DNA of 50,221 nt, from the NCBI GenBank assembly GCA_012840225.1, contig DULU01000047.1:1-50221 (forward strand), in the 5' to 3' direction. This document shows, piece by piece, positions 1-50,221 of this stretch. Each line of letters opens with the position of its first letter. Positions within the stretch are counted from its first letter, which is position 1. The translations under genes were made by a program, and so were the position numbers. The notes beneath the pieces were generated by a model. It was given only the letters and a program-made list of their open reading frames with translations. It did not search any database and was not told where the DNA came from. The stretch comes from Bacillota bacterium. Its GTDB lineage: Bacteria > Bacillota > Limnochordia > DTU080.

Positions 1-169
1 CTAGAGCGCCTAACCCTTCCTTCGGCGCATCACTTCGGCGGGCAATAATTGTGACCATACCTTTTTCCGTCGGCTCTTCCGTTCCCGCTCCAATCAGCTT
101 GGTCTGCCCACATCCGGCAGATATCAGGACAAGTGACAGCAATACGATCCCCAAGACAAATTTGCGCAC
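1..169 (-). CDS. Lipoprotein, N-terminal part only (runs off the window)
   Basis: The reading frame starts at a GTG (167-169) preceded by a strong ribosome site, GAGGAGG, and stays open to the window edge. The first residues are a basic start, a hydrophobic stretch and the lipobox L-I-S-A-G-C, the typical signal of a lipoprotein cleaved by signal peptidase II and anchored through Cys20. After the lipobox come a polar linker and a MVTIIARR segment, probably the first strand of the mature domain. Only about 56 residues are present, so the function cannot be named. A longer upstream ATG frame exists at 221 on the same strand, but it is in another frame and has no such features. Confidence 0.75.
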   Translation of the reverse strand, partial: MRKFVLGIVLLSLVLISAGCGQTKLIGAGTEEPTEKGMVTIIARRSDAPKEGLGAL

Positions 170-289
170 CTTGTGTCCTCCTCTTACCTATTGGTCTTTT
201 ATTGTATGTATTACCTTCCATACCTGGTATTATATTTTATATGCTAATTATCCTTCCATCTAACATATTATTTCGCTTAAATTAGTATA

Positions 290-1249
290 TCACTCAATCA
301 ACCCTACACTAACGGCTACTTCACGCAACATGGCAGCCGAGCGCTGAAAGGCCTCTTTTTCCTGCGTATTGAGGGGAAGTATGATGACACGGTCGATGCC
401 GTCCCTGGTGAGCACACAAGGTACTCCCAGACAGATGTCGTTCACCCCGTGGTAGTCGGTTAATAAAGTAGACACTGAAAGCACGGAATGCTCATCCCGC
501 AAAATGGCCTCCACAATGCGTTGCAATCCCAGGGCGATGGCGTAGTAGGTGGCTCCCTTTTTTTCAATGATGTGATAGGCGGCATCACGCACACCGTTGA
601 AAATCTCTTTGGCAGTTTTGGGGGAATAGTGATAGCCGGAAAGGGTGGCAAATTTCCTGATCGACATGGTGCCTACCCTGGCCTGGCTCCACACGGCGAG
701 CTCGCTGTCCCCATGCTCCCCAATGATATAGGCATGTACCGACCTGGGATCGACATCCAGATGGCGGCCGAGGAGGTAGCGGAATCTGGCAGTATCGAGA
801 ATGGTGCCGGAGCCGATCACCCGCCCTTTGGGCAGGCCGGAAAACTTAAGAGCCGCCAGGGTCAGGATGTCCACCGGATTGGTGGCCACCAGGATAACCC
901 CCCGCGGCTCCTGCATCATGATGTTTTCGATTATATCGCGAAAGATCTCCGTGTTTTTCCGCACCAGGTCGATGCGGGTCTCGCCGGGCTTTTGTGCCGC
1001 TCCGGCGGCGATGACGATCACATCGGCCGCCGCCGTGTCTTTGTAGTCCCCCGCCCAGATGCGTACCGGTTTGACAAAGGCGAGGCCATGATTGAGATCC
1101 ATGGCATCGCCTTCGGCTTTATCGCGGTTTTTATCGATCAGCACCAGCTCGGATACCAAACCGCTCTGCATCAGAGTGTAGGCAAAAGTGGACCCGACAT
1201 TGCCTGTGCCTACCACCGCCACCCGGGGACCGCTGTTTCTGGGTTCCAT
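290..1249 (-). CDS. ldh: L-lactate dehydrogenase
   Basis: This 319-residue cytosolic enzyme interconverts pyruvate and L-lactate with NAD(H), the electron sink of lactate fermentation. The Rossmann motif GTGNVGS is at residues 15-21. The substrate loop AAQKPGETR has Gln86, the residue that marks lactate rather than malate dehydrogenase, with Arg92. LDTAR carries Asp152 and Arg155, and IIGEHGDSE carries the catalytic His179. Length matches the family. The ribosome site GGAAGGA lies about 8 bases before the ATG. The gene is 63 bp downstream of the small zinc-ribbon gene, and a strong hairpin in that gap may limit read-through from the iron-uptake genes. Family assignment is secure. Confidence 0.96.
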   Translation of the reverse strand: MEPRNSGPRVAVVGTGNVGSTFAYTLMQSGLVSELVLIDKNRDKAEGDAMDLNHGLAFVKPVRIWAGDYKDTAAADVIVIAAGAAQKPGETRIDLVRKNTEIFRDIIENIMMQEPRGVILVATNPVDILTLAALKFSGLPKGRVIGSGTILDTARFRYLLGRHLDVDPRSVHAYIIGEHGDSELAVWSQARVGTMSIRKFATLSGYHYSPKTAKEIFNGVRDAAYHIIEKKGATYYAIALGLQRIVEAILRDEHSVLSVSTLLTDYHGVNDICLGVPCVLTRDGIDRVIILPLNTQEKEAFQRSAAMLREVAVSVGLIE

Positions 1250-1265
1250 ACCGTCCGTCCTTCCA

Positions 1266-1293
1266 ATCCAACAGCATTTCAGTGCTGTTAGAT
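1266..1293 (-). promoter_or_regulatory. Stable hairpin in the ldh leader
   Basis: Two 11-base arms (1266-1276 and 1283-1293) pair fully, with one G-U pair, around a 6-base loop. The structure lies between the stop of the zinc-ribbon gene and the ldh ribosome site. No T-tract follows on the minus strand, so it is not a standard terminator. It could be an mRNA stabiliser or processing site. The flanking CCGTCC and GGACGG can extend the stem. Confidence 0.5.
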
Positions 1294-1312
1294 TTCCCCG
1301 GACGGCGGTTTT

Positions 1313-1531
1313 TTATCTCCCGGGACAGGAGCGGTGGCTCATCCGGCAGGCGGCGCATGGCGACGGAAGCGAGCTCAGGCAGCGTGGGCAGCGATGGGTG
1401 AGCTCCGTCACCGTCAATCCGCAGCGGGGACAAACCCTGGCAGGGCAGGTCCCTTCAAGTTGGCGGTTGTTTTTGGCGGCAGTGTTTCCTGCGGCAGTTA
1501 TCCCTGCATTCATGGTCATGGCAGATTCCAT
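1313..1531 (-). CDS. Small Cys-rich zinc-ribbon-like protein downstream of feoB
   Basis: This 72-residue protein has eight cysteines: Cys29, a C-x2-C pair at 34/37, another at 48/51, another at 59/62, and Cys69. The pairs lie in CPRCG- and CPRC-type knuckles, which suggests one or two structural metal sites. There is no membrane segment or signal peptide. The start overlaps the 3' end of feoB by 16 bp, so it is probably translationally coupled; internal ATGs at 1519 and 1513 are alternatives. Small Cys-rich proteins are known to accompany feoB in other bacteria, but I do not recognise this family. A role in iron handling is inference from position only. Confidence 0.6.
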   Translation of the reverse strand: MESAMTMNAGITAAGNTAAKNNRQLEGTCPARVCPRCGLTVTELTHRCPRCLSSLPSPCAACRMSHRSCPGR

Positions 1532-3543
1532 CCTATCAGATAGATTAAGCGACTCACCAAACCACCGGTTCCTATTGCCACAAATATGGAGCCTAAGAAG
1601 ATGGCCAGGGCATCTCTGACGCCCCTTTCCTTAAACAGGACCAGCATGGAAGCGATGCATGGCACAAACAACGTGATGGTGATGGAGGCTACCAGTTTCT
1701 GGTGAGCAGTCATGGCCAGGGAATACAAGCCGGCCGCCCCGAAGTCCCGCCGCACCAAGCCCATGACAAATGCCTGGGCCGATTCGGGAGGCAGCTGCAG
1801 CCAGCCGGCGGTGAGCGGGCCGACCGCCCGCTGGATGGCCTCCAGAATGCCGGTTTCCTGCAATACGGCCACGAGGAGTACGCCGACAGCAAAGATAGGC
1901 GCCGCTTCGGCAAGGAAGGCGCTCACTCGGGAAGCGGTTTTTTTCAATATATTAGCCGGCTGCGGCAGGCGCAGGGGCGGCAGATCCAGCAAGAGGTCCG
2001 AAGAGCGACCCGGTAGCATCCGGTTTAAAGTGACGCCGATCAAGCCGTATATCAGCAATATGATGGCGACATAGAAGGCCACGGCAGCCAGTCCCAGCGG
2101 GGTGACCAAAACAGCGATCACGCCCAGCTGGGCCGAACAGGGTATGGCAATCCCCAGCAAGGCCAGGGCAATGGTTCGTTCCCGCTTGGAAGCCAACACC
2201 CTGGTGGTGAAGGTGGCCATGGTAACACAGCCCAAGCCGAGAATCATGGGGATCACCGCCCGGCCGTTGAGACCCAGCCTGTTGAGGATCTTGTCGGTCA
2301 GCAAGGCCACCCTGGGCAGGTAGCCGGAATCCTCCATGATGGAAAGGACCAGGTAAAAGCCGGCTACCAACGGCAGAAGCAAGCCGAACAGGTAGGTAAC
2401 CGTCATGGTGAGCAAGCCGAATTCTCCGGCTAATAATTTATAAACGAAATTCTCGGCAGATAAAAATGTGGCCATCAGTTGCCTGACGAACGGCTCGTAA
2501 TATTCGGTGAACAATATGCCTTCGGTGTATTCCACCACTATCTGGGCTACCACCACGCCGATAAACCAGTATAATCCCCAGAGCACGAGGAGAAGAACCG
2601 GGATGCCCACTATGGGTCGCGCCGTCCACTCACCCAATATTTGCCCCAGTTTTTGCTCGCCTCCGCCTTTTATCACTTTGGCGGCCAGGCGGTCGGCACG
2701 GCGGCGGCGCTGGGTGTAGATCAGCTCCCTGTGCTCTCCGGGGGGCACGCCCAGCCGCTGGGCTATCTCCTCATCCCCCTCAGCCAGGAGGAGCAGCATT
2801 CCCTGGGATATGCGCCCCGGATCCGCAATGCGCCCCGGATCCGCAATGCGACCTGTCTCCTGCGCCTCGGCCGCCAGGCGGCGGCGCTCTTCCTGCACGG
2901 CTTTGATGGCCTGGGCGTCGGAAATGCCGATTTTCGGACTGGCCACAGCTTTAGTCAATTCATCTATGCCTCGTCCCGCTATAGCCACAATCGGCACCAC
3001 CGGCACCCCGGTAAGATGCGCCAGCATGGGGATGTCCAGCTTTATACCCAGATGCTCGGCCTCATCCATCATGTTCAGGGCGATCACCATAGGGACGCCC
3101 ATATCCAGCAACTGCAAGGTGAGGAATAAGTCCCGCTCCAGGGTGGTGGCATTCACCACATTGATCACCACGTCGGCCTGCAGGAGACTGTCGCGGGCAA
3201 TCCGTTCTTCGTCGCTGTAGCTCCCCACCCCATATACGCCGGGTGTATCGATCAGCTCGGCGCCGAGCCAGGAGCCCTTGCTGATGTCGACGGTGGTGCC
3301 GGGGAAGTTCGATACATTTACATATAAGCCGGTCAGCCTGTTGAACAAGGCCGACTTGCCGCAGTTGGGATTGCCGGCCAAGGCAATAAGGCGGGTGGAG
3401 CCGGGGGCGGAGGTGATGGTGGGAGGGGAGGTGGTGGATTTTGTGGCAGAGGCGGGCGCAACTCCCGCAGGAACGGCGGCTGAGGTGCTTTTCTTACCGG
3501 TCTCTGCGGCCGAAACGGTGGCGGTTTCTTTGGGCAAAACCAT
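1516..3543 (-). CDS. feoB: Ferrous iron transporter B
   Basis: FeoB is the inner-membrane Fe(II) importer with a cytosolic GTPase domain. From the ATG at 3543 the protein has 675 residues. The G1 loop GNPNCGKS is at 57-64, followed by the FPGTTVD switch, DTPGVYG (G3) and NMMD (G4). About eight membrane segments follow with two gate domains, including the typical GLVRRDFGAAG stretch. The first ~50 residues are an Ala/Ser/Thr/Pro-rich leader uncommon in the family. An 18-bp tandem duplication near 2811-2850 gives GRIADP repeats between the GTPase domain and the membrane part. The ATG has an AAGGA site; an in-frame TTG at 3603 has none. Either start overlaps feoA. It follows feoA and the Fur box. 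Confidence 0.94.
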   Translation of the reverse strand: MVLPKETATVSAAETGKKSTSAAVPAGVAPASATKSTTSPPTITSAPGSTRLIALAGNPNCGKSALFNRLTGLYVNVSNFPGTTVDISKGSWLGAELIDTPGVYGVGSYSDEERIARDSLLQADVVINVVNATTLERDLFLTLQLLDMGVPMVIALNMMDEAEHLGIKLDIPMLAHLTGVPVVPIVAIAGRGIDELTKAVASPKIGISDAQAIKAVQEERRRLAAEAQETGRIADPGRIADPGRISQGMLLLLAEGDEEIAQRLGVPPGEHRELIYTQRRRRADRLAAKVIKGGGEQKLGQILGEWTARPIVGIPVLLLVLWGLYWFIGVVVAQIVVEYTEGILFTEYYEPFVRQLMATFLSAENFVYKLLAGEFGLLTMTVTYLFGLLLPLVAGFYLVLSIMEDSGYLPRVALLTDKILNRLGLNGRAVIPMILGLGCVTMATFTTRVLASKRERTIALALLGIAIPCSAQLGVIAVLVTPLGLAAVAFYVAIILLIYGLIGVTLNRMLPGRSSDLLLDLPPLRLPQPANILKKTASRVSAFLAEAAPIFAVGVLLVAVLQETGILEAIQRAVGPLTAGWLQLPPESAQAFVMGLVRRDFGAAGLYSLAMTAHQKLVASITITLFVPCIASMLVLFKERGVRDALAIFLGSIFVAIGTGGLVSRLIYLIGWNLP

Positions 3544-3865
3544 CAAACCATCTTCCTTCCCCGACGCCGACCGGCCGGCCGACGCCGCTCGCCATTTTTT
3601 CAACTTTTTTAACCATTATCTGCCGGGCCAAACCCCACCCGATGGCGATGTTGGTCCTGCCGCTGCGCACCGCCACCGGGCCGTGGCCGAAGGCGGTGAT
3701 GCAGTACACCTCCGAACCTTCCACCAAACCCATCCTCAGCAATTGCTCCCGGCCATCCCAGGGAGAGATGCTGATAATCCGGTAGGTCTCCCCCGGTCGG
3801 GCATCCGCCAAGGTCAAGGTTTGCGCTTCGGTTTCTGTCGCCGTCTTCACTGACTGGGAGAACAT
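3494..3865 (-). CDS. feoA: FeoA-domain protein
   Basis: This 123-residue protein contains an SH3-like FeoA domain at about residues 18-90: LADARPGETYRI, then LLRMGLVEGSEV, then VAVRSGRTNIAIGWGLARQI. Cytosolic FeoA assists FeoB in Fe(II) import. It is longer than usual FeoA (about 75-80 residues). The Arg/Gly-rich tail of about 30 residues is encoded where the frame overlaps the start of feoB by 50 bp. The Fur box about 70 bp upstream predicts repression when iron is replete. The domain call is secure; the tail may have no function beyond the overlap. Confidence 0.92.
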   Translation of the reverse strand: MFSQSVKTATETEAQTLTLADARPGETYRIISISPWDGREQLLRMGLVEGSEVYCITAFGHGPVAVRSGRTNIAIGWGLARQIMVKKVEKMASGVGRPVGVGEGRWFDGFAQRNRHRFGRRDR

Positions 3866-3933
3866 GTTGCCGTACCTCCAGCGTTACGTAATGGACTGTT
3901 ATTGATCGGCATCGTTCGGCATTGTTCGATATT

Positions 3934-3952
3934 GATATTGATAATCATTATC
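3934..3952. promoter_or_regulatory. Fur box upstream of feoA
   Basis: The 19 bases GATATTGATAATCATTATC match the classical Fur consensus GATAATGATAATCATTATC at 18 of 19 positions. The site lies 69 bp upstream of the feoA start, where it could cover the feoAB promoter. The established Fur mechanism (Fe2+-loaded repressor dimers) predicts that the feoA-feoB unit is derepressed under iron limitation. The divergent side has no gene within 1.8 kb, so only the feo unit is a likely target. Confidence 0.88.
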
Positions 3953-4021
3953 ACTTACCATATTCTACCCCAGCAAATCCCACCCGTAAAGACCCATACG
4001 CCAAAAATTTGTTTTTAGACA

Positions 4022-4050
4022 TAAAAAATGATGGGCGGCGCCCACCATCA
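4022..4050 (-). terminator. Intrinsic terminator of the vanW-type gene
   Basis: On the minus strand a stem (GATG...GGGC paired with GCCC...CATC, with a 2-base bulge) is followed directly by a run of six T. It overlaps the stop codon of the VanW-type gene and separates it from the Fur-regulated feo unit downstream. Confidence 0.7.
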
Positions 4051-5562
4051 ATGGCCGGGCAAGGTGAGGTTCATGTTTTGGAAGGGGAGGTTGGGCCGGA
4101 TATCCGGCAGAGGGTTAATGCGCACCTCTTTGGCTTTGGCCGGGTAGAGATTTCTGGACACTATCTCCTGCCGCTTTTCGCCTGTATCCAGATAGGTGAC
4201 GGTTTTGCTGACCACGACCAGCATCCCTTTGGCGCCCTCCGCCGTCACCACTTCAGTTCCCGGCGGCAAGGTCAGGTCGGTGTGCCTTTTGACAGGTATG
4301 GGCAGTTCCTTCACTTCACTGTGCAGCTCCACCTGATAATCCAGTGGTTTTTGTCCATACAGGCTCACAGCCACCTGACCACCCCGGAGGAAAGTGCGGA
4401 TCACTATGGTAAAAGGCAGATTATTGCGGAAGCGCAGATCCATTTGCCCATAGGTGACGGTGGCGTCCCGCCCGGGCGGCACATAACCGGTGACGGCGGA
4501 GTGTTTGTATCGTTCTATCACCTCCACATCAGCCAGCAACAAGGCATTATACAAGGTGGAAGAAACCTGGCAGATGCCGCCGCCCACCCCGGTGACCAGG
4601 TTGCCGTCCAACAGTTCCGGCGCTTCTTTGAAGCCGAAGACTTTTTCCCTCGGACCCAGGGTGTCGTTATATGAAAAGACGGCGCCCGGCTCGACTATTA
4701 TGCCGTTGAGCAACAGGGCCGCCAGCTCGATGTTTTTGCTCCTGTTCACTTCGTCCGGATCAAAACGGGTGGCATAGCGGCTGATGCGATAGGGGGCCTC
4801 AACGGCAGCGGCCTCCCGGGCGGTGACAGCCGGCGGCAGCAGCTGCATTGGCAAGTGGACCTCAGGCTGCAGATAAACCAATGCTTCTGTAATTTTGGCG
4901 ACGGACTCCTCTACCGCCAGCCTCCTGCCCGGCACTTCGGCAACGACTGTCCCGCTCTCCAGATCTCGATAGGCATGCCTGGGTGGGGTGTAGGTCTCTT
5001 CCTCCAATTTCAGCACCCTATCCCTCACGGCAGCCGCCAGGCTTTCCCGGAAGGAGGTGATTTCCCCGCCGTCTCTAAAGAGCCGCCATAATTCTCTAAT
5101 GCGCCGGATCGGGGGACCCCGGCGACCGACTTGCATGGCGGCGGCCACTATCTCCCGGCTGCTGAAAGCGACCATCTCCCTGCTGCCGGCGGCACCGTCC
5201 CCTCCGATTCCGAGCTCGCTGCCGGAGAGCCGGTAGATTAAATCACCGGCATGAATTTCCAGAACATGACCGGCCCGTTGCTCAATCCAGGCCTCAACGG
5301 CCGCAGCCGCCTCTTCCCTGCTAAGACCGCCCAGGGCCAATCCTCCCGGCAGGTGCACGCCGGGCGGCACCAGCTCACCTCGCCATACAGCCAAGAGAAA
5401 GCTCCCGCCCCTATACACCGGATAAACCAATATAAGCAGGATAAGGAGGCCCAAAATGACTCCCGGCCACAGGCGCCGGAACAGGCTCCCCGACCTGCCG
5501 CCGGGCCTCCGCCCATCACCGGCGTCATCCGTCTGCGTGTTATCCGGCCGTTTCTCCGGCAA
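4048..5562 (-). CDS. VanW-family membrane-anchored protein
   Basis: This 504-residue protein has a short cytosolic Arg-rich N-terminus, one membrane helix (about 33-55) and a large outside part. A peptidoglycan-binding-like region (PG_binding_4 type, about 75-250) precedes the VanW domain (about 265-410), which shows FSYNDTLGPR, GGGICQVSSTLYNA and YGQMDLRF. A small G5-like C-terminal region follows. VanW proteins occur in some vancomycin-resistance clusters and widely in Firmicutes as cell-wall-associated proteins of unknown activity. Nothing nearby resembles a vanA/B cluster, so resistance should not be inferred. The start is a TTG about 12 bases after GGGAGG. It is monocistronic with its own terminator. 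Confidence 0.88.
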   Translation of the reverse strand: MPEKRPDNTQTDDAGDGRRPGGRSGSLFRRLWPGVILGLLILLILVYPVYRGGSFLLAVWRGELVPPGVHLPGGLALGGLSREEAAAAVEAWIEQRAGHVLEIHAGDLIYRLSGSELGIGGDGAAGSREMVAFSSREIVAAAMQVGRRGPPIRRIRELWRLFRDGGEITSFRESLAAAVRDRVLKLEEETYTPPRHAYRDLESGTVVAEVPGRRLAVEESVAKITEALVYLQPEVHLPMQLLPPAVTAREAAAVEAPYRISRYATRFDPDEVNRSKNIELAALLLNGIIVEPGAVFSYNDTLGPREKVFGFKEAPELLDGNLVTGVGGGICQVSSTLYNALLLADVEVIERYKHSAVTGYVPPGRDATVTYGQMDLRFRNNLPFTIVIRTFLRGGQVAVSLYGQKPLDYQVELHSEVKELPIPVKRHTDLTLPPGTEVVTAEGAKGMLVVVSKTVTYLDTGEKRQEIVSRNLYPAKAKEVRINPLPDIRPNLPFQNMNLTLPGH

Positions 5563-5869
5563 GTAGCGATAGCACCTCCCTCAACCGTTCATTATGGCAA
5601 AAAATAAAGTGAATTTATGCTTACCTGCTTTATCCAGAAGGAAGGCTGCCAGGCTTTGTTAAAATTAATACATGATGGAAGCCTTTTGGATGTGAATAGC
5701 CTCAGCGGAAATTATTGCTTTTGACCTGGAGACTGGCTGTTCATAATGAACAAAATCTCTTTTTCATCTTCTTTTCATATATATGTGATGAGGGGGGTGT
5801 TATAATCGCTTTGGATTCATAGTGTTATATTGGCTGAATAACTACATAATATCAGAGGAGGAGAATGGC
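5563..5869. other. Divergent intergenic region between vanW-type and tolC-like genes
   Basis: This gap of about 300 bp holds no convincing gene. It carries a perfect -10 hexamer TATAAT at 5801-5806 on the plus strand, about 64 bp upstream of the tolC-like start, with no clear -35. A T-rich stretch with CATAAT near 5595 could be the minus-strand -10 for the VanW-type gene. The ribosome site AGAGGAGGAG sits at 5854-5863. Confidence 0.5.
5801..5806 (+). promoter_or_regulatory. -10 element of the tolC-like operon
   Basis: TATAAT matches the housekeeping sigma -10 consensus exactly. It lies upstream of the two tandem outer-membrane factor genes. The matching -35 is weak, so either the sequence upstream or an activator may contribute. 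A symmetric TCATATATATGTGA stretch just upstream (about 5775-5788) is a possible regulator site. Confidence 0.45.
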
Positions 5870-6952
5870 GTGAATCTGTCCCTCAGGAAATTAAGCACAT
5901 CGTTGGGTGTAACTTTGGTCTTATGCTTGATGGTGGTCGGTGTGGTAGCAGCCGAATCCAGCGTACTGACCTTGCCTCAAGCGACGGAACTCGCGTTGAC
6001 TAACAGCATCAGCCTGCAGATTGCCAAACTGAACTACGACAACAGCAAAATTGCCTACGATAAAGCCATCCTTGCCGATCCTACTCCGCTGCAAAAAAGG
6101 AACGCCGATATTACGTGGGAATCAGCGCAAGCCACCTTCCGTTCAGCGAAAAACGACGTTATCATCTCAGTTTTCACCGCCTATATGAGCGTACTCAGCG
6201 CCATGGCCGACGTGGAGATCAAAGAGAAACAGGCACAGCAGGCTTTGAATAACTGGGAAAGAACAAAAATCCTGGTTGCCAAAGGCAATGCCAGCCCCAC
6301 GAATGAGCTTCAGGCGGAAATGTCCAACATGACCGCACAAAACAACCTGGACAGGAGCCGCGACAGCCTGGCCAGCGCGCTGTATAAGCTTCAGCACCTA
6401 TTAGGACTGGATAAGCTTCCCGACCAGCTGGCCGATGTGGAGTTGATTGCTCCTCCTTTGGATGTCGATCTTGAGTCCGCCATCGCTGCCGGCTTGGCCG
6501 CCAACACGCAGCTGAAGAGCTTGAGAACCAATTATGAGCTGCTGCTGCTGCAGCGTGAGCAGGATCTGGCCACCGGATTGGCGCCGTTGGACGATCGTAA
6601 GTCCCAGAACGATCTGAAAGTGGCCGAGCTGAACCTGGCTGAAGCCGAAGCCAACAGTATCGACTCCATCACTACGCAATATAATTCTCTGCTGCAGGCT
6701 CTAAAGGGAATAGCCGTCTCAGAAGCCAGCCTGATACTCTCCCAGAAGCAATACGACATCACCAAGAAACAGGTCGATGCCGGCATGAAGACCCCCAATG
6801 ATCTTCTGGCGGATGAGATCAACCTGCTGTCGGCCAAGAACTCCCTGCATGAAGCTTACCGCAGCTACGTATCATCCTGGATGAGCTTCCAGAAGACCTT
6901 GGGCCGGGATATCAATATTAGTGAGGTTGTGAAGAGCGATGGGAGCAAGTAG
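5870..6952 (+). CDS. TolC-family outer-membrane efflux protein (short form)
   Basis: I place the start at the GTG at 5870, seven bases after AGGAGGAG; an upstream in-frame ATG at 5822 lacks a site and would bury the signal peptide. The 360-residue product begins with a Sec signal peptide (hydrophobic core LGVTLVLCLMVVGVVAA), then long amphipathic heptad-rich helices with LTLPQATELALTNS and later NELQAEM and NDLLADEINLLSAKNSLHEAY, typical of the outer membrane efflux protein repeat. TolC proteins form trimeric channel-tunnels across the outer membrane and periplasm. It is shorter than most (about 420-500), so one barrel strand pair may be reduced. No adaptor or pump gene is beside it. Confidence 0.82.
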   Translation: MNLSLRKLSTSLGVTLVLCLMVVGVVAAESSVLTLPQATELALTNSISLQIAKLNYDNSKIAYDKAILADPTPLQKRNADITWESAQATFRSAKNDVIISVFTAYMSVLSAMADVEIKEKQAQQALNNWERTKILVAKGNASPTNELQAEMSNMTAQNNLDRSRDSLASALYKLQHLLGLDKLPDQLADVELIAPPLDVDLESAIAAGLAANTQLKSLRTNYELLLLQREQDLATGLAPLDDRKSQNDLKVAELNLAEAEANSIDSITTQYNSLLQALKGIAVSEASLILSQKQYDITKKQVDAGMKTPNDLLADEINLLSAKNSLHEAYRSYVSSWMSFQKTLGRDINISEVVKSDGSK

Positions 6953-8459
6953 GGTCACCTACAGAGCTCAGAGTATCAAGTTCAGCATGGCCGCCGCGAT
7001 CATGGCGGCCGTGCTCATTATCATACCGACAACTGTCCGGGTCGAAGCCCAAGCTCAAACCCTAGCCCAAGCCCAGACTGAGGCCCAAGCTCCTCTGGAG
7101 CTTACCCTGGAGAATGCCCTGCAGTTGGCCCTGGAAAACCATCCCTCGATTGTGGCCGGACGTGATGCGGTGGCGGCTGCGGAGCGAGCTTTAAAAAAAG
7201 CATCCGCGGCCTACTCCATCAAAGTGGATGCCGTCAGCCGGCCCTTGGCGACCATCGGTAAATCATATAATGAGGAAACCGGGAAAATCCTGGACATCAA
7301 AAGAGGCGAAGCCCGGCTCAACACCAGCCTGAGCACGATTTACGGTGTATCGGGAAGTGTGTCCTTGAGCCATTCCCTCTTCGGTCAGCAAAACGCCCCT
7401 ACCAGTTCTCTACAGGCATCGGTCAGCGCCGGCCTGGATCCAAGTTCCATCCTGTACAACCAAGGTCGTCTTAGTCTCGCCACCCAGACCGCCCAGCTGT
7501 CCAAAGCGATTTGGGATCAGGATGCGCTGATTAAAAAAGTGCTCATCGAAACCATTTCCACCTATTGGCAGCTGGAACTGGAAGCCATGAACCTGGAGAT
7601 CACCAGAGAGCAAGCGGCAGAAAAGGAAGCGGCATACCGCTCCGTGATGGAACTCATGGATAAAGGGGTAGCCACCAATCTCGAAGTGTTGACCGCCCAG
7701 ATCGAAATGCGTGATGCTCAACTGGCTTTGCGCAAAAGTGAAACCAGCTATGTGAACAAGCTTGCCAATTTCCTTTCCAATCTCGGATGGAAAGTCGATA
7801 TGAACAACCTGCCGACACCGGTGCCGTCAGGTGGAGCACGGCTTGAGAACCTGGCCTCCAGTTTCGATGCTGCTGTTTTAGCCGAAGCTATGGTGAATTC
7901 CAGCCTGGATCTGAAAAAGAAGCAGCTGGATCTGGAGCTGACCCGCCTGAGAGTCTCGGCAGCTAAAGCCGATCTGTCCCCCAGCATATCGCTCAGTGCG
8001 AGCTACAGCATACCGAATCTGTATAAATCCGACTCCAGCAAAAATAGCTGGGCGGTCAGTGTCAATGTAGAGTACCCGATATTGGATGGTGGGACCCGCC
8101 GGCTGACCATGGAAGAGCGAGAGCTCGATCTGGATAATGCTGTCGCGGCTTTGCAGAAGGCGGAAGAGACCGTCATCGAAAGCGTTAAGACTATGCTGGA
8201 AAACTGGGAGCAGGCGGTGGAGAATCTGGCTATTGCCCAGCTGAAACTGGAAAAAGCCCGCCTGGAAGAATCCATCAAAACAGAGCACCACCGCTTGGGC
8301 ATCGTCTCCCAAACAGCTTTGGCAGCCACCAAAAGAGCCACCCGCTTAGCGGAAATAAACCTGCAGGCCGCCATTAACGCCTGCTACATTATTGAGTTGG
8401 AGATCGCCGCCGCCACAGGGGATGCTCTGCTGCTAAACGGCCGGCGCCTGCTGCCTTGA
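6939..8459 (+). CDS. TolC-family outer-membrane efflux protein
   Basis: The ATG overlaps the end of the previous tolC-like gene by 14 bp, with GAAGAG as ribosome site, so the two are translationally coupled. The 506-residue product has a signal peptide (about 1-38), a short Ala/Gln repeat (AQAQTLAQAQTEAQ), then two outer-membrane efflux protein repeats starting at LTLENALQLALENHPSI and near residue 300. C-terminal helices carry the usual Ala/Glu/Leu-rich coiled coils. Length is normal for TolC. Two different outer-membrane factors in one operon without pump genes suggests heteromeric or shared use with pumps encoded elsewhere; this is inference. The gene ends 70 bp before a strong terminator. 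Confidence 0.88.
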   Translation: MGASRVTYRAQSIKFSMAAAIMAAVLIIIPTTVRVEAQAQTLAQAQTEAQAPLELTLENALQLALENHPSIVAGRDAVAAAERALKKASAAYSIKVDAVSRPLATIGKSYNEETGKILDIKRGEARLNTSLSTIYGVSGSVSLSHSLFGQQNAPTSSLQASVSAGLDPSSILYNQGRLSLATQTAQLSKAIWDQDALIKKVLIETISTYWQLELEAMNLEITREQAAEKEAAYRSVMELMDKGVATNLEVLTAQIEMRDAQLALRKSETSYVNKLANFLSNLGWKVDMNNLPTPVPSGGARLENLASSFDAAVLAEAMVNSSLDLKKKQLDLELTRLRVSAAKADLSPSISLSASYSIPNLYKSDSSKNSWAVSVNVEYPILDGGTRRLTMEERELDLDNAVAALQKAEETVIESVKTMLENWEQAVENLAIAQLKLEKARLEESIKTEHHRLGIVSQTALAATKRATRLAEINLQAAINACYIIELEIAAATGDALLLNGRRLLP

Positions 8460-8532
8460 TGGTTTGCTGTGTTGGTTTAGTCTTTAGTCCGGCGCCCTGA
8501 ACAACAATTTATATTGATCAATTTTGCAGATT

Positions 8533-8575
8533 AAAAGCGGCTCCTCAAAGCCTGAAAACAGGCGGAGCCGCTTTT
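8533..8575. terminator. Bidirectional terminator between convergent outer-membrane genes
   Basis: Perfect 12-base arms (8533-8544 and 8564-8575, AAAAGCGGCTCC and its complement) enclose a smaller hairpin GCCT/AGGC. The T-run at the end of each arm serves both strands, so it can end the tolC-like operon on plus and the carboxypeptidase-regulatory/barrel gene on minus. Confidence 0.85.
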
Positions 8576-8629
8576 GCTTGCCATGTATCCGGCATGGCAT
8601 GTAACCTGGTGCCTTAAACCAACCCTTCG

Positions 8630-9952
8630 CTAGAAGCTCAAAGTTACTCCAAGAAGCAAGGTGTTGATGGTCTCCACGGACCGATCCATCGGGCTTTCAT
8701 ATTCCTTGCGAGACCACGGAGTGATCTTGACCACCTGCACTCGGGTACTATTATCGACAGTGACCATGGACCCTATGTATCCGACCTTGAAGTGAAGCCA
8801 CGAGAATGGGGCCAGTTCGAGATTCACCCGCCATTCCGCAGCTGATTTGGGAGTAAATTGCCACTCTATCTCATCGTAGGGATATGTGGACGTTTCCTGC
8901 AGGTAATCAAACCGCTGGTGAATCTGCATTTCCAGATTGGGATAAGCCCGGAATTCTCCGCTCAAACAAGCCCTTGCCGAAGGACGCAGGGCCAACTCGC
9001 CGCCGAAGAAAAGTCCGCTGCGCATTTTGGTCTCCGTAAATTCGGAATTGACCCTCTTGCCGTCCCAAATGCGCTCATTGGGAGCATGGATGGTATAACT
9101 CAATTCATCGCCGCTGCCGCCGATCAAACCGGCGATCTCCACGCCCGGCAATAAAGAGATGATCAGTTTTCCACCCAGGGAAGCGCCGACAACCTGGCTA
9201 CTTATGACACTTGATTTCAGGGTCCAACCCGGAATACGTTCTTCATAGTGGCCCACTTGCCCGCCCTTTATATCCAAAAAGCCGGCGATGGGTCCCAAAC
9301 GCAACTCGGCCAAGCCGTAGGCGCCGCTCACTTCCTGAGTATATTCATGCTGCGTATCGCTAAACTTCCAGGTACGCATCTCACCCCACACACCGCCGCC
9401 CAGGTTGAACCACCCCACCGAAGGATAACGTTCCTTCTTTTTCACCTGCTCCTGTGGTGCCTGGTAAATGGGGGCCTGATATACCGGTGCCTGATAAACA
9501 GGAGCCTGGTAAACCGGCTGTTGTGGTTGAGTCTGAGGTTGCGTCGGCTGTGGCGTCGGCGTGGGCGTCTGGGCCGTCTCCAGCGGCATCAACACCACAT
9601 CGACGGTCTGGGAGCCGGCGAAAACCTCCAGATTCTGCACATAATCTCTATACCCCGTAGCGGTGGCGATCAATGTGGTGGAACCTACCGGAACACCGGT
9701 GAAAGCGTATACGCCCAAGTCGTCGGCCACAGCGGTCATACCATAGGCTGTCAGACGTAACCGGGCCCGGGGAATGGCCTCGCCGGTCAGACCATCGACC
9801 ACCCGGCCCCGCAATGTGCCGCGCTCCTCCGCTGCCGCTGCCAACCCGAAATCTGCGACCACAGTTAACACGGATAACAGTATTATCACTATAGTGAGGA
9901 AAGTCCAAGGCTGCCGATGGGTATACAGTTTGGAATGCTCGGCTAAGTTCAC
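8630..9952 (-). CDS. Outer-membrane-type protein with carboxypeptidase-regulatory-like domain and beta-barrel
   Basis: The GTG start follows GCGGAGG. The 440-residue protein has a signal peptide (hydrophobic about 17-42), a carboxypeptidase-regulatory-like Ig fold (about 45-125: GTLRGRVVDGLTGEAIPRARL...), a Pro/Gln/Thr linker with four VYQAP-type pentapeptide repeats at 147-166, and about 250 residues of alternating amphipathic strands with aromatic residues. It ends LLLGVTLSF: a C-terminal Phe with alternating hydrophobics is the recognition signal for the BAM outer-membrane insertion machinery. I infer a surface beta-barrel that may bind ligands through the Ig domain. I do not recognise a specific family. 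Confidence 0.75.
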   Translation of the reverse strand: MNLAEHSKLYTHRQPWTFLTIVIILLSVLTVVADFGLAAAAEERGTLRGRVVDGLTGEAIPRARLRLTAYGMTAVADDLGVYAFTGVPVGSTTLIATATGYRDYVQNLEVFAGSQTVDVVLMPLETAQTPTPTPQPTQPQTQPQQPVYQAPVYQAPVYQAPIYQAPQEQVKKKERYPSVGWFNLGGGVWGEMRTWKFSDTQHEYTQEVSGAYGLAELRLGPIAGFLDIKGGQVGHYEERIPGWTLKSSVISSQVVGASLGGKLIISLLPGVEIAGLIGGSGDELSYTIHAPNERIWDGKRVNSEFTETKMRSGLFFGGELALRPSARACLSGEFRAYPNLEMQIHQRFDYLQETSTYPYDEIEWQFTPKSAAEWRVNLELAPFSWLHFKVGYIGSMVTVDNSTRVQVVKITPWSRKEYESPMDRSVETINTLLLGVTLSF

Positions 9953-10060
9953 GTTTTAACCTCCGCTTCCACAAAATTACCTTTGGAAATATACACCCCA
10001 CAGGAGTAAAATACCTGCCAAAAAAAGGATAAATAAGCGAAAAACAAGACCTGGTAAACA

Positions 10061-10131
10061 GGGCCCGGGACCCAGACCGGATCCGGGATCCTGGATCCGG
10101 CCTGGATCAGACCTGGATCAGACCTGGACTG
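10061..10131. repeat. Imperfect tandem repeats between glyS and the barrel gene
   Basis: Short degenerate units built on GGATCCGG and then GACCTGGATCA (three copies) fill about 70 bp. No start with a ribosome site is convincing here, and a 75-codon minus-strand frame across it is low-complexity and rejected as a gene. The block may form hairpins on either strand. Confidence 0.6.
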
Positions 10132-10148
10132 GGAACCCGCCCACGGAG

Positions 10149-11543
10149 TTAAAACCGCAGCTTTTCTTCCAGCCAACCCCTCACTTCGCCGATGGGCAGG
10201 CGCACCTGGGTCATGGAGTCCCGTTCCCTGATTGTAACCGCCCCGTCCTCAGGGGACTGGAAATCATAAGTGATGCAATACGGCGTACCGATCTCGTCCT
10301 GCCGCCGGTAGCGTTTGCCGATGCTGGCCGTCTCGTCATAATCCACCGGGAAAAAGCTCCTCAGCTGGTTCCAGATATCCAGGGCACCGTCGGCCAGCTT
10401 GCGGGAGAGGGGCAGCACGGCTGCTTTATATGGCGCCAAAAACGGATGCAGCCGCAACACCACCCTGGTCTCGCCGTCTTCCAGCTTCTCCTCATCATAG
10501 GCGTTTACCAGAAAGGCCAGGAACAAGCGTTCCACACCCACCGAGGGCTCGATGGTATAGGGTATGTAACGCTCGCCGCCGTGCGGATCCAGATAGGTGA
10601 AATCCTCATTGGAGGCCTCGGCGTGGCTCTTGAGGTCAAAATCGGTGCGATCGGCGATGCCCCACAACTCGTCCCAGCCGAACGGCCAGTTGAACTCGAT
10701 ATCCGTCGTAGCATTGCTGTAATGGGAGAGCTGCTCGGGGGCATGATCACGCAGGCGGATATTCTCCGGCGACATGCCCAGGGAGAGCAACCAATTGTGG
10801 CAAAACTTCTTCCAGTAGTCAAACCACTCCAGGTCCGTCCCCGGCCGGCAGAAGAATTCCAGCTCCATCTGCTCAAACTCCCTGGTGCGGAAGACGAAGT
10901 TGCCCGGGGTTATCTCATTGCGGAAAGCTTTGCCGATCTGGGCTATGCCGAAAGGTATTTTGCGGCGGGAGGTGCGCAGCACATTGCGGAAATTGACAAA
11001 GATGCCCTGAGCCGTCTCCGGCCGGAGATAGACCACCGCCTGGGAATCCTCGGTCACCCCCTGAAAAGTCTTAAACATCATATTGAACATGCGCACTTCG
11101 GTAAAATTGCTGGCCCCGCAGGCAGGACAGGGGATCTTCTCATCCCGCACATATGCCCCAAGCTTTTCGTTGCTCCAGCCTTCGGCCGATATCTCCCGCC
11201 CCTGCTCTTTGTGATACTCCAACACAAGCTTATCGGCCCGAAAGCGGGACTTGCACTGCCGGCAGTCGATCAGTGGATCGTTGAAGTTCGCCAAGTGTCC
11301 GGATACTTCCCAGGTGCGCGGGTTCATCAGAATCGCCGCATCCATCCCCACATTATATGGTGATTCCTGGACAAATTTTTGCCACCAGGCTTTTTTGATG
11401 TTGTTTTTCAGCTCGACACCCAGAGGGCCATAATCCCAGGCATTGGCCAAGCCGCCATATATCTCCGATCCCGGGAAGACAAAGCCGCGATTTTTACAAA
11501 GCGCCACCAATTTGTCCATGTTCTTTTCCATTACGTCATCCAT
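10149..11543 (-). CDS. glyS: Glycyl-tRNA synthetase (dimeric, eukaryote/archaeal-like alpha2 type)
   Basis: This class II synthetase charges tRNA-Gly with glycine. Its 464 residues include the N-terminal [14 protein letters not shown] motif, a zinc-binding insert (CRQCKS near 93 and CPACG near 140), motif 2 around FRNEITP and [20 protein letters not shown], and an anticodon-binding C-terminal domain with [22 protein letters not shown]. It is the single-chain type, not the alpha/beta tetramer. AAGGAG lies immediately before the first ATG, so the true start may be the ATG four codons in (11531). It lies 63 bp after folD on the same strand without a clear terminator, so the ZTP riboswitch may control both. 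I see no T-box. Confidence 0.95.
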
Positions 11544-11606
11544 ACTCCTTCGAATGCAGTTTTATCCATCCCTAACTTTGGCATGCACATGGCCGCTTTT
11601 TTCTTC

Positions 11607-12569
11607 TCAGGGCAAATGAACTCCTCTCGCTCCGGCGGCTTTCCCGGCAGCTTTCTCGGCGGCTCTTACAGTATTCCTGATCAAATTGGCGATAGTCACC
11701 GGCCCCACTCCACCGGGCACCGGAGTTATGGCTGAGGCCAAAGAAGCGCATGAGGCAAAATCCACATCCCCGATGTTTCCTGGATTATAACCGGCATCAA
11801 CGACTACGGCAAGAGGTTTCAACCACTCGCCCTGGACAAAACGCGGCTTACCCAAGGCCGCCACCACGATATCCGCCGTCTGCACCACTGCCGGGAGATT
11901 CACGGTATGACTGTGACAGATGGTCACCGTGGCGTTACGCTGCAGGAGCATCATGGCTACCGGCCGGCCCAAAATGGGGCTGCGACCGATCACCACGGCG
12001 TGCCGGCCCTCGATCGGCAACCGGTAATAATCAAGAATATCGATTATAGCCGCCGGCGTGGCCGTGGCATAGGCGGTCAAACCCATGGAAAGGTGCCCGA
12101 AATTGGCGGCGCCGACCCCATCCACATCCTTCTCCGGAGCAATCCGGGCAAAAGCCGCCACGCTGTCGATGTGGCGGGGCAGCGGATGCTGCAGGAGAAT
12201 GCCGTGGACCAGCGGATCTTGATTGAGAAGGTTGATCTTCTCCGCCAACTCCTCAGATGTGGTCACCTCGCTCAGGTGGAATAGGCTGAATCCCAACCCC
12301 AAACGGCTGCAGGCATTCCTTTTCATCCTGACATAGGTGATGGAGGAAGGATTATCGCCCACCAGGATGACAGCCAGATGAGGTGTGACGCCTCTCTCTT
12401 TCAGACGCCGGACTCCGGCCGCCACCTCCTCCCCTATCTTCTCAGCCAAAGGCCGGCCATATAACATCAAAGGCCGGCCGTCACCCTGGCGCCGGGTGCA
12501 CCTGTCGCATCCCTCGCTGAAGTTATGCCCCCCGCCGAAATCCGGTCCTTCGCCAAAACACATTTGCAT
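11607..12569 (-). CDS. folD: Methylenetetrahydrofolate dehydrogenase / cyclohydrolase
   Basis: FolD interconverts 5,10-methylene-THF, 5,10-methenyl-THF and 10-formyl-THF, supplying one-carbon units for purines. Visible motifs are YVRMKRNACSRLG with the catalytic Lys, GILLQHPLP, KDVDG, the NADP loop VIGRSPILGRP and PVPGGVGPVTIANL. The usual family start matches the ATG at 12467 (MLYGRPLAEKIG). The only good ribosome site (GAGGTGA) precedes the ATG at 12569, which adds 34 Cys/Gly-rich residues. A tandem 21-bp duplication (GRPLMLY-GRPL) surrounds the 12467 ATG. I therefore give 12569 with 12467 as alternative. A longer frame to 12632 is excluded because it runs into the riboswitch. Confidence 0.93.
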   Translation of the reverse strand: MQMCFGEGPDFGGGHNFSEGCDRCTRRQGDGRPLMLYGRPLAEKIGEEVAAGVRRLKERGVTPHLAVILVGDNPSSITYVRMKRNACSRLGLGFSLFHLSEVTTSEELAEKINLLNQDPLVHGILLQHPLPRHIDSVAAFARIAPEKDVDGVGAANFGHLSMGLTAYATATPAAIIDILDYYRLPIEGRHAVVIGRSPILGRPVAMMLLQRNATVTICHSHTVNLPAVVQTADIVVAALGKPRFVQGEWLKPLAVVVDAGYNPGNIGDVDFASCASLASAITPVPGGVGPVTIANLIRNTVRAAEKAAGKAAGARGVHLP

Positions 12570-12590
12570 GTCGGTCACCTCAACAAATAA

Positions 12591-12690
12591 GGAGGTAAGG
12601 AATATCCCTACCTCCGCCCAGGCGATCGGCATAATAACCTGCAGCTCCCCTGTGGTAAACCCACCAATCGCCAGTCACTGCAGGCTGCTG
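12591..12690 (-). promoter_or_regulatory. ZTP (pfl) riboswitch and expression-platform hairpin upstream of folD
   Basis: On the minus strand the leader shows the conserved elements of the ZTP/ZMP-sensing pfl motif in order: GTGACTGGCGATTGGTGGG, then CAGGGGAGC, then GCCGATCGCCTGGGC (aptamer about 12613-12690). Directly after it, 12591-12615 forms a 10-pair hairpin (GGAGGTA...TACCTCC) followed by a T-rich stretch, which fits an intrinsic terminator as expression platform. Known ZTP riboswitches turn on folD and purine genes when ZTP/ZMP builds up because 10-formyl-THF is short. Position upstream of folD is the classic context. Confidence 0.92.
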
Positions 12691-12735
12691 TGTTTTTTGC
12701 TCACATAATACCTTGCTATAGGCTTATGCCACTCA

Positions 12736-13506
12736 CTACTTGCCCATTTTCTTCAGATTCTTGATGCATATCTCCACGCATTCGATTGGCGGCCGGGCGT
12801 AGCGCTCGTGCTCCACGATATACCACTCGGTGCCGCCGACAGCGGACTCGCATACAGCGAACACATCCGCCCAAGGCACGATGCCCTCGCCCACTTCTTT
12901 GGTTTCGTCGGCCGGATCAAATTCCTTGACATGCACGGTTTTCGCCCGGCCCGGAAAGCGCTTCAGCATAGCTATCGGATCGGCTCCGCCCCTCATGCAG
13001 TGACCGATGTCGAGCTGCCCGACCACTTCCGGCTTGGTGTTGCCCATGATCACTTCCCAGGGGGTCAGCGGCCCGCCGACTTCCGGAGGCATGGGTTTCA
13101 TCTCGGCATGATGGTTGTGATAACCCGTATACATGCCGAAGGGCTGCAGCTTTTCCGCCACCCCATTCAGGAACTCCGCCAGCTTCAGGCAAGCTTCTTT
13201 GGTGTTGCGCATGGCCTCGGGGACTCCGGGCAGGATGATGTATTTATTCCCTATCGCCTGATTATACTCTATGGTTTCATTGAGCTTATCAGGCTGCAGG
13301 AGGGCCCAACCCGTATGGCTGCCCGCCACTTTCAACCCCTGATCATCGAGCATCTTTTTGATCTCGGCAGCCGGATAATCATAAAAACCGGCGAACTCCA
13401 CCCCTTCATATCCCATGGCCTTCACCTTGGCCAAGGTACCGGGCAAATCTTGCTTGCAATCCTCTCTCACCGAATATAACTGCAAAGCGATGGGAATGCG
13501 TGCCAT
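12736..13506 (-). CDS. Sugar phosphate isomerase/epimerase family protein (AP endonuclease 2-like TIM barrel)
   Basis: The ATG at 13506 (MARIPIALQLYSVR) has GGAG 11 bases upstream; a TTG seven codons earlier overlaps that site. The 256-residue protein has the xylose-isomerase-like TIM-barrel pattern: ALQLYSVRED at strand 1, GYEGVEFAG with a metal-site Glu region, GYHNHHAEM, QLDIGHC, KTVHVKEF and WYIVEHERY. The metal ligands Glu/Asp/His of the family appear present. Such enzymes isomerise or epimerise keto-sugars or inositols in the cytosol. It lies 154 bp downstream of a Gfo/Idh/MocA dehydrogenase on the same strand, a common pairing for cyclitol or sugar oxidation-isomerisation. Substrate unknown. 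Confidence 0.88.
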   Translation of the reverse strand: MARIPIALQLYSVREDCKQDLPGTLAKVKAMGYEGVEFAGFYDYPAAEIKKMLDDQGLKVAGSHTGWALLQPDKLNETIEYNQAIGNKYIILPGVPEAMRNTKEACLKLAEFLNGVAEKLQPFGMYTGYHNHHAEMKPMPPEVGGPLTPWEVIMGNTKPEVVGQLDIGHCMRGGADPIAMLKRFPGRAKTVHVKEFDPADETKEVGEGIVPWADVFAVCESAVGGTEWYIVEHERYARPPIECVEICIKNLKKMGK

Positions 13507-13659
13507 TGTGCCATCTTCTCCTTTCAAATAAAACCGCTGCTGCTGACCGGAATTCTCCTCCGGCCCAGATTCCTTAAACCCTCAAACCTTGTTCGGCAAA
13601 AGGTGCCTTCGTCCTGCCGCCGCCGGATAATGCTCATTAAAGCTCTTCCGGCTTTTCTC

Positions 13660-14994
13660 TCACTCCCAGACCGCCCCGGTGTTCAGGCGGTCAGGCGCCT
13701 CCGGCGCATAGTGAATCAGTTTTTCCACCGACACCCAATTGGTCTTTTTCGCCCAAGGCGCCGGCAGGTCCGAAGGTAGCTTACCACTTTCCGCGCCGCT
13801 GTGGAACACCTTTCCAAGGTCGCTGATCCGGGTGGCCATTGTGTCTTTTTCCGCCACCCGCTCGACCCATTCCGGCGGGATGGGGTGTATGGCGCCGCTG
13901 GAATAATAGGCGCCGTTTTGCACTCTGACGAGCTTGACCGACTCCTCGACAGGTGCGGACACCCCTTTGGCCCGTCCCTCCAGCACGGCGATGAATTGGC
14001 TGTACACAGCCGTGGTATCGCTGTTATTTTTATCTGTCTCCTGGGCATTGATTTGCAGAGGTTCCTCCGGAGCGCCCGGAGCGCCGCCGCTCCCGGCCGC
14101 CGGTATCAAAGTGATATTGGGGCCGCGGACCACGGCAGTGGCTTTGGTACCCTCCAGGCGATAAAAATGCGGCTCGCTGACATGATTACAATAGGTGGCG
14201 AAATAAAAAAGCTCCACGCCCTCTGCCGTTTTCACCTGCACCGTAGCGGTGTCTTCCATCTCCGGCAGCGGCTGAGCCCTATACATCTCCGCCCGAACCT
14301 CAAGCGGGGTGGCCAGTTTATTCCAGACCTCGTCGTCCCCGTCCCCGACCCCGGACCCCGCCTTATCTCCGGCGGGCACCCCCGCCAGGTACATCATATT
14401 ATTCAGCATATGAGACAGGGCGTTGTCCATCGGGCCGTCCAGGGCATAATTGCCGCCCGGCTTGAATTTGCCCGCCCAGCCGGCACGGCTATAATAAGCA
14501 TCGGTACGCTTCCACAAGCCGACGCCCGCAATGCGGCGCAGCTCGCCCAGCCTTCCTTCCCGGATCAAAGCGGTCAGCTTCTTTATCACCCGGGAAACGA
14601 GCAGCTGATAATCAATAGCGCAAGGCAAACCGGTCCTCCCGGCCGCCTCAGCCATCGTTATGACATCCTGCACCACAGCGGCGGCAGGTTTTTCGCACAG
14701 CACCGGGTAGCCTTTTTCCATAGCCGTTGTGGCCATCTCCCGGTGCAGGTGCATCGGGGCGGCAATAGCGACGGCATCGATGTGGCCGTCATCCAGCATC
14801 TTTCGCCAGTCGGTGTAAATCCCCACTCCTTCCGCCTTGAGCTTCTGCAGCTCATCGACATATGGTGCCTGATTCACTTCGGCCACAGCCGCCAGCACCG
14901 CCTGGCCCTGAGCGCTTTGGTATGCCAAGGCGCGGCAGTGGGCTTTACCATATCCGCCGAAGCCGATCAGGCCGAAACGTATCGGCTTTTTCAT
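13660..14994 (-). CDS. Gfo/Idh/MocA family oxidoreductase
   Basis: This 444-residue NAD(P)-dependent sugar/cyclitol dehydrogenase starts at an ATG after AAGGAGTAAGGTGA. The Rossmann loop GFGGYGKAH is at residues 11-19; AIAAPMHLHREMA and the catalytic-Lys motif CEKPAAAV (about 95-103) follow. The C-terminal substrate domain is longer than typical (350), with a Gly/Asp-rich insert near residue 205-215 and a Gly/Ala/Pro-rich loop near 300, both of low complexity. It is upstream of the isomerase gene, and the pair probably forms a catabolic operon. The exact substrate cannot be read from sequence. Confidence 0.9.
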   Translation of the reverse strand: MKKPIRFGLIGFGGYGKAHCRALAYQSAQGQAVLAAVAEVNQAPYVDELQKLKAEGVGIYTDWRKMLDDGHIDAVAIAAPMHLHREMATTAMEKGYPVLCEKPAAAVVQDVITMAEAAGRTGLPCAIDYQLLVSRVIKKLTALIREGRLGELRRIAGVGLWKRTDAYYSRAGWAGKFKPGGNYALDGPMDNALSHMLNNMMYLAGVPAGDKAGSGVGDGDDEVWNKLATPLEVRAEMYRAQPLPEMEDTATVQVKTAEGVELFYFATYCNHVSEPHFYRLEGTKATAVVRGPNITLIPAAGSGGAPGAPEEPLQINAQETDKNNSDTTAVYSQFIAVLEGRAKGVSAPVEESVKLVRVQNGAYYSSGAIHPIPPEWVERVAEKDTMATRISDLGKVFHSGAESGKLPSDLPAPWAKKTNWVSVEKLIHYAPEAPDRLNTGAVWE

Positions 14995-15113
14995 TGCTCA
15001 CCTTACTCCTTCAACGCCCTATTCTTAAACTGGGCATACTCTCTTTATTTCTCCTCCCCCATCATAATCCTCCATATTAAATAAATGAATAAATGGAGGA
15101 ATGAAGAGCAAAG

Positions 15114-15140
15114 GGCACAGCGCCGGAGCACTGTGCCTTC
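15114..15140 (-). terminator. Possible terminator after the small membrane protein gene
   Basis: A 7-pair stem GGCACAG/CTGTGCC with a 10-base GC-rich loop lies downstream of the 69-residue membrane protein gene and upstream of the oxidoreductase gene, both on minus. The following CTTTGCTCTT is only moderately T-rich, so termination may be partial. Confidence 0.5.
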
Positions 15141-15234
15141 CGTCCAGAGCAAGGGGTAAAGTTTAATAAGTAAAGGGCTGAGGGCTATTGTCGGAAAGAT
15201 CTCCCCCGCCACCGGTCTCACGTTACCGTTAAGG

Positions 15235-15444
15235 TCAAAAAGAGTTGAGCAACATGATGGTTAATGTAATAAAGGAGATAGAGAGAAAAACGGTGGCCGT
15301 GAGCGAGGCTTTCACCAAGGTTTGCCTCTCATTGATGGTGATGAAGCGCATGGCCCGCCGCTTGGCGCTGATGTGCCAGGCGACATAAGCATAAAGACCG
15401 ACGGATAATATGAAGAGAACGGCGATGTATAGTATCAATTCCAC
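15235..15444 (-). CDS. Small protein with two membrane helices
   Basis: A GTG start follows AGAAGGGAAAG at a workable spacing. The 69-residue product has a hydrophobic segment at about 2-22 (LILYIAVLFILSVGLYAYVAW), a basic loop (HISAKRRAMRFITINERQTLVKA) and a second hydrophobic segment at about 48-68. By the positive-inside rule the loop would be cytosolic. I do not recognise the family. It stands alone between glnS (divergent) and the oxidoreductase operon. Confidence 0.6.
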   Translation of the reverse strand: MELILYIAVLFILSVGLYAYVAWHISAKRRAMRFITINERQTLVKASLTATVFLSISFITLTIMLLNSF

Positions 15445-15706
15445 TGCTGCTTTCCCTTCTGAGGCTTTATTTTCGGGGATTTCACCCTTCAGTTATTAAC
15501 ATCGGCTAACCACCTCCAGGAATAAATAGTGAAATCGTCTTATTTTTATGGGACGATAGTCCCGATTGTCCCATGCCGGCGCCCGACCAAACATCTGCCA
15601 AAGATGGATGCCTACGTTATTTTTCGCGTTTTTCGCCACAATCCCATACATGCTTCCGCCTATATCTGGTATATTGATAAGAAGGACAAAATGTCGGCAA
15701 AGGAGC

Positions 15707-17404
15707 ATGGAGCTCGTGAATGAGACCTCTACCCCAATTAAACAGACCAATTTCATACAGGATATAATCGACGAGGACATGCGCACCAACCGCTTCGACC
15801 GGCCGGTGCACACACGTTTCCCGCCCGAACCCAACGGCTACCTACATATCGGCCACGCCAAGGCCATCTGCGTCAACTTCGGCACCGCCGCCGCCAACGG
15901 AGGCTTGTGCAACCTGCGTTTCGACGATACCAATCCCACGAAGGAAGACGAAGAGTATGTCGAAGCCATCATGGAGGATATCCGCTGGCTGGGATTTGAC
16001 TGGGAAGATCGGCTCTATTTTGCTTCCGACTATTTCGAGCAACTCTATCAATATGCCGTAGAGCTGATCAAGAGGGGAAAGGCCTATGTCTGCGACCTCA
16101 CTCCCGAACAGATCAAGGAATACCGGGGCACCCTGACCGAGCCCGGTCGGGAGAGTCCGTACCGCAACCGCTCGGTGGAGGAGAATCTGGATCTCTTCCA
16201 GCGCATGAGAAACGGCGAGTTTCCCGACGGCTCGCGGGTGTTGCGGGCCCGCATCGATATGGCCTCGCCCAACATGAACATGCGCGATCCGGTCCTCTAT
16301 CGCATCATGCGGGCCACCCACCACCGCACGGGCGACAAATGGTGCATATATCCCATGTATGATTATGCCCATCCCCTCTCCGACGCCATCGAGGGGATCA
16401 CCCATTCCCTCTGCTCGCTGGAGTTTGAGGATCACAGACCCTTATATAACTGGATCCTGGAGGCTCTGGAAATTCCCTATCCGCCCAAGCAGATCGAGTT
16501 CGCCCGCCTCAATCTCAACTACACCATCGCCAGCAAACGCAAGCTGCGCCGGCTTATCGACCAGGGCATCCTGGCCGGATGGGATGATCCGCGGCTCGTC
16601 ACGCTCCGCGGCCTGAGGCGCCGGGGCTATACGCCGGAATCCATCGTGGAATTCTGCCGCCTGGTCGGCGTCTCCAAGACCAACAGCGTACATGATCTAG
16701 CCATGCTGGAGCATTGCGTGCGCGAAGATCTGAACAAAAGAGCCCAGCGGGTGATGGCCGTCCTGCGCCCGCTCAAAGTGACCATCGAGACCTATCCGGA
16801 GGATCTGGTGGAAGAGTTCGAAATCGAAAACAATCCGGAAGATCCGGCCGCCGGCGGGCGCAAGGTGCCGTTCAGCCGCGTCGTTTATATTGAACAGGAC
16901 GACTTTATGGAAAACCCGCCCAAGAAGTTCCACCGGCTGGCTCCGGGGCGCGAGATCCGGCTGAAAGGGGCTTATTACATCACCTGCCGTGAAGTGATCA
17001 AAGATCCGGTCACAGGTGAAGTGACCGAGTTGATCTGCACTCACGACCCGGCGAGCCGGGGCGGCTATACCAGCGACGGACGCCGGGTGCTGGGCACCTC
17101 GCACTGGGTGTCGGCCGCCCATGCCATTCCGGCCGAAGTGCGCCTGTATGACAAGCTCTTCACCGTACCCGATCCGGACAGAGACGGCGACCCCGGGGCC
17201 TACCTAAACCCGGAATCGATGGTGGTGCTGCAAAACTGCCTGGTGGAGCCTTCGCTGGCTGCGGCGGCCGTGGGTGACCGCTTCCAGTTCCTGCGGCAGG
17301 GCTATTTCTGCCTCGATCCGGACACCACCAAGGAAAAGCTGGTCTTCAACCGCATCGTCTCCCTGAAGGACACCTGGAGCAAGATCCAAAAAAGCGGGGG
17401 TTGA
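15707..17404 (+). CDS. glnS: Glutaminyl-tRNA synthetase
   Basis: This class I synthetase charges tRNA-Gln directly. From the ATG at 15707 it has 565 residues; the GTG at 15716 is an alternative because AAGGAG touches the ATG. The motif [15 protein letters not shown] (HIGH at 47-50) is specific to GlnRS. RFDDTNP, the KMSKS-equivalent IASKRKL and the C-terminal beta-barrel anticodon-binding domains ([19 protein letters not shown]) are present. Many Firmicutes lack GlnRS and use Glu-tRNA amidotransferase, so this gene is notable if the genome also encodes gatCAB. Seven bases separate it from the enolase-superfamily gene, implying co-transcription. No T-box was seen in the 260-bp leader. Confidence 0.95.
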
Positions 17405-17411
17405 GTGCGAG

Positions 17412-18500
17412 ATGAACATCGCCGCCATCAAAACCTACCGTACCTTTCTGCCTTTCAGGCAGGCCTGGGAAGTGGGGGCGCGCCGCACTCCCGGCAAAGA
17501 GCATATCGTGGTGGCTGTAAGTTCAGGGGATGGGGCGACTGGTTATGGCACCATGTCTCCCCTCCCTTCTTTTTCCAGCGAAACCGGGGCCGGCGCCGAA
17601 GCGGTCATCAACCAACTCCTTGCCCCGGCGCTCGTCGGCCACGATCCATTCGACCTGGAAGGCATTCATCTTATCATGGACGAGGTGATTTCCGGCAACC
17701 ACCTGGCTAAATCTGCCGTGGACATGGCCCTCTTCGACCTGCAAGGGCAGGTCTTGAACCGGCCGGTCTCCGCTCTCCTCGGGGGCGGCCTGCGCGCCGA
17801 AATCGCCCTCTGCTGGGCGATTGCCGTGAGCGACAACGAAAGCGTCGTCGCCGAAGCCCGGGCCAAGGTGGAGGAAGGCTATACCGCCCTGAAGCTGAAA
17901 GTGGGCCGGGACGCCGCCGATTCTCTCCACCGGCTGAAACTGGTGCGGGAAGCTGTGGGACCGAAAGCGGCTTTGCGGCTGGATATCAACCAGCATTACA
18001 CCGCAGACGAAAGCATCCGCCTGATCAACAAGGCAGCCGAGATGCACCTCGATCTGGAATATGTGGAACAACCGGTGCCCAAGTGGGATCTGGACGGCCT
18101 GGCCAAGGTGAATCGTGCTGTGGAGACGCCCATCATGGTAGATGAAGGCGTCTTCTCCATTCATGATGTCGTCGAAATAATAAAGCGCGATGCCGCCTCC
18201 ATTGTCAATTTGAAGGTAGGCAAATTCGGCGGTTTATATAAAGCCCGCAAAGCGGCGGCTATCTGCGAGGCGGCCGGTCTGCGCTGCATGATCGGCTGCA
18301 TGCTGGAAAGCGGCCTGGCCATGCTCGCCGGCGCCCACCTGGCCAAAGCCTTGCAGCCGATCGATCTGGCTTGCGAATTGATCGGGAATCAGTTATATGA
18401 CTCCGATTTTATAGATATGGAACCTTTCTACACCTCCGGCCGCCTGAAGGTGCCGGAAGGACCGGGACTGGGGTATCCCGCTCCCCCACAGTGCTTCTAA
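17412..18500 (+). CDS. Enolase-superfamily enzyme (muconate lactonizing / dipeptide epimerase subgroup)
   Basis: This 362-residue (beta/alpha)7-beta barrel enzyme has all residues of the MLE subgroup: the KxK base at Lys161/Lys163 (ALKLKVG), metal ligands Asp191 (LDINQ), Glu219 (YVEQP) and Asp244 (MVDEG), and the second base Lys268 (NLKVGKFGG). Such enzymes abstract an alpha proton next to a carboxylate; known members include Ala-Glu epimerase, other dipeptide epimerases and N-succinylamino acid racemase. The specificity loops do not let me choose. Ribosome site GGGGG lies in the end of glnS. It is followed 39 bp later by a glycosidase-like gene. Confidence 0.88.
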   Translation: MNIAAIKTYRTFLPFRQAWEVGARRTPGKEHIVVAVSSGDGATGYGTMSPLPSFSSETGAGAEAVINQLLAPALVGHDPFDLEGIHLIMDEVISGNHLAKSAVDMALFDLQGQVLNRPVSALLGGGLRAEIALCWAIAVSDNESVVAEARAKVEEGYTALKLKVGRDAADSLHRLKLVREAVGPKAALRLDINQHYTADESIRLINKAAEMHLDLEYVEQPVPKWDLDGLAKVNRAVETPIMVDEGVFSIHDVVEIIKRDAASIVNLKVGKFGGLYKARKAAAICEAAGLRCMIGCMLESGLAMLAGAHLAKALQPIDLACELIGNQLYDSDFIDMEPFYTSGRLKVPEGPGLGYPAPPQCF

Positions 18501-18539
18501 TAAAAAACATATGATAAAAACAAGCGAGGAGTGAGCGCC

Positions 18540-20591
18540 ATGATCATGCCGTTTCGTCAGATTCATCTGGACTTTCATACCTCGGAAGCCATCGCCGGCA
18601 TCGGTTCCCGCTTCAATCCGGAAAAATTCGCCGCCCAACTGGCTGAGGCAGGAGTGAATTCCGTCACCTGTTTTGCCCGCTGTCACCACGGCTGGATGTA
18701 TTACGACTCCAAATTATTCCCGGAACGGATGCATCCCCACCTCGTGCGTCCCCTCCTGGAAGAACAGATAGCCGCCTGCCATGCCCGGGGCATCCGGGTG
18801 CCGGTCTACACGACCATACAATGGGACCACTACACGGCGGAGCAGCATCCGGAGTGGCTGGTGATGGATGAGCAGGGAACGGTGGTGGGCACCAAGCCCT
18901 ATGCCCCCGGCTTTACCCGCCGCCTGTGCCTCAACACGCCATATGTGGACTTCATCTTCGAACATGTGCGGGAGCTTCTCACCAGCATGCCTGTGGACGG
19001 CTTCTTCTTCGATATTGTCCTCCCGCAAAATTGCTCCTGTGCCACCTGCCGCCGCCACATGAGAGCCATCGGCATAGATCCGAGCGACGAAACAGCCAGA
19101 CGCCGCTTCGGCCGGGAGGTCACCGAACGCTTCCAGGAACACCTGACGGCGCTGGTAACAAGCATTAAGCCCGATTGTACTATTTTCTATAACAGCGGCC
19201 ACATCTCGCCCTGGCACCGCAACGCCGGCGGCGCTTTCACCCATTTCGAGCTGGAGTCGCTGCCTGGCGGCGGCTGGGGCTACCTGCACTTCCCCATCAC
19301 CGCCCGTTACGCCCGCACCCTGGGGAAACCCTGCCTGGGCATGACGGGGAAGTTCCACACCTCCTGGGGCGACTTCCACTCTTTCAAAAACCAGGCGGCG
19401 CTGGAATATGAGTGTTTCCGCATGCTGGCCCTCGGCGCCGCCTGCAGCATCGGCGACCAGCTGCACCCCTCAGGGGAGCTCAGCCGCCCGGTGTATGATC
19501 TGATCGGCCGGGTGTATCGGACCGTGGCCGCCAAGGAACCCTGGTGTGCGGGAGCCAAACCGGTGGCGGATATCGGCGTCCTGCACCCGCAGGCCTTCCC
19601 CGCTCCAGCCCCCGGCGCCGGCAGCGGCAGCCCGGCGGCCCGCAACGCCGTAAAGGATATCACCCAGGGCCATGGCGACGGTCCCCGGGTCCATGCCACC
19701 CTCGGCGGAGTCAACCGCATGCTGGAGGAGAGCCGACATCAGTTCGACATCATCGATGCCGAGGCCGATTGGGAGCGTTATGCCCTCTTGATCCTGCCCG
19801 ACACCATCGCCCTCACGCCGGAGCTGGCCGGCCGCCTCCGGGATTATCTCGCTAAGGGCGGCGCCGTGATCGCCAGCTACCAGGCGGGGCTCACGCCGGA
19901 CGGGACGGACTTTGCCCTTCGGGAATTCGGCGTGCGCTATCTGGGCGAAGCCCCCTATAGCCCGGACTTTATCGTCCCCAGACCGGAATTTGCCGCCGGG
20001 CTACCGATCACCGAGCATGTGATGTACCGCCGCGGCACCAAGGTGGCGCCGGGACCGGGAGCCAAGGTGCTCGCCGATGTGGCCGTGCCCTATTTCAACC
20101 GGGATTACCGCCATTTCTGCTCGCACCGCCACACCCCGTCCACGGGAGCCGTCTGCTATCCCGGAGTGGTGCAGCATGACCGGGTCATCTATTTTGCCCA
20201 TCCCATCTTCTCCCAATATGCCGACATTGCTCCGCAGTGGTGCCGCACACTTCTGCTCTCGGCCATCGAGCGGCTTTTGCCCTCGCCCACCATCCGCGTC
20301 GCCGGGCCGTCCACCCTCATGGCGACGGTAAACGATCTGGACGATGGCCGGCGGGTAGTGCATCTCCTGCATTACATTCCGGAACGGCGGGGCAAGGATT
20401 TCGATATTATCGAAGATGTGATTCCCCTCTATGATGTGGCCGTCACCCTCAAGGTGAAAGGACCGGTGCAGAGCCTGCGCCTGGTGCCGGAGGGCACGGC
20501 GCTCACTTTCAGCCAGGAAGGCGACCTGGTCTCCTTCGTGGTGCCCAAGGTGGCCGGCCACACCATGGTGGAAGCCGTCTGTGGGTCATAA
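18540..20591 (+). CDS. GHL6-type putative glycoside hydrolase with beta-galactosidase trimerisation-like domain
   Basis: The ATG at 18540 lies eight bases after GAGGAG. The 683-residue protein starts with a TIM-barrel domain (about 1-340) with FARCHHGWMYYDS, RGIRVPVYTTIQWD, VDGFFFDIV and a C-x2-C-x2-H element (NCSCATCRRHM). It then has a flavodoxin-like A4-type domain (about 365-560: LLILPDTIALTPELAGRLRDYLAKGGAVIASY) and a C-terminal beta-rich part. This order matches hypothetical glycosyl hydrolase family GHL6 with a beta-galactosidase trimerisation domain. There is no signal peptide, so it acts on imported oligosaccharides. Substrate unknown. Confidence 0.82.
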   Translation: MIMPFRQIHLDFHTSEAIAGIGSRFNPEKFAAQLAEAGVNSVTCFARCHHGWMYYDSKLFPERMHPHLVRPLLEEQIAACHARGIRVPVYTTIQWDHYTAEQHPEWLVMDEQGTVVGTKPYAPGFTRRLCLNTPYVDFIFEHVRELLTSMPVDGFFFDIVLPQNCSCATCRRHMRAIGIDPSDETARRRFGREVTERFQEHLTALVTSIKPDCTIFYNSGHISPWHRNAGGAFTHFELESLPGGGWGYLHFPITARYARTLGKPCLGMTGKFHTSWGDFHSFKNQAALEYECFRMLALGAACSIGDQLHPSGELSRPVYDLIGRVYRTVAAKEPWCAGAKPVADIGVLHPQAFPAPAPGAGSGSPAARNAVKDITQGHGDGPRVHATLGGVNRMLEESRHQFDIIDAEADWERYALLILPDTIALTPELAGRLRDYLAKGGAVIASYQAGLTPDGTDFALREFGVRYLGEAPYSPDFIVPRPEFAAGLPITEHVMYRRGTKVAPGPGAKVLADVAVPYFNRDYRHFCSHRHTPSTGAVCYPGVVQHDRVIYFAHPIFSQYADIAPQWCRTLLLSAIERLLPSPTIRVAGPSTLMATVNDLDDGRRVVHLLHYIPERRGKDFDIIEDVIPLYDVAVTLKVKGPVQSLRLVPEGTALTFSQEGDLVSFVVPKVAGHTMVEAVCGS

Positions 20592-20643
20592 GGGGAGCAT
20601 GTCAGGGAAGTCTGCTATAACAGGCCGGGCCGGGCGCCGGTTT

Positions 20644-22692
20644 CTACCCCAGCACAGGTAACTCCGTGATCCGCAGGCAGGTGGCGCCATAGGGGATAAG
20701 CTCCAGCGTCACCGGCGGACCGGGAGGACCGGCTAAGGGCGGTGCCGGCGGCGGAGAGGCATCAAGGTATTCTCCCGTCTCATCCGCCGCCGCCCGCCAA
20801 TCGGGGAGGCGCCGGCCCGGCACCCGGAGAATCACCGGCGGCTGCACCGGATCAAACGGCCGGGGAGAGATGGAGCCGCTCTCCACCACCTCCACCTTCT
20901 CCGGCGAGAGGATCCGCCCCTGCGCCAAATCCAGCGCCAGATCCAGACCATAACCCCAGGGAGCGGTGGGATAGAACTCCATGTCCCGCGCCCGGCCATA
21001 GTGCTCTTTGATGATCTTCGTCTCCGCCGCAATAGGCAGGCTGAAAACCAAAGGTCCCCTCAAGAGAGCCGCCGCGCCGTTATATCCCGCCTCGCAGCGC
21101 ACCACGAGCGGCAGCTCCAGGTCCACCGTATCTCCCTTCCGCCAGGTGCGGCAGATGACGGCAAAAGTGCCGGGGAGTGCGGCCACACCGGAGTCCTTGC
21201 CGTTCACTTTGATTTTCACCTCCTCGGCCCATGCCGGCACTCTCAGGCGCAGGGGAAAGGCGACGGGCGCTTCCGGCTCCAGGTGCAGCCGCACGGTGCC
21301 GGCGAAAGGATAATTCGTCTCTTCCCTCACCTCAACGTGAACCCCGCCTATCTCGCAACGCACCATGCTGGGGGCATATACCACCGCAGCCAGGCCGCCT
21401 TCCGGCGTCATATACCACAGGTGGGCGGTGAGCTTCGGCCAACCTTGATGCATGTTGGCCGTGCAACAGCCATAGTTGGGTTCCAGGCCGAAGATATTGG
21501 CATCCGGTCCGTTGGTGGTCCAGATATGGCGGCCGATGCGGCAGCAGATCTGGTTGACTTGCTGATCATATTGGTGCGCCCACATATCGGTGGTAAAGGT
21601 GGCCGGAAGAGCATTGAAGGCGATCTTCTCCAGCCGGTCGGCGAGCTGCGGATCGCCCAGGCAGCTGAGCAGAACCTCCAAGCTGAACATGAACTCCACC
21701 ACGGCGCATAACTCCGTTCCCTGGGAAGGATTGCGCCCGGCCAGATGCTCATCGCCGGTGAAAACACCGGTCACCTGCCCGTGGTAGCGGTCAAGCAAGT
21801 CAAGCATGAGATAAACATCCTGCCTGTCGGCCGGAGCGGCCGATTGCCTATACCACACCCCGGGCGCTTTCACAGCCATGGCATTGTTCACCACATGGCT
21901 GATTTGCGAATGCTCCCCCCGGCGGATGCGGGTGGTAATTGGCGTACTCCTGAACCAGCCGGCCCAATCGAACCCCTGAGCCCGCACTTTGGCCGCCAGC
22001 TCCAACAGCCAGGTGCCGTTTCCATTCCCGCTGCCGAATCCGTCCCCGTCCCGGCCGCCGCTTTCGTCCCCACTCCCGCCTTCATCCCTGAAACAGTCAT
22101 AGAGCCGGTGGATGGTCCACACCAGATCCGCCCAGCGCGACTTGCCCCAGTCAAAGAGGGGCTGCTCATCCAGCAGGTGATCCAGGCGGCGGAGGAAACG
22201 CTCAATCACCCCCGGCACCCGCTCGTCTCCCGAGGCTTCATAATATTGCACCAGCGCCTTGAGCGCCACGAACACCGGCCAGGGGTCATAGGGCCGGTAT
22301 TTGCCCGACCGGCATTTAGTCGGCCCCAGCCAGCCGTCATCAGCCTGGTGAGCTATTATGTAATCCATATAGCGCGCCGCTTTGGCGACAAGCGCCTCAT
22401 CACCCAACTGATAGGCGAGCGGCACCAAGCCGTCCAGCCAATAGGGCGCCCGCTCCCAACCTTCGGCCTCGCCTCCGAACCACCCCGAATCGGCAATATC
22501 GGGCCAGAATTCGTCCAAGTGGCCGCTCAGCCCCTCCGCCTGCACCCGCAGTTGGTCTTTCAGCCAACCTGCCGGACGGATGGCCCCCAGCGGCAGCGGC
22601 CGCAGCGCCGCATCCAGCAATCCCCGCTCCGCCGGCCTTCTCCCCCGCTCCGCCAGCCTTCTCCCCTGCTCCGCCGGCACCGCCTGCGTCAT
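20644..22692 (-). CDS. Beta-L-arabinofuranosidase-type glycoside hydrolase (GH127-like, DUF1680)
   Basis: I choose the ATG at 22692, after GGGAGTGGTGA; an in-frame start at 22755 lies in an inverted repeat. The 682-residue protein begins with a 7-residue tandem repeat (GRRxAER), then LGAIRPAGWLKDQL, the helical (alpha/alpha)6 barrel with APYWLDGLVPLAY and NNAMAVKAPGVWYRQS, the conserved GLEPNYGCCTANMHQGWPKL carrying the nucleophile-type cysteines, and a C-terminal beta-sandwich. GH127 enzymes use a cysteine nucleophile held by zinc with a Glu. No signal peptide. It converges on the GHL6-type gene. Other GH127/146 specificities are possible. Confidence 0.88.
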   Translation of the reverse strand: MTQAVPAEQGRRLAERGRRPAERGLLDAALRPLPLGAIRPAGWLKDQLRVQAEGLSGHLDEFWPDIADSGWFGGEAEGWERAPYWLDGLVPLAYQLGDEALVAKAARYMDYIIAHQADDGWLGPTKCRSGKYRPYDPWPVFVALKALVQYYEASGDERVPGVIERFLRRLDHLLDEQPLFDWGKSRWADLVWTIHRLYDCFRDEGGSGDESGGRDGDGFGSGNGNGTWLLELAAKVRAQGFDWAGWFRSTPITTRIRRGEHSQISHVVNNAMAVKAPGVWYRQSAAPADRQDVYLMLDLLDRYHGQVTGVFTGDEHLAGRNPSQGTELCAVVEFMFSLEVLLSCLGDPQLADRLEKIAFNALPATFTTDMWAHQYDQQVNQICCRIGRHIWTTNGPDANIFGLEPNYGCCTANMHQGWPKLTAHLWYMTPEGGLAAVVYAPSMVRCEIGGVHVEVREETNYPFAGTVRLHLEPEAPVAFPLRLRVPAWAEEVKIKVNGKDSGVAALPGTFAVICRTWRKGDTVDLELPLVVRCEAGYNGAAALLRGPLVFSLPIAAETKIIKEHYGRARDMEFYPTAPWGYGLDLALDLAQGRILSPEKVEVVESGSISPRPFDPVQPPVILRVPGRRLPDWRAAADETGEYLDASPPPAPPLAGPPGPPVTLELIPYGATCLRITELPVLG

Positions 22693-22723
22693 CTTGTCAC
22701 CACTCCCAGTCTCCATATGGGCA

Positions 22724-22787
22724 AAACGGCCATGGGACGGACCGTTCATCGCCAACTAGCCGGCGAGTCCGGTACCCATGGCCGTTT
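22724..22787 (-). terminator. Inverted repeat downstream of the hydrogenase operon
   Basis: Perfect 13-base arms (22724-22736 and 22775-22787, AAACGGCCATGGG and complement) enclose 38 bases. On the minus strand the second arm ends in TTTT, so the structure can terminate the hydCDBA transcript before the GH127-type gene. The long loop makes it less typical. Confidence 0.55.
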
Positions 22788-22832
22788 GTCTCCCTCGTGG
22801 TCTGTATTTGCTTTGCCCGGGCTATCTCCTCT

Positions 22833-24578
22833 TCAACGCTGGTAGATCTTGCGCGCCGTGTAATGAGTATGCAGGTATTTATGGGATTTCTCGCTCAGCG
22901 GCTCGCCCAGGAATTCCTTGTAGAGGGTCTTGATCTGTGGGTTTTCATGGGAGAAGCGCACCTTGGAGAGCTCATCGTCTTTATATATCCCGGCGATACG
23001 CTTCATGCGCACTTCATCGGTGGTGCCGTAGGGTTGGCCGCCGCCGCCGATACAGCCGCCGCGGCAAGCCATCACTTCGATGAAATGATAGGGCAGCTCT
23101 TCCCCTTTGGCCAAGGCCTCCTTCACCCTGTTGATCACATAGGCGACATTGGCGATGGAGTGCGCCACAGCCACCCGCACCTCGGTGCCGGCAATATTCA
23201 CCTTGGCCTCCTTCACCCCATCAAGGCCCCTGATGTCGTGAAACTCCACCTTCTCCAGATTCTTACCGGTGATGAAGAAGTAAGCGCTGCGCAAAGCGGC
23301 TTCCATCACCCCGCCGGTCACCCCGAAGATGGTGCCGGCGCCGCTATAGATGCCCAAGGCATGGTCGGCTTCCTCATCGGGCAGATTGTTGAAATCTATC
23401 CCGGAGGATTTGATCATGGAAGCCAGTTCCCTGGTGGTGATGGAGACATCCAGGTCCTGCACTCCCGAGGAGCGCCCTTCCTGGTCCCGGATGATCTCCC
23501 ATTTCTTGGCCGTGCACGGCATCACCGACACATGGAAGATCTCCTCCGGCTTCTTGCCGATCTTCTGGGCGTAATAGGTTTTGGTCATGGCCGCCAGCAT
23601 CATCTGCGGAGACTTGGCCGTCGAGAAATGCGGGATCATCTCCGGATGATATTTCTCCATATAGTCCACCCAGGACGGGCAGCAGGTGGTGATCAAAGGC
23701 AAGGGACCTTTACCGTGGACAAACCTCTCCACAAACTCGGTGGCCTCTTCCATAATGGTCAGGTCGGCGGCGAAGTTGGTGTCGAATATGGTGTCGAAGC
23801 CCAACCGCCGCAAGGCGGCATAGGTCTTGCCCGTGGAGATCTCTCCCGGCTCATAACCGAAAGCTTCCCCGATGGCCACCCGCACCGCCGGGGCGATCTG
23901 CACCACGGAATGCTTGGCTTTATCCGCCAGGCCGGACCACACCAAGGCGGTGTCGTCACGCTCATATATAGCCCCCACCGGGCAATGCGCCGAACACTGC
24001 CCGCAGTTGATGCACGGGCTGTCGTTCAAAGCAATGTCGCCGGCCGGCGCCATGCGCACCGTGTGGCCGCGGCCGATGAACTCCAGCGCCCACACATCCT
24101 GCATATCCTGGCACACCTTGACGCAGCGGCCACATTTGATGCATTTCATCGGATCGAGCACGATCGAAGGCGTGGAAGTGTCCTTCGGCAACGACGGCAC
24201 GTCCATGTCAAACGGCATCTCCCGCACACCGAAATCGGCAGCCAGCCGCTGCAGCTCGCACGTCTGGTTGCGCGGGCAGGTCAGGCAGGAATTGGGGTGC
24301 ACGGATAAGATCAGCTCGATGACGGTCTTGCGGATGCGGTGCAACTCGGCATCGTGGGTGATGATATCCATCCCCTCTTCAATGGCCGTGGCACACGCCC
24401 TGTATAGCTTGGGCGAATTACGCTCCTTCACTACGCAGATGCCGCAGGCCCCCCAGGCTTCCAGATCAGGATGACCACATAGGACGGGGATCTTCACGCC
24501 CGTTTTCAAGGCGGCATTATAAATGGATGTCCCTTCCGGTACCCACACTAATTGTCCGTTAATTTTTGCTTTTATCAT
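22833..24578 (-). CDS. hydA: [FeFe] hydrogenase catalytic subunit (group A, trimeric/bifurcating type)
   Basis: HydA makes or oxidises H2 at the H-cluster. From the ATG at 24578 (GGGAGA nine bases upstream) it has 581 residues. In order: N-terminal [2Fe-2S] Cys34/45/48/62; His94 with Cys98/101/107 for the His-ligated [4Fe-4S]; two [4Fe-4S] sets at 146/149/152/156 and 189/192/195/199; then H-cluster motifs TTCCPSW (about 298-304), MPCTAKKWE (353-361) and MACRGGCIGGGG (about 503-514). The first H-cluster motif has TTCC rather than TSCC. All cluster ligands are present. It follows hydB by 16 bp, last in the operon. The partner genes indicate NAD(H)-linked, possibly ferredoxin-bifurcating, activity. 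Confidence 0.96.
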   Translation of the reverse strand: MIKAKINGQLVWVPEGTSIYNAALKTGVKIPVLCGHPDLEAWGACGICVVKERNSPKLYRACATAIEEGMDIITHDAELHRIRKTVIELILSVHPNSCLTCPRNQTCELQRLAADFGVREMPFDMDVPSLPKDTSTPSIVLDPMKCIKCGRCVKVCQDMQDVWALEFIGRGHTVRMAPAGDIALNDSPCINCGQCSAHCPVGAIYERDDTALVWSGLADKAKHSVVQIAPAVRVAIGEAFGYEPGEISTGKTYAALRRLGFDTIFDTNFAADLTIMEEATEFVERFVHGKGPLPLITTCCPSWVDYMEKYHPEMIPHFSTAKSPQMMLAAMTKTYYAQKIGKKPEEIFHVSVMPCTAKKWEIIRDQEGRSSGVQDLDVSITTRELASMIKSSGIDFNNLPDEEADHALGIYSGAGTIFGVTGGVMEAALRSAYFFITGKNLEKVEFHDIRGLDGVKEAKVNIAGTEVRVAVAHSIANVAYVINRVKEALAKGEELPYHFIEVMACRGGCIGGGGQPYGTTDEVRMKRIAGIYKDDELSKVRFSHENPQIKTLYKEFLGEPLSEKSHKYLHTHYTARKIYQR

Positions 24579-24594
24579 ATCTGGTCTCTCCCGG

Positions 24595-26382
24595 TCACTG
24601 TCGCACCACAGCGCCAAATTTGCATGATTTTAAGCACTCACCACATTTGATGCAGCGGGTCTCGTCGATCACATGCACTTCCGTGCGCGCCCCCTGGATG
24701 CACTTCACCGGACACCGCCGGGCGCAGACGGTACAGCCGATGCATTTGTCGGGCAGGATATAATACCTGATCAGATCCTTGCAAACCCCGGCCGGACAAG
24801 CCCTGTCCATAATGTGAGCTTCGTATTCCTTGCGGAAATACCTGATGGCTGCCATCACGGGGTTGGGAGCCGTCTGCCCGAGGCCGCACAGCGAAGCCCG
24901 CTTCATGGCGAAACCGATCTCCTCGATCAGCTGCAGATCGTTCTCCCGGCCCTGCCCTTTGCTGATGCGGTCGAGGATGTCATAAAGCTTCTTGCCCCCC
25001 ACCCGGCAGGGAGCACATTTGCCGCACGACTCGTCGACGGTAAACGCCAGGTAGAACTTGGCTACATCCAGCATGCAGTCGTCTTCGTCCATGACGATCA
25101 TGCCGCCGGAACCCATGATCGAACCCAGTTCCGTCAGGTGTTCGTAATCGATGGGCACATCCAGATAGTCGGCCGTGATCATGCCGCCGGACGGACCGCC
25201 GGTCTGCACCGCCTTAAAAGCCTTGCCGCCCGCTATACCGCCGCCGACGGCATAGATGATGTCCTTGAGCGGGATGCCCATCGGCACTTCAACCAGGCCG
25301 CTGTTGGAAATCTTGCCGGTCAGGGCGAACACCTTGGTGCCCCTGGATTTCTCCGTGCCGATCTTGGCAAACCATGCGCCGCCTTTGCTGATGATCACCG
25401 GCACATTGGCATATGTCTCGACATTATTAATCACCGTGGGCTTGCCCCACAGGCCCTTTACCGCCGGGAAAGGCGGCCTCGGCCGCGGCATGCCTCTCTC
25501 CCCTTCAATGGAGGCGATCAGGGCCGTCTCCTCGCCGCAGACGAAGGCGCCGGCCCCCAGGCGCAGCTCGATATCGAAGGAGAAACCGGAGCCCAGGATG
25601 TTCTCGCCGAGGAGCCCGTATTCATGAGCCTGGGCGATGGCCTTCTCCAAGCGGCTGATGGCCAGGGGATACTCCGCCCGCACATAGATATAACCCTTCT
25701 GGGCGCCGCAGGTATGGCCGGCGATGATCATCGCCTCCAAAATGGAGTGGGGGTCCCCCTCAAGGACGCTCCGGTCCATATACGCCCCGGGGTCACCCTC
25801 GTCACCGTTGCAGACGATGTATTTCACATCGCTTTTGACCTCTTTCGTGAAGAGCCACTTGCGCCAGGTCGGGAAACCGGCACCGCCCCGTCCCCGCAGG
25901 CCGGAGAGGCGCAACTCCTCGATCACCTGCTCCGGGGTGATGTCGAAGAGCACTTTCTCCAGGGCCAGGTAACCGTCGCGGGCGATATAATCGTCGATGC
26001 ATTCCGGATCGATGATACCGCAGTTGCGCAGCACCACCCGGAACTGCTTTTGTATGAAGTCCAGACCCAGGCGCACCAGCCGCTTGTTTTCTTCGGATTG
26101 ATATAGCAGCCTGTCGATCTGCCGGCCCTGGCAGATATGCTCATCCACCAGTTCGGCGATATCCTTCTGCTCCACGCCGACATAAAAGGCCTCTTCAGGC
26201 AGGACTCTCACCGCCACGCCGGTATCGCAAAACCAGTGAGAGCCGGCTTTGACCACCTGCACCTTGTCGGTGAGGTCCCGGGCGTCGAGCGCCTGCCGCA
26301 GACTTTCGCAGAACTCTTTCACCTGGTTTTTGTCATCGCTGTTAGGGTTTTTATAAACAAGAATAAATCTATTATATGCCAT
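24595..26382 (-). CDS. hydB: NADH-binding flavoprotein subunit of the [FeFe] hydrogenase (NuoF-like)
   Basis: This 595-residue NuoF-like subunit carries the FMN/NAD site. GRGGAGFP is at 164-171, with CNGDEGDPGAYMDR and GAGAFVCGEETAL, then an SLBB region, ESCGKCAPCRVG with a distal SLCGLG for a [4Fe-4S], and a C-terminal pair of [4Fe-4S] motifs (CIGCTVCARRCP and CIKCGECLKSC). The N-terminal thioredoxin-like domain, which in many HydB proteins binds [2Fe-2S], has only Cys25, Cys52 and Cys84 in unlike positions and lacks the ligand pattern. The start overlaps the preceding gene by 11 bp, so translation is coupled. Confidence 0.94.
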   Translation of the reverse strand: MAYNRFILVYKNPNSDDKNQVKEFCESLRQALDARDLTDKVQVVKAGSHWFCDTGVAVRVLPEEAFYVGVEQKDIAELVDEHICQGRQIDRLLYQSEENKRLVRLGLDFIQKQFRVVLRNCGIIDPECIDDYIARDGYLALEKVLFDITPEQVIEELRLSGLRGRGGAGFPTWRKWLFTKEVKSDVKYIVCNGDEGDPGAYMDRSVLEGDPHSILEAMIIAGHTCGAQKGYIYVRAEYPLAISRLEKAIAQAHEYGLLGENILGSGFSFDIELRLGAGAFVCGEETALIASIEGERGMPRPRPPFPAVKGLWGKPTVINNVETYANVPVIISKGGAWFAKIGTEKSRGTKVFALTGKISNSGLVEVPMGIPLKDIIYAVGGGIAGGKAFKAVQTGGPSGGMITADYLDVPIDYEHLTELGSIMGSGGMIVMDEDDCMLDVAKFYLAFTVDESCGKCAPCRVGGKKLYDILDRISKGQGRENDLQLIEEIGFAMKRASLCGLGQTAPNPVMAAIRYFRKEYEAHIMDRACPAGVCKDLIRYYILPDKCIGCTVCARRCPVKCIQGARTEVHVIDETRCIKCGECLKSCKFGAVVRQ

Positions 26383-26779
26383 TGTTTACACCCTGCTCTT
26401 CCACTATATCTACCGCCGGGCGGTCGTAGATGCATCCGTCCAGCAACTTCCGGCCTTTGATATGATCCTTGACAATCTTCTCCGCCATCTTGGCGTCCAC
26501 ATGCCCATAGATGACCGTAGGCATACCCGGCATGGATATTTCCACCGTAGGCTCGGCAAAATCTAGTCCCAGACTGCCCGTCTTTTTCAAAACGGCGTCG
26601 GTCACACCTTCTTTTTGCAACCAGTCGGCTATTGCGTCCATAGTCTTCTGAGCACCAGAAGCGATGCCGCTTGTTCCCATGCTGACGGTGATCAAAATGT
26701 TGCTGGACCTGACGGCGCGTCTGCGATTGCGTTCATTTTCACGATGTCGCTGAAGCTCCGCCCTCGAAAGACGCTCCAT
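26372..26779 (-). CDS. HydD-like thioredoxin-fold (2Fe-2S ferredoxin family) subunit, ligand cysteines missing
   Basis: The 135-residue protein starts after GGGGAGGGG. After a basic helix (1-25) comes a thioredoxin-like ferredoxin fold: ILITVSMGTSGIASGAQ..., KKTGSLGLDFAEPTVEISMPGMPTVIYGHV. Relatives in [FeFe] hydrogenase operons have C-x4-C-like and C-x3-C-like ligands at these sites. Here Ser33, Ser37, Ser69 and Asp73 occupy them, and the only Cys is Cys116. It therefore probably binds no cluster and may be structural. It sits between hydC and hydB with a 27-bp gap and an 11-bp overlap, so it belongs to the complex by context. Confidence 0.82.
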   Translation of the reverse strand: MERLSRAELQRHRENERNRRRAVRSSNILITVSMGTSGIASGAQKTMDAIADWLQKEGVTDAVLKKTGSLGLDFAEPTVEISMPGMPTVIYGHVDAKMAEKIVKDHIKGRKLLDGCIYDRPAVDIVEEQGVNNGI

Positions 26780-26806
26780 GGTACCCCTCCCCTCAACACA
26801 ATTATG

Positions 26807-27292
26807 TCAGTTTTTGCGATAAGACGCCAGTATTTCAGGCAACCGATCTTTAGTCACTTTGGCATGTACTTCCCCATCTACCACTATGACCGGGGACAGG
26901 CCGCAGCAACCCACACAGCGCACTGCCTCAATGGAAAACTCGCCATCGTCGGTGGTCTGATTGATACCGATGCCCAAAAGGTTCTCCAGCTCCTCGATGA
27001 TGTCTTGCCCACCCTTCAGATAGCAGGCGGTGCCCATGCACACCTGGATGTTGTGCCGGCCCGGCTTCTTCAGCTTGAAGAAGTGATAAAACGTGATAAC
27101 CCCATAAATTTTGGCCAAAGGCACATCCAGCACCCTGGCCAGCTCCAGTGCCTCGGCCCGCGGGATGTATCCATATATCTCCTGCATGCGGTGTAGGATC
27201 TGGATCAGGTTCCCCGGCCGGTGGCGCCACTCCTCGACGAAATCCAGCAGTTCCTGCGGAAGCTGTGCCCGCTCAGGAACATTTGTGATCAA
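26807..27292 (-). CDS. hydC: NuoE-like [2Fe-2S] subunit of the [FeFe] hydrogenase
   Basis: This thioredoxin-like [2Fe-2S] protein passes electrons between the flavin subunit and HydA. The start is most likely the TTG at 27292, eight bases after AGGAGG; the GTG at 27310 overlaps that site. The 161-residue product has the four-helix N-terminal NuoE bundle (LLDFVEEWRHRPGNLIQILHRMQEIYGYIPREA-like, VLDVPLAKIYGVITFYHFF) and the ligands in VCMGTACYLKGG and VRCVGCCGLSP. It is the first gene of hydC-hydD-hydB-hydA and is preceded by a promoter candidate. Confidence 0.95.
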   Translation of the reverse strand: MITNVPERAQLPQELLDFVEEWRHRPGNLIQILHRMQEIYGYIPRAEALELARVLDVPLAKIYGVITFYHFFKLKKPGRHNIQVCMGTACYLKGGQDIIEELENLLGIGINQTTDDGEFSIEAVRCVGCCGLSPVIVVDGEVHAKVTKDRLPEILASYRKN

Positions 27293-27352
27293 AATCGCAA
27301 ACCTCCTCACTAAAAATTGCCCGGTTATTTTCTGCCGCCGAGCCCGGCACTT

Positions 27353-27381
27353 GTTTATTCCTTGGTTTTATTCTTTGACAA
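27353..27381 (-). promoter_or_regulatory. Promoter candidate of the hydrogenase operon
   Basis: On the minus strand TTGTCA (27381-27376) and TAAACA (27358-27353) are separated by 17 bp. The -35 matches five of six consensus bases, the -10 fewer. It lies about 60 bp upstream of the hydC start. No Rex-type TTGTGAA...TTCACAA operator is visible around it. Confidence 0.4.
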
Positions 27382-27418
27382 CTCGCGCATATCCTTCTAT
27401 TCATAAGCAAAATTCATT

Positions 27419-27434
27419 TATACCTATGGGTATA
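27419..27434. promoter_or_regulatory. Palindrome upstream of the hydrogenase promoter
   Basis: TATACCTATGGGTATA has 6-base arms around TATG. It sits just upstream of the promoter candidate, where an activator or repressor could act. The ATACC...GGTAT arms resemble operators of CsoR/CstR-type repressors, but no such regulator is encoded in the window. A related ATACCTGGTAT occurs near 220-230 upstream of the lipoprotein gene. Confidence 0.3.
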
Positions 27435-27687
27435 CAGTATGCCGGTCACCACCATCCGGCGACCACCATCCAGCCACTGTCCGATATATCATGAAGCGGG
27501 GCAACTGTCAACCGGGGGCAAGAGGGGTGAGGAAGGCGGGGGTGAGGGGTGGGCAGGTTGAAAGGAAAATGGCCACGGCAAAAATACCGGCAGGACAAAA
27601 CGATCATATATGGAAATGAAACGGCAATTCTATGCGTAATGCCTGAAGAGCTTTCAGGGACGCTTGAGCCGAAAGGGGATGGAACCC

Positions 27688-28566
27688 ATGCAGATCACCA
27701 CTCGATCCGGTAGGCTGCCGCGTCGGGGGGCTTCTCTTTATTATGTGGAAGAAAAATTGGAATATGGACCATATAAAGCTTCCATAGCCATCCTCCACGG
27801 CGGGGGAGAGCATCTGGGACGCTACGATGCCCTCTCCAATTATCTGGCTTCTCAGGGATATTATGTCGTACGGCACGACATGCGCGGCGCCGGCCGCTCC
27901 ACCGGCCCACGCTGGCATATAAATTCCTTTTCTACCTATATAAGAGATCTGCATGCCTTTTTCGTGGCGCTGCGGGTGCCTCCGCCCCTCTTTCTGCTGG
28001 GACATGGCGTCGGCGCCCTCCTGGCTCTCTCCTATGCCCTGAATTACCCGCAAATGCATCAGGGTTTGATCCTGCTCTCTCCTTTCCTGCGCTTTCGCAT
28101 GCCTATCCCTTCCTGGAAGGACAAATTGGCCCGGTGCGTGCATTTTGTATTGCCCAGGATGAAGATAAACGCCGGCCGGCCGCTGGAGCTGATCTCCCGC
28201 GATCCGGAGGTAGTGGAATCCTATCGCCGGGACAAGCTATGTTACTACAAAGCCAGCCTGAACTTGTATACGGAGGTAAAGAAGATCCAGGCCCACATTC
28301 TCCTCTCTGCCGAGCAGATCAACTGTCCCTTGCTGCTCATCCAGGGCGGCCGGGATGGGATTGCCGACAGTGAGGTCAATCTCGATTTCTTCCGGCGCGT
28401 CGGCACCAGGGAGGACCACAAAAAGCTGCTCTATTTGGCCGAGGCCTATCACGTGACCTTTAACGAACCTGAAAAAGGCGAGGTGATGATGGCCATAAAC
28501 GACTTCATCCTCGTCCATATCGACGACAGTCGTCCTCGCCGGCCGTCATACTTGTACCAATACTGA
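27688..28566 (+). CDS. Alpha/beta hydrolase fold protein (lysophospholipase-like), nucleophile Ser replaced by Gly
   Basis: The ATG at 27688 has AAAGGGG nine bases upstream; a TTG at 27664 precedes that site. The 292-residue protein has the serine aminopeptidase S33/monoacylglycerol lipase pattern: oxyanion HGGGEHLGRY (37-46), VRHDMRGAGRS, the elbow LFLLGHGVGALLALSYAL, LLLIQGGRDGIAD with the acid Asp, and AYHVTFNEPEKGEV with the His. The elbow should read G-H-S-x-G; here residue 107 is Gly (codon GGC at 28006-28008, one transition from AGC). Hydrolase activity by the usual mechanism is therefore unlikely. No signal peptide. It is followed by the metallophosphoesterase gene 39 bp on. Confidence 0.88.
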   Translation: MQITTRSGRLPRRGASLYYVEEKLEYGPYKASIAILHGGGEHLGRYDALSNYLASQGYYVVRHDMRGAGRSTGPRWHINSFSTYIRDLHAFFVALRVPPPLFLLGHGVGALLALSYALNYPQMHQGLILLSPFLRFRMPIPSWKDKLARCVHFVLPRMKINAGRPLELISRDPEVVESYRRDKLCYYKASLNLYTEVKKIQAHILLSAEQINCPLLLIQGGRDGIADSEVNLDFFRRVGTREDHKKLLYLAEAYHVTFNEPEKGEVMMAINDFILVHIDDSRPRRPSYLYQY

Positions 28567-28605
28567 AGCGCTTATTTAGGACAACAGGATAGGACAGATA
28601 GGAGG

Positions 28606-29430
28606 ATGCCGATCGCCGTGCCTGCCGCTATATGCCGTTTTGCTTTGCTGGGTGATGTGGAGCCGAAACCTGATCCGGTATTTCTGTGGTTTGACCGGGC
28701 CATCGCCTTGATCAATCGCCTGAACGAGGCGGAGAAGATCGATTTTACCGCCTGCGTCGGCGATATGATCCACGGCGGCAAGCTGATTCAATACCAGGGA
28801 GCCACGGCCATATTAAAAAAGCTCGTCACCCCGTTCTATACCATCATGGGCAATGAGGAGCTGAACGAAGGCCGGGAGCTTTATCTGACCTATGCCGCCC
28901 AGTGGAACGATGATCCGGGGGAGATCCCGGACATCAGCTATGTCAAGGAATATGGCGGCATCCGCTTTGTCTTCGCCACGGCGGAAGACAGGGGGAAGAC
29001 TTTTTCCCAGGCCGAAGCCGACTGGATCGCGGAGCAGCTGCGCTCGGCTCCACAGATGCCGGTCATGCTGTTCACCCATGCCTCGATAGCCGGCATCTTT
29101 CCCGAAGCCGGCCCGCGGGCGCAGAAAAACGATTTGCTGAAGGATATCCTGCGGCTGCCGAACCTCACCGCCGTGTTTACCGGCCACACGCACCTCAACC
29201 TGGACCAGGCCACCACCTTCGTCCTCGATGAGCACGGGCTGGCCCATATCCATCTGCCGGGCATTGAGCGCACCAAGGTGGGGGGAGAGCACATCCCCCG
29301 TCTGCGCGTGGCGACGGTATATGAAGGCGGGGAAGTGTTGATCCAAACCTATAACCTCATCCACGGCGAGGAAGAACCGAAGCACCGGATCAATTTTGTT
29401 ATGAGATTTCCTCCGCCGCCTCATCGGTAA
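28606..29430 (+). CDS. Calcineurin-like metallophosphoesterase, divergent metal site
   Basis: This 274-residue protein follows the metallophosphoesterase order: RFALLGDVEPKPD, FTACVGDMIHGG (GD at 52-53), FYTIMGNEELNEG (82-85), VMLFTHASI (about 155) and VFTGHTHLNLD (about 194). Two metal-site residues differ from consensus: D-x-H reads Asp17-x-Glu19, and GNHE reads GNEE, replacing the catalytic His by Glu. The GHTH motif is intact. AGGAGG touches the ATG, so a GTG at 28618 is a possible start. It is downstream of the alpha/beta hydrolase in one unit. Its 3' end overlaps the opposing phosphatase gene by 32 bp. Substrate unknown. Confidence 0.85.
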   Translation: MPIAVPAAICRFALLGDVEPKPDPVFLWFDRAIALINRLNEAEKIDFTACVGDMIHGGKLIQYQGATAILKKLVTPFYTIMGNEELNEGRELYLTYAAQWNDDPGEIPDISYVKEYGGIRFVFATAEDRGKTFSQAEADWIAEQLRSAPQMPVMLFTHASIAGIFPEAGPRAQKNDLLKDILRLPNLTAVFTGHTHLNLDQATTFVLDEHGLAHIHLPGIERTKVGGEHIPRLRVATVYEGGEVLIQTYNLIHGEEEPKHRINFVMRFPPPPHR

Positions 29431-30220
29431 GACCGGCCGGGTCGGTCAGGCCGGTTTGGCCGACAGGGCCGCCCTGGCCGGTAAGGTCCGCCGAGCCGGC
29501 CAGGCCGTCCAGATGATGCACTTCGTTCAGCGAATACACTCTCAGAACACCCTCCGGTTCAAAGACCAGACGGGTGATGCTACAGTTTTGCAGGCGAAAC
29601 CTGATACGCCCCTCCTCTTTTATGCCCAGAAGGTGTCTCAGCAGGGCATTGCCTGAGGTGCCGTGGATCACGCAGGCTATGGTGGCCGGCGGGGCGAGCG
29701 GCGGGGCGGATGGCTGGGCGACCGGCGGGGCGACCGGCTGGGCGACCTCCTGAGCAGTCCCCTGAGCGGCCTCCTGGGCGGCTCCCAGAGCGGCTGAGCC
29801 GGCAGCCCATTCATTTATCATGGTCGCCACTCCCAGCATGCGCCGGGAAAGCTCTTCATTGCTCTCTTCCTGCCAGTGCCGCGCCCAGCCTTCCTCGTCC
29901 ACCTCCGGAGGGAGGCGAAAGCCCGGGAAGCGGGCGAGGATTTCCGAGCGGCGCAAGCCGTGCTCTTCACCCGAGAAATTTTTCTCCGCCAAGGCGACCC
30001 ACACTTCCACCTCGCAGCGCCAGGCCTGCGCCAAGATGGCAGCCGTCTCCAGGGCCCGCTGCTGCGGACTGCAGTATAGTTTCCGGATGCGCTTTTCCAA
30101 AAGGGCCGCCGCCGTTCGCCGCGCTTCTTCGCGGCCCAGAGGGGTAAGCCGGCTGTCCTTTGACAGGCTGAGCCGGGCATTTTTTTCCGATTGGCCGTGC
30201 CTGATCAATATGAGCTCCAT
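29399..30220 (-). CDS. Histidine phosphatase superfamily (phosphoglycerate-mutase-like) protein
   Basis: I choose the ATG at 30220 (MELILIRHGQSEKN) with GGGGA ten bases before; an upstream start at 30268 lies inside the preceding gene. Catalytic His8 sits in RHG (7-9). SRLTPLGREEA, YCSPQQRALETA and the second His in CVIHGTSGNALLRHLL complete the site. An Ala/Gln/Pro repeat (about 145-180) splits the domain before the second His, and a Gly/Leu/Thr-rich tail follows the fold. It lies 20 bp after the HD-domain gene. Function could be a sugar-phosphate or nucleotide phosphatase. Confidence 0.87.
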   Translation of the reverse strand: MELILIRHGQSEKNARLSLSKDSRLTPLGREEARRTAAALLEKRIRKLYCSPQQRALETAAILAQAWRCEVEVWVALAEKNFSGEEHGLRRSEILARFPGFRLPPEVDEEGWARHWQEESNEELSRRMLGVATMINEWAAGSAALGAAQEAAQGTAQEVAQPVAPPVAQPSAPPLAPPATIACVIHGTSGNALLRHLLGIKEEGRIRFRLQNCSITRLVFEPEGVLRVYSLNEVHHLDGLAGSADLTGQGGPVGQTGLTDPAGLTDEAAEEIS

Positions 30221-30240
30221 GTTATGTATTCCCCATTCCC

Positions 30241-31323
30241 CTATCTCTCTCCCAGAGTGTTGTGCCACCAGTCGTCCAGAAAAGCGAACAGGGCCTCTTC
30301 CCCGCCGGCGGCCAACACCGAGAGCAGGTTGAATTCATCAAAAAAGGCGAAGACGGCATGGCTCCATCTCGCCGGGGTGTATGGCAGGGCCCGTTTTTCA
30401 TGCCAGGAGCGGATATAGCCCATAATCTCCTGATAGGCATTTTTGGTGCAGGTATACCAGCTGGCCTCCGCCTGATGAGCGATCCAGCCTTCCACGCCGG
30501 CGGTATAGCGATCCGCCTGGAGATACCCTTGCCTTTCGGCGTCGATGCCGGCCAGCCGGGCAGCTGCCTCCAGGTTCTCCACCACACCTTCCGGCCGCCG
30601 CCACCAGCCGTTGTGCACACCGGCCAAGAGCTTAATCACCGGCGGCGGCAGTCCCCTGACCATACCTTCGGCCAAAGCGACCAGGTGATGGGCACTGCCC
30701 AGTTCATCATCGAGCTCATGATCCTCGTGCCAGAAGAGGAGCTTGAGCTTGGCCCAATCGTGGAGCAACATGGCGGCCAATAGGTAATCCTGTTGTACGG
30801 GCGCTCCCTTGCAAGAGGCCGCCGCCCGGCTCAATGAATGGACGGCGCGCAGGTTCAAGGCTGTATGCAACGCCCAGCCGCCCGGATAGCAGTGATGGCT
30901 CTTCCGGCCGGCAGCCGGGGCGGCCAAAAGCGGATCATATGGAAGAGGACGACGTAGCCTGGCGGCCACTGCCGCCATCAGGCTGTCCCCTTCAGTCCGG
31001 GCCAGAAAAGCCGGCTCTTCCAGAAGCCTTATCCCACCACCACCGTTGGTGGCGTTCATGGCGGCGCCGTGGGAGGCGCCTTGGGGGACACTCATGGCGG
31101 CGCCGGTCTTCAGGCGGCCGTCCAGGCTTTTTCCCGCCCCCGCCGCCAGCATCTCCCACACGGCGCGGCGCAGAGCTTCTTCCTCGATTTTCCGGACGGC
31201 GGCGAGAATATATCGCTTAGCCCGGGCCGCCCTGGAAGCGGGCCACACCATCTCCCAGGGCGGTCTGGTCAAAAATGAAGTGTCTTTACCGGCATGAACC
31301 TCCGCTCGGGCGGTTTTGTTCAT
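30241..31323 (-). CDS. HD-domain phosphohydrolase-like protein
   Basis: The ATG follows GGTGA six bases upstream and begins one base after the solute-binding protein stop. The 360-residue cytosolic protein contains HHCYPGGWALHTALNL (a His-rich helix), AAMLLHDWAKLKLLFW (the HD doublet), SAHHLVALAEGM and GVHNGWW, consistent with a metal-binding HD fold, roughly residues 140-260. The C-terminal part is helical and Trp-rich (WYTCTKNAYQEIMGYI). A Gly-rich, low-complexity loop precedes the domain (about 80-98). I cannot name a substrate; nucleotide or cyclic nucleotide hydrolysis is the general role of the superfamily. Confidence 0.78.
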   Translation of the reverse strand: MNKTARAEVHAGKDTSFLTRPPWEMVWPASRAARAKRYILAAVRKIEEEALRRAVWEMLAAGAGKSLDGRLKTGAAMSVPQGASHGAAMNATNGGGGIRLLEEPAFLARTEGDSLMAAVAARLRRPLPYDPLLAAPAAGRKSHHCYPGGWALHTALNLRAVHSLSRAAASCKGAPVQQDYLLAAMLLHDWAKLKLLFWHEDHELDDELGSAHHLVALAEGMVRGLPPPVIKLLAGVHNGWWRRPEGVVENLEAAARLAGIDAERQGYLQADRYTAGVEGWIAHQAEASWYTCTKNAYQEIMGYIRSWHEKRALPYTPARWSHAVFAFFDEFNLLSVLAAGGEEALFAFLDDWWHNTLGER

Positions 31324-31324
31324 G

Positions 31325-32623
31325 TTATCTCACCGGTAGGAAAGTTCCAGCAAAATTATCCAGTTCCTCCAGGATCTGGCGCGGCGACTTCTCTCCGGTG
31401 GGGAGCGAGCGGCGAATCAGGTTGCGATAGTGCTCCACAATCTCCTCCCATCCGTTGAAGGCCGGCGCCGTATCGAGGGTGGGGCTGGCGGCAAATTGCG
31501 GCAAGAGGGCAAAGCCGGCCGGCAGGCCCGCCGGGAAGTATGCCGGAGTGTAGTAGCGCAGGTAGGGCAGGTAGGCGCTGGGACGCATGGTGTTGACAAT
31601 GTTCTCCCGCACCAGTTCCACATCGGTCAGGAGGTGCTTCAGGAAAGACCAGGCCTCGTTCTTATTCTTCGACTGGGAATTAAGCATGAGACCCGTCGTG
31701 CCGACTACCATGCTGTCGTCCACCGGTCCATGCGGCCAGGGCACCACATCGAAGCTGATGTCCCCGCCTGCCAGTTCCGTGGCGCTCTTGGTGGTGGCTC
31801 CCAGCTGCATCCAGGCATCCTTCTTGGCCAGACTGCCGTCCACCCTCAGATATGGAGTGGGAAGCATCAGGCTTTGGATGAACTCCAGAGCCTGCACGGC
31901 TTCAGGGGTGTTGAAGGTGCTCTTTTGCGGCGTCACCGGATGATCGACAAACCTGCCGCCGGCCTGGTAAATGAAGTTGAACGGTGCATCCCAGCGCATA
32001 GCGATGGCGGGGCGCTCCACCTGGCCCTCAGGGGTGAAGCTCGTCAAACGCTTGGCATATTCGGCCAGCCTATCCCAGTTCCAATCCTTCTTGCTCAAGG
32101 TGTTGGGATTGGCCAGACCGACGGCATCGGCTCTATCCATATCGATGATCACAATATACATGCGCAGGTCCATCGGCAGAGCATAGATCTCTTTATCGGA
32201 CCGCATAAAGGGGCGGACGGCGCCAAGAGCGAAATCGGCCAAAGCCAGATCAGGATCTTCGTCCAGGAATTTGGAGAGCTCAGCCCCCACGCCGGCTCCG
32301 ATCAAAACCGGAGAAATGGTGGTGCTGGCCTCGATGATGTCTATCGGCATGCCGGCCGCTTGCCGCACCAATATGTAATCGTTGCGGTCCCCATCAAATC
32401 CCAGCACTTCCACTTCCACAGACGGATTTTTGGCCATGAAGCGGGCGGCGGCCGCCTGAATCTGCTCTGTCAGATCAGGCGAAAAAACGGCGGTTATCTT
32501 CACCTTCTCAGCTGCAGCCGCCCCGATGGCCAAGGCAGCCATGCCCAAAACAAAAACTAATACCAGGATTCCTACCAAAAGCACTCCGGATTTGGCTCGT
32601 TTCCATCCACCAATAGTGACCAT
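31325..32623 (-). CDS. Extracellular solute-binding protein (family 1-like, carbohydrate ABC type)
   Basis: This 432-residue exported protein has an N-terminal hydrophobic signal segment (about 14-37) with no lipobox Cys, so it may be anchored by an uncleaved signal or be periplasmic. KVKITAVFSPDLTEQIQAAAARFMAKNPSVEVEV, KEIYALPMDLRM, GVGAELSKFLDEDPDLAL and KNEAWSFLKHLLTD match periplasmic sugar-binding proteins. No permease or ATPase gene is adjacent. It is the first of three minus-strand genes with the HD-domain and phosphatase genes, an unusual partnership. It starts opposite the RpiR-type regulator gene, which could control it. Confidence 0.85.
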   Translation of the reverse strand: MVTIGGWKRAKSGVLLVGILVLVFVLGMAALAIGAAAAEKVKITAVFSPDLTEQIQAAAARFMAKNPSVEVEVLGFDGDRNDYILVRQAAGMPIDIIEASTTISPVLIGAGVGAELSKFLDEDPDLALADFALGAVRPFMRSDKEIYALPMDLRMYIVIIDMDRADAVGLANPNTLSKKDWNWDRLAEYAKRLTSFTPEGQVERPAIAMRWDAPFNFIYQAGGRFVDHPVTPQKSTFNTPEAVQALEFIQSLMLPTPYLRVDGSLAKKDAWMQLGATTKSATELAGGDISFDVVPWPHGPVDDSMVVGTTGLMLNSQSKNKNEAWSFLKHLLTDVELVRENIVNTMRPSAYLPYLRYYTPAYFPAGLPAGFALLPQFAASPTLDTAPAFNGWEEIVEHYRNLIRRSLPTGEKSPRQILEELDNFAGTFLPVR

Positions 32624-32933
32624 CCTTAATTCTCCTTTCCTTCTCGCGTCTTTTCCTTATGATCATGTTATCCGCCTGGGAGTAAATTCCTCCGTATTAA
32701 TATTCTGTTTATGATATTTTTCGAGCTTCCCGCCATTTATAATTGGAGCTATTGATCAGCTAAATGTGGCGAAAGGCGTCGCAGACCACCCGATGGGTTG
32801 CCTTCAAATGATGCGTCCCATATTTCTGATATTTTTATTGCTCCAGGAAAAAAGCTGCAGACGGAGAATACGGGTGATACAGGTAATAAGGTAAAGGTAA
32901 TCGCAAAGGTAAAGGCGGCTAGGAAAGAGGAGT
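32624..32933. other. Divergent promoter region between solute-binding protein and RpiR-type regulator
   Basis: 310 bp without a gene. TATAAT at 32738-32743 is a good plus-strand -10 with a poor -35. The AT-rich stretch 32690-32720 (with TATTAATATTC) is the likely minus-strand promoter zone. A small GGAG/CTCC hairpin lies at about 32670-32685. I see no clear long palindrome for the regulator. Confidence 0.45.
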
Positions 32934-33797
32934 ATGAAAGAGAGCGACAAAGGAAGACCCGCCCCCGGCAGCCCGGCTATGATCGACCAGTTGCTTTGGC
33001 AAAATCAGCAGCAGTCGGTATATCAGCACATCGCCTCCCAACTGGGCACGGAACGGGGCAAGGCCAGGGAACTGGCCCGCTTTCTGCTGGAAAACCCGGA
33101 AGGCATCCACCTCAGCGCCAAAGAGATAGCCGAGCGCTGCGACACCAATCCCTCCACCCTTTTGCGTCTTTGCCGGCGGCTGGGCTACCGCAATTTCACG
33201 GAGCTGAAAGCCGAGATGCAGAGAGCGGCCGGCAGAGAGTGTGATGATGGCCGGGAGGAAGCGGCCGGTCGGCTGAAAACACCGGTCTATCAGGTGACAA
33301 AGAAGTGCCTGATGATGATTTTGGACACCTTCGGGACCATCGACTGCCGGAAGGTGGAGCAGGCCGTCACCGCCATTTTGGCAGCCCCGGCCATTGTGGT
33401 CTTCGGCGCCGGTCTCTCGGCCGGCATCGGCAAGATCATGCACATCCGCCTGCGCAAACATTCCCTCCCCAGCCAGTTCACCAGCGATGCCGAGGAAGCG
33501 CTGACCAGCCTCTCTTCCGGTTCCAACCTGCTCTTTTGCATATCCTATATGGCAGTGAACCCCACCGTGGTCCGCCTTTTGACGCAAACCAAGCGCAAAG
33601 GGGTGCCGAGCATTTTGCTGACCAATCTGCCGGGAGCCTCGGCCGGGAGATATGCCGACATCACCATCACCACCAATGTCACCAGCATCAAAACCGACGG
33701 CTATGATGTCTTGTGCCGCAGCTCCCAATTGTTGGTCATTGCCCTGCTGGATGAGTTGCTTGCCGCCGCCCGGGCCGAGGCCCTGCCGCCGCCATGA
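32934..33797 (+). CDS. MurR/RpiR-family transcriptional regulator
   Basis: This 287-residue DNA-binding protein has an N-terminal HTH (about 25-100, LSAKEIAERCDTNPSTLLRLCRRLGYRNFTELK) and a C-terminal SIS phosphosugar-binding domain (about 125-275, AIVVFGAGLSAGIGKIMHIRL, SNLLFCISYMAVNPTVVRLL, KGVPSILLTN, ADITITTN). RpiR proteins sense sugar phosphates and control sugar catabolism. GAGGAG is close to the ATG. It is divergent from the solute-binding protein gene, its likely target. Its last 62 bp overlap the end of the opposing MATE gene. Confidence 0.93.
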   Translation: MKESDKGRPAPGSPAMIDQLLWQNQQQSVYQHIASQLGTERGKARELARFLLENPEGIHLSAKEIAERCDTNPSTLLRLCRRLGYRNFTELKAEMQRAAGRECDDGREEAAGRLKTPVYQVTKKCLMMILDTFGTIDCRKVEQAVTAILAAPAIVVFGAGLSAGIGKIMHIRLRKHSLPSQFTSDAEEALTSLSSGSNLLFCISYMAVNPTVVRLLTQTKRKGVPSILLTNLPGASAGRYADITITTNVTSIKTDGYDVLCRSSQLLVIALLDELLAAARAEALPPP

Positions 33798-35133
33798 TAT
33801 TCTTCCATTTGCCGGAGCGAAAGCGGGCTATCACAAAGAACATGCGCACGAAGACATCGACCGTCATGGCCAGCCAGACACCGGGCAAACCCCAGCCGCA
33901 CCACAGGCCGAAGATAAAAGAGAGCACCAGGCGTATCCCCCACTGGCCCACCCCGGTGATATACATCACCCATTTGGTATCGCCGGCACCGCGCAAAGCC
34001 CCGCACAAGACCATGATGTAACTGAAGGGAATCTGGCTGAAGGCTACGATGCGCAGGCAAAAGGCAGTGAGCCGCCGCACCTCCAGGTCGGTGGTGAAAA
34101 TGGCCGCCAGTGGCTCGGCAAAGAGGAAAAAGACCACTCCCATCGCCGCCATAAAATAGGTGGCATATCGGTTGGTCTGCCAGCCATAGGCCGCCGCCTC
34201 CTCGGAACGCTTGGCCCCAAGCGACTGGCCCACCAAGGTGGTGGCGGCCACCCCAAAGCCGAAACCGGGCATGAAAGAGAGCGATTGTACGGTCATCACC
34301 AGGCCGTTGGCGGCGATGGCCACCGTGCCCATGCTGGCCACGAGCATGGTATATATCAGCTGGCTGCCTTGGCGCAGCAGCTGTTCGCCGGCCGCCGGGA
34401 AACCGATCTTGAGAATCGGCTTGAGGATCGTCCAGTCGGGTTTGTATTTTACTTCCCTGGTCAGGCGCAGCCGGCCGATCTTGGGATTGACGATCACCCA
34501 GACGGAAAGCAAGCCGCCCACCGCTCTGGAGAGGCCCTGCGCCAGGCAGGCGCCCAGCAGGCCCCATCCGGGCAGCGGCCCCAGGCCGTAGGTGAGCGGA
34601 TAAGAGAACAAAATCTGGACGCCGTTCGTCGCCCAGGAGATGAACATGGGGGTTTTTGTGTCGCCGGCGCCACGCAAAGCGCCACCGATAAAAAACATCG
34701 GCAGACCGAGCACCATGGAACCGAAGATGATGCGGAGATAGAGCACCCCGGCCTCCACCACGGCCGGATCCCCTTTCCCCTGCACGAGAAAGAGGATCAT
34801 ATAGCGGCTGACGCAGATGCCGGCCAAGGCCAGGATGGCACCGCCCGCCACCCCGGCCACCAGCGACTGAGCCAACACCTGGTGCGCTGCCTTTTCGTCG
34901 CCGGCGCCGATATTCCGGGCTACCAGCACCGTGTTGCCCACGGAGAGAGCCGAAACGGCACCGATCAGCAAAAACATGATGCGATTGGCCAGCCCCACCC
35001 CGGCCAGTTCGGCTGCCCCTAGATGACCGACCACCATCTGGGTGATGATGCCGGCGAAAGTCTGCGACAACATCTGACCCATGACCGGAAGGGAGAGGTT
35101 CATTATGGAAGAGCGTAGTTGGCGATTATCCAA
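33736..35133 (-). CDS. MATE-family multidrug/metabolite exporter
   Basis: This 465-residue inner-membrane protein has 12 predicted helices in two homologous halves: LGAAELAGVGLANRIMFLLIGAVSALSVGNTVLVARNIGAG, then GALRGAGDTKTPMF in the first half and GALRGAGDTKWVMY in the second. MATE proteins export cationic drugs or metabolites in exchange for Na+ or H+. The start is a TTG seven bases after AAGAAGG; an ATG ten codons later is the alternative. A 9-bp inverted repeat lies 19 bp upstream and may be an operator. The 3' end overlaps the RpiR-type gene by 62 bp. Confidence 0.93.
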   Translation of the reverse strand: MDNRQLRSSIMNLSLPVMGQMLSQTFAGIITQMVVGHLGAAELAGVGLANRIMFLLIGAVSALSVGNTVLVARNIGAGDEKAAHQVLAQSLVAGVAGGAILALAGICVSRYMILFLVQGKGDPAVVEAGVLYLRIIFGSMVLGLPMFFIGGALRGAGDTKTPMFISWATNGVQILFSYPLTYGLGPLPGWGLLGACLAQGLSRAVGGLLSVWVIVNPKIGRLRLTREVKYKPDWTILKPILKIGFPAAGEQLLRQGSQLIYTMLVASMGTVAIAANGLVMTVQSLSFMPGFGFGVAATTLVGQSLGAKRSEEAAAYGWQTNRYATYFMAAMGVVFFLFAEPLAAIFTTDLEVRRLTAFCLRIVAFSQIPFSYIMVLCGALRGAGDTKWVMYITGVGQWGIRLVLSFIFGLWCGWGLPGVWLAMTVDVFVRMFFVIARFRSGKWKNIMAAAGPRPGRRQATHPAGQ

Positions 35134-35151
35134 TGATATGCCTTCTTTGCC

Positions 35152-35180
35152 GCAATATCTGCGACATGAAAAGATATTGC
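35152..35180. promoter_or_regulatory. Inverted repeat upstream of the MATE gene
   Basis: Perfect 9-base arms GCAATATCT (35152-35160) and AGATATTGC (35172-35180) flank 11 bases. It ends 19 bp from the MATE start codon, so a bound dimer could block transcription or translation. A second shorter symmetric element, CATGTCGGCACATG, lies at about 35257-35270. Confidence 0.5.
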
Positions 35181-35398
35181 ATGCTTTTTACTATCCATAT
35201 CAAAGAATACTTCCCCCGCACCGGTGCCAATCCTGCCTTGTAGCACGAAAATGTGACATGTCGGCACATGATCATGACCAATAGCCGGCCCAAATGCTTC
35301 GGCTCGCCGGGAAGCGATTTCCGAAAAATAAATAGGATTCATCGTCTCTTTCTCGAATGAGTGGTTTTGTAACAAAAAATACTTGCGGAGGTGCATCC

Positions 35399-36412
35399 AT
35401 GGCAGGTCGTACATACGGAGTAGGGATCATCGGTGCCGGTTGGGTTTCAGGCGAACATATCAGAGCCTTTACGGTCAACCCGTTTACCGAGGTGAGAGGT
35501 ATATATAGCCGGCGGCGGGAAACGGCGGCGGCCAAACTGCAGGAAACCGGGGTAACCGCCAAAGTACACGACAGCCTCGACAGCCTTTTGTCCGACCCGG
35601 ACATCGACATCATCTCCATCTGCTCTCCTCCCAACTTGCACTGCGAGCATGTTGTGGCAGGTGCAGCGGCCAAAAAGCATATGGTGATCGAGAAACCGGT
35701 GGCCATGAACGCCGCCGAACTGCAAAAGATGCAAAAAGCGGTCCGGGAAGCCGGAGTGACCACCATCGTCAGTTTTGTGTTGCGCTGGAATCCCATGTTC
35801 GAAACCACAAAGCAGCTGATTGCCGACGACGCCATCGGCGACATCATGTACGCCGAATGCGACTATGTGCACTGGATCGGGCCTCATTATGGCCAATATA
35901 CCTGGTCCAGGACCAAAGCCGCCGGCGGCAGCAGCCTTCTTTCCGCCGGTTGCCACGCGGTCGATGCCCTCAGGTGGTTTGTCGGTGAGGTGGAGGAAGT
36001 GTGTGGATATAAAGCCAAGGGCTTCCCCGGCTCTGATTATGAGTTCGAACCGAATATCACCGCCATACTGAAGTTCAAAAGCGGTGCCGCCGGCAAAGTG
36101 GCTTCCATTCTGGAATGCCGGACGCCTTATATCTTCAATGTCGCGCTCTACGGCACCAAAGGTACCATCCGCAACAATAAGCTTTATTCCCACAAATTCC
36201 CCGGCCAGTCCAACTACCTGGAATACCCCACCATCCTGCCGGACAGCGGGGACGTTACCCACCATCCCTTCAGGGGACAGATCAACTATTTCGTCTCCTG
36301 TATCCAGAACGGCAGCAAGCCCCATGCCAATCTGGACGATGCCGCCAAGACCATGGCTCTCTGCTACGCCATCGATGAAGCGATCGCTACCGGTCGCCCG
36401 GTAAAGTTATAA
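35399..36412 (+). CDS. Gfo/Idh/MocA family oxidoreductase
   Basis: The ATG at 35399 follows GCGGAGG. The 337-residue enzyme has the Rossmann loop IIGAGWVSGEH, SICSPPNLHCEH, the catalytic IEKPVAMN, and AGGSSLLSAGCHAVDALRWFVGEVEEV in the substrate domain, typical of sugar or cyclitol dehydrogenases with bound NAD(P). Length is normal. It is a single-gene unit ended by a strong bidirectional terminator, facing the GH20/DegT operon, and may serve the same pathway. Substrate unknown. Confidence 0.92.
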   Translation: MAGRTYGVGIIGAGWVSGEHIRAFTVNPFTEVRGIYSRRRETAAAKLQETGVTAKVHDSLDSLLSDPDIDIISICSPPNLHCEHVVAGAAAKKHMVIEKPVAMNAAELQKMQKAVREAGVTTIVSFVLRWNPMFETTKQLIADDAIGDIMYAECDYVHWIGPHYGQYTWSRTKAAGGSSLLSAGCHAVDALRWFVGEVEEVCGYKAKGFPGSDYEFEPNITAILKFKSGAAGKVASILECRTPYIFNVALYGTKGTIRNNKLYSHKFPGQSNYLEYPTILPDSGDVTHHPFRGQINYFVSCIQNGSKPHANLDDAAKTMALCYAIDEAIATGRPVKL

Positions 36413-36433
36413 ACCTAAACCCGGACAAAAAAT

Positions 36434-36480
36434 GGACCGGTCGGCGCAGGCTTCAGTGACCTGCGGCCGCCCGGTCCTTT
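36434..36480. terminator. Bidirectional terminator between convergent genes
   Basis: An outer stem GGACCGG/CCGGTCC and an inner stem CGCAGG/CCTGCG form a long hairpin. On plus it is followed by TTTATCCTTTA; on minus by a run of six T. It separates the Gfo/Idh gene (plus) from the ceramidase-like gene (minus). Confidence 0.82.
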
Positions 36481-36555
36481 ATCCTTTATCCATATTATTT
36501 CCTTATTATGCGGTCAGAGGCATTTCTTAATTTGCGGATTTATTCCTTTCCGGAT

Positions 36556-37914
36556 TTATTCATTCCAGAGCTCTTTGGCCAATTCCACCGCCGTGGTCAC
36601 CATCAGTTCGCCGGTTCCCGGCACATACCTGGCGGAGCGGTTTTCGTAGCCGCCTTCCTCATAGGCACGGGCGGCCGGGATATAGCCGTGATAACCGTTG
36701 GCCAGATTGGCCATGAAAGCATAGGGTGCCGGCACTTCCTTTTTGAAGGCCAGCCCCAGCTCGCAGGACATCTCTCCCGGGCAGCCGGAGATGAGCACCG
36801 GCCCGATGCGCAGGCAAATCACTTCCGCTTCGGCCTGCGGGGGCTCTTCGGCATAGAAGGAGGCATAGCTGAGATTGGCCTCAGCCCGCCTGGCTTCCAT
36901 GCGCCCTGTCCTGGGATCGGCCAGGGCGGCTTTGCTTTCCGCCACAAACTGCTCCAGCGGGATGCGCTGTAAGGTGATGCGGCGGGCAGCGGCCCCGAGG
37001 GCGGAGCAAGGCTCAGGCTTCAGGGTGACGGCTACCCTGGCGGTCTCGGCCGCCAAACCTACACCGATCTGGTAGGTGGCTCCGGGCCAACCCGGTTTGC
37101 CGGAGAACACATTGAAATGGTTGATATCGCCGCTCGCCGTATTGACCACCACCACGCCGAGCTGGTTGACACCTCCGCCGTCGGGCGGAAGTTGGATGCC
37201 GCCGGGACCGCGGCTTTGCGCTTCCGTTTTGCCGAGCGGCATGCCGGCGAAGATGCGGCGCAAGGTGGCGGCCGCCACCCCGACCCAGTCGGCGGAGAAC
37301 ATGCTGCCGCCCACCGTATCGCAGTGGCAGGAAAAGCTGGTCAGTATGCCCACCGGCCGCCCTTCCAGGTCGTCGAAGCGCAGCACCACAACCTCAGGAT
37401 CCACCGGACCGGCCGCTTCGATAATATCCGGATTGCCCAAGCCGGGGTTGGTAAAGACGCGGCCGTTCTTCATGCGGTAGCGCCGGTTGAAGGCCACTCC
37501 CGGCAGGCTACCCCGCCCGGCAGCCACCTTCACCTCCGTCCGGCGGCGGAAAGCCATCTCCACCGCTCCGGCAGTGAGGCGCACCCAGGTGGTCATGGCC
37601 TCATCATCCCGGTGGAAACCGGGTTTGGCCACCGTGATCGGCCCGGTGTGGGTATGAGTGGCGGCGAGCAGGATATGATCCCCCGGAATGCCGGTAGCGG
37701 CCGTCACCCGCTCTTTCATGGCGGCGACATCGGCATCGGGGACATATATCAGATCGGTGACTACCAAAGCAACATGAACATCTCCCTCCGACACCACCAG
37801 CGCCCTGGAATACAGATCGTCCAGAATCCCCTCGGCCCGGCGGGCCGTAAAATCCCCCGCCATTCCTGTTCCGAGAGGAGGAGTGACAACTACTTCACCG
37901 AAACCGGCTTTCAT
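36556..37914 (-). CDS. Neutral/alkaline ceramidase-like domain protein
   Basis: This 452-residue protein has the N-terminal neutral non-lysosomal ceramidase fold: AGFGEVVVTPPLGTGMAG, VVTDLIYV, LLAATHTHTGP (zinc-type His at 87-92), LTSFSCHCDTVGG and VVVNTASGDINHF, where ceramidases have their catalytic Ser/GD element. There is no signal peptide, so it acts in the cytosol, unlike secreted ceramidases. In bacteria this fold is common in carbohydrate clusters with unknown amidase-like or ester-cleaving roles. It is the last gene of a four-gene operon (34 bp after the GH20-type gene), and a deacylase for an N-acylated sugar is a plausible inference. GAGGTG precedes the ATG. Confidence 0.82.
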   Translation of the reverse strand: MKAGFGEVVVTPPLGTGMAGDFTARRAEGILDDLYSRALVVSEGDVHVALVVTDLIYVPDADVAAMKERVTAATGIPGDHILLAATHTHTGPITVAKPGFHRDDEAMTTWVRLTAGAVEMAFRRRTEVKVAAGRGSLPGVAFNRRYRMKNGRVFTNPGLGNPDIIEAAGPVDPEVVVLRFDDLEGRPVGILTSFSCHCDTVGGSMFSADWVGVAAATLRRIFAGMPLGKTEAQSRGPGGIQLPPDGGGVNQLGVVVVNTASGDINHFNVFSGKPGWPGATYQIGVGLAAETARVAVTLKPEPCSALGAAARRITLQRIPLEQFVAESKAALADPRTGRMEARRAEANLSYASFYAEEPPQAEAEVICLRIGPVLISGCPGEMSCELGLAFKKEVPAPYAFMANLANGYHGYIPAARAYEEGGYENRSARYVPGTGELMVTTAVELAKELWNE

Positions 37915-37947
37915 CGGCAGGCACCTCGTTTCTCTTTTTATATAACC

Positions 37948-40263
37948 TCACACACCGCTTGATCCGTCTACATCCGCAAATGGCAAGGCGAGGTATTCCG
38001 CCGTCTCCATGGCAGTGCGGATGATCAACCGCACCTCATGCAAAAACGGCAGGACGGCGCTCCAGTTGCGCATGGTATGCGGCACGAGGTAATGAGGTTT
38101 GATCATCTCAAACACCAGAGCCACTTCATGCTGGTAGCGCAAAGCTTCGGCGATATGTTGCTCGGCTTCCTTCAACAGGGCGGCGACATCCGTCGCAGCT
38201 CCCGCTTGGGCTGCGTCTCCCGGCTGGGACGCAGCTCCCGCCTGGGACGCAGCTCCCGCCGCTTGGCGGGCTTTCTCATAGGCCTCGTAAGCGGCGAGGA
38301 TATGGATGAATATCTGCACCAATCCTTCTGTCCTCTTCGCTTCGGCGAGATATTGCAGCACAGCCTCCGGCCGGTTTACCGGGCGGGAAGCCAAAGCCGT
38401 CAAGCCTGCAGTAGCCTTGGCAGCGATGTCCGCCCGATGCGCCAATTTCTCCTTCAGCTCTTTCTCGGTGAGGAGCCGCTTCATAACTTCCTTCGGATAT
38501 TGGCGGGGATAGGGTTGGTTGGGGTCTACATAGTTATAAACGTAAGCATCGAGCACATGGACCAAAGGCGCCGTCGTGCTGGTGATGGCGGAGAGCTCGT
38601 CCAGCGCTCTCATGGCTTCCAACCCCTCCTGCCACCATTGGGGACCAAAGATGGAGCGGGCGTACTTCTCTTCCCAGGCCGGGAGCCCCTCCACCGCCTT
38701 CAGATTCCAGCCGCAGTCGGCGAGGAGCCGGTGATGATTGTCGAAAGCGGGGTCATAGGCGCTGTAGGCCTCGATACCTTCCGCCCCCTGAGCTGCTCCC
38801 AACCTGCTCATGCGCTCGATGTTCACCAGATGGTTGCGCAACGCCGACCAGAAGAAGTAGCCGCCCATCGGCGTGACGCGCCTGCGCAGGCCGAGTTCAG
38901 GTTTGATGGTGGTGAATGGTTCAGCTTTATAACACCACCAGTTGAGGATGAGGTTTTCTTTCAACCCTCTCTCTTCCAGCCGGCGGACGAACTCCTCGTT
39001 CAGCAGACCCATCCGCTCCAGTTGGTCGTGCCAGACGGTGATGTGGCGGATGCCTATATCCTTCAACCCCTGCAACAGCCGGAAGAGGTAATCGAGGAAG
39101 AGTTGATTCATGTCGGCCTGGCGGCAGGAGGGGCATTCGCACCAGGGATCGACCCGCTGGTGCGGATCATGCATGTAACCTCCCATGATCGGCCAGACTT
39201 CATCCAGCCCCAGGTGTATGTGGTCGACGCCGTGCGGCAGGAGATAGCGCTCCACCGTCTCGCCCAGCAACTGCAACATGATCTCCACGGTGCGCGGGTT
39301 GGAAAGGCAGAAACTATACCCTTTCGCCCGGCCGTGGGCATCTTTGGCCGAGGTTTCCGGGTAGAGGCGAGGGATCAGGGTGTTGTGCCCCAGACTGTTG
39401 AAATGCGGCCGGACGGTGACATTGCGCTTTTTGCCATAGGCCACCACCTCGCCGAAGAAATCGCCGACAAACATGGCCGGCAGGTAGGTCAGAGAGCGCC
39501 AGCCGCCGCTCTTGCCGGAATAATAAGTGATGGTCTTCTCGGTGCGCAGATCGGGGAATTTCTTGAAGGGGGTGAGGAGAAATTCGGTTAAGCGGCCGTC
39601 ATATTGAATTCTCCAGCAACCATATGTCCCCACTCCCAACAGATTCATCTTCAGAGCGGCCATCTCATCGATCAGGTGCTGCCAGTCCTCAAGGCGCATC
39701 AGGTCCGGGCCCCACTTCGATTCCACATAAAGCCCTCTCTCCTTGAGGTCCGGCCAGTCCCAGACGGTTACGGCCGGAGCCCACACCGTCATGCCGTCGC
39801 AAGAAAGGAGCTGGGCCAAGGTTTGCGCCGCATAGTAAGTGCCGCTGCCGCCCATACCTTTGAGGTTGATGCCGCCTGAGGAAATATCCAGCACATAGGC
39901 TTCCGCCTGAGAAGTGCATCCGGCCTCTACCAGAGGCTCGCCGAGCTCCGGGGTGATGAACGGTCTGGCACATTCCCCGATGCGGATGGGAAGAGGGCGA
40001 GCAGAGGCCGCCTCCGGCTCAACCGGCGGTCCATAAAAATACCGCAGAGGTAATCTGATACCTGCGGCGTTTTCCACAGCGGCGGCAATGACCTGGGCGG
40101 CAAGCTTTTCCATGTCGGAAGCATCGGGCGGGATATATATCTCAGCCATTGTCCTGCCGTCTTTGGTGGCCAGGGCTACGGCCGGGGCGCCGGCCTCCTG
40201 GCCGGCTTGGCCGACGATGCGCTGAGGCTGCGGAAACAGTGGAGGAATATTCTGACACAGCAT
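37948..40263 (-). CDS. GH20-type beta-N-acetylhexosaminidase-like glycosidase
   Basis: The ATG at 40263 follows AAGGGGGA. The 771-residue protein has a GH20b-like N-terminal domain (about 30-180, with GGINLKGMGGSGTYYAAQTLAQLL) and a TIM barrel (about 185-530) with WPDLKERGLYVESKWG, MNLLGVGTYG, VRPHFNSLGH and HIHLGLDEVWP, the Asp-Glu pair of GH20. GH20 enzymes cleave terminal GlcNAc/GalNAc by substrate-assisted catalysis. A C-terminal helical region holds an Ala/Gly/Ser/Gln tandem repeat (encoded at about 38197-38270). No signal peptide. It overlaps none of its neighbours: 20 bp from the DegT stop. Confidence 0.85.
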   Translation of the reverse strand: MLCQNIPPLFPQPQRIVGQAGQEAGAPAVALATKDGRTMAEIYIPPDASDMEKLAAQVIAAAVENAAGIRLPLRYFYGPPVEPEAASARPLPIRIGECARPFITPELGEPLVEAGCTSQAEAYVLDISSGGINLKGMGGSGTYYAAQTLAQLLSCDGMTVWAPAVTVWDWPDLKERGLYVESKWGPDLMRLEDWQHLIDEMAALKMNLLGVGTYGCWRIQYDGRLTEFLLTPFKKFPDLRTEKTITYYSGKSGGWRSLTYLPAMFVGDFFGEVVAYGKKRNVTVRPHFNSLGHNTLIPRLYPETSAKDAHGRAKGYSFCLSNPRTVEIMLQLLGETVERYLLPHGVDHIHLGLDEVWPIMGGYMHDPHQRVDPWCECPSCRQADMNQLFLDYLFRLLQGLKDIGIRHITVWHDQLERMGLLNEEFVRRLEERGLKENLILNWWCYKAEPFTTIKPELGLRRRVTPMGGYFFWSALRNHLVNIERMSRLGAAQGAEGIEAYSAYDPAFDNHHRLLADCGWNLKAVEGLPAWEEKYARSIFGPQWWQEGLEAMRALDELSAITSTTAPLVHVLDAYVYNYVDPNQPYPRQYPKEVMKRLLTEKELKEKLAHRADIAAKATAGLTALASRPVNRPEAVLQYLAEAKRTEGLVQIFIHILAAYEAYEKARQAAGAASQAGAASQPGDAAQAGAATDVAALLKEAEQHIAEALRYQHEVALVFEMIKPHYLVPHTMRNWSAVLPFLHEVRLIIRTAMETAEYLALPFADVDGSSGV

Positions 40264-40283
40264 GGATGATCCCCCTTTTCTGC

Positions 40284-41567
40284 TCAAGCTTTATAAGCTT
40301 CAGCTACTTTGAAAAACGCCTCGATCATCATCTGGATATGTCTTTCCTCATACACCGGGTGCACCGGGAAGCTGAAGGTTCTCTCCTCCAACCAGGCGGC
40401 GTTGGGACAATGCACCTGATCGTACCTGACGCTCTTGGGATCGGTCAGCGGATCCCGGAACGGATAGCGGGCGGCACCGAAGCCGTTGTGTTCTCTAAAC
40501 GCCTTCTCTTTATAGCTTTGCGGCCAGAGTGCGAAGACCACCGGCACTCCCTCCGCTTCCAGCGCCGTCATGAACGTCTTCTTGTCGCAGGTGAGAGCTT
40601 CCAGGTTGAGCACGATCGGGTAAAGCCAGAAAGCGTTCACCTTGCCGTCGACATTATGCGGCGGCAGGTACTGGACGAATGGCGAACCTTGCAGCGCCTT
40701 GGTGAGCATTTCCCCGTTGCGCCGCCTGTTCTTCAGGTTCCAGGAGTCCAGGCGCTCCAGCTCGCAGAGGCCGATGAGGGATTGCATCTCCGTCATGCGG
40801 TAGTTGAAACCGACGCGGTTATGGATATAAAGCAGCTTCGCCTCCAGTTCCAAAAGGCGCAGCCTTTCCTTGACATCATAACCATGATCCCGGAAAGAGC
40901 GGCACTCCCAGGCCAATGCTTCGTCGTCGGTGATGACGCAGCCGCCTTCACCGCCGGTGGTGAAATGCTTGCTCTGGCAGAAGCTGAAGCAGCCGGCATG
41001 GCCGATGGTGCCCACCTTGCGCCCATTATAGAGAGCTCCGTGAGCCTGGGCGCAATCTTCCACCACCGCCAGACCGTGGCGCCGGGCAATATCCATGATG
41101 GCATCCATGTCGCAGGGAATGCCATATAGATGTACAGGAATGATGGCTTTGGTCTTTTTGGTTATCTTGCTTTCTATGGATGCCGGATCGATGGTGTGCG
41201 TCTCGCGGCGCACATCGGCAAACACCGGTATGGCGCCGGCCTGGCAGACGCAGAACGAGGAAGCGATAAAGGTGTAGGAAGGGGTGATCACTTCATCGCC
41301 CGGACCGATGCCCAGGGCGGCCAGAGCGGTATGCAGAGCGCTGGTGCCGTTGGAGGTGGAGATGCCGAACCGCACTCCGTTCCAGGCAGCAAATTTCTGC
41401 TCGAACTCCACCCCGTAGGTGCCGGTCCAATAGTTCACTTTACCTGTGCGCAAGGGCTCTGTGGCCGCCTGGATGGTCTGCTCCGTAAACTGCGGCCACA
41501 TGGGGAACGGTTCCTTTGTTACCGGGGTTCCCCCGTTGATCGCCAACTGGTTATTTTTTTGTGCCAT
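40284..41567 (-). CDS. DegT/DnrJ/EryC1/StrS-family PLP aminotransferase
   Basis: The ATG at 41567 follows GGGAGAG. The 427-residue enzyme has the sugar aminotransferase signature: NGTSALHTALAALGIGPGDEVITPSYTFIAS, VPVFADV-type strand, VVEDCAQAHGA and SFCQSKHFTTGGEGG with the PLP Lys. Such enzymes add an amino group to keto-sugars (nucleotide-bound) or to keto-cyclitols. The adjacent Gfo/Idh dehydrogenase could make the keto precursor, as in known scyllo-inosamine or 3-aminosugar pathways; here this is inference. It lies 18 bp downstream of that gene. Confidence 0.93.
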   Translation of the reverse strand: MAQKNNQLAINGGTPVTKEPFPMWPQFTEQTIQAATEPLRTGKVNYWTGTYGVEFEQKFAAWNGVRFGISTSNGTSALHTALAALGIGPGDEVITPSYTFIASSFCVCQAGAIPVFADVRRETHTIDPASIESKITKKTKAIIPVHLYGIPCDMDAIMDIARRHGLAVVEDCAQAHGALYNGRKVGTIGHAGCFSFCQSKHFTTGGEGGCVITDDEALAWECRSFRDHGYDVKERLRLLELEAKLLYIHNRVGFNYRMTEMQSLIGLCELERLDSWNLKNRRRNGEMLTKALQGSPFVQYLPPHNVDGKVNAFWLYPIVLNLEALTCDKKTFMTALEAEGVPVVFALWPQSYKEKAFREHNGFGAARYPFRDPLTDPKSVRYDQVHCPNAAWLEERTFSFPVHPVYEERHIQMMIEAFFKVAEAYKA

Positions 41568-41603
41568 CTTTTCTCTCCCTTTCACTTTGGTAATAATGTT
41601 AAT

Positions 41604-42647
41604 TTAGTTGGTGGGCACGCTCACTCTCCTCCCGGTGCGTGCCGCTTCGTAGCAGGCTAAAACGACTTGCAAGTTACGCCTTCCCAAAGCGGCGCTTATT
41701 TCCGGTTCCTTATTATTTTCAATGCTTTCCCCGAAGCTTTCCACTTCAGCCTGATAAGTATTGATCTCTTGGTAGCTCAAGGTGGTCATTTGGCTTTGCC
41801 GCTGCTGCCGGGCATCATACCCTTTGTCCGCCTGTTCCAGCCGGGCCGTCACCGTGCCTCCCGCTCCCTGCCCGATAGTCCCGGAACAGACCACGCTGCC
41901 TTTCGTCCCGTAGACTTCCAGGATGTTCAAGGCCGCCATATCGGGAATGTTGAAGTTGTTGTCCACTATGCCTTTGGCCCCGTTGGCAAAGTGCACCAGC
42001 ACCAGCGAGGAATCATCCACGGCATAATCATGAGTGAGAACGGAAATGTCGGCCATGACGCTCTCAATGGGACCGAACAGCATTTCCAGCAGATCAAGGC
42101 AATGGGTGCCCATATCCATCAAAGCCCCGCCTCCGCCCAGCGCCGGGTCCTGACGCCAGGCACCCGGTATGGGAGGATACCAGCAGGTAAGCTGAGCCCG
42201 GGCCAGGACAGGTTGACCCAGCTCCCCCTCCTGCAGCATTTTGTGGAGCAGCCTGTGCGCTCCATGGAAGCGCATCATGTAACCGGCGCCAAGCTTGACG
42301 CCATGTTCGGCGCAGACGGCCATCATCTTGTCCACCTGATCCAGGCTCAAGGCGAGCGGCTTCTCGCACAGCACATGCTTGCCCTGTCTGGCGGCGGCCA
42401 GCACCGCATCATAATGGTGCGCCACGGGGGTGGCGACATACACGGCATCGACATCCTGGCGCTTGAGCAGCTCGCCGGCATCTGTATACCAAGCCGCGCC
42501 GAACTGTTCCCCCACCGCTTTGGCCCGTTCCGCAGAGATATCCATCACCGCCGTCAACCTGGCATTCTTCGCTTTCATAATGCCTTCGGGAATGGTGCGC
42601 CGATAGGCGATCCCTCCGGCACCAATCACTCCCCAGTTAATGGTCAT
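41604..42647 (-). CDS. Gfo/Idh/MocA family oxidoreductase
   Basis: This first gene of the four-gene operon has 347 residues and starts at an ATG after GGGAGG. It has a Rossmann loop GVIGAGGIAYRR, YVATPVAHHYDAV, CEKPLALSLDQVD with the catalytic Lys, and ALMDMGTHCLDLLEMLFG with the active-site His in the C-terminal domain. It resembles NAD-dependent sugar/inositol dehydrogenases. With the DegT enzyme downstream, oxidation then transamination of a sugar or cyclitol hydroxyl is a reasonable pathway. Substrate unknown. Confidence 0.92.
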   Translation of the reverse strand: MTINWGVIGAGGIAYRRTIPEGIMKAKNARLTAVMDISAERAKAVGEQFGAAWYTDAGELLKRQDVDAVYVATPVAHHYDAVLAAARQGKHVLCEKPLALSLDQVDKMMAVCAEHGVKLGAGYMMRFHGAHRLLHKMLQEGELGQPVLARAQLTCWYPPIPGAWRQDPALGGGGALMDMGTHCLDLLEMLFGPIESVMADISVLTHDYAVDDSSLVLVHFANGAKGIVDNNFNIPDMAALNILEVYGTKGSVVCSGTIGQGAGGTVTARLEQADKGYDARQQRQSQMTTLSYQEINTYQAEVESFGESIENNKEPEISAALGRRNLQVVLACYEAARTGRRVSVPTN

Positions 42648-42829
42648 AACAATACCTCCCTCTCTTTAAAAACTGGTTGCTGGTATCTTAGTTCCTTATG
42701 TTTAATAATAATCCTCCCGCAGAAAACGAATAACCTGACATCCGGCTATTTGCCGAATGACCGCTATGCCGACTCGGCGGCTTGGCAACTCGGCGACTTG
42801 GCTGTATAGAGACTTGGCTGCTTGCCGGC

Positions 42830-42882
42830 GGATCAGTCAGTCGGTCATTCAGTCGGTCAGTCTACCAGTCAGTCGGAGGCCC
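42830..42882. repeat. CAGTCGGT-type short tandem repeat
   Basis: About 50 bp are built from degenerate copies of CAGTCGGT at the 3' end of the ROK gene and just beyond it. The final codons of the ROK protein are part of the repeat. The flanking 42770-42830 has a similar CGGCNNCTTGGC-like pattern. No function apparent. Confidence 0.6.
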
Positions 42883-44146
42883 GGTCGAGGACGCTCGAGG
42901 CATAGCTCACCTCCACGCTGGGCATCACCCGAGCCAGAGCCAGCGAGATGGCGCCGTAAAGTTCGGCATCCCGGTCCAGGCTGGATAAAAGGATCGGTGG
43001 CGGCGTGCACAGGAGTTCCTTCACCCGGTTGTTGACCTTCTGCAGAATCAGCCGGCGCGCTTCCCCTAATTCCCCCCCAATAATCACCTCTTCAGGATTG
43101 ATAAACGAAACAATATTAACAATAACCCGGGCCAGCGCCTCACATAAGTTCTCCACCAAAGAGAGAGCCAGTTCATCTTCGGCCACCGCCGCTTTGAATA
43201 TCATTTCGGCGGTCAGCCGCTCAGGATCATTGTCGCACCAGGTCGAGAGGAGGGAGGACCGGCCCTTTTCCGCCCACATGCTGCCGGCGGCGTCCACCAG
43301 TGCCGACAAGCCTACCGCTCTTTCCAGGTAGCCACCCCGCTCGGCCAGCGCCTGCGCAGGCAGAGTATCAGCAACGATCATATCGCCGATCTCGCCGGCC
43401 GCCCCGTCGGCACCCCGGTATACCCGCTCGTCCAGCAGGATGCCGCAGCCGATGCCGGCCCCTATGGTGATGCGCACCAGGTGGCGCACTCCCATGCCGG
43501 CCCCCCGCCAGGCCTCACCCAAAACAGCCATAAAAGAATCGCCGTCGATGACCACCGGCACGGAAAACTCCTTCTCCAGCACCTCCTGAATGGGATAGTT
43601 TTCCCATCCCGGCAGATGCCGGCTGCGCACCACGATGCCGCCTTCCATGCGGGTGATGCCGCATACCGCCACACCGATGCTGCACAGCTTCCCGGCAGGG
43701 ATGTTGGCATCGCGCAAAGTGCGGTAGATGAGCAGGATTAACTCTTTGTCGAGCTGGAATTCCTTCTTGGAGTGATCGTCGGACTTCGCTTTTTCTTTCT
43801 CCGGCGGCCTTTTGACCTCTCTTTTCAGCAATATCTGCCCGTTGAGATCGGCCACGGCCGCCATCAGGACAGTGTCGCCCACCCACGCTCCGACAGTGAA
43901 GGCGCGCCGGGCATTAAACTTAAGTAACAGCGGTTTGCGACCCCCGCTGGAAACTCCTGTGCCGATCTCCATGATCCACTTCTCGGCCAGCAGCTGGTCG
44001 ATGATTTTCGAAACGGTCGGCGGGCTGATGTGCAGTTCCTTGGCAATGTCGGCCCTGGAGATGTGCTCCCGCGCCTTGATCAACTCAAGGATCATGGATT
44101 TGTTAATCTCTTTCATCAAACGAGGATTGCCTGTCGGCATGCGCAT
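42869..44146 (-). CDS. ROK-family transcriptional regulator
   Basis: From the ATG at 44146 it has 425 residues. The N-terminal winged HTH (about 12-75: NKSMILELIKAREHISRADIAKELHISPPTVSKIIDQLL) is followed by a ROK sugar-kinase fold (IGVAVCGIT, GDSFMAVLGEAWRGAG, RITIGAGIGCGILLDERVYRGADGAAGEIGDM). The usual ROK zinc motif (CxCGxxGC) is replaced by ALAERGGYLE, with no Cys, so zinc binding is lost as in some XylR/NagC-type repressors. It likely senses a sugar and controls the nearby carbohydrate genes. A GTG at 44158 is an alternative start. An XylR-like inverted repeat lies just upstream, suggesting autoregulation. Confidence 0.92.
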   Translation of the reverse strand: MRMPTGNPRLMKEINKSMILELIKAREHISRADIAKELHISPPTVSKIIDQLLAEKWIMEIGTGVSSGGRKPLLLKFNARRAFTVGAWVGDTVLMAAVADLNGQILLKREVKRPPEKEKAKSDDHSKKEFQLDKELILLIYRTLRDANIPAGKLCSIGVAVCGITRMEGGIVVRSRHLPGWENYPIQEVLEKEFSVPVVIDGDSFMAVLGEAWRGAGMGVRHLVRITIGAGIGCGILLDERVYRGADGAAGEIGDMIVADTLPAQALAERGGYLERAVGLSALVDAAGSMWAEKGRSSLLSTWCDNDPERLTAEMIFKAAVAEDELALSLVENLCEALARVIVNIVSFINPEEVIIGGELGEARRLILQKVNNRVKELLCTPPPILLSSLDRDAELYGAISLALARVMPSVEVSYASSVLDRASD

Positions 44147-44163
44147 ATGACATTTCACACCTT

Positions 44164-44204
44164 GACTTTGTTTAGATACTTTATTCGCTTTATAAAACAA
44201 AGTC
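44164..44204. promoter_or_regulatory. XylR/ROK-type inverted repeat overlapping the ROK gene promoter region
   Basis: Perfect 10-base arms GACTTTGTTT (44164-44173) and AAACAAAGTC (44195-44204) flank 21 AT-rich bases. The arms resemble the Bacillus XylR operator half-sites (TTAGTTTGTTT...). On minus the repeat includes TTGTTT and TATAAA/TATCTA elements that could be the promoter, 18 bp from the start codon. Binding would repress the ROK gene itself. Confidence 0.65.
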
Positions 44205-44320
44205 CCTCCCCGGCTCCCCTCGATAATCCTGCCGAAAAAAAGCAAGATGAAGCCGGGCGAAGGAACCATAGGAGCAGGGGGCAAGGGCGGGGGCGGGAGC
44301 GGAGCGGGAAGGAATCGATA

Positions 44321-44420
44321 AGGGATTGGCCGACTGGCTGGGCTCAGAGGCTGGTTGGCCTACCGGTCTACGGACAGGCCGACCGGCCTGCAGACGCAGA
44401 CCGGCCGACCGGCTCTGTGA
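44321..44420. repeat. GGCCGACCGGC-type imperfect repeats
   Basis: This stretch between the amino acid permease gene and the ROK gene is made of degenerate GGCCGACCGG/CTGGTTGGCC units. No start with a ribosome site is convincing inside. It resembles the low-complexity blocks at 10061-10131 and 29405-29515. Confidence 0.5.
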
Positions 44421-44424
44421 TAGG

Positions 44425-45174
44425 TCAGGACGGATTGGCGGAGATGGCGGCGGTGCGAGACTGCTTCCCCGCTTTGTCCACCACTCCATAGCCCTCCACG
44501 GAAAGTCGGCGTTCAATGCGGCCAACCAGGTGGGCTATGACGCTCGTCATCAATAGATAAAGCAAGGCGGTTAAGCCATAGACTTCCACCGGCCTGAAGG
44601 TGCGGGTGACCACAATCTGCGAGCGCCTCAGCAATTCCTCCAGGGCAATGACGGAAACCAGCGACGAATCCTTCAGCATGGCGATGAATTCGTTGCCGAG
44701 CGGCGGGATGATGCGGCGGAAAGCCTGCGGCAGGATGATCAAAGTCATCACCTGGCGGGGGCGCAGGCCGATAGCCAGTCCGGCTTCCCTTTGCCCCCGT
44801 TCGATGGATTGTATGCCGGCCCGCACGATCTCGGCGATATAGGCCGCCGAGTTCATGCTCAAAGCGGCGATGGCCGCCGGCCAGCGCTCAATGGATGTGC
44901 CTAACAGAAAAGGCAGTCCCATATACACCAGCAATAGCTGCACCAACAGCGGTGTACCCCGGAAAAAGGTGATATAGGCGGATGCCGCATAGCGCAGGAC
45001 CGGAAAGCGCGAGAGCCGGCCCAGGGCTATCAACGTGCCGAATACCAGACCTATGCCGACCGAAGAGACGGTCAAGGCCAAGGTGACGCCGGCACCGGCC
45101 AAAATATATTCAAAATACTGGCTGAGCAGAGCCCGCACCCCGCTGATATATGCTATAACGGCATTTGTATCCAA
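44425..45174 (-). CDS. Polar amino acid ABC transporter permease
   Basis: This 249-residue inner-membrane protein has five predicted helices and the His/Glu/Gln permease signature: GLVFGTLIALGRLS, AYITFFRGTPLLVQLLLVYMGLPF, the EAA loop SAAYIAEIVRAGIQSIERGQREAGLAIGLRP, and IILPQAFRRIIPPLGNEFIAMLKDSSLVSVIALEEL. A single permease would act as homodimer. The start is a TTG at 45174. It follows the substrate-binding protein gene after 77 bp that contain a hairpin; the ATPase gene is on the other strand at 46347. Confidence 0.94.
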   Translation of the reverse strand: MDTNAVIAYISGVRALLSQYFEYILAGAGVTLALTVSSVGIGLVFGTLIALGRLSRFPVLRYAASAYITFFRGTPLLVQLLLVYMGLPFLLGTSIERWPAAIAALSMNSAAYIAEIVRAGIQSIERGQREAGLAIGLRPRQVMTLIILPQAFRRIIPPLGNEFIAMLKDSSLVSVIALEELLRRSQIVVTRTFRPVEVYGLTALLYLLMTSVIAHLVGRIERRLSVEGYGVVDKAGKQSRTAAISANPS

Positions 45175-45199
45175 AACCGCACCAATCTCCCATCCGCCG

Positions 45200-45236
45200 T
45201 CACATTAGGCTGGTGTAATGTAAATGTGTAATGTGA
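45200..45236 (-). promoter_or_regulatory. Hairpin between substrate-binding protein and permease genes
   Basis: Arms TCACATTA (45200-45207) and TAATGTGA (45229-45236) pair perfectly around 21 bases that themselves repeat GTGTAATG. Such intercistronic hairpins commonly stabilise the upstream binding-protein mRNA and lower permease expression. No T-run follows. Confidence 0.5.
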
Positions 45237-45251
45237 TGCTTGTCGTCTACT

Positions 45252-46013
45252 TCACTTCACGCCGAACCATTTCTGGTAGATGGCGTCATAGGTGCCGTCC
45301 ACCTTCAGCTGGGCCAGCGCCAGGTTGATCTTCTTCAGCAGATCGGTGCGCCCTTTCTTGACGGCGATGCCGTAATATTCCACGGTGAAGGGCTCGCCCA
45401 CAATTTCCGTCTGGCCTGGATTGGCCGCCATCTCCTCAATCGCCACCATCTCGTCGGCCACCACGGCATCCACCTGGCCGGCTTTGAGAGCCAGGAAAGC
45501 CTCCGGCATGGTCTGGAAGGTCAAGATCATGGCTCCTTGCACTTTCTCGGCGGCAAAATGACCGGTGGTGCCGATCTGCACACCCACCCGTTTACCTTTC
45601 AGATGGGCCGGCTCGCTGATGCCTTTGCTACCCTTGCGCACGGCGATCACCTGGCCGGTGCTGAAATAGGGATCGGAGAAGCTGATGGCGGCGGCTCTTT
45701 CATCGGTGATGGTCATGGCCGAGATGATGACATCATAGTTGCCGGTGATCAAACCGGGAATGATGCCGTCCCAGGCCGTATTGATGATCTGTACCTGAAC
45801 GCCCATGACTTTGCCGATAGCCCGGATCAAATCCATATCGAAACCGGTAGGTTCCTTGGTCTTATCATCTATGAATTCAAACGGCGGATAGGTGATGTCC
45901 GATCCGACTTTCAGCACTTGCTGCGCCCACGCCTGTCCCGATCCAACGGCCAGGCACAACAGGCATAAAAGCACAAACGACAACGGCTTGATGAATGCAA
46001 CCATTTTCTTCAT
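45252..46013 (-). CDS. Amino acid ABC transporter substrate-binding protein
   Basis: The ATG at 46013 has GGGGG nine bases upstream; earlier in-frame starts lack a site and a signal peptide. The 253-residue protein has a Sec signal peptide (KPLSFVLLCLLCLAVGSGQAWA), then family 3 binding-protein motifs: LKVGSDITYPPFEFIDDKTKEPTGFDMDLIRAIGK, ITDERAAAISFSDPYFSTGQVIAVRKG, LKGKRVGVQIGTTG and GIAVKKGRTDLLKKINLAL. The Arg/Asp ligand-binding residues point to a polar amino acid. A Cys lies in the signal (LLCLLC), but no clear lipobox cleavage. Confidence 0.94.
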   Translation of the reverse strand: MKKMVAFIKPLSFVLLCLLCLAVGSGQAWAQQVLKVGSDITYPPFEFIDDKTKEPTGFDMDLIRAIGKVMGVQVQIINTAWDGIIPGLITGNYDVIISAMTITDERAAAISFSDPYFSTGQVIAVRKGSKGISEPAHLKGKRVGVQIGTTGHFAAEKVQGAMILTFQTMPEAFLALKAGQVDAVVADEMVAIEEMAANPGQTEIVGEPFTVEYYGIAVKKGRTDLLKKINLALAQLKVDGTYDAIYQKWFGVK

Positions 46014-46346
46014 ATTAATATACCCCCAATCGCAGCTTTCACCATCCTCCCGCCCACCGCCCGCCACCCGCCACCCGCTGCCGGCTGTGAGCAGGATCAG
46101 GCACCAGGCGTCGGGCGTCAAACGTCAGGCGGTGAGGTAGGATGTGCACAATTAATTCATTTCTTTTCTCTATACTCCCTCTCTCTACCTTCTCCTCCGG
46201 CTTAATCCATTTATGCCAAATGCCAAATGCTAAATGTTAAGGCCGACCATTGTCATAGATTAAAAGTTGCCGTAGAGAACTTGCAAAAAGGCGTTGGTTA
46301 TGTCATGTAGAATAGAAGGCAAGGAGTTTGAAGGGAGCAATCGATT
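46014..46346. other. Divergent intergenic region of the amino acid transporter
   Basis: 333 bp without a gene. It contains a CCCGCC/CCACCCG repeat (about 46050-46080), a CGTC-type repeat (46108-46135) and a 7-base tandem TGCCAAA (46213-46237). Plus-strand TTGCAA and TAGAAT elements near 46281-46315 are too far apart for a strong promoter. AAGGGAG is the ribosome site of the ATPase gene. Confidence 0.4.
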
Positions 46347-47180
46347 TTGGCGGGGATGGTTTCAAGACAGATAAAGGAAAAAGTTGGAGCATATACGGGA
46401 ACAAACAATCATAGCATTCCGGCGGAGGTAAAGGCAGCGAATGCCTCTCCGATAATACTCTGCGAAGATGTTCATAAATGGTACGGCCAGTTTCATGTGC
46501 TGAAAGGGATCTCGATCGCTATAGAAAAAGGGGAAAAGGTCGTCGTCTGCGGACCTTCCGGTTCGGGCAAATCCACCTTCATCCGCACCCTGAACCGGCT
46601 GGAAGACTACCAAAAGGGGCGCATCATCATAAACGGCGTAGAACTTACCCCGGAAATGCGCAACATCGAAGCCATCCGCCAGGAGACCGGCATGGTCTTC
46701 CAGCACTTTAACCTTTTCCCCCATTTAACCGTACTGCAGAATATCACCCTCGGCCCCTGCCGGGTGCGGCAGATGCCCAAGAAAGACGCCGACGAGCTGG
46801 CCTACAGCCTGCTGGAGCGGGTGGGCATTAAAGAGCAGGCCCAGAAATACCCGCACCAGCTTTCCGGAGGGCAGCAGCAGCGGGTGGCCATCGCCCGGGC
46901 GCTGGCTATGCAGCCGCAGGTGATGCTGTTCGACGAGCCCACCTCGGCCCTGGACCCGGAGATGATCAAAGAGGTCCTCGATGTCCTGCGGGAACTGGCC
47001 TATTCGGGCATGACCATGATCGTGGTCACCCATGAGATGGGCTTCGCCAGGGAGATCGCCGACCGCATGGTCTTCTTCGATCAAGGGCTCATCGTGGAAC
47101 AAGCGCCGCCGACAGAATTCTTCGACTCGCCGAAGGAAGAGCGAACTAGACTCTTTTTGTCGAGGATCCTGCATCATTAG
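46347..47180 (+). CDS. Polar amino acid ABC transporter ATP-binding protein
   Basis: The TTG start follows AAGGGAG at nine bases. The 277-residue ATPase has about 35 extra N-terminal residues before the fold, then Walker [10 protein letters not shown], the Q-loop [20 protein letters not shown], the signature LSGGQQQR, Walker [13 protein letters not shown] and the switch His in VVTHEMGFA. It is of the GlnQ/HisP type and should energise the permease and binding protein encoded divergently at 44425-46013. It is first in a plus-strand unit with the HisI-like and DUF3604 genes. Confidence 0.95.
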
Positions 47181-47282
47181 CCGGCAGTTGGGCGGGCTCT
47201 GCGACGGACATCCCGTTTGGTATCCCGATAGGCAACGCCGTTGCCATGAGTGCCATTAGGCTGATAAAGTGAGGCATACGCT

Positions 47283-47729
47283 ATGACCGAAGACACCAAA
47301 AAAAGGATAAACGAGCTGGAAGAAGGCCGGCAGCTGCAACTTGATTTTCAAAAAATAGCCAAGGCCGCCGGGCAATGCCCCGACATCATACCGGTGGTGG
47401 TGCAAAATTATGCCACCAAAGAAGTGATCCTCTTAGCCTACACCAACGAGAAGGCGCTGGCCAAATCCATAGAAACCCGCATTGCCACTTTCTGGAGCAC
47501 CTCCCGCAACGAGTTGTGGATCAAAGGTTTGACCTCGGGGCACTTTTTCGAGCTGATGGAAATACGCGTCAACTGCGAGCAGAACTCCCTTCTCTACCTG
47601 GTGCGTCCTAAAGGCGGCCCCGGCAAAGACGGCATCTGCCATACCAAAAATGCCGCCGGAGAGGCCAGAAATTGCTTCTACAGGCGCCTCAACCTGGAAA
47701 CCGGCCAACTGGAGAACCTGGATCCATGA
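47283..47729 (+). CDS. HisI-like phosphoribosyl-AMP cyclohydrolase family protein, variant metal site
   Basis: PR-AMP cyclohydrolase opens the purine ring in histidine synthesis. This 148-residue protein has the HisI fold: VVVQNYATKEVILLAYTNEKAL, TFWSTSRNELWIKGLTSGHFFELMEIRVNCEQNSLLYLV, and C119/C131 in GICHTK and RNCFYRR. The usual DCDxD metal motif is NCEQN here (97-101): Asp to Asn, Asp to Glu, Asp to Asn; the central Cys is kept. No other his gene is near. AAGTGAGG precedes the ATG. It overlaps the next gene by ATGA, so a coupled function with the DUF3604 protein is likely. It could be a true HisI of a variant subfamily or a relative with another substrate. Confidence 0.82.
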   Translation: MTEDTKKRINELEEGRQLQLDFQKIAKAAGQCPDIIPVVVQNYATKEVILLAYTNEKALAKSIETRIATFWSTSRNELWIKGLTSGHFFELMEIRVNCEQNSLLYLVRPKGGPGKDGICHTKNAAGEARNCFYRRLNLETGQLENLDP

Positions 47730-49387
47730 AGAAATACCGGCTGTATTGGGGCGATCTGCACGCCCACTCGGCGGCTTCCTATGGGCACGGCTCGCCGCAA
47801 AGGGCCATCGCCTGTGCCAAGCTGCAGCTTGATTTTTGTTCCGTTACCGGGCACGCTTTTTGGCCGGACATGCCGGACGACCGCAGCAGGTATGCCCATA
47901 TCATCGACTATCACAAGGCAGGCTTCGCCCGTTGTGCGGAAAACTGGCCGCTCCTGCAGCAGTTGGCTCAGGCTGAAGAGGAGCCTGGGAGGTTTATCCC
48001 CTTTCTCTCCTATGAATGGCACTCCCGGGCGTATGGCGATCATAATGTGTATTTCCGCGACACCGACGGGCCATTGGTGAACAGCGACTCTCCAACAGAA
48101 CTGGCGGCCAAGCTGGCGGCAACGGGGCGGGCTTTCATGCTGGTGCCCCATCACATCGGCTACAGACAAGGGTATAGAGGCATAAACTGGGAACATTTCT
48201 CCAGCAAACACTCACCACTGGTGGAGATATTCAGCATGCACGGCTGCAGTGAAAGCGATCTGGCACCATACCCCTCCATGCACACCATGGGACCTAGGGA
48301 TTACCGCAGCACGGCAGAGTACGGCCTGAAACTGGGCCACCGCTTCGGCCTGATCGCTTCCACGGATCATCACGCCGGTTTTCCGGGATCATATGGCGAC
48401 GGCCGGGTCGGTGTGTGGGCTGAGGCGCTCACCAGGGAGGCGCTGTGGGACGCCCTGCAGCAGCGACGCACCTGCGCCGTAACCGGAGACAAAATTCAGG
48501 CCTTGCTGCAGGTCAACGGAGCTTGGCCCGGCATCTCCATTCAGGATGCACAACAGCTCGCATCTCCGTCTCCCTGCGACGAGCTCTATGTGGAGGTCGT
48601 CGCTTGCGATTTTGTGGACTATATCGAGATATTGCGCAACGAGCGCCCAGTCTTGCGCCTGTCGGTACCGACACCGGCAGCGCCGGCGGCCCAGACGGCG
48701 GTTGAGGCGGTGGAGGTGGTGGCGGCGGCGGCGGCGGTAGCGACAGCGACGGCAGCGACAGCGACAGCGACGGCAGCGACAGTGACGGCGATGGCGGCAG
48801 AGGCCACAGGTCTGGCAAATATGGACGGCCGAGCGGCCATAGAAGCCAAGGTACGCATCGAATGGGGCTGGGCGGCCAAAGAGGACAAGATTCCTATAGA
48901 AGCCTCCCTCACCCTCCAGGGCGGGGAGCTGCTGGATATAGAGCCCTGTTTCCGGGGCGAAGCGGTTTTATCGCCCGACGATTCATTTGCCGGCGAAGAG
49001 CGTGTGCCGCATAATATACATCATCAAGATGACCGAAGCTGCAGCTGGTCTTCCTTTGCTGTAGCCAATCCCTCACCCAGGCAGGCCGGCACCCAAGCCG
49101 TCATTGCCACCGTGCGCATGAAGCCCGCCGACAAATTTAAATTGCAGATGAACGGGGTCACCTTGACACCTACCATGAGGGAACTGCTGGAAGGTTCCAT
49201 CAGCCAACCGCTGCGTGGCTACCGCAGCGAAGCCGTCCGCATACACAAAGCCGTCCCCAAAGCGGCATACTCCATATCATGGCAAGGCAAACTGCCCGCT
49301 GCGCCAGGTACCACCTGGTACCGGCTACGGGTAGCCCAACGCAACGGGCAGTGGGCTTGGACCACCCCCATATGGGTGGAGAGATAG
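47726..49387 (+). CDS. DUF3604 / PHP-like metal-dependent protein
   Basis: The ATG at 47726 overlaps the HisI-like stop (ATGA), with GGAG 11 bases upstream. The 553-residue protein begins YWGDLHAHS (9-15), the first metal motif of PHP-type hydrolases. FLSYEWHS, HNVYFRDTDG, LVPHHIGY, EIFSMHGCSE and LIASTDHHAGFPGSYG follow, with multiple His/Asp ligands, matching DUF3604 proteins. A C-terminal beta-rich part follows an Ala/Thr/Val repeat (encoded about 48705-48800) that looks like a slippage expansion. No signal peptide. Phosphoester or similar hydrolysis is the general PHP activity; the substrate is unknown. Confidence 0.85.
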   Translation: MKKYRLYWGDLHAHSAASYGHGSPQRAIACAKLQLDFCSVTGHAFWPDMPDDRSRYAHIIDYHKAGFARCAENWPLLQQLAQAEEEPGRFIPFLSYEWHSRAYGDHNVYFRDTDGPLVNSDSPTELAAKLAATGRAFMLVPHHIGYRQGYRGINWEHFSSKHSPLVEIFSMHGCSESDLAPYPSMHTMGPRDYRSTAEYGLKLGHRFGLIASTDHHAGFPGSYGDGRVGVWAEALTREALWDALQQRRTCAVTGDKIQALLQVNGAWPGISIQDAQQLASPSPCDELYVEVVACDFVDYIEILRNERPVLRLSVPTPAAPAAQTAVEAVEVVAAAAAVATATAATATATAATVTAMAAEATGLANMDGRAAIEAKVRIEWGWAAKEDKIPIEASLTLQGGELLDIEPCFRGEAVLSPDDSFAGEERVPHNIHHQDDRSCSWSSFAVANPSPRQAGTQAVIATVRMKPADKFKLQMNGVTLTPTMRELLEGSISQPLRGYRSEAVRIHKAVPKAAYSISWQGKLPAAPGTTWYRLRVAQRNGQWAWTTPIWVER

Positions 49388-49426
49388 GTCAGAACAGCGC
49401 CGCGTTTATATTCTCAATATATATTC

Positions 49427-49945
49427 TCACTTGAAGGTATCGTAACAAATGATCTCGTCCAGGGACTTGCGCGGCCGGCGGGTCATGGCCGAGCCTTCCT
49501 TCGGATAGCCTAAAGGCATCAGCTCTACAATTTTATACGGCTCGGGCACCTTTAATATTTCCTTCACCTTGCTCTGGGAGAAGGCGCCGATCCAGCAGGT
49601 GCCCAAGCCTTCGGCAGCGGCGGCCAGAGCAATATGTTCCATGGCGATGCCCAAATTCACGGCATAAGCCGGCACTTCACAGCTCATCACATGAGCGGGC
49701 TCCAGCGCCACACCGGCGATGATCACCGGGGCGGTGGCGATGAACATCTGCCCGTTGGCCGCCTCGGCGACCTGCCGGCGCAATTCCGGATCTGTGACCA
49801 AAATAAACTTCCACGGCTGCAGATTACGGGCTGAAGGAGCCAGTCGGGCAGCTTCCATCACCCTCATCAGCACATCTTCCGGTATCGGACGATCTTCATA
49901 AGCACGCACGCTCCTTCTGGTGCGTATGGCCTCATATAGCTCCAT
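49427..49945 (-). CDS. Nitroreductase-family flavoprotein
   Basis: This 172-residue FMN-dependent NAD(P)H oxidoreductase starts at an ATG after GGAGGAG. It has the RTRRSVRAYEDRPIP N-terminal motif with FMN-phosphate Arg residues, RLAPSARNLQPWKFILV, and AMEHIALAAAAEGLGTCWIGAF with the isoalloxazine contact region, then LMPLGYPKE. Length is typical of the family. It is a single-gene unit converging with the DUF3604 gene. Exact substrate (nitro compounds, flavin, quinone) cannot be told. Confidence 0.93.
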   Translation of the reverse strand: MELYEAIRTRRSVRAYEDRPIPEDVLMRVMEAARLAPSARNLQPWKFILVTDPELRRQVAEAANGQMFIATAPVIIAGVALEPAHVMSCEVPAYAVNLGIAMEHIALAAAAEGLGTCWIGAFSQSKVKEILKVPEPYKIVELMPLGYPKEGSAMTRRPRKSLDEIICYDTFK

Positions 49946-50221
49946 ACATCTCCTCCTTTGGCGTCGATATCAACACATTACCAATCTACTACCATAGATT
50001 CTTCACCGTTTCTTCCCCTTTCCCTTTCCCAGCCATAGGGGGGTAGCGGAGGGGTGGCAGAGCAGGACAGTACAGGACTGGAGGGGGGCTGTGGGGGTGT
50101 CCAAATAGGGACGCAATCTAGCCGGGGGTGTCCAAATTATTCCCTCATGGTTTCGGTTGGGGTCATGGAGGGCGGTTTCAGGAAAGAAATGGAAGGAAAT
50201 GCCGCCGAATTTTCCATATAC
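49946..50221. other. Right-edge intergenic stretch
   Basis: About 276 bp with a very G-rich plus strand (50035-50130), the 14-bp repeats described separately, and no supported gene. An open frame from the ATG at 50165 runs off the edge; it lacks a good ribosome site and is left uncalled. Confidence 0.4.
50093..50137. repeat. Two copies of GGGGGTGTCCAAAT
   Basis: The 14-bp unit occurs at 50093-50106 and 50124-50137, 31 bp apart. GTGTCCAAAT with a flanking run of G resembles ends of some transposase-encoding elements, so a mobile element or its remnant may begin at the right edge. No transposase is visible inside the window. A frame starting at 50165 stays open to the edge for 19 codons, too short to call. 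Confidence 0.4.

Follow-up and report, generated by a model that had tools for sequence, protein, structure and literature searches.

Four adjacent genes, coding for a Gfo/Idh/MocA-type oxidoreductase (GfoA), a DegT-family aminotransferase (DegT), a GH20-type glycosidase and a ceramidase-like protein (Cer), form a set that goes beyond chance, since it recurs in four other, distant genomes (G001, G084, G385 and SUG1201), and the larger set around it includes a PIG-L deacetylase and a NagB-like deaminase. With moderate confidence, we view the four genes as part of an amino-sugar pathway that is modular and mostly catabolic and would break down N-acylated, possibly diamino, sugars inside the cell. 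The parts are familiar and their combination appears undescribed, as the initial annotation of this DNA had supposed: our literature searches on the combined families returned nothing relevant in open-access papers, most subscription papers lying outside their coverage.

The operon and its flanking genes

The window, a stretch of 50,221 nucleotides (contig DULU01000047.1, assembly GCA_012840225.1), belongs to a Bacillota genome of 3.55 Mb assembled in 154 contigs and 96.6% complete. On its minus strand lie, head to tail and preceded by the gene for a ROK-family regulator, GfoA (41604-42647; Pfam PF01408, PF02894 and PF22725), a sugar or cyclitol dehydrogenase/reductase; the PLP-dependent DegT (40284-41585; DegT_DnrJ_EryC1, 343.8 bits); the glycosidase, a divergent relative of beta-N-acetylhexosaminidases (37948-40287; Glyco_hydro_20, 46.5 bits against a cut-off of 22.3, and Glyco_hydro_20b, 41.7 against 26.1); and Cer (36556-37914; PF04734, Ceramidase_alk, 56.1 bits against 32.1). 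The open reading frames and a profile search, in which all four families exceed the curated Pfam cut-offs, confirm the gene content first read from this region, flanking genes included; none of the four proteins reaches an NCBIfam equivalog cut-off. The genes are separated by 18 bp, a 4-bp overlap and 33 bp, and are therefore likely to form a single transcription unit. Pattern matching detected no terminator-like sequence between them on this strand, and inspection of the four N-termini by eye revealed no signal peptide, in agreement with the earlier reading.

The ROK gene (42869-44284, minus strand; ROK and HTH domains) lies 221 bp upstream of GfoA. A start near position 44146 is suggested by its conserved N-terminus, and the protein is of the NagC kind. 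A ROK protein 48-50% identical to it adjoins PIG-L in two loci (L086 and L175), and more distant ROK proteins adjoin the set in four others (L026, L088, L089 and L145); that of the window is probably the regulator of the operon. Of the flanking genes initially tied to the operon, only this one recurs beside the set. GfoB, a second Gfo/Idh gene convergent with the operon (35357-36412, plus strand), has only general Gfo/Idh matches of about 23-30% elsewhere and no ortholog beside the set, and neither the MATE exporter (33736-35133) nor the RpiR regulator (32934-33797) recurs there. A polar-amino-acid-type ABC transporter at 44425-47180, whose ATPase gene is divergent from the permease and binding-protein genes, was considered as an importer and set aside, as none of the loci read showed it together with the set.

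Conservation of the set

Close relatives of the GH20-type protein are rare: counting the window's own genome each time, they occur in 3 of 6 genomes of the order, 3 of 73 of the class and 3 of 398 across the phylum sample. The nearest relatives recovered through this protein are the records DTU080 and AS08sgBPME_369, both uncultured Bacillota. A single-sequence GH20 query of the genome contigs gave no match, and the 50 loci of our scan of named genomes come from a seven-sequence GH20 alignment used as query. Cer lies directly beside the glycosidase in at least 15 of these 50 loci (plain BLAST, a lower bound). GH20 loci that also carry Cer, DegT and GfoA are L013 (DTU080), L026 (UBA5435), L027 (G385) and L053 (SUG1201, from another lineage), the last with all four genes directly adjacent and no other between them. 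The neighbourhood comparison initially suggested for the four genes thus comes out in favour of their being conserved together.

At the level of whole genomes, a DegT ortholog (E <= 1e-130) is present in 7 of the 398 sampled genomes of the window's phylum and in 18 of 31 GH20-bearing genomes of other groups (20 of 31 at E <= 1e-100), a difference whose Fisher P-value of 3e-18 is indicative only, as it sets a mixed-phylum collection against a sample from one phylum and takes no account of relatedness. The survey includes records of Armatimonadetes, Bathyarchaeota, Anaerolineae, Lentisphaerae, Latescibacterota and Clostridia. GfoA, Cer, ROK or PIG-L stands beside DegT in many, not all, of the contigs long enough to show it.

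The set is not indivisible. Four of the seven DegT genomes of the phylum sample lack the glycosidase, so that no single glycosidase step is obligatory. Conversely, G002 has GH20 and Cer together (L015), its best DegT match is only 41% identical, and it yields no DegT ortholog and no PIG-L at E <= 1e-45; the GH20 and Cer genes can therefore occur alone. The four genes are two separable pairs, GH20 with Cer and DegT with GfoA, that often travel together.

The aminotransferase and its oxidoreductase partner

The DegT orthologs form a tight group (52-80% identity). All 27 that we read share the PLP-lysine motif SFCQ[SN]Kxx[ST]TGGEGG, and in the alignment Lys206 of the window protein, which matches the family profile and retains the PLP lysine, sits in this invariant motif. 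Among the paralogs read, identity does not exceed 42% and other forms of the motif prevail, such as SFxxxKN; one in L141 (41% identity) has the similar SFCQDK. DegT falls below every cut-off of the named equivalogs PseC, ArnB, WecE and DesI, and it also matches scyllo-inosose aminotransferases. Its best solved relative is Pcryo_0638, a UDP-4-keto-6-deoxy-GlcNAc aminotransferase, that is, a UDP-sugar C4 aminotransferase (PMC8040287).

GfoA is the conserved partner of DegT: it lies beside the ortholog, or one to two genes away, in all seven DegT-bearing genomes of the phylum sample, and it is 50-62% identical to the orthologs found beside DegT in G001, G084, G385, G364, G073, G103 and G144. It matches both the Rossmann and the C-terminal profiles, and Lys96 of its EKP motif and His182 are invariant in the alignment. 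Its best solved relatives are 1,5-anhydrofructose reductases, and its best NCBIfam profile is inositol 2-dehydrogenase, at 156 bits far under the cut-off of 355.

The pair resembles WbpB/WbpE and NtdC/NtdA, which form 3-amino sugars: the families are the same, the genes are adjacent, and redox chemistry at a ring carbon is combined with transamination. Unlike those systems, the set described here comes with a glycosidase, deacylases, a NagB-like deaminase and importers, has a DegT and a GfoA that reach no equivalog cut-off, shows no nucleotide-sugar genes next to these two among the neighbours named, and probably works in the removing direction. The Bacteroides glycoside and disaccharide 3-dehydrogenases (BT_2158 and BT_2159 families) are Gfo/Idh oxidoreductases that, like GfoA in our proposal, act in glycan breakdown; GfoA is, however, far under their cut-offs, and we know of no aminotransferase or NagB-like partner in those systems.

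The glycosidase and the ceramidase-like protein

The GH20-type gene opens with a TTG that overlaps the DegT stop codon, its first in-frame ATG being at 40263. The Asp362-Glu363 dyad, which aligns with the GH20 dyad, and the active-site Arg184 are invariant in the family alignment. Profile matches in the PDB are to GH20 enzymes and, through a shared N-terminal domain, to GH84 O-GlcNAcases. The structural model is weak (pLDDT 71.6), and its top Foldseek matches are GH20 enzymes at a TM of about 0.3. Members of GH20 need a 2-acetamido group on their substrate.

The Cer model is much firmer (AlphaFold pLDDT 89.4, pTM 0.90), and Foldseek gives it credible matches only among neutral ceramidases (2zws, E = 4.8e-27, TMq 0.72). 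With these enzymes (2zws and 4wgk) it shares the fold and the zinc ligands: H87, H197, E381 and Y411 align with the His/His/Glu/Tyr residues that we take to be the ligands in PaCD. Yet the position of what is presumably the amidase-motif serine of PaCD is Asn265 in Cer, nearly invariant among 13 aligned family members, and Cer, at 452 residues against 646-688 for ceramidase chains, has no C-terminal region and opens straight in the catalytic domain, with no export signal. True ceramidase activity was discarded on account of the missing serine and export signal, and since both the serine and the C-terminal region are absent, Cer cannot strictly be called a ceramidase; the amide hydrolase first proposed stands as to fold and zinc ligands and falls short on those two features. 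Cer, a cytosolic zinc amidase-like protein, is probably a deacylase.

Seven more ceramidase-like copies are present in the same genome (on contigs C25, C77, C104, C56, C128, C67 and C18). Apart from the C25 copy, which lies beside PIG-L and NagB-like genes, they were not retained as members of the set. The seven represent an expansion, and several of them adjoin sugar-transport or ROK genes.

A PIG-L deacetylase and a NagB-like deaminase

Two further genes belong to the larger set. PIG-L (Pfam PF02585, 101 bits against a cut-off of 28.2) is closest to BshB1, at 145 bits under a cut-off of 182.5, and also resembles diacetylchitobiose deacetylase. The NagB-like protein, of about 305 residues, has no Pfam match and is recognised through PDB and NCBIfam profiles (TIGR00502, 58 bits against 236.9). 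In a MAFFT alignment with what we take to be the E. coli NagB sequence, it keeps the catalytic Asp72, His143 and Glu148, and the same positions appear in PDB alignments. In the phosphate site, the GGT loop is shortened and, in the close group, Arg172 and Lys208 are replaced; Asp141 is a Cys in the same group. As the residues aligned with the NagB phosphate site are lost, we infer that the substrate would be an unphosphorylated sugar.

Both genes stand next to DegT and GfoA in L013, L027, L088 and L089; in the last two, from genomes of 1.8-1.9 Mb, GfoA, Cer, ROK, DegT, NagB-like and PIG-L genes form one run with no GH20. PIG-L, NagB-like and GfoA genes are contiguous in L164 and L165. In the window genome, contig C25 carries the PIG-L and NagB-like genes, which diverge there from the Cer paralog closest to that of the window, and in SUG1201 the two are neighbours on a separate contig, so that the set is often found divided between two loci. 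NagB-like proteins at 73% identity or more occur in 6 of the 398 genomes, all six among the seven with DegT, an overlap expected by chance at about 1e-12 if relatedness is ignored; the seventh, G084, has a relative at 39%. PIG-L (E <= 1e-45) was found in 18 of 19 DegT-positive and 1 of 5 DegT-negative genomes tested (Fisher P = 0.002).

Proteins of the PRK02122 type also link NagB-like and PIG-L functions, but here these are separate genes, and the score is 49.6 bits against a cut-off of 384. The set likewise recalls the Nag pathway, with deacetylation followed by deamination and control by a NagC-type ROK protein. It differs from that pathway in the lost phosphate-site residues and the Asp141 to Cys change of the NagB-like protein, in its PIG-L and ceramidase-fold deacylases and in the additional DegT and GfoA.

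Direction of the pathway

In some genomes, sugar ABC importers, a NagA-type deacetylase and glutamate dehydrogenase stand beside the set, which points to catabolism. In G364 and G073, the neighbours of the NagB-like and Cer genes include sugar ABC importer genes and an amidohydrolase gene whose product scores above the NagA equivalog cut-off (233 against 225.65 bits), and GfoA starts 3 bp after the end of a glutamate dehydrogenase gene. NagB-like genes of more distant kinship have as neighbours an N-acylglucosamine 2-epimerase-like gene (L115), NagA, Gfo/Idh and sugar kinase genes (L116), or genes resembling NagA and glutamate dehydrogenase (L174). Among the neighbours of the core genes named by profile or homology, we saw neither a glycosyltransferase nor a nucleotide-sugar gene. 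Because only part of the neighbours were annotated by profile, many being listed by their first residues alone, this absence is an impression rather than a count and weighs less than the presence of catabolic genes. Overall, the neighbourhoods favour catabolism. Against the reading of the set as one catabolic pathway count G002, where GH20 and Cer occur with neither a DegT ortholog nor PIG-L, an AAC(3)-like N-acetyltransferase gene adjoining the set in G364 and G073, and a MATE exporter gene near the set in the window and near a DegT gene in L150.

The AAC(3)-like gene, of the aminoglycoside acetyltransferase kind (L114:9938-10816; also L113:1992-2852), lies beside the NagA equivalog, the sugar importer, Cer and the NagB-like gene. 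An AIR-synthase-like gene of the HypE/ThiL/SelD superfamily occurs near DegT in three loci (L143:9166-11560, L146:5129-7858 and L086:7412-8407), in the first two accompanied by genes resembling those for a DapA-type aldolase and an SDR; it may belong to the set as well.

Could the set build an amino sugar rather than dismantle one? GfoA and DegT would then install an amino group, probably a 3-amino group, on a sugar or cyclitol, PIG-L would trim an N-acetyl group in the way known from the synthesis of bacillithiol, mycothiol or aminoglycosides, and export of the product would follow, with GH20 and Cer remodelling or recycling it. The characterised Gfo/Idh and DegT pairs (WbpB/WbpE, NtdC/NtdA, KanD2/KanS2) are biosynthetic, and the proximity of PIG-L to BshB1, the acetyltransferase of L114 and the MATE gene of the window agree with such a role. 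We nevertheless hold it unlikely in view of the sugar importers, the NagA equivalog and the NagB-like deaminase in the neighbourhoods, the lack of glycosyltransferase or nucleotidyltransferase genes next to the core genes among the neighbours named, and a MATE gene that is not conserved with the set. Less plausible again is ordinary salvage of GlcNAc or chitobiose, in which GH20 and PIG-L would release GlcN for deamination by the NagB-like enzyme. DegT and GfoA would then form a side branch, serving for instance an aminocyclitol or kanosamine pool, whereas they are the most conserved and most constant members. The resemblance of PIG-L to diacetylchitobiose deacetylase and the NagA genes beside NagB-like genes in L114, L116 and L174 (the last with a gene reading like a true NagB) suit salvage; the lost phosphate-site residues and the absence of GH20 from several genomes that have the rest do not.

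Breakdown of an inosamine-type aminocyclitol, with DegT and GfoA interconverting inosamine, inosose and inositol while GH20 and PIG-L handle an attached GlcNAc, would account for the inositol 2-dehydrogenase profile of GfoA, the scyllo-inosose aminotransferase matches of DegT and the AAC(3)-like neighbour in L114. It is nonetheless quite improbable: both profiles stay under their cut-offs, no inositol-pathway genes were recognised beside the set, the best solved relative of DegT acts on C4 of a UDP-sugar, and the NagB-like protein implies a 2-amino aldose. Gene order and strand do vary, and the two pairs occur apart, as they would in a loose association of independent carbohydrate genes with no shared pathway, but repeated juxtaposition and genome-level co-occurrence across phyla disfavour this strongly, and we give it hardly any credence.

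A possible route for diacylamino sugars

On the catabolic reading, whose direction, order of steps, substrate and lack of phosphorylation we infer, an N-acylated amino-sugar glycoside would enter the cell, through a sugar ABC importer in those genomes that have one beside the set. The terminal 2-acetamido sugar would be freed by the GH20-type enzyme, and the ceramidase-fold amidase and PIG-L would take off the N-acyl groups. DegT could then pass the amino group of one ring position to 2-oxoglutarate, leaving a keto-sugar for GfoA to reduce with NADH; with glutamate dehydrogenase closing the loop, an amino group would be exchanged for a hydroxyl in a redox-closed cycle. The NagB-like enzyme would remove the C2 amino group from the unphosphorylated sugar, while sensing of the sugar and control of the operon would fall to the ROK protein. 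The scheme first suggested, in which an intracellular N-acylated amino-glycoside is trimmed, deacylated and deaminated or re-aminated, fits all that we found, except that the set is larger, including PIG-L and the NagB-like protein, and that the four genes make up two separable pairs.

Two deacylases, two deaminating systems and a GH20 enzyme needing a 2-acetamido group would be best explained by a diacylamino sugar, for example a 2,3-diacetamido-2,3-dideoxy-hexose, a suggestion drawn from the enzyme count. We advance more tentatively, as possible rather than probable, that this is an undescribed and widespread route for dismantling such sugars, for example those of bacterial or archaeal surface glycans, without phosphorylation, through the DegT, Gfo/Idh and glutamate dehydrogenase cycle and a NagB-like enzyme devoid of a phosphate site. 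O-antigens and surface glycans commonly contain diamino or other unusual N-acylated sugars, whose biosynthesis is well studied; to our knowledge, no breakdown pathway has been described for them. A conserved set seen in uncultured Bacillota, Armatimonadetes, Anaerolineae, Lentisphaerae, Latescibacterota and one archaeal (Bathyarchaeota) genome would give these sugars a fate. It would also give testable functions to the cytosolic ceramidase-like proteins, the DegT/Gfo pair and the NagB-like family, all of which are now generically annotated.

Other features of the window

Elsewhere in the window, genes for an FeFe hydrogenase catalytic subunit and a NuoF-like subunit (22833-26382) have an electron-bifurcating-type arrangement, and an enolase-superfamily protein and a GHL6/GH42-like protein are encoded at 17412-22755, with a GH127-like protein on the opposite strand. 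Two tandem outer-membrane efflux protein (OEP) genes at 5822-8459 suggest a two-membrane envelope in this Bacillota-related genome.
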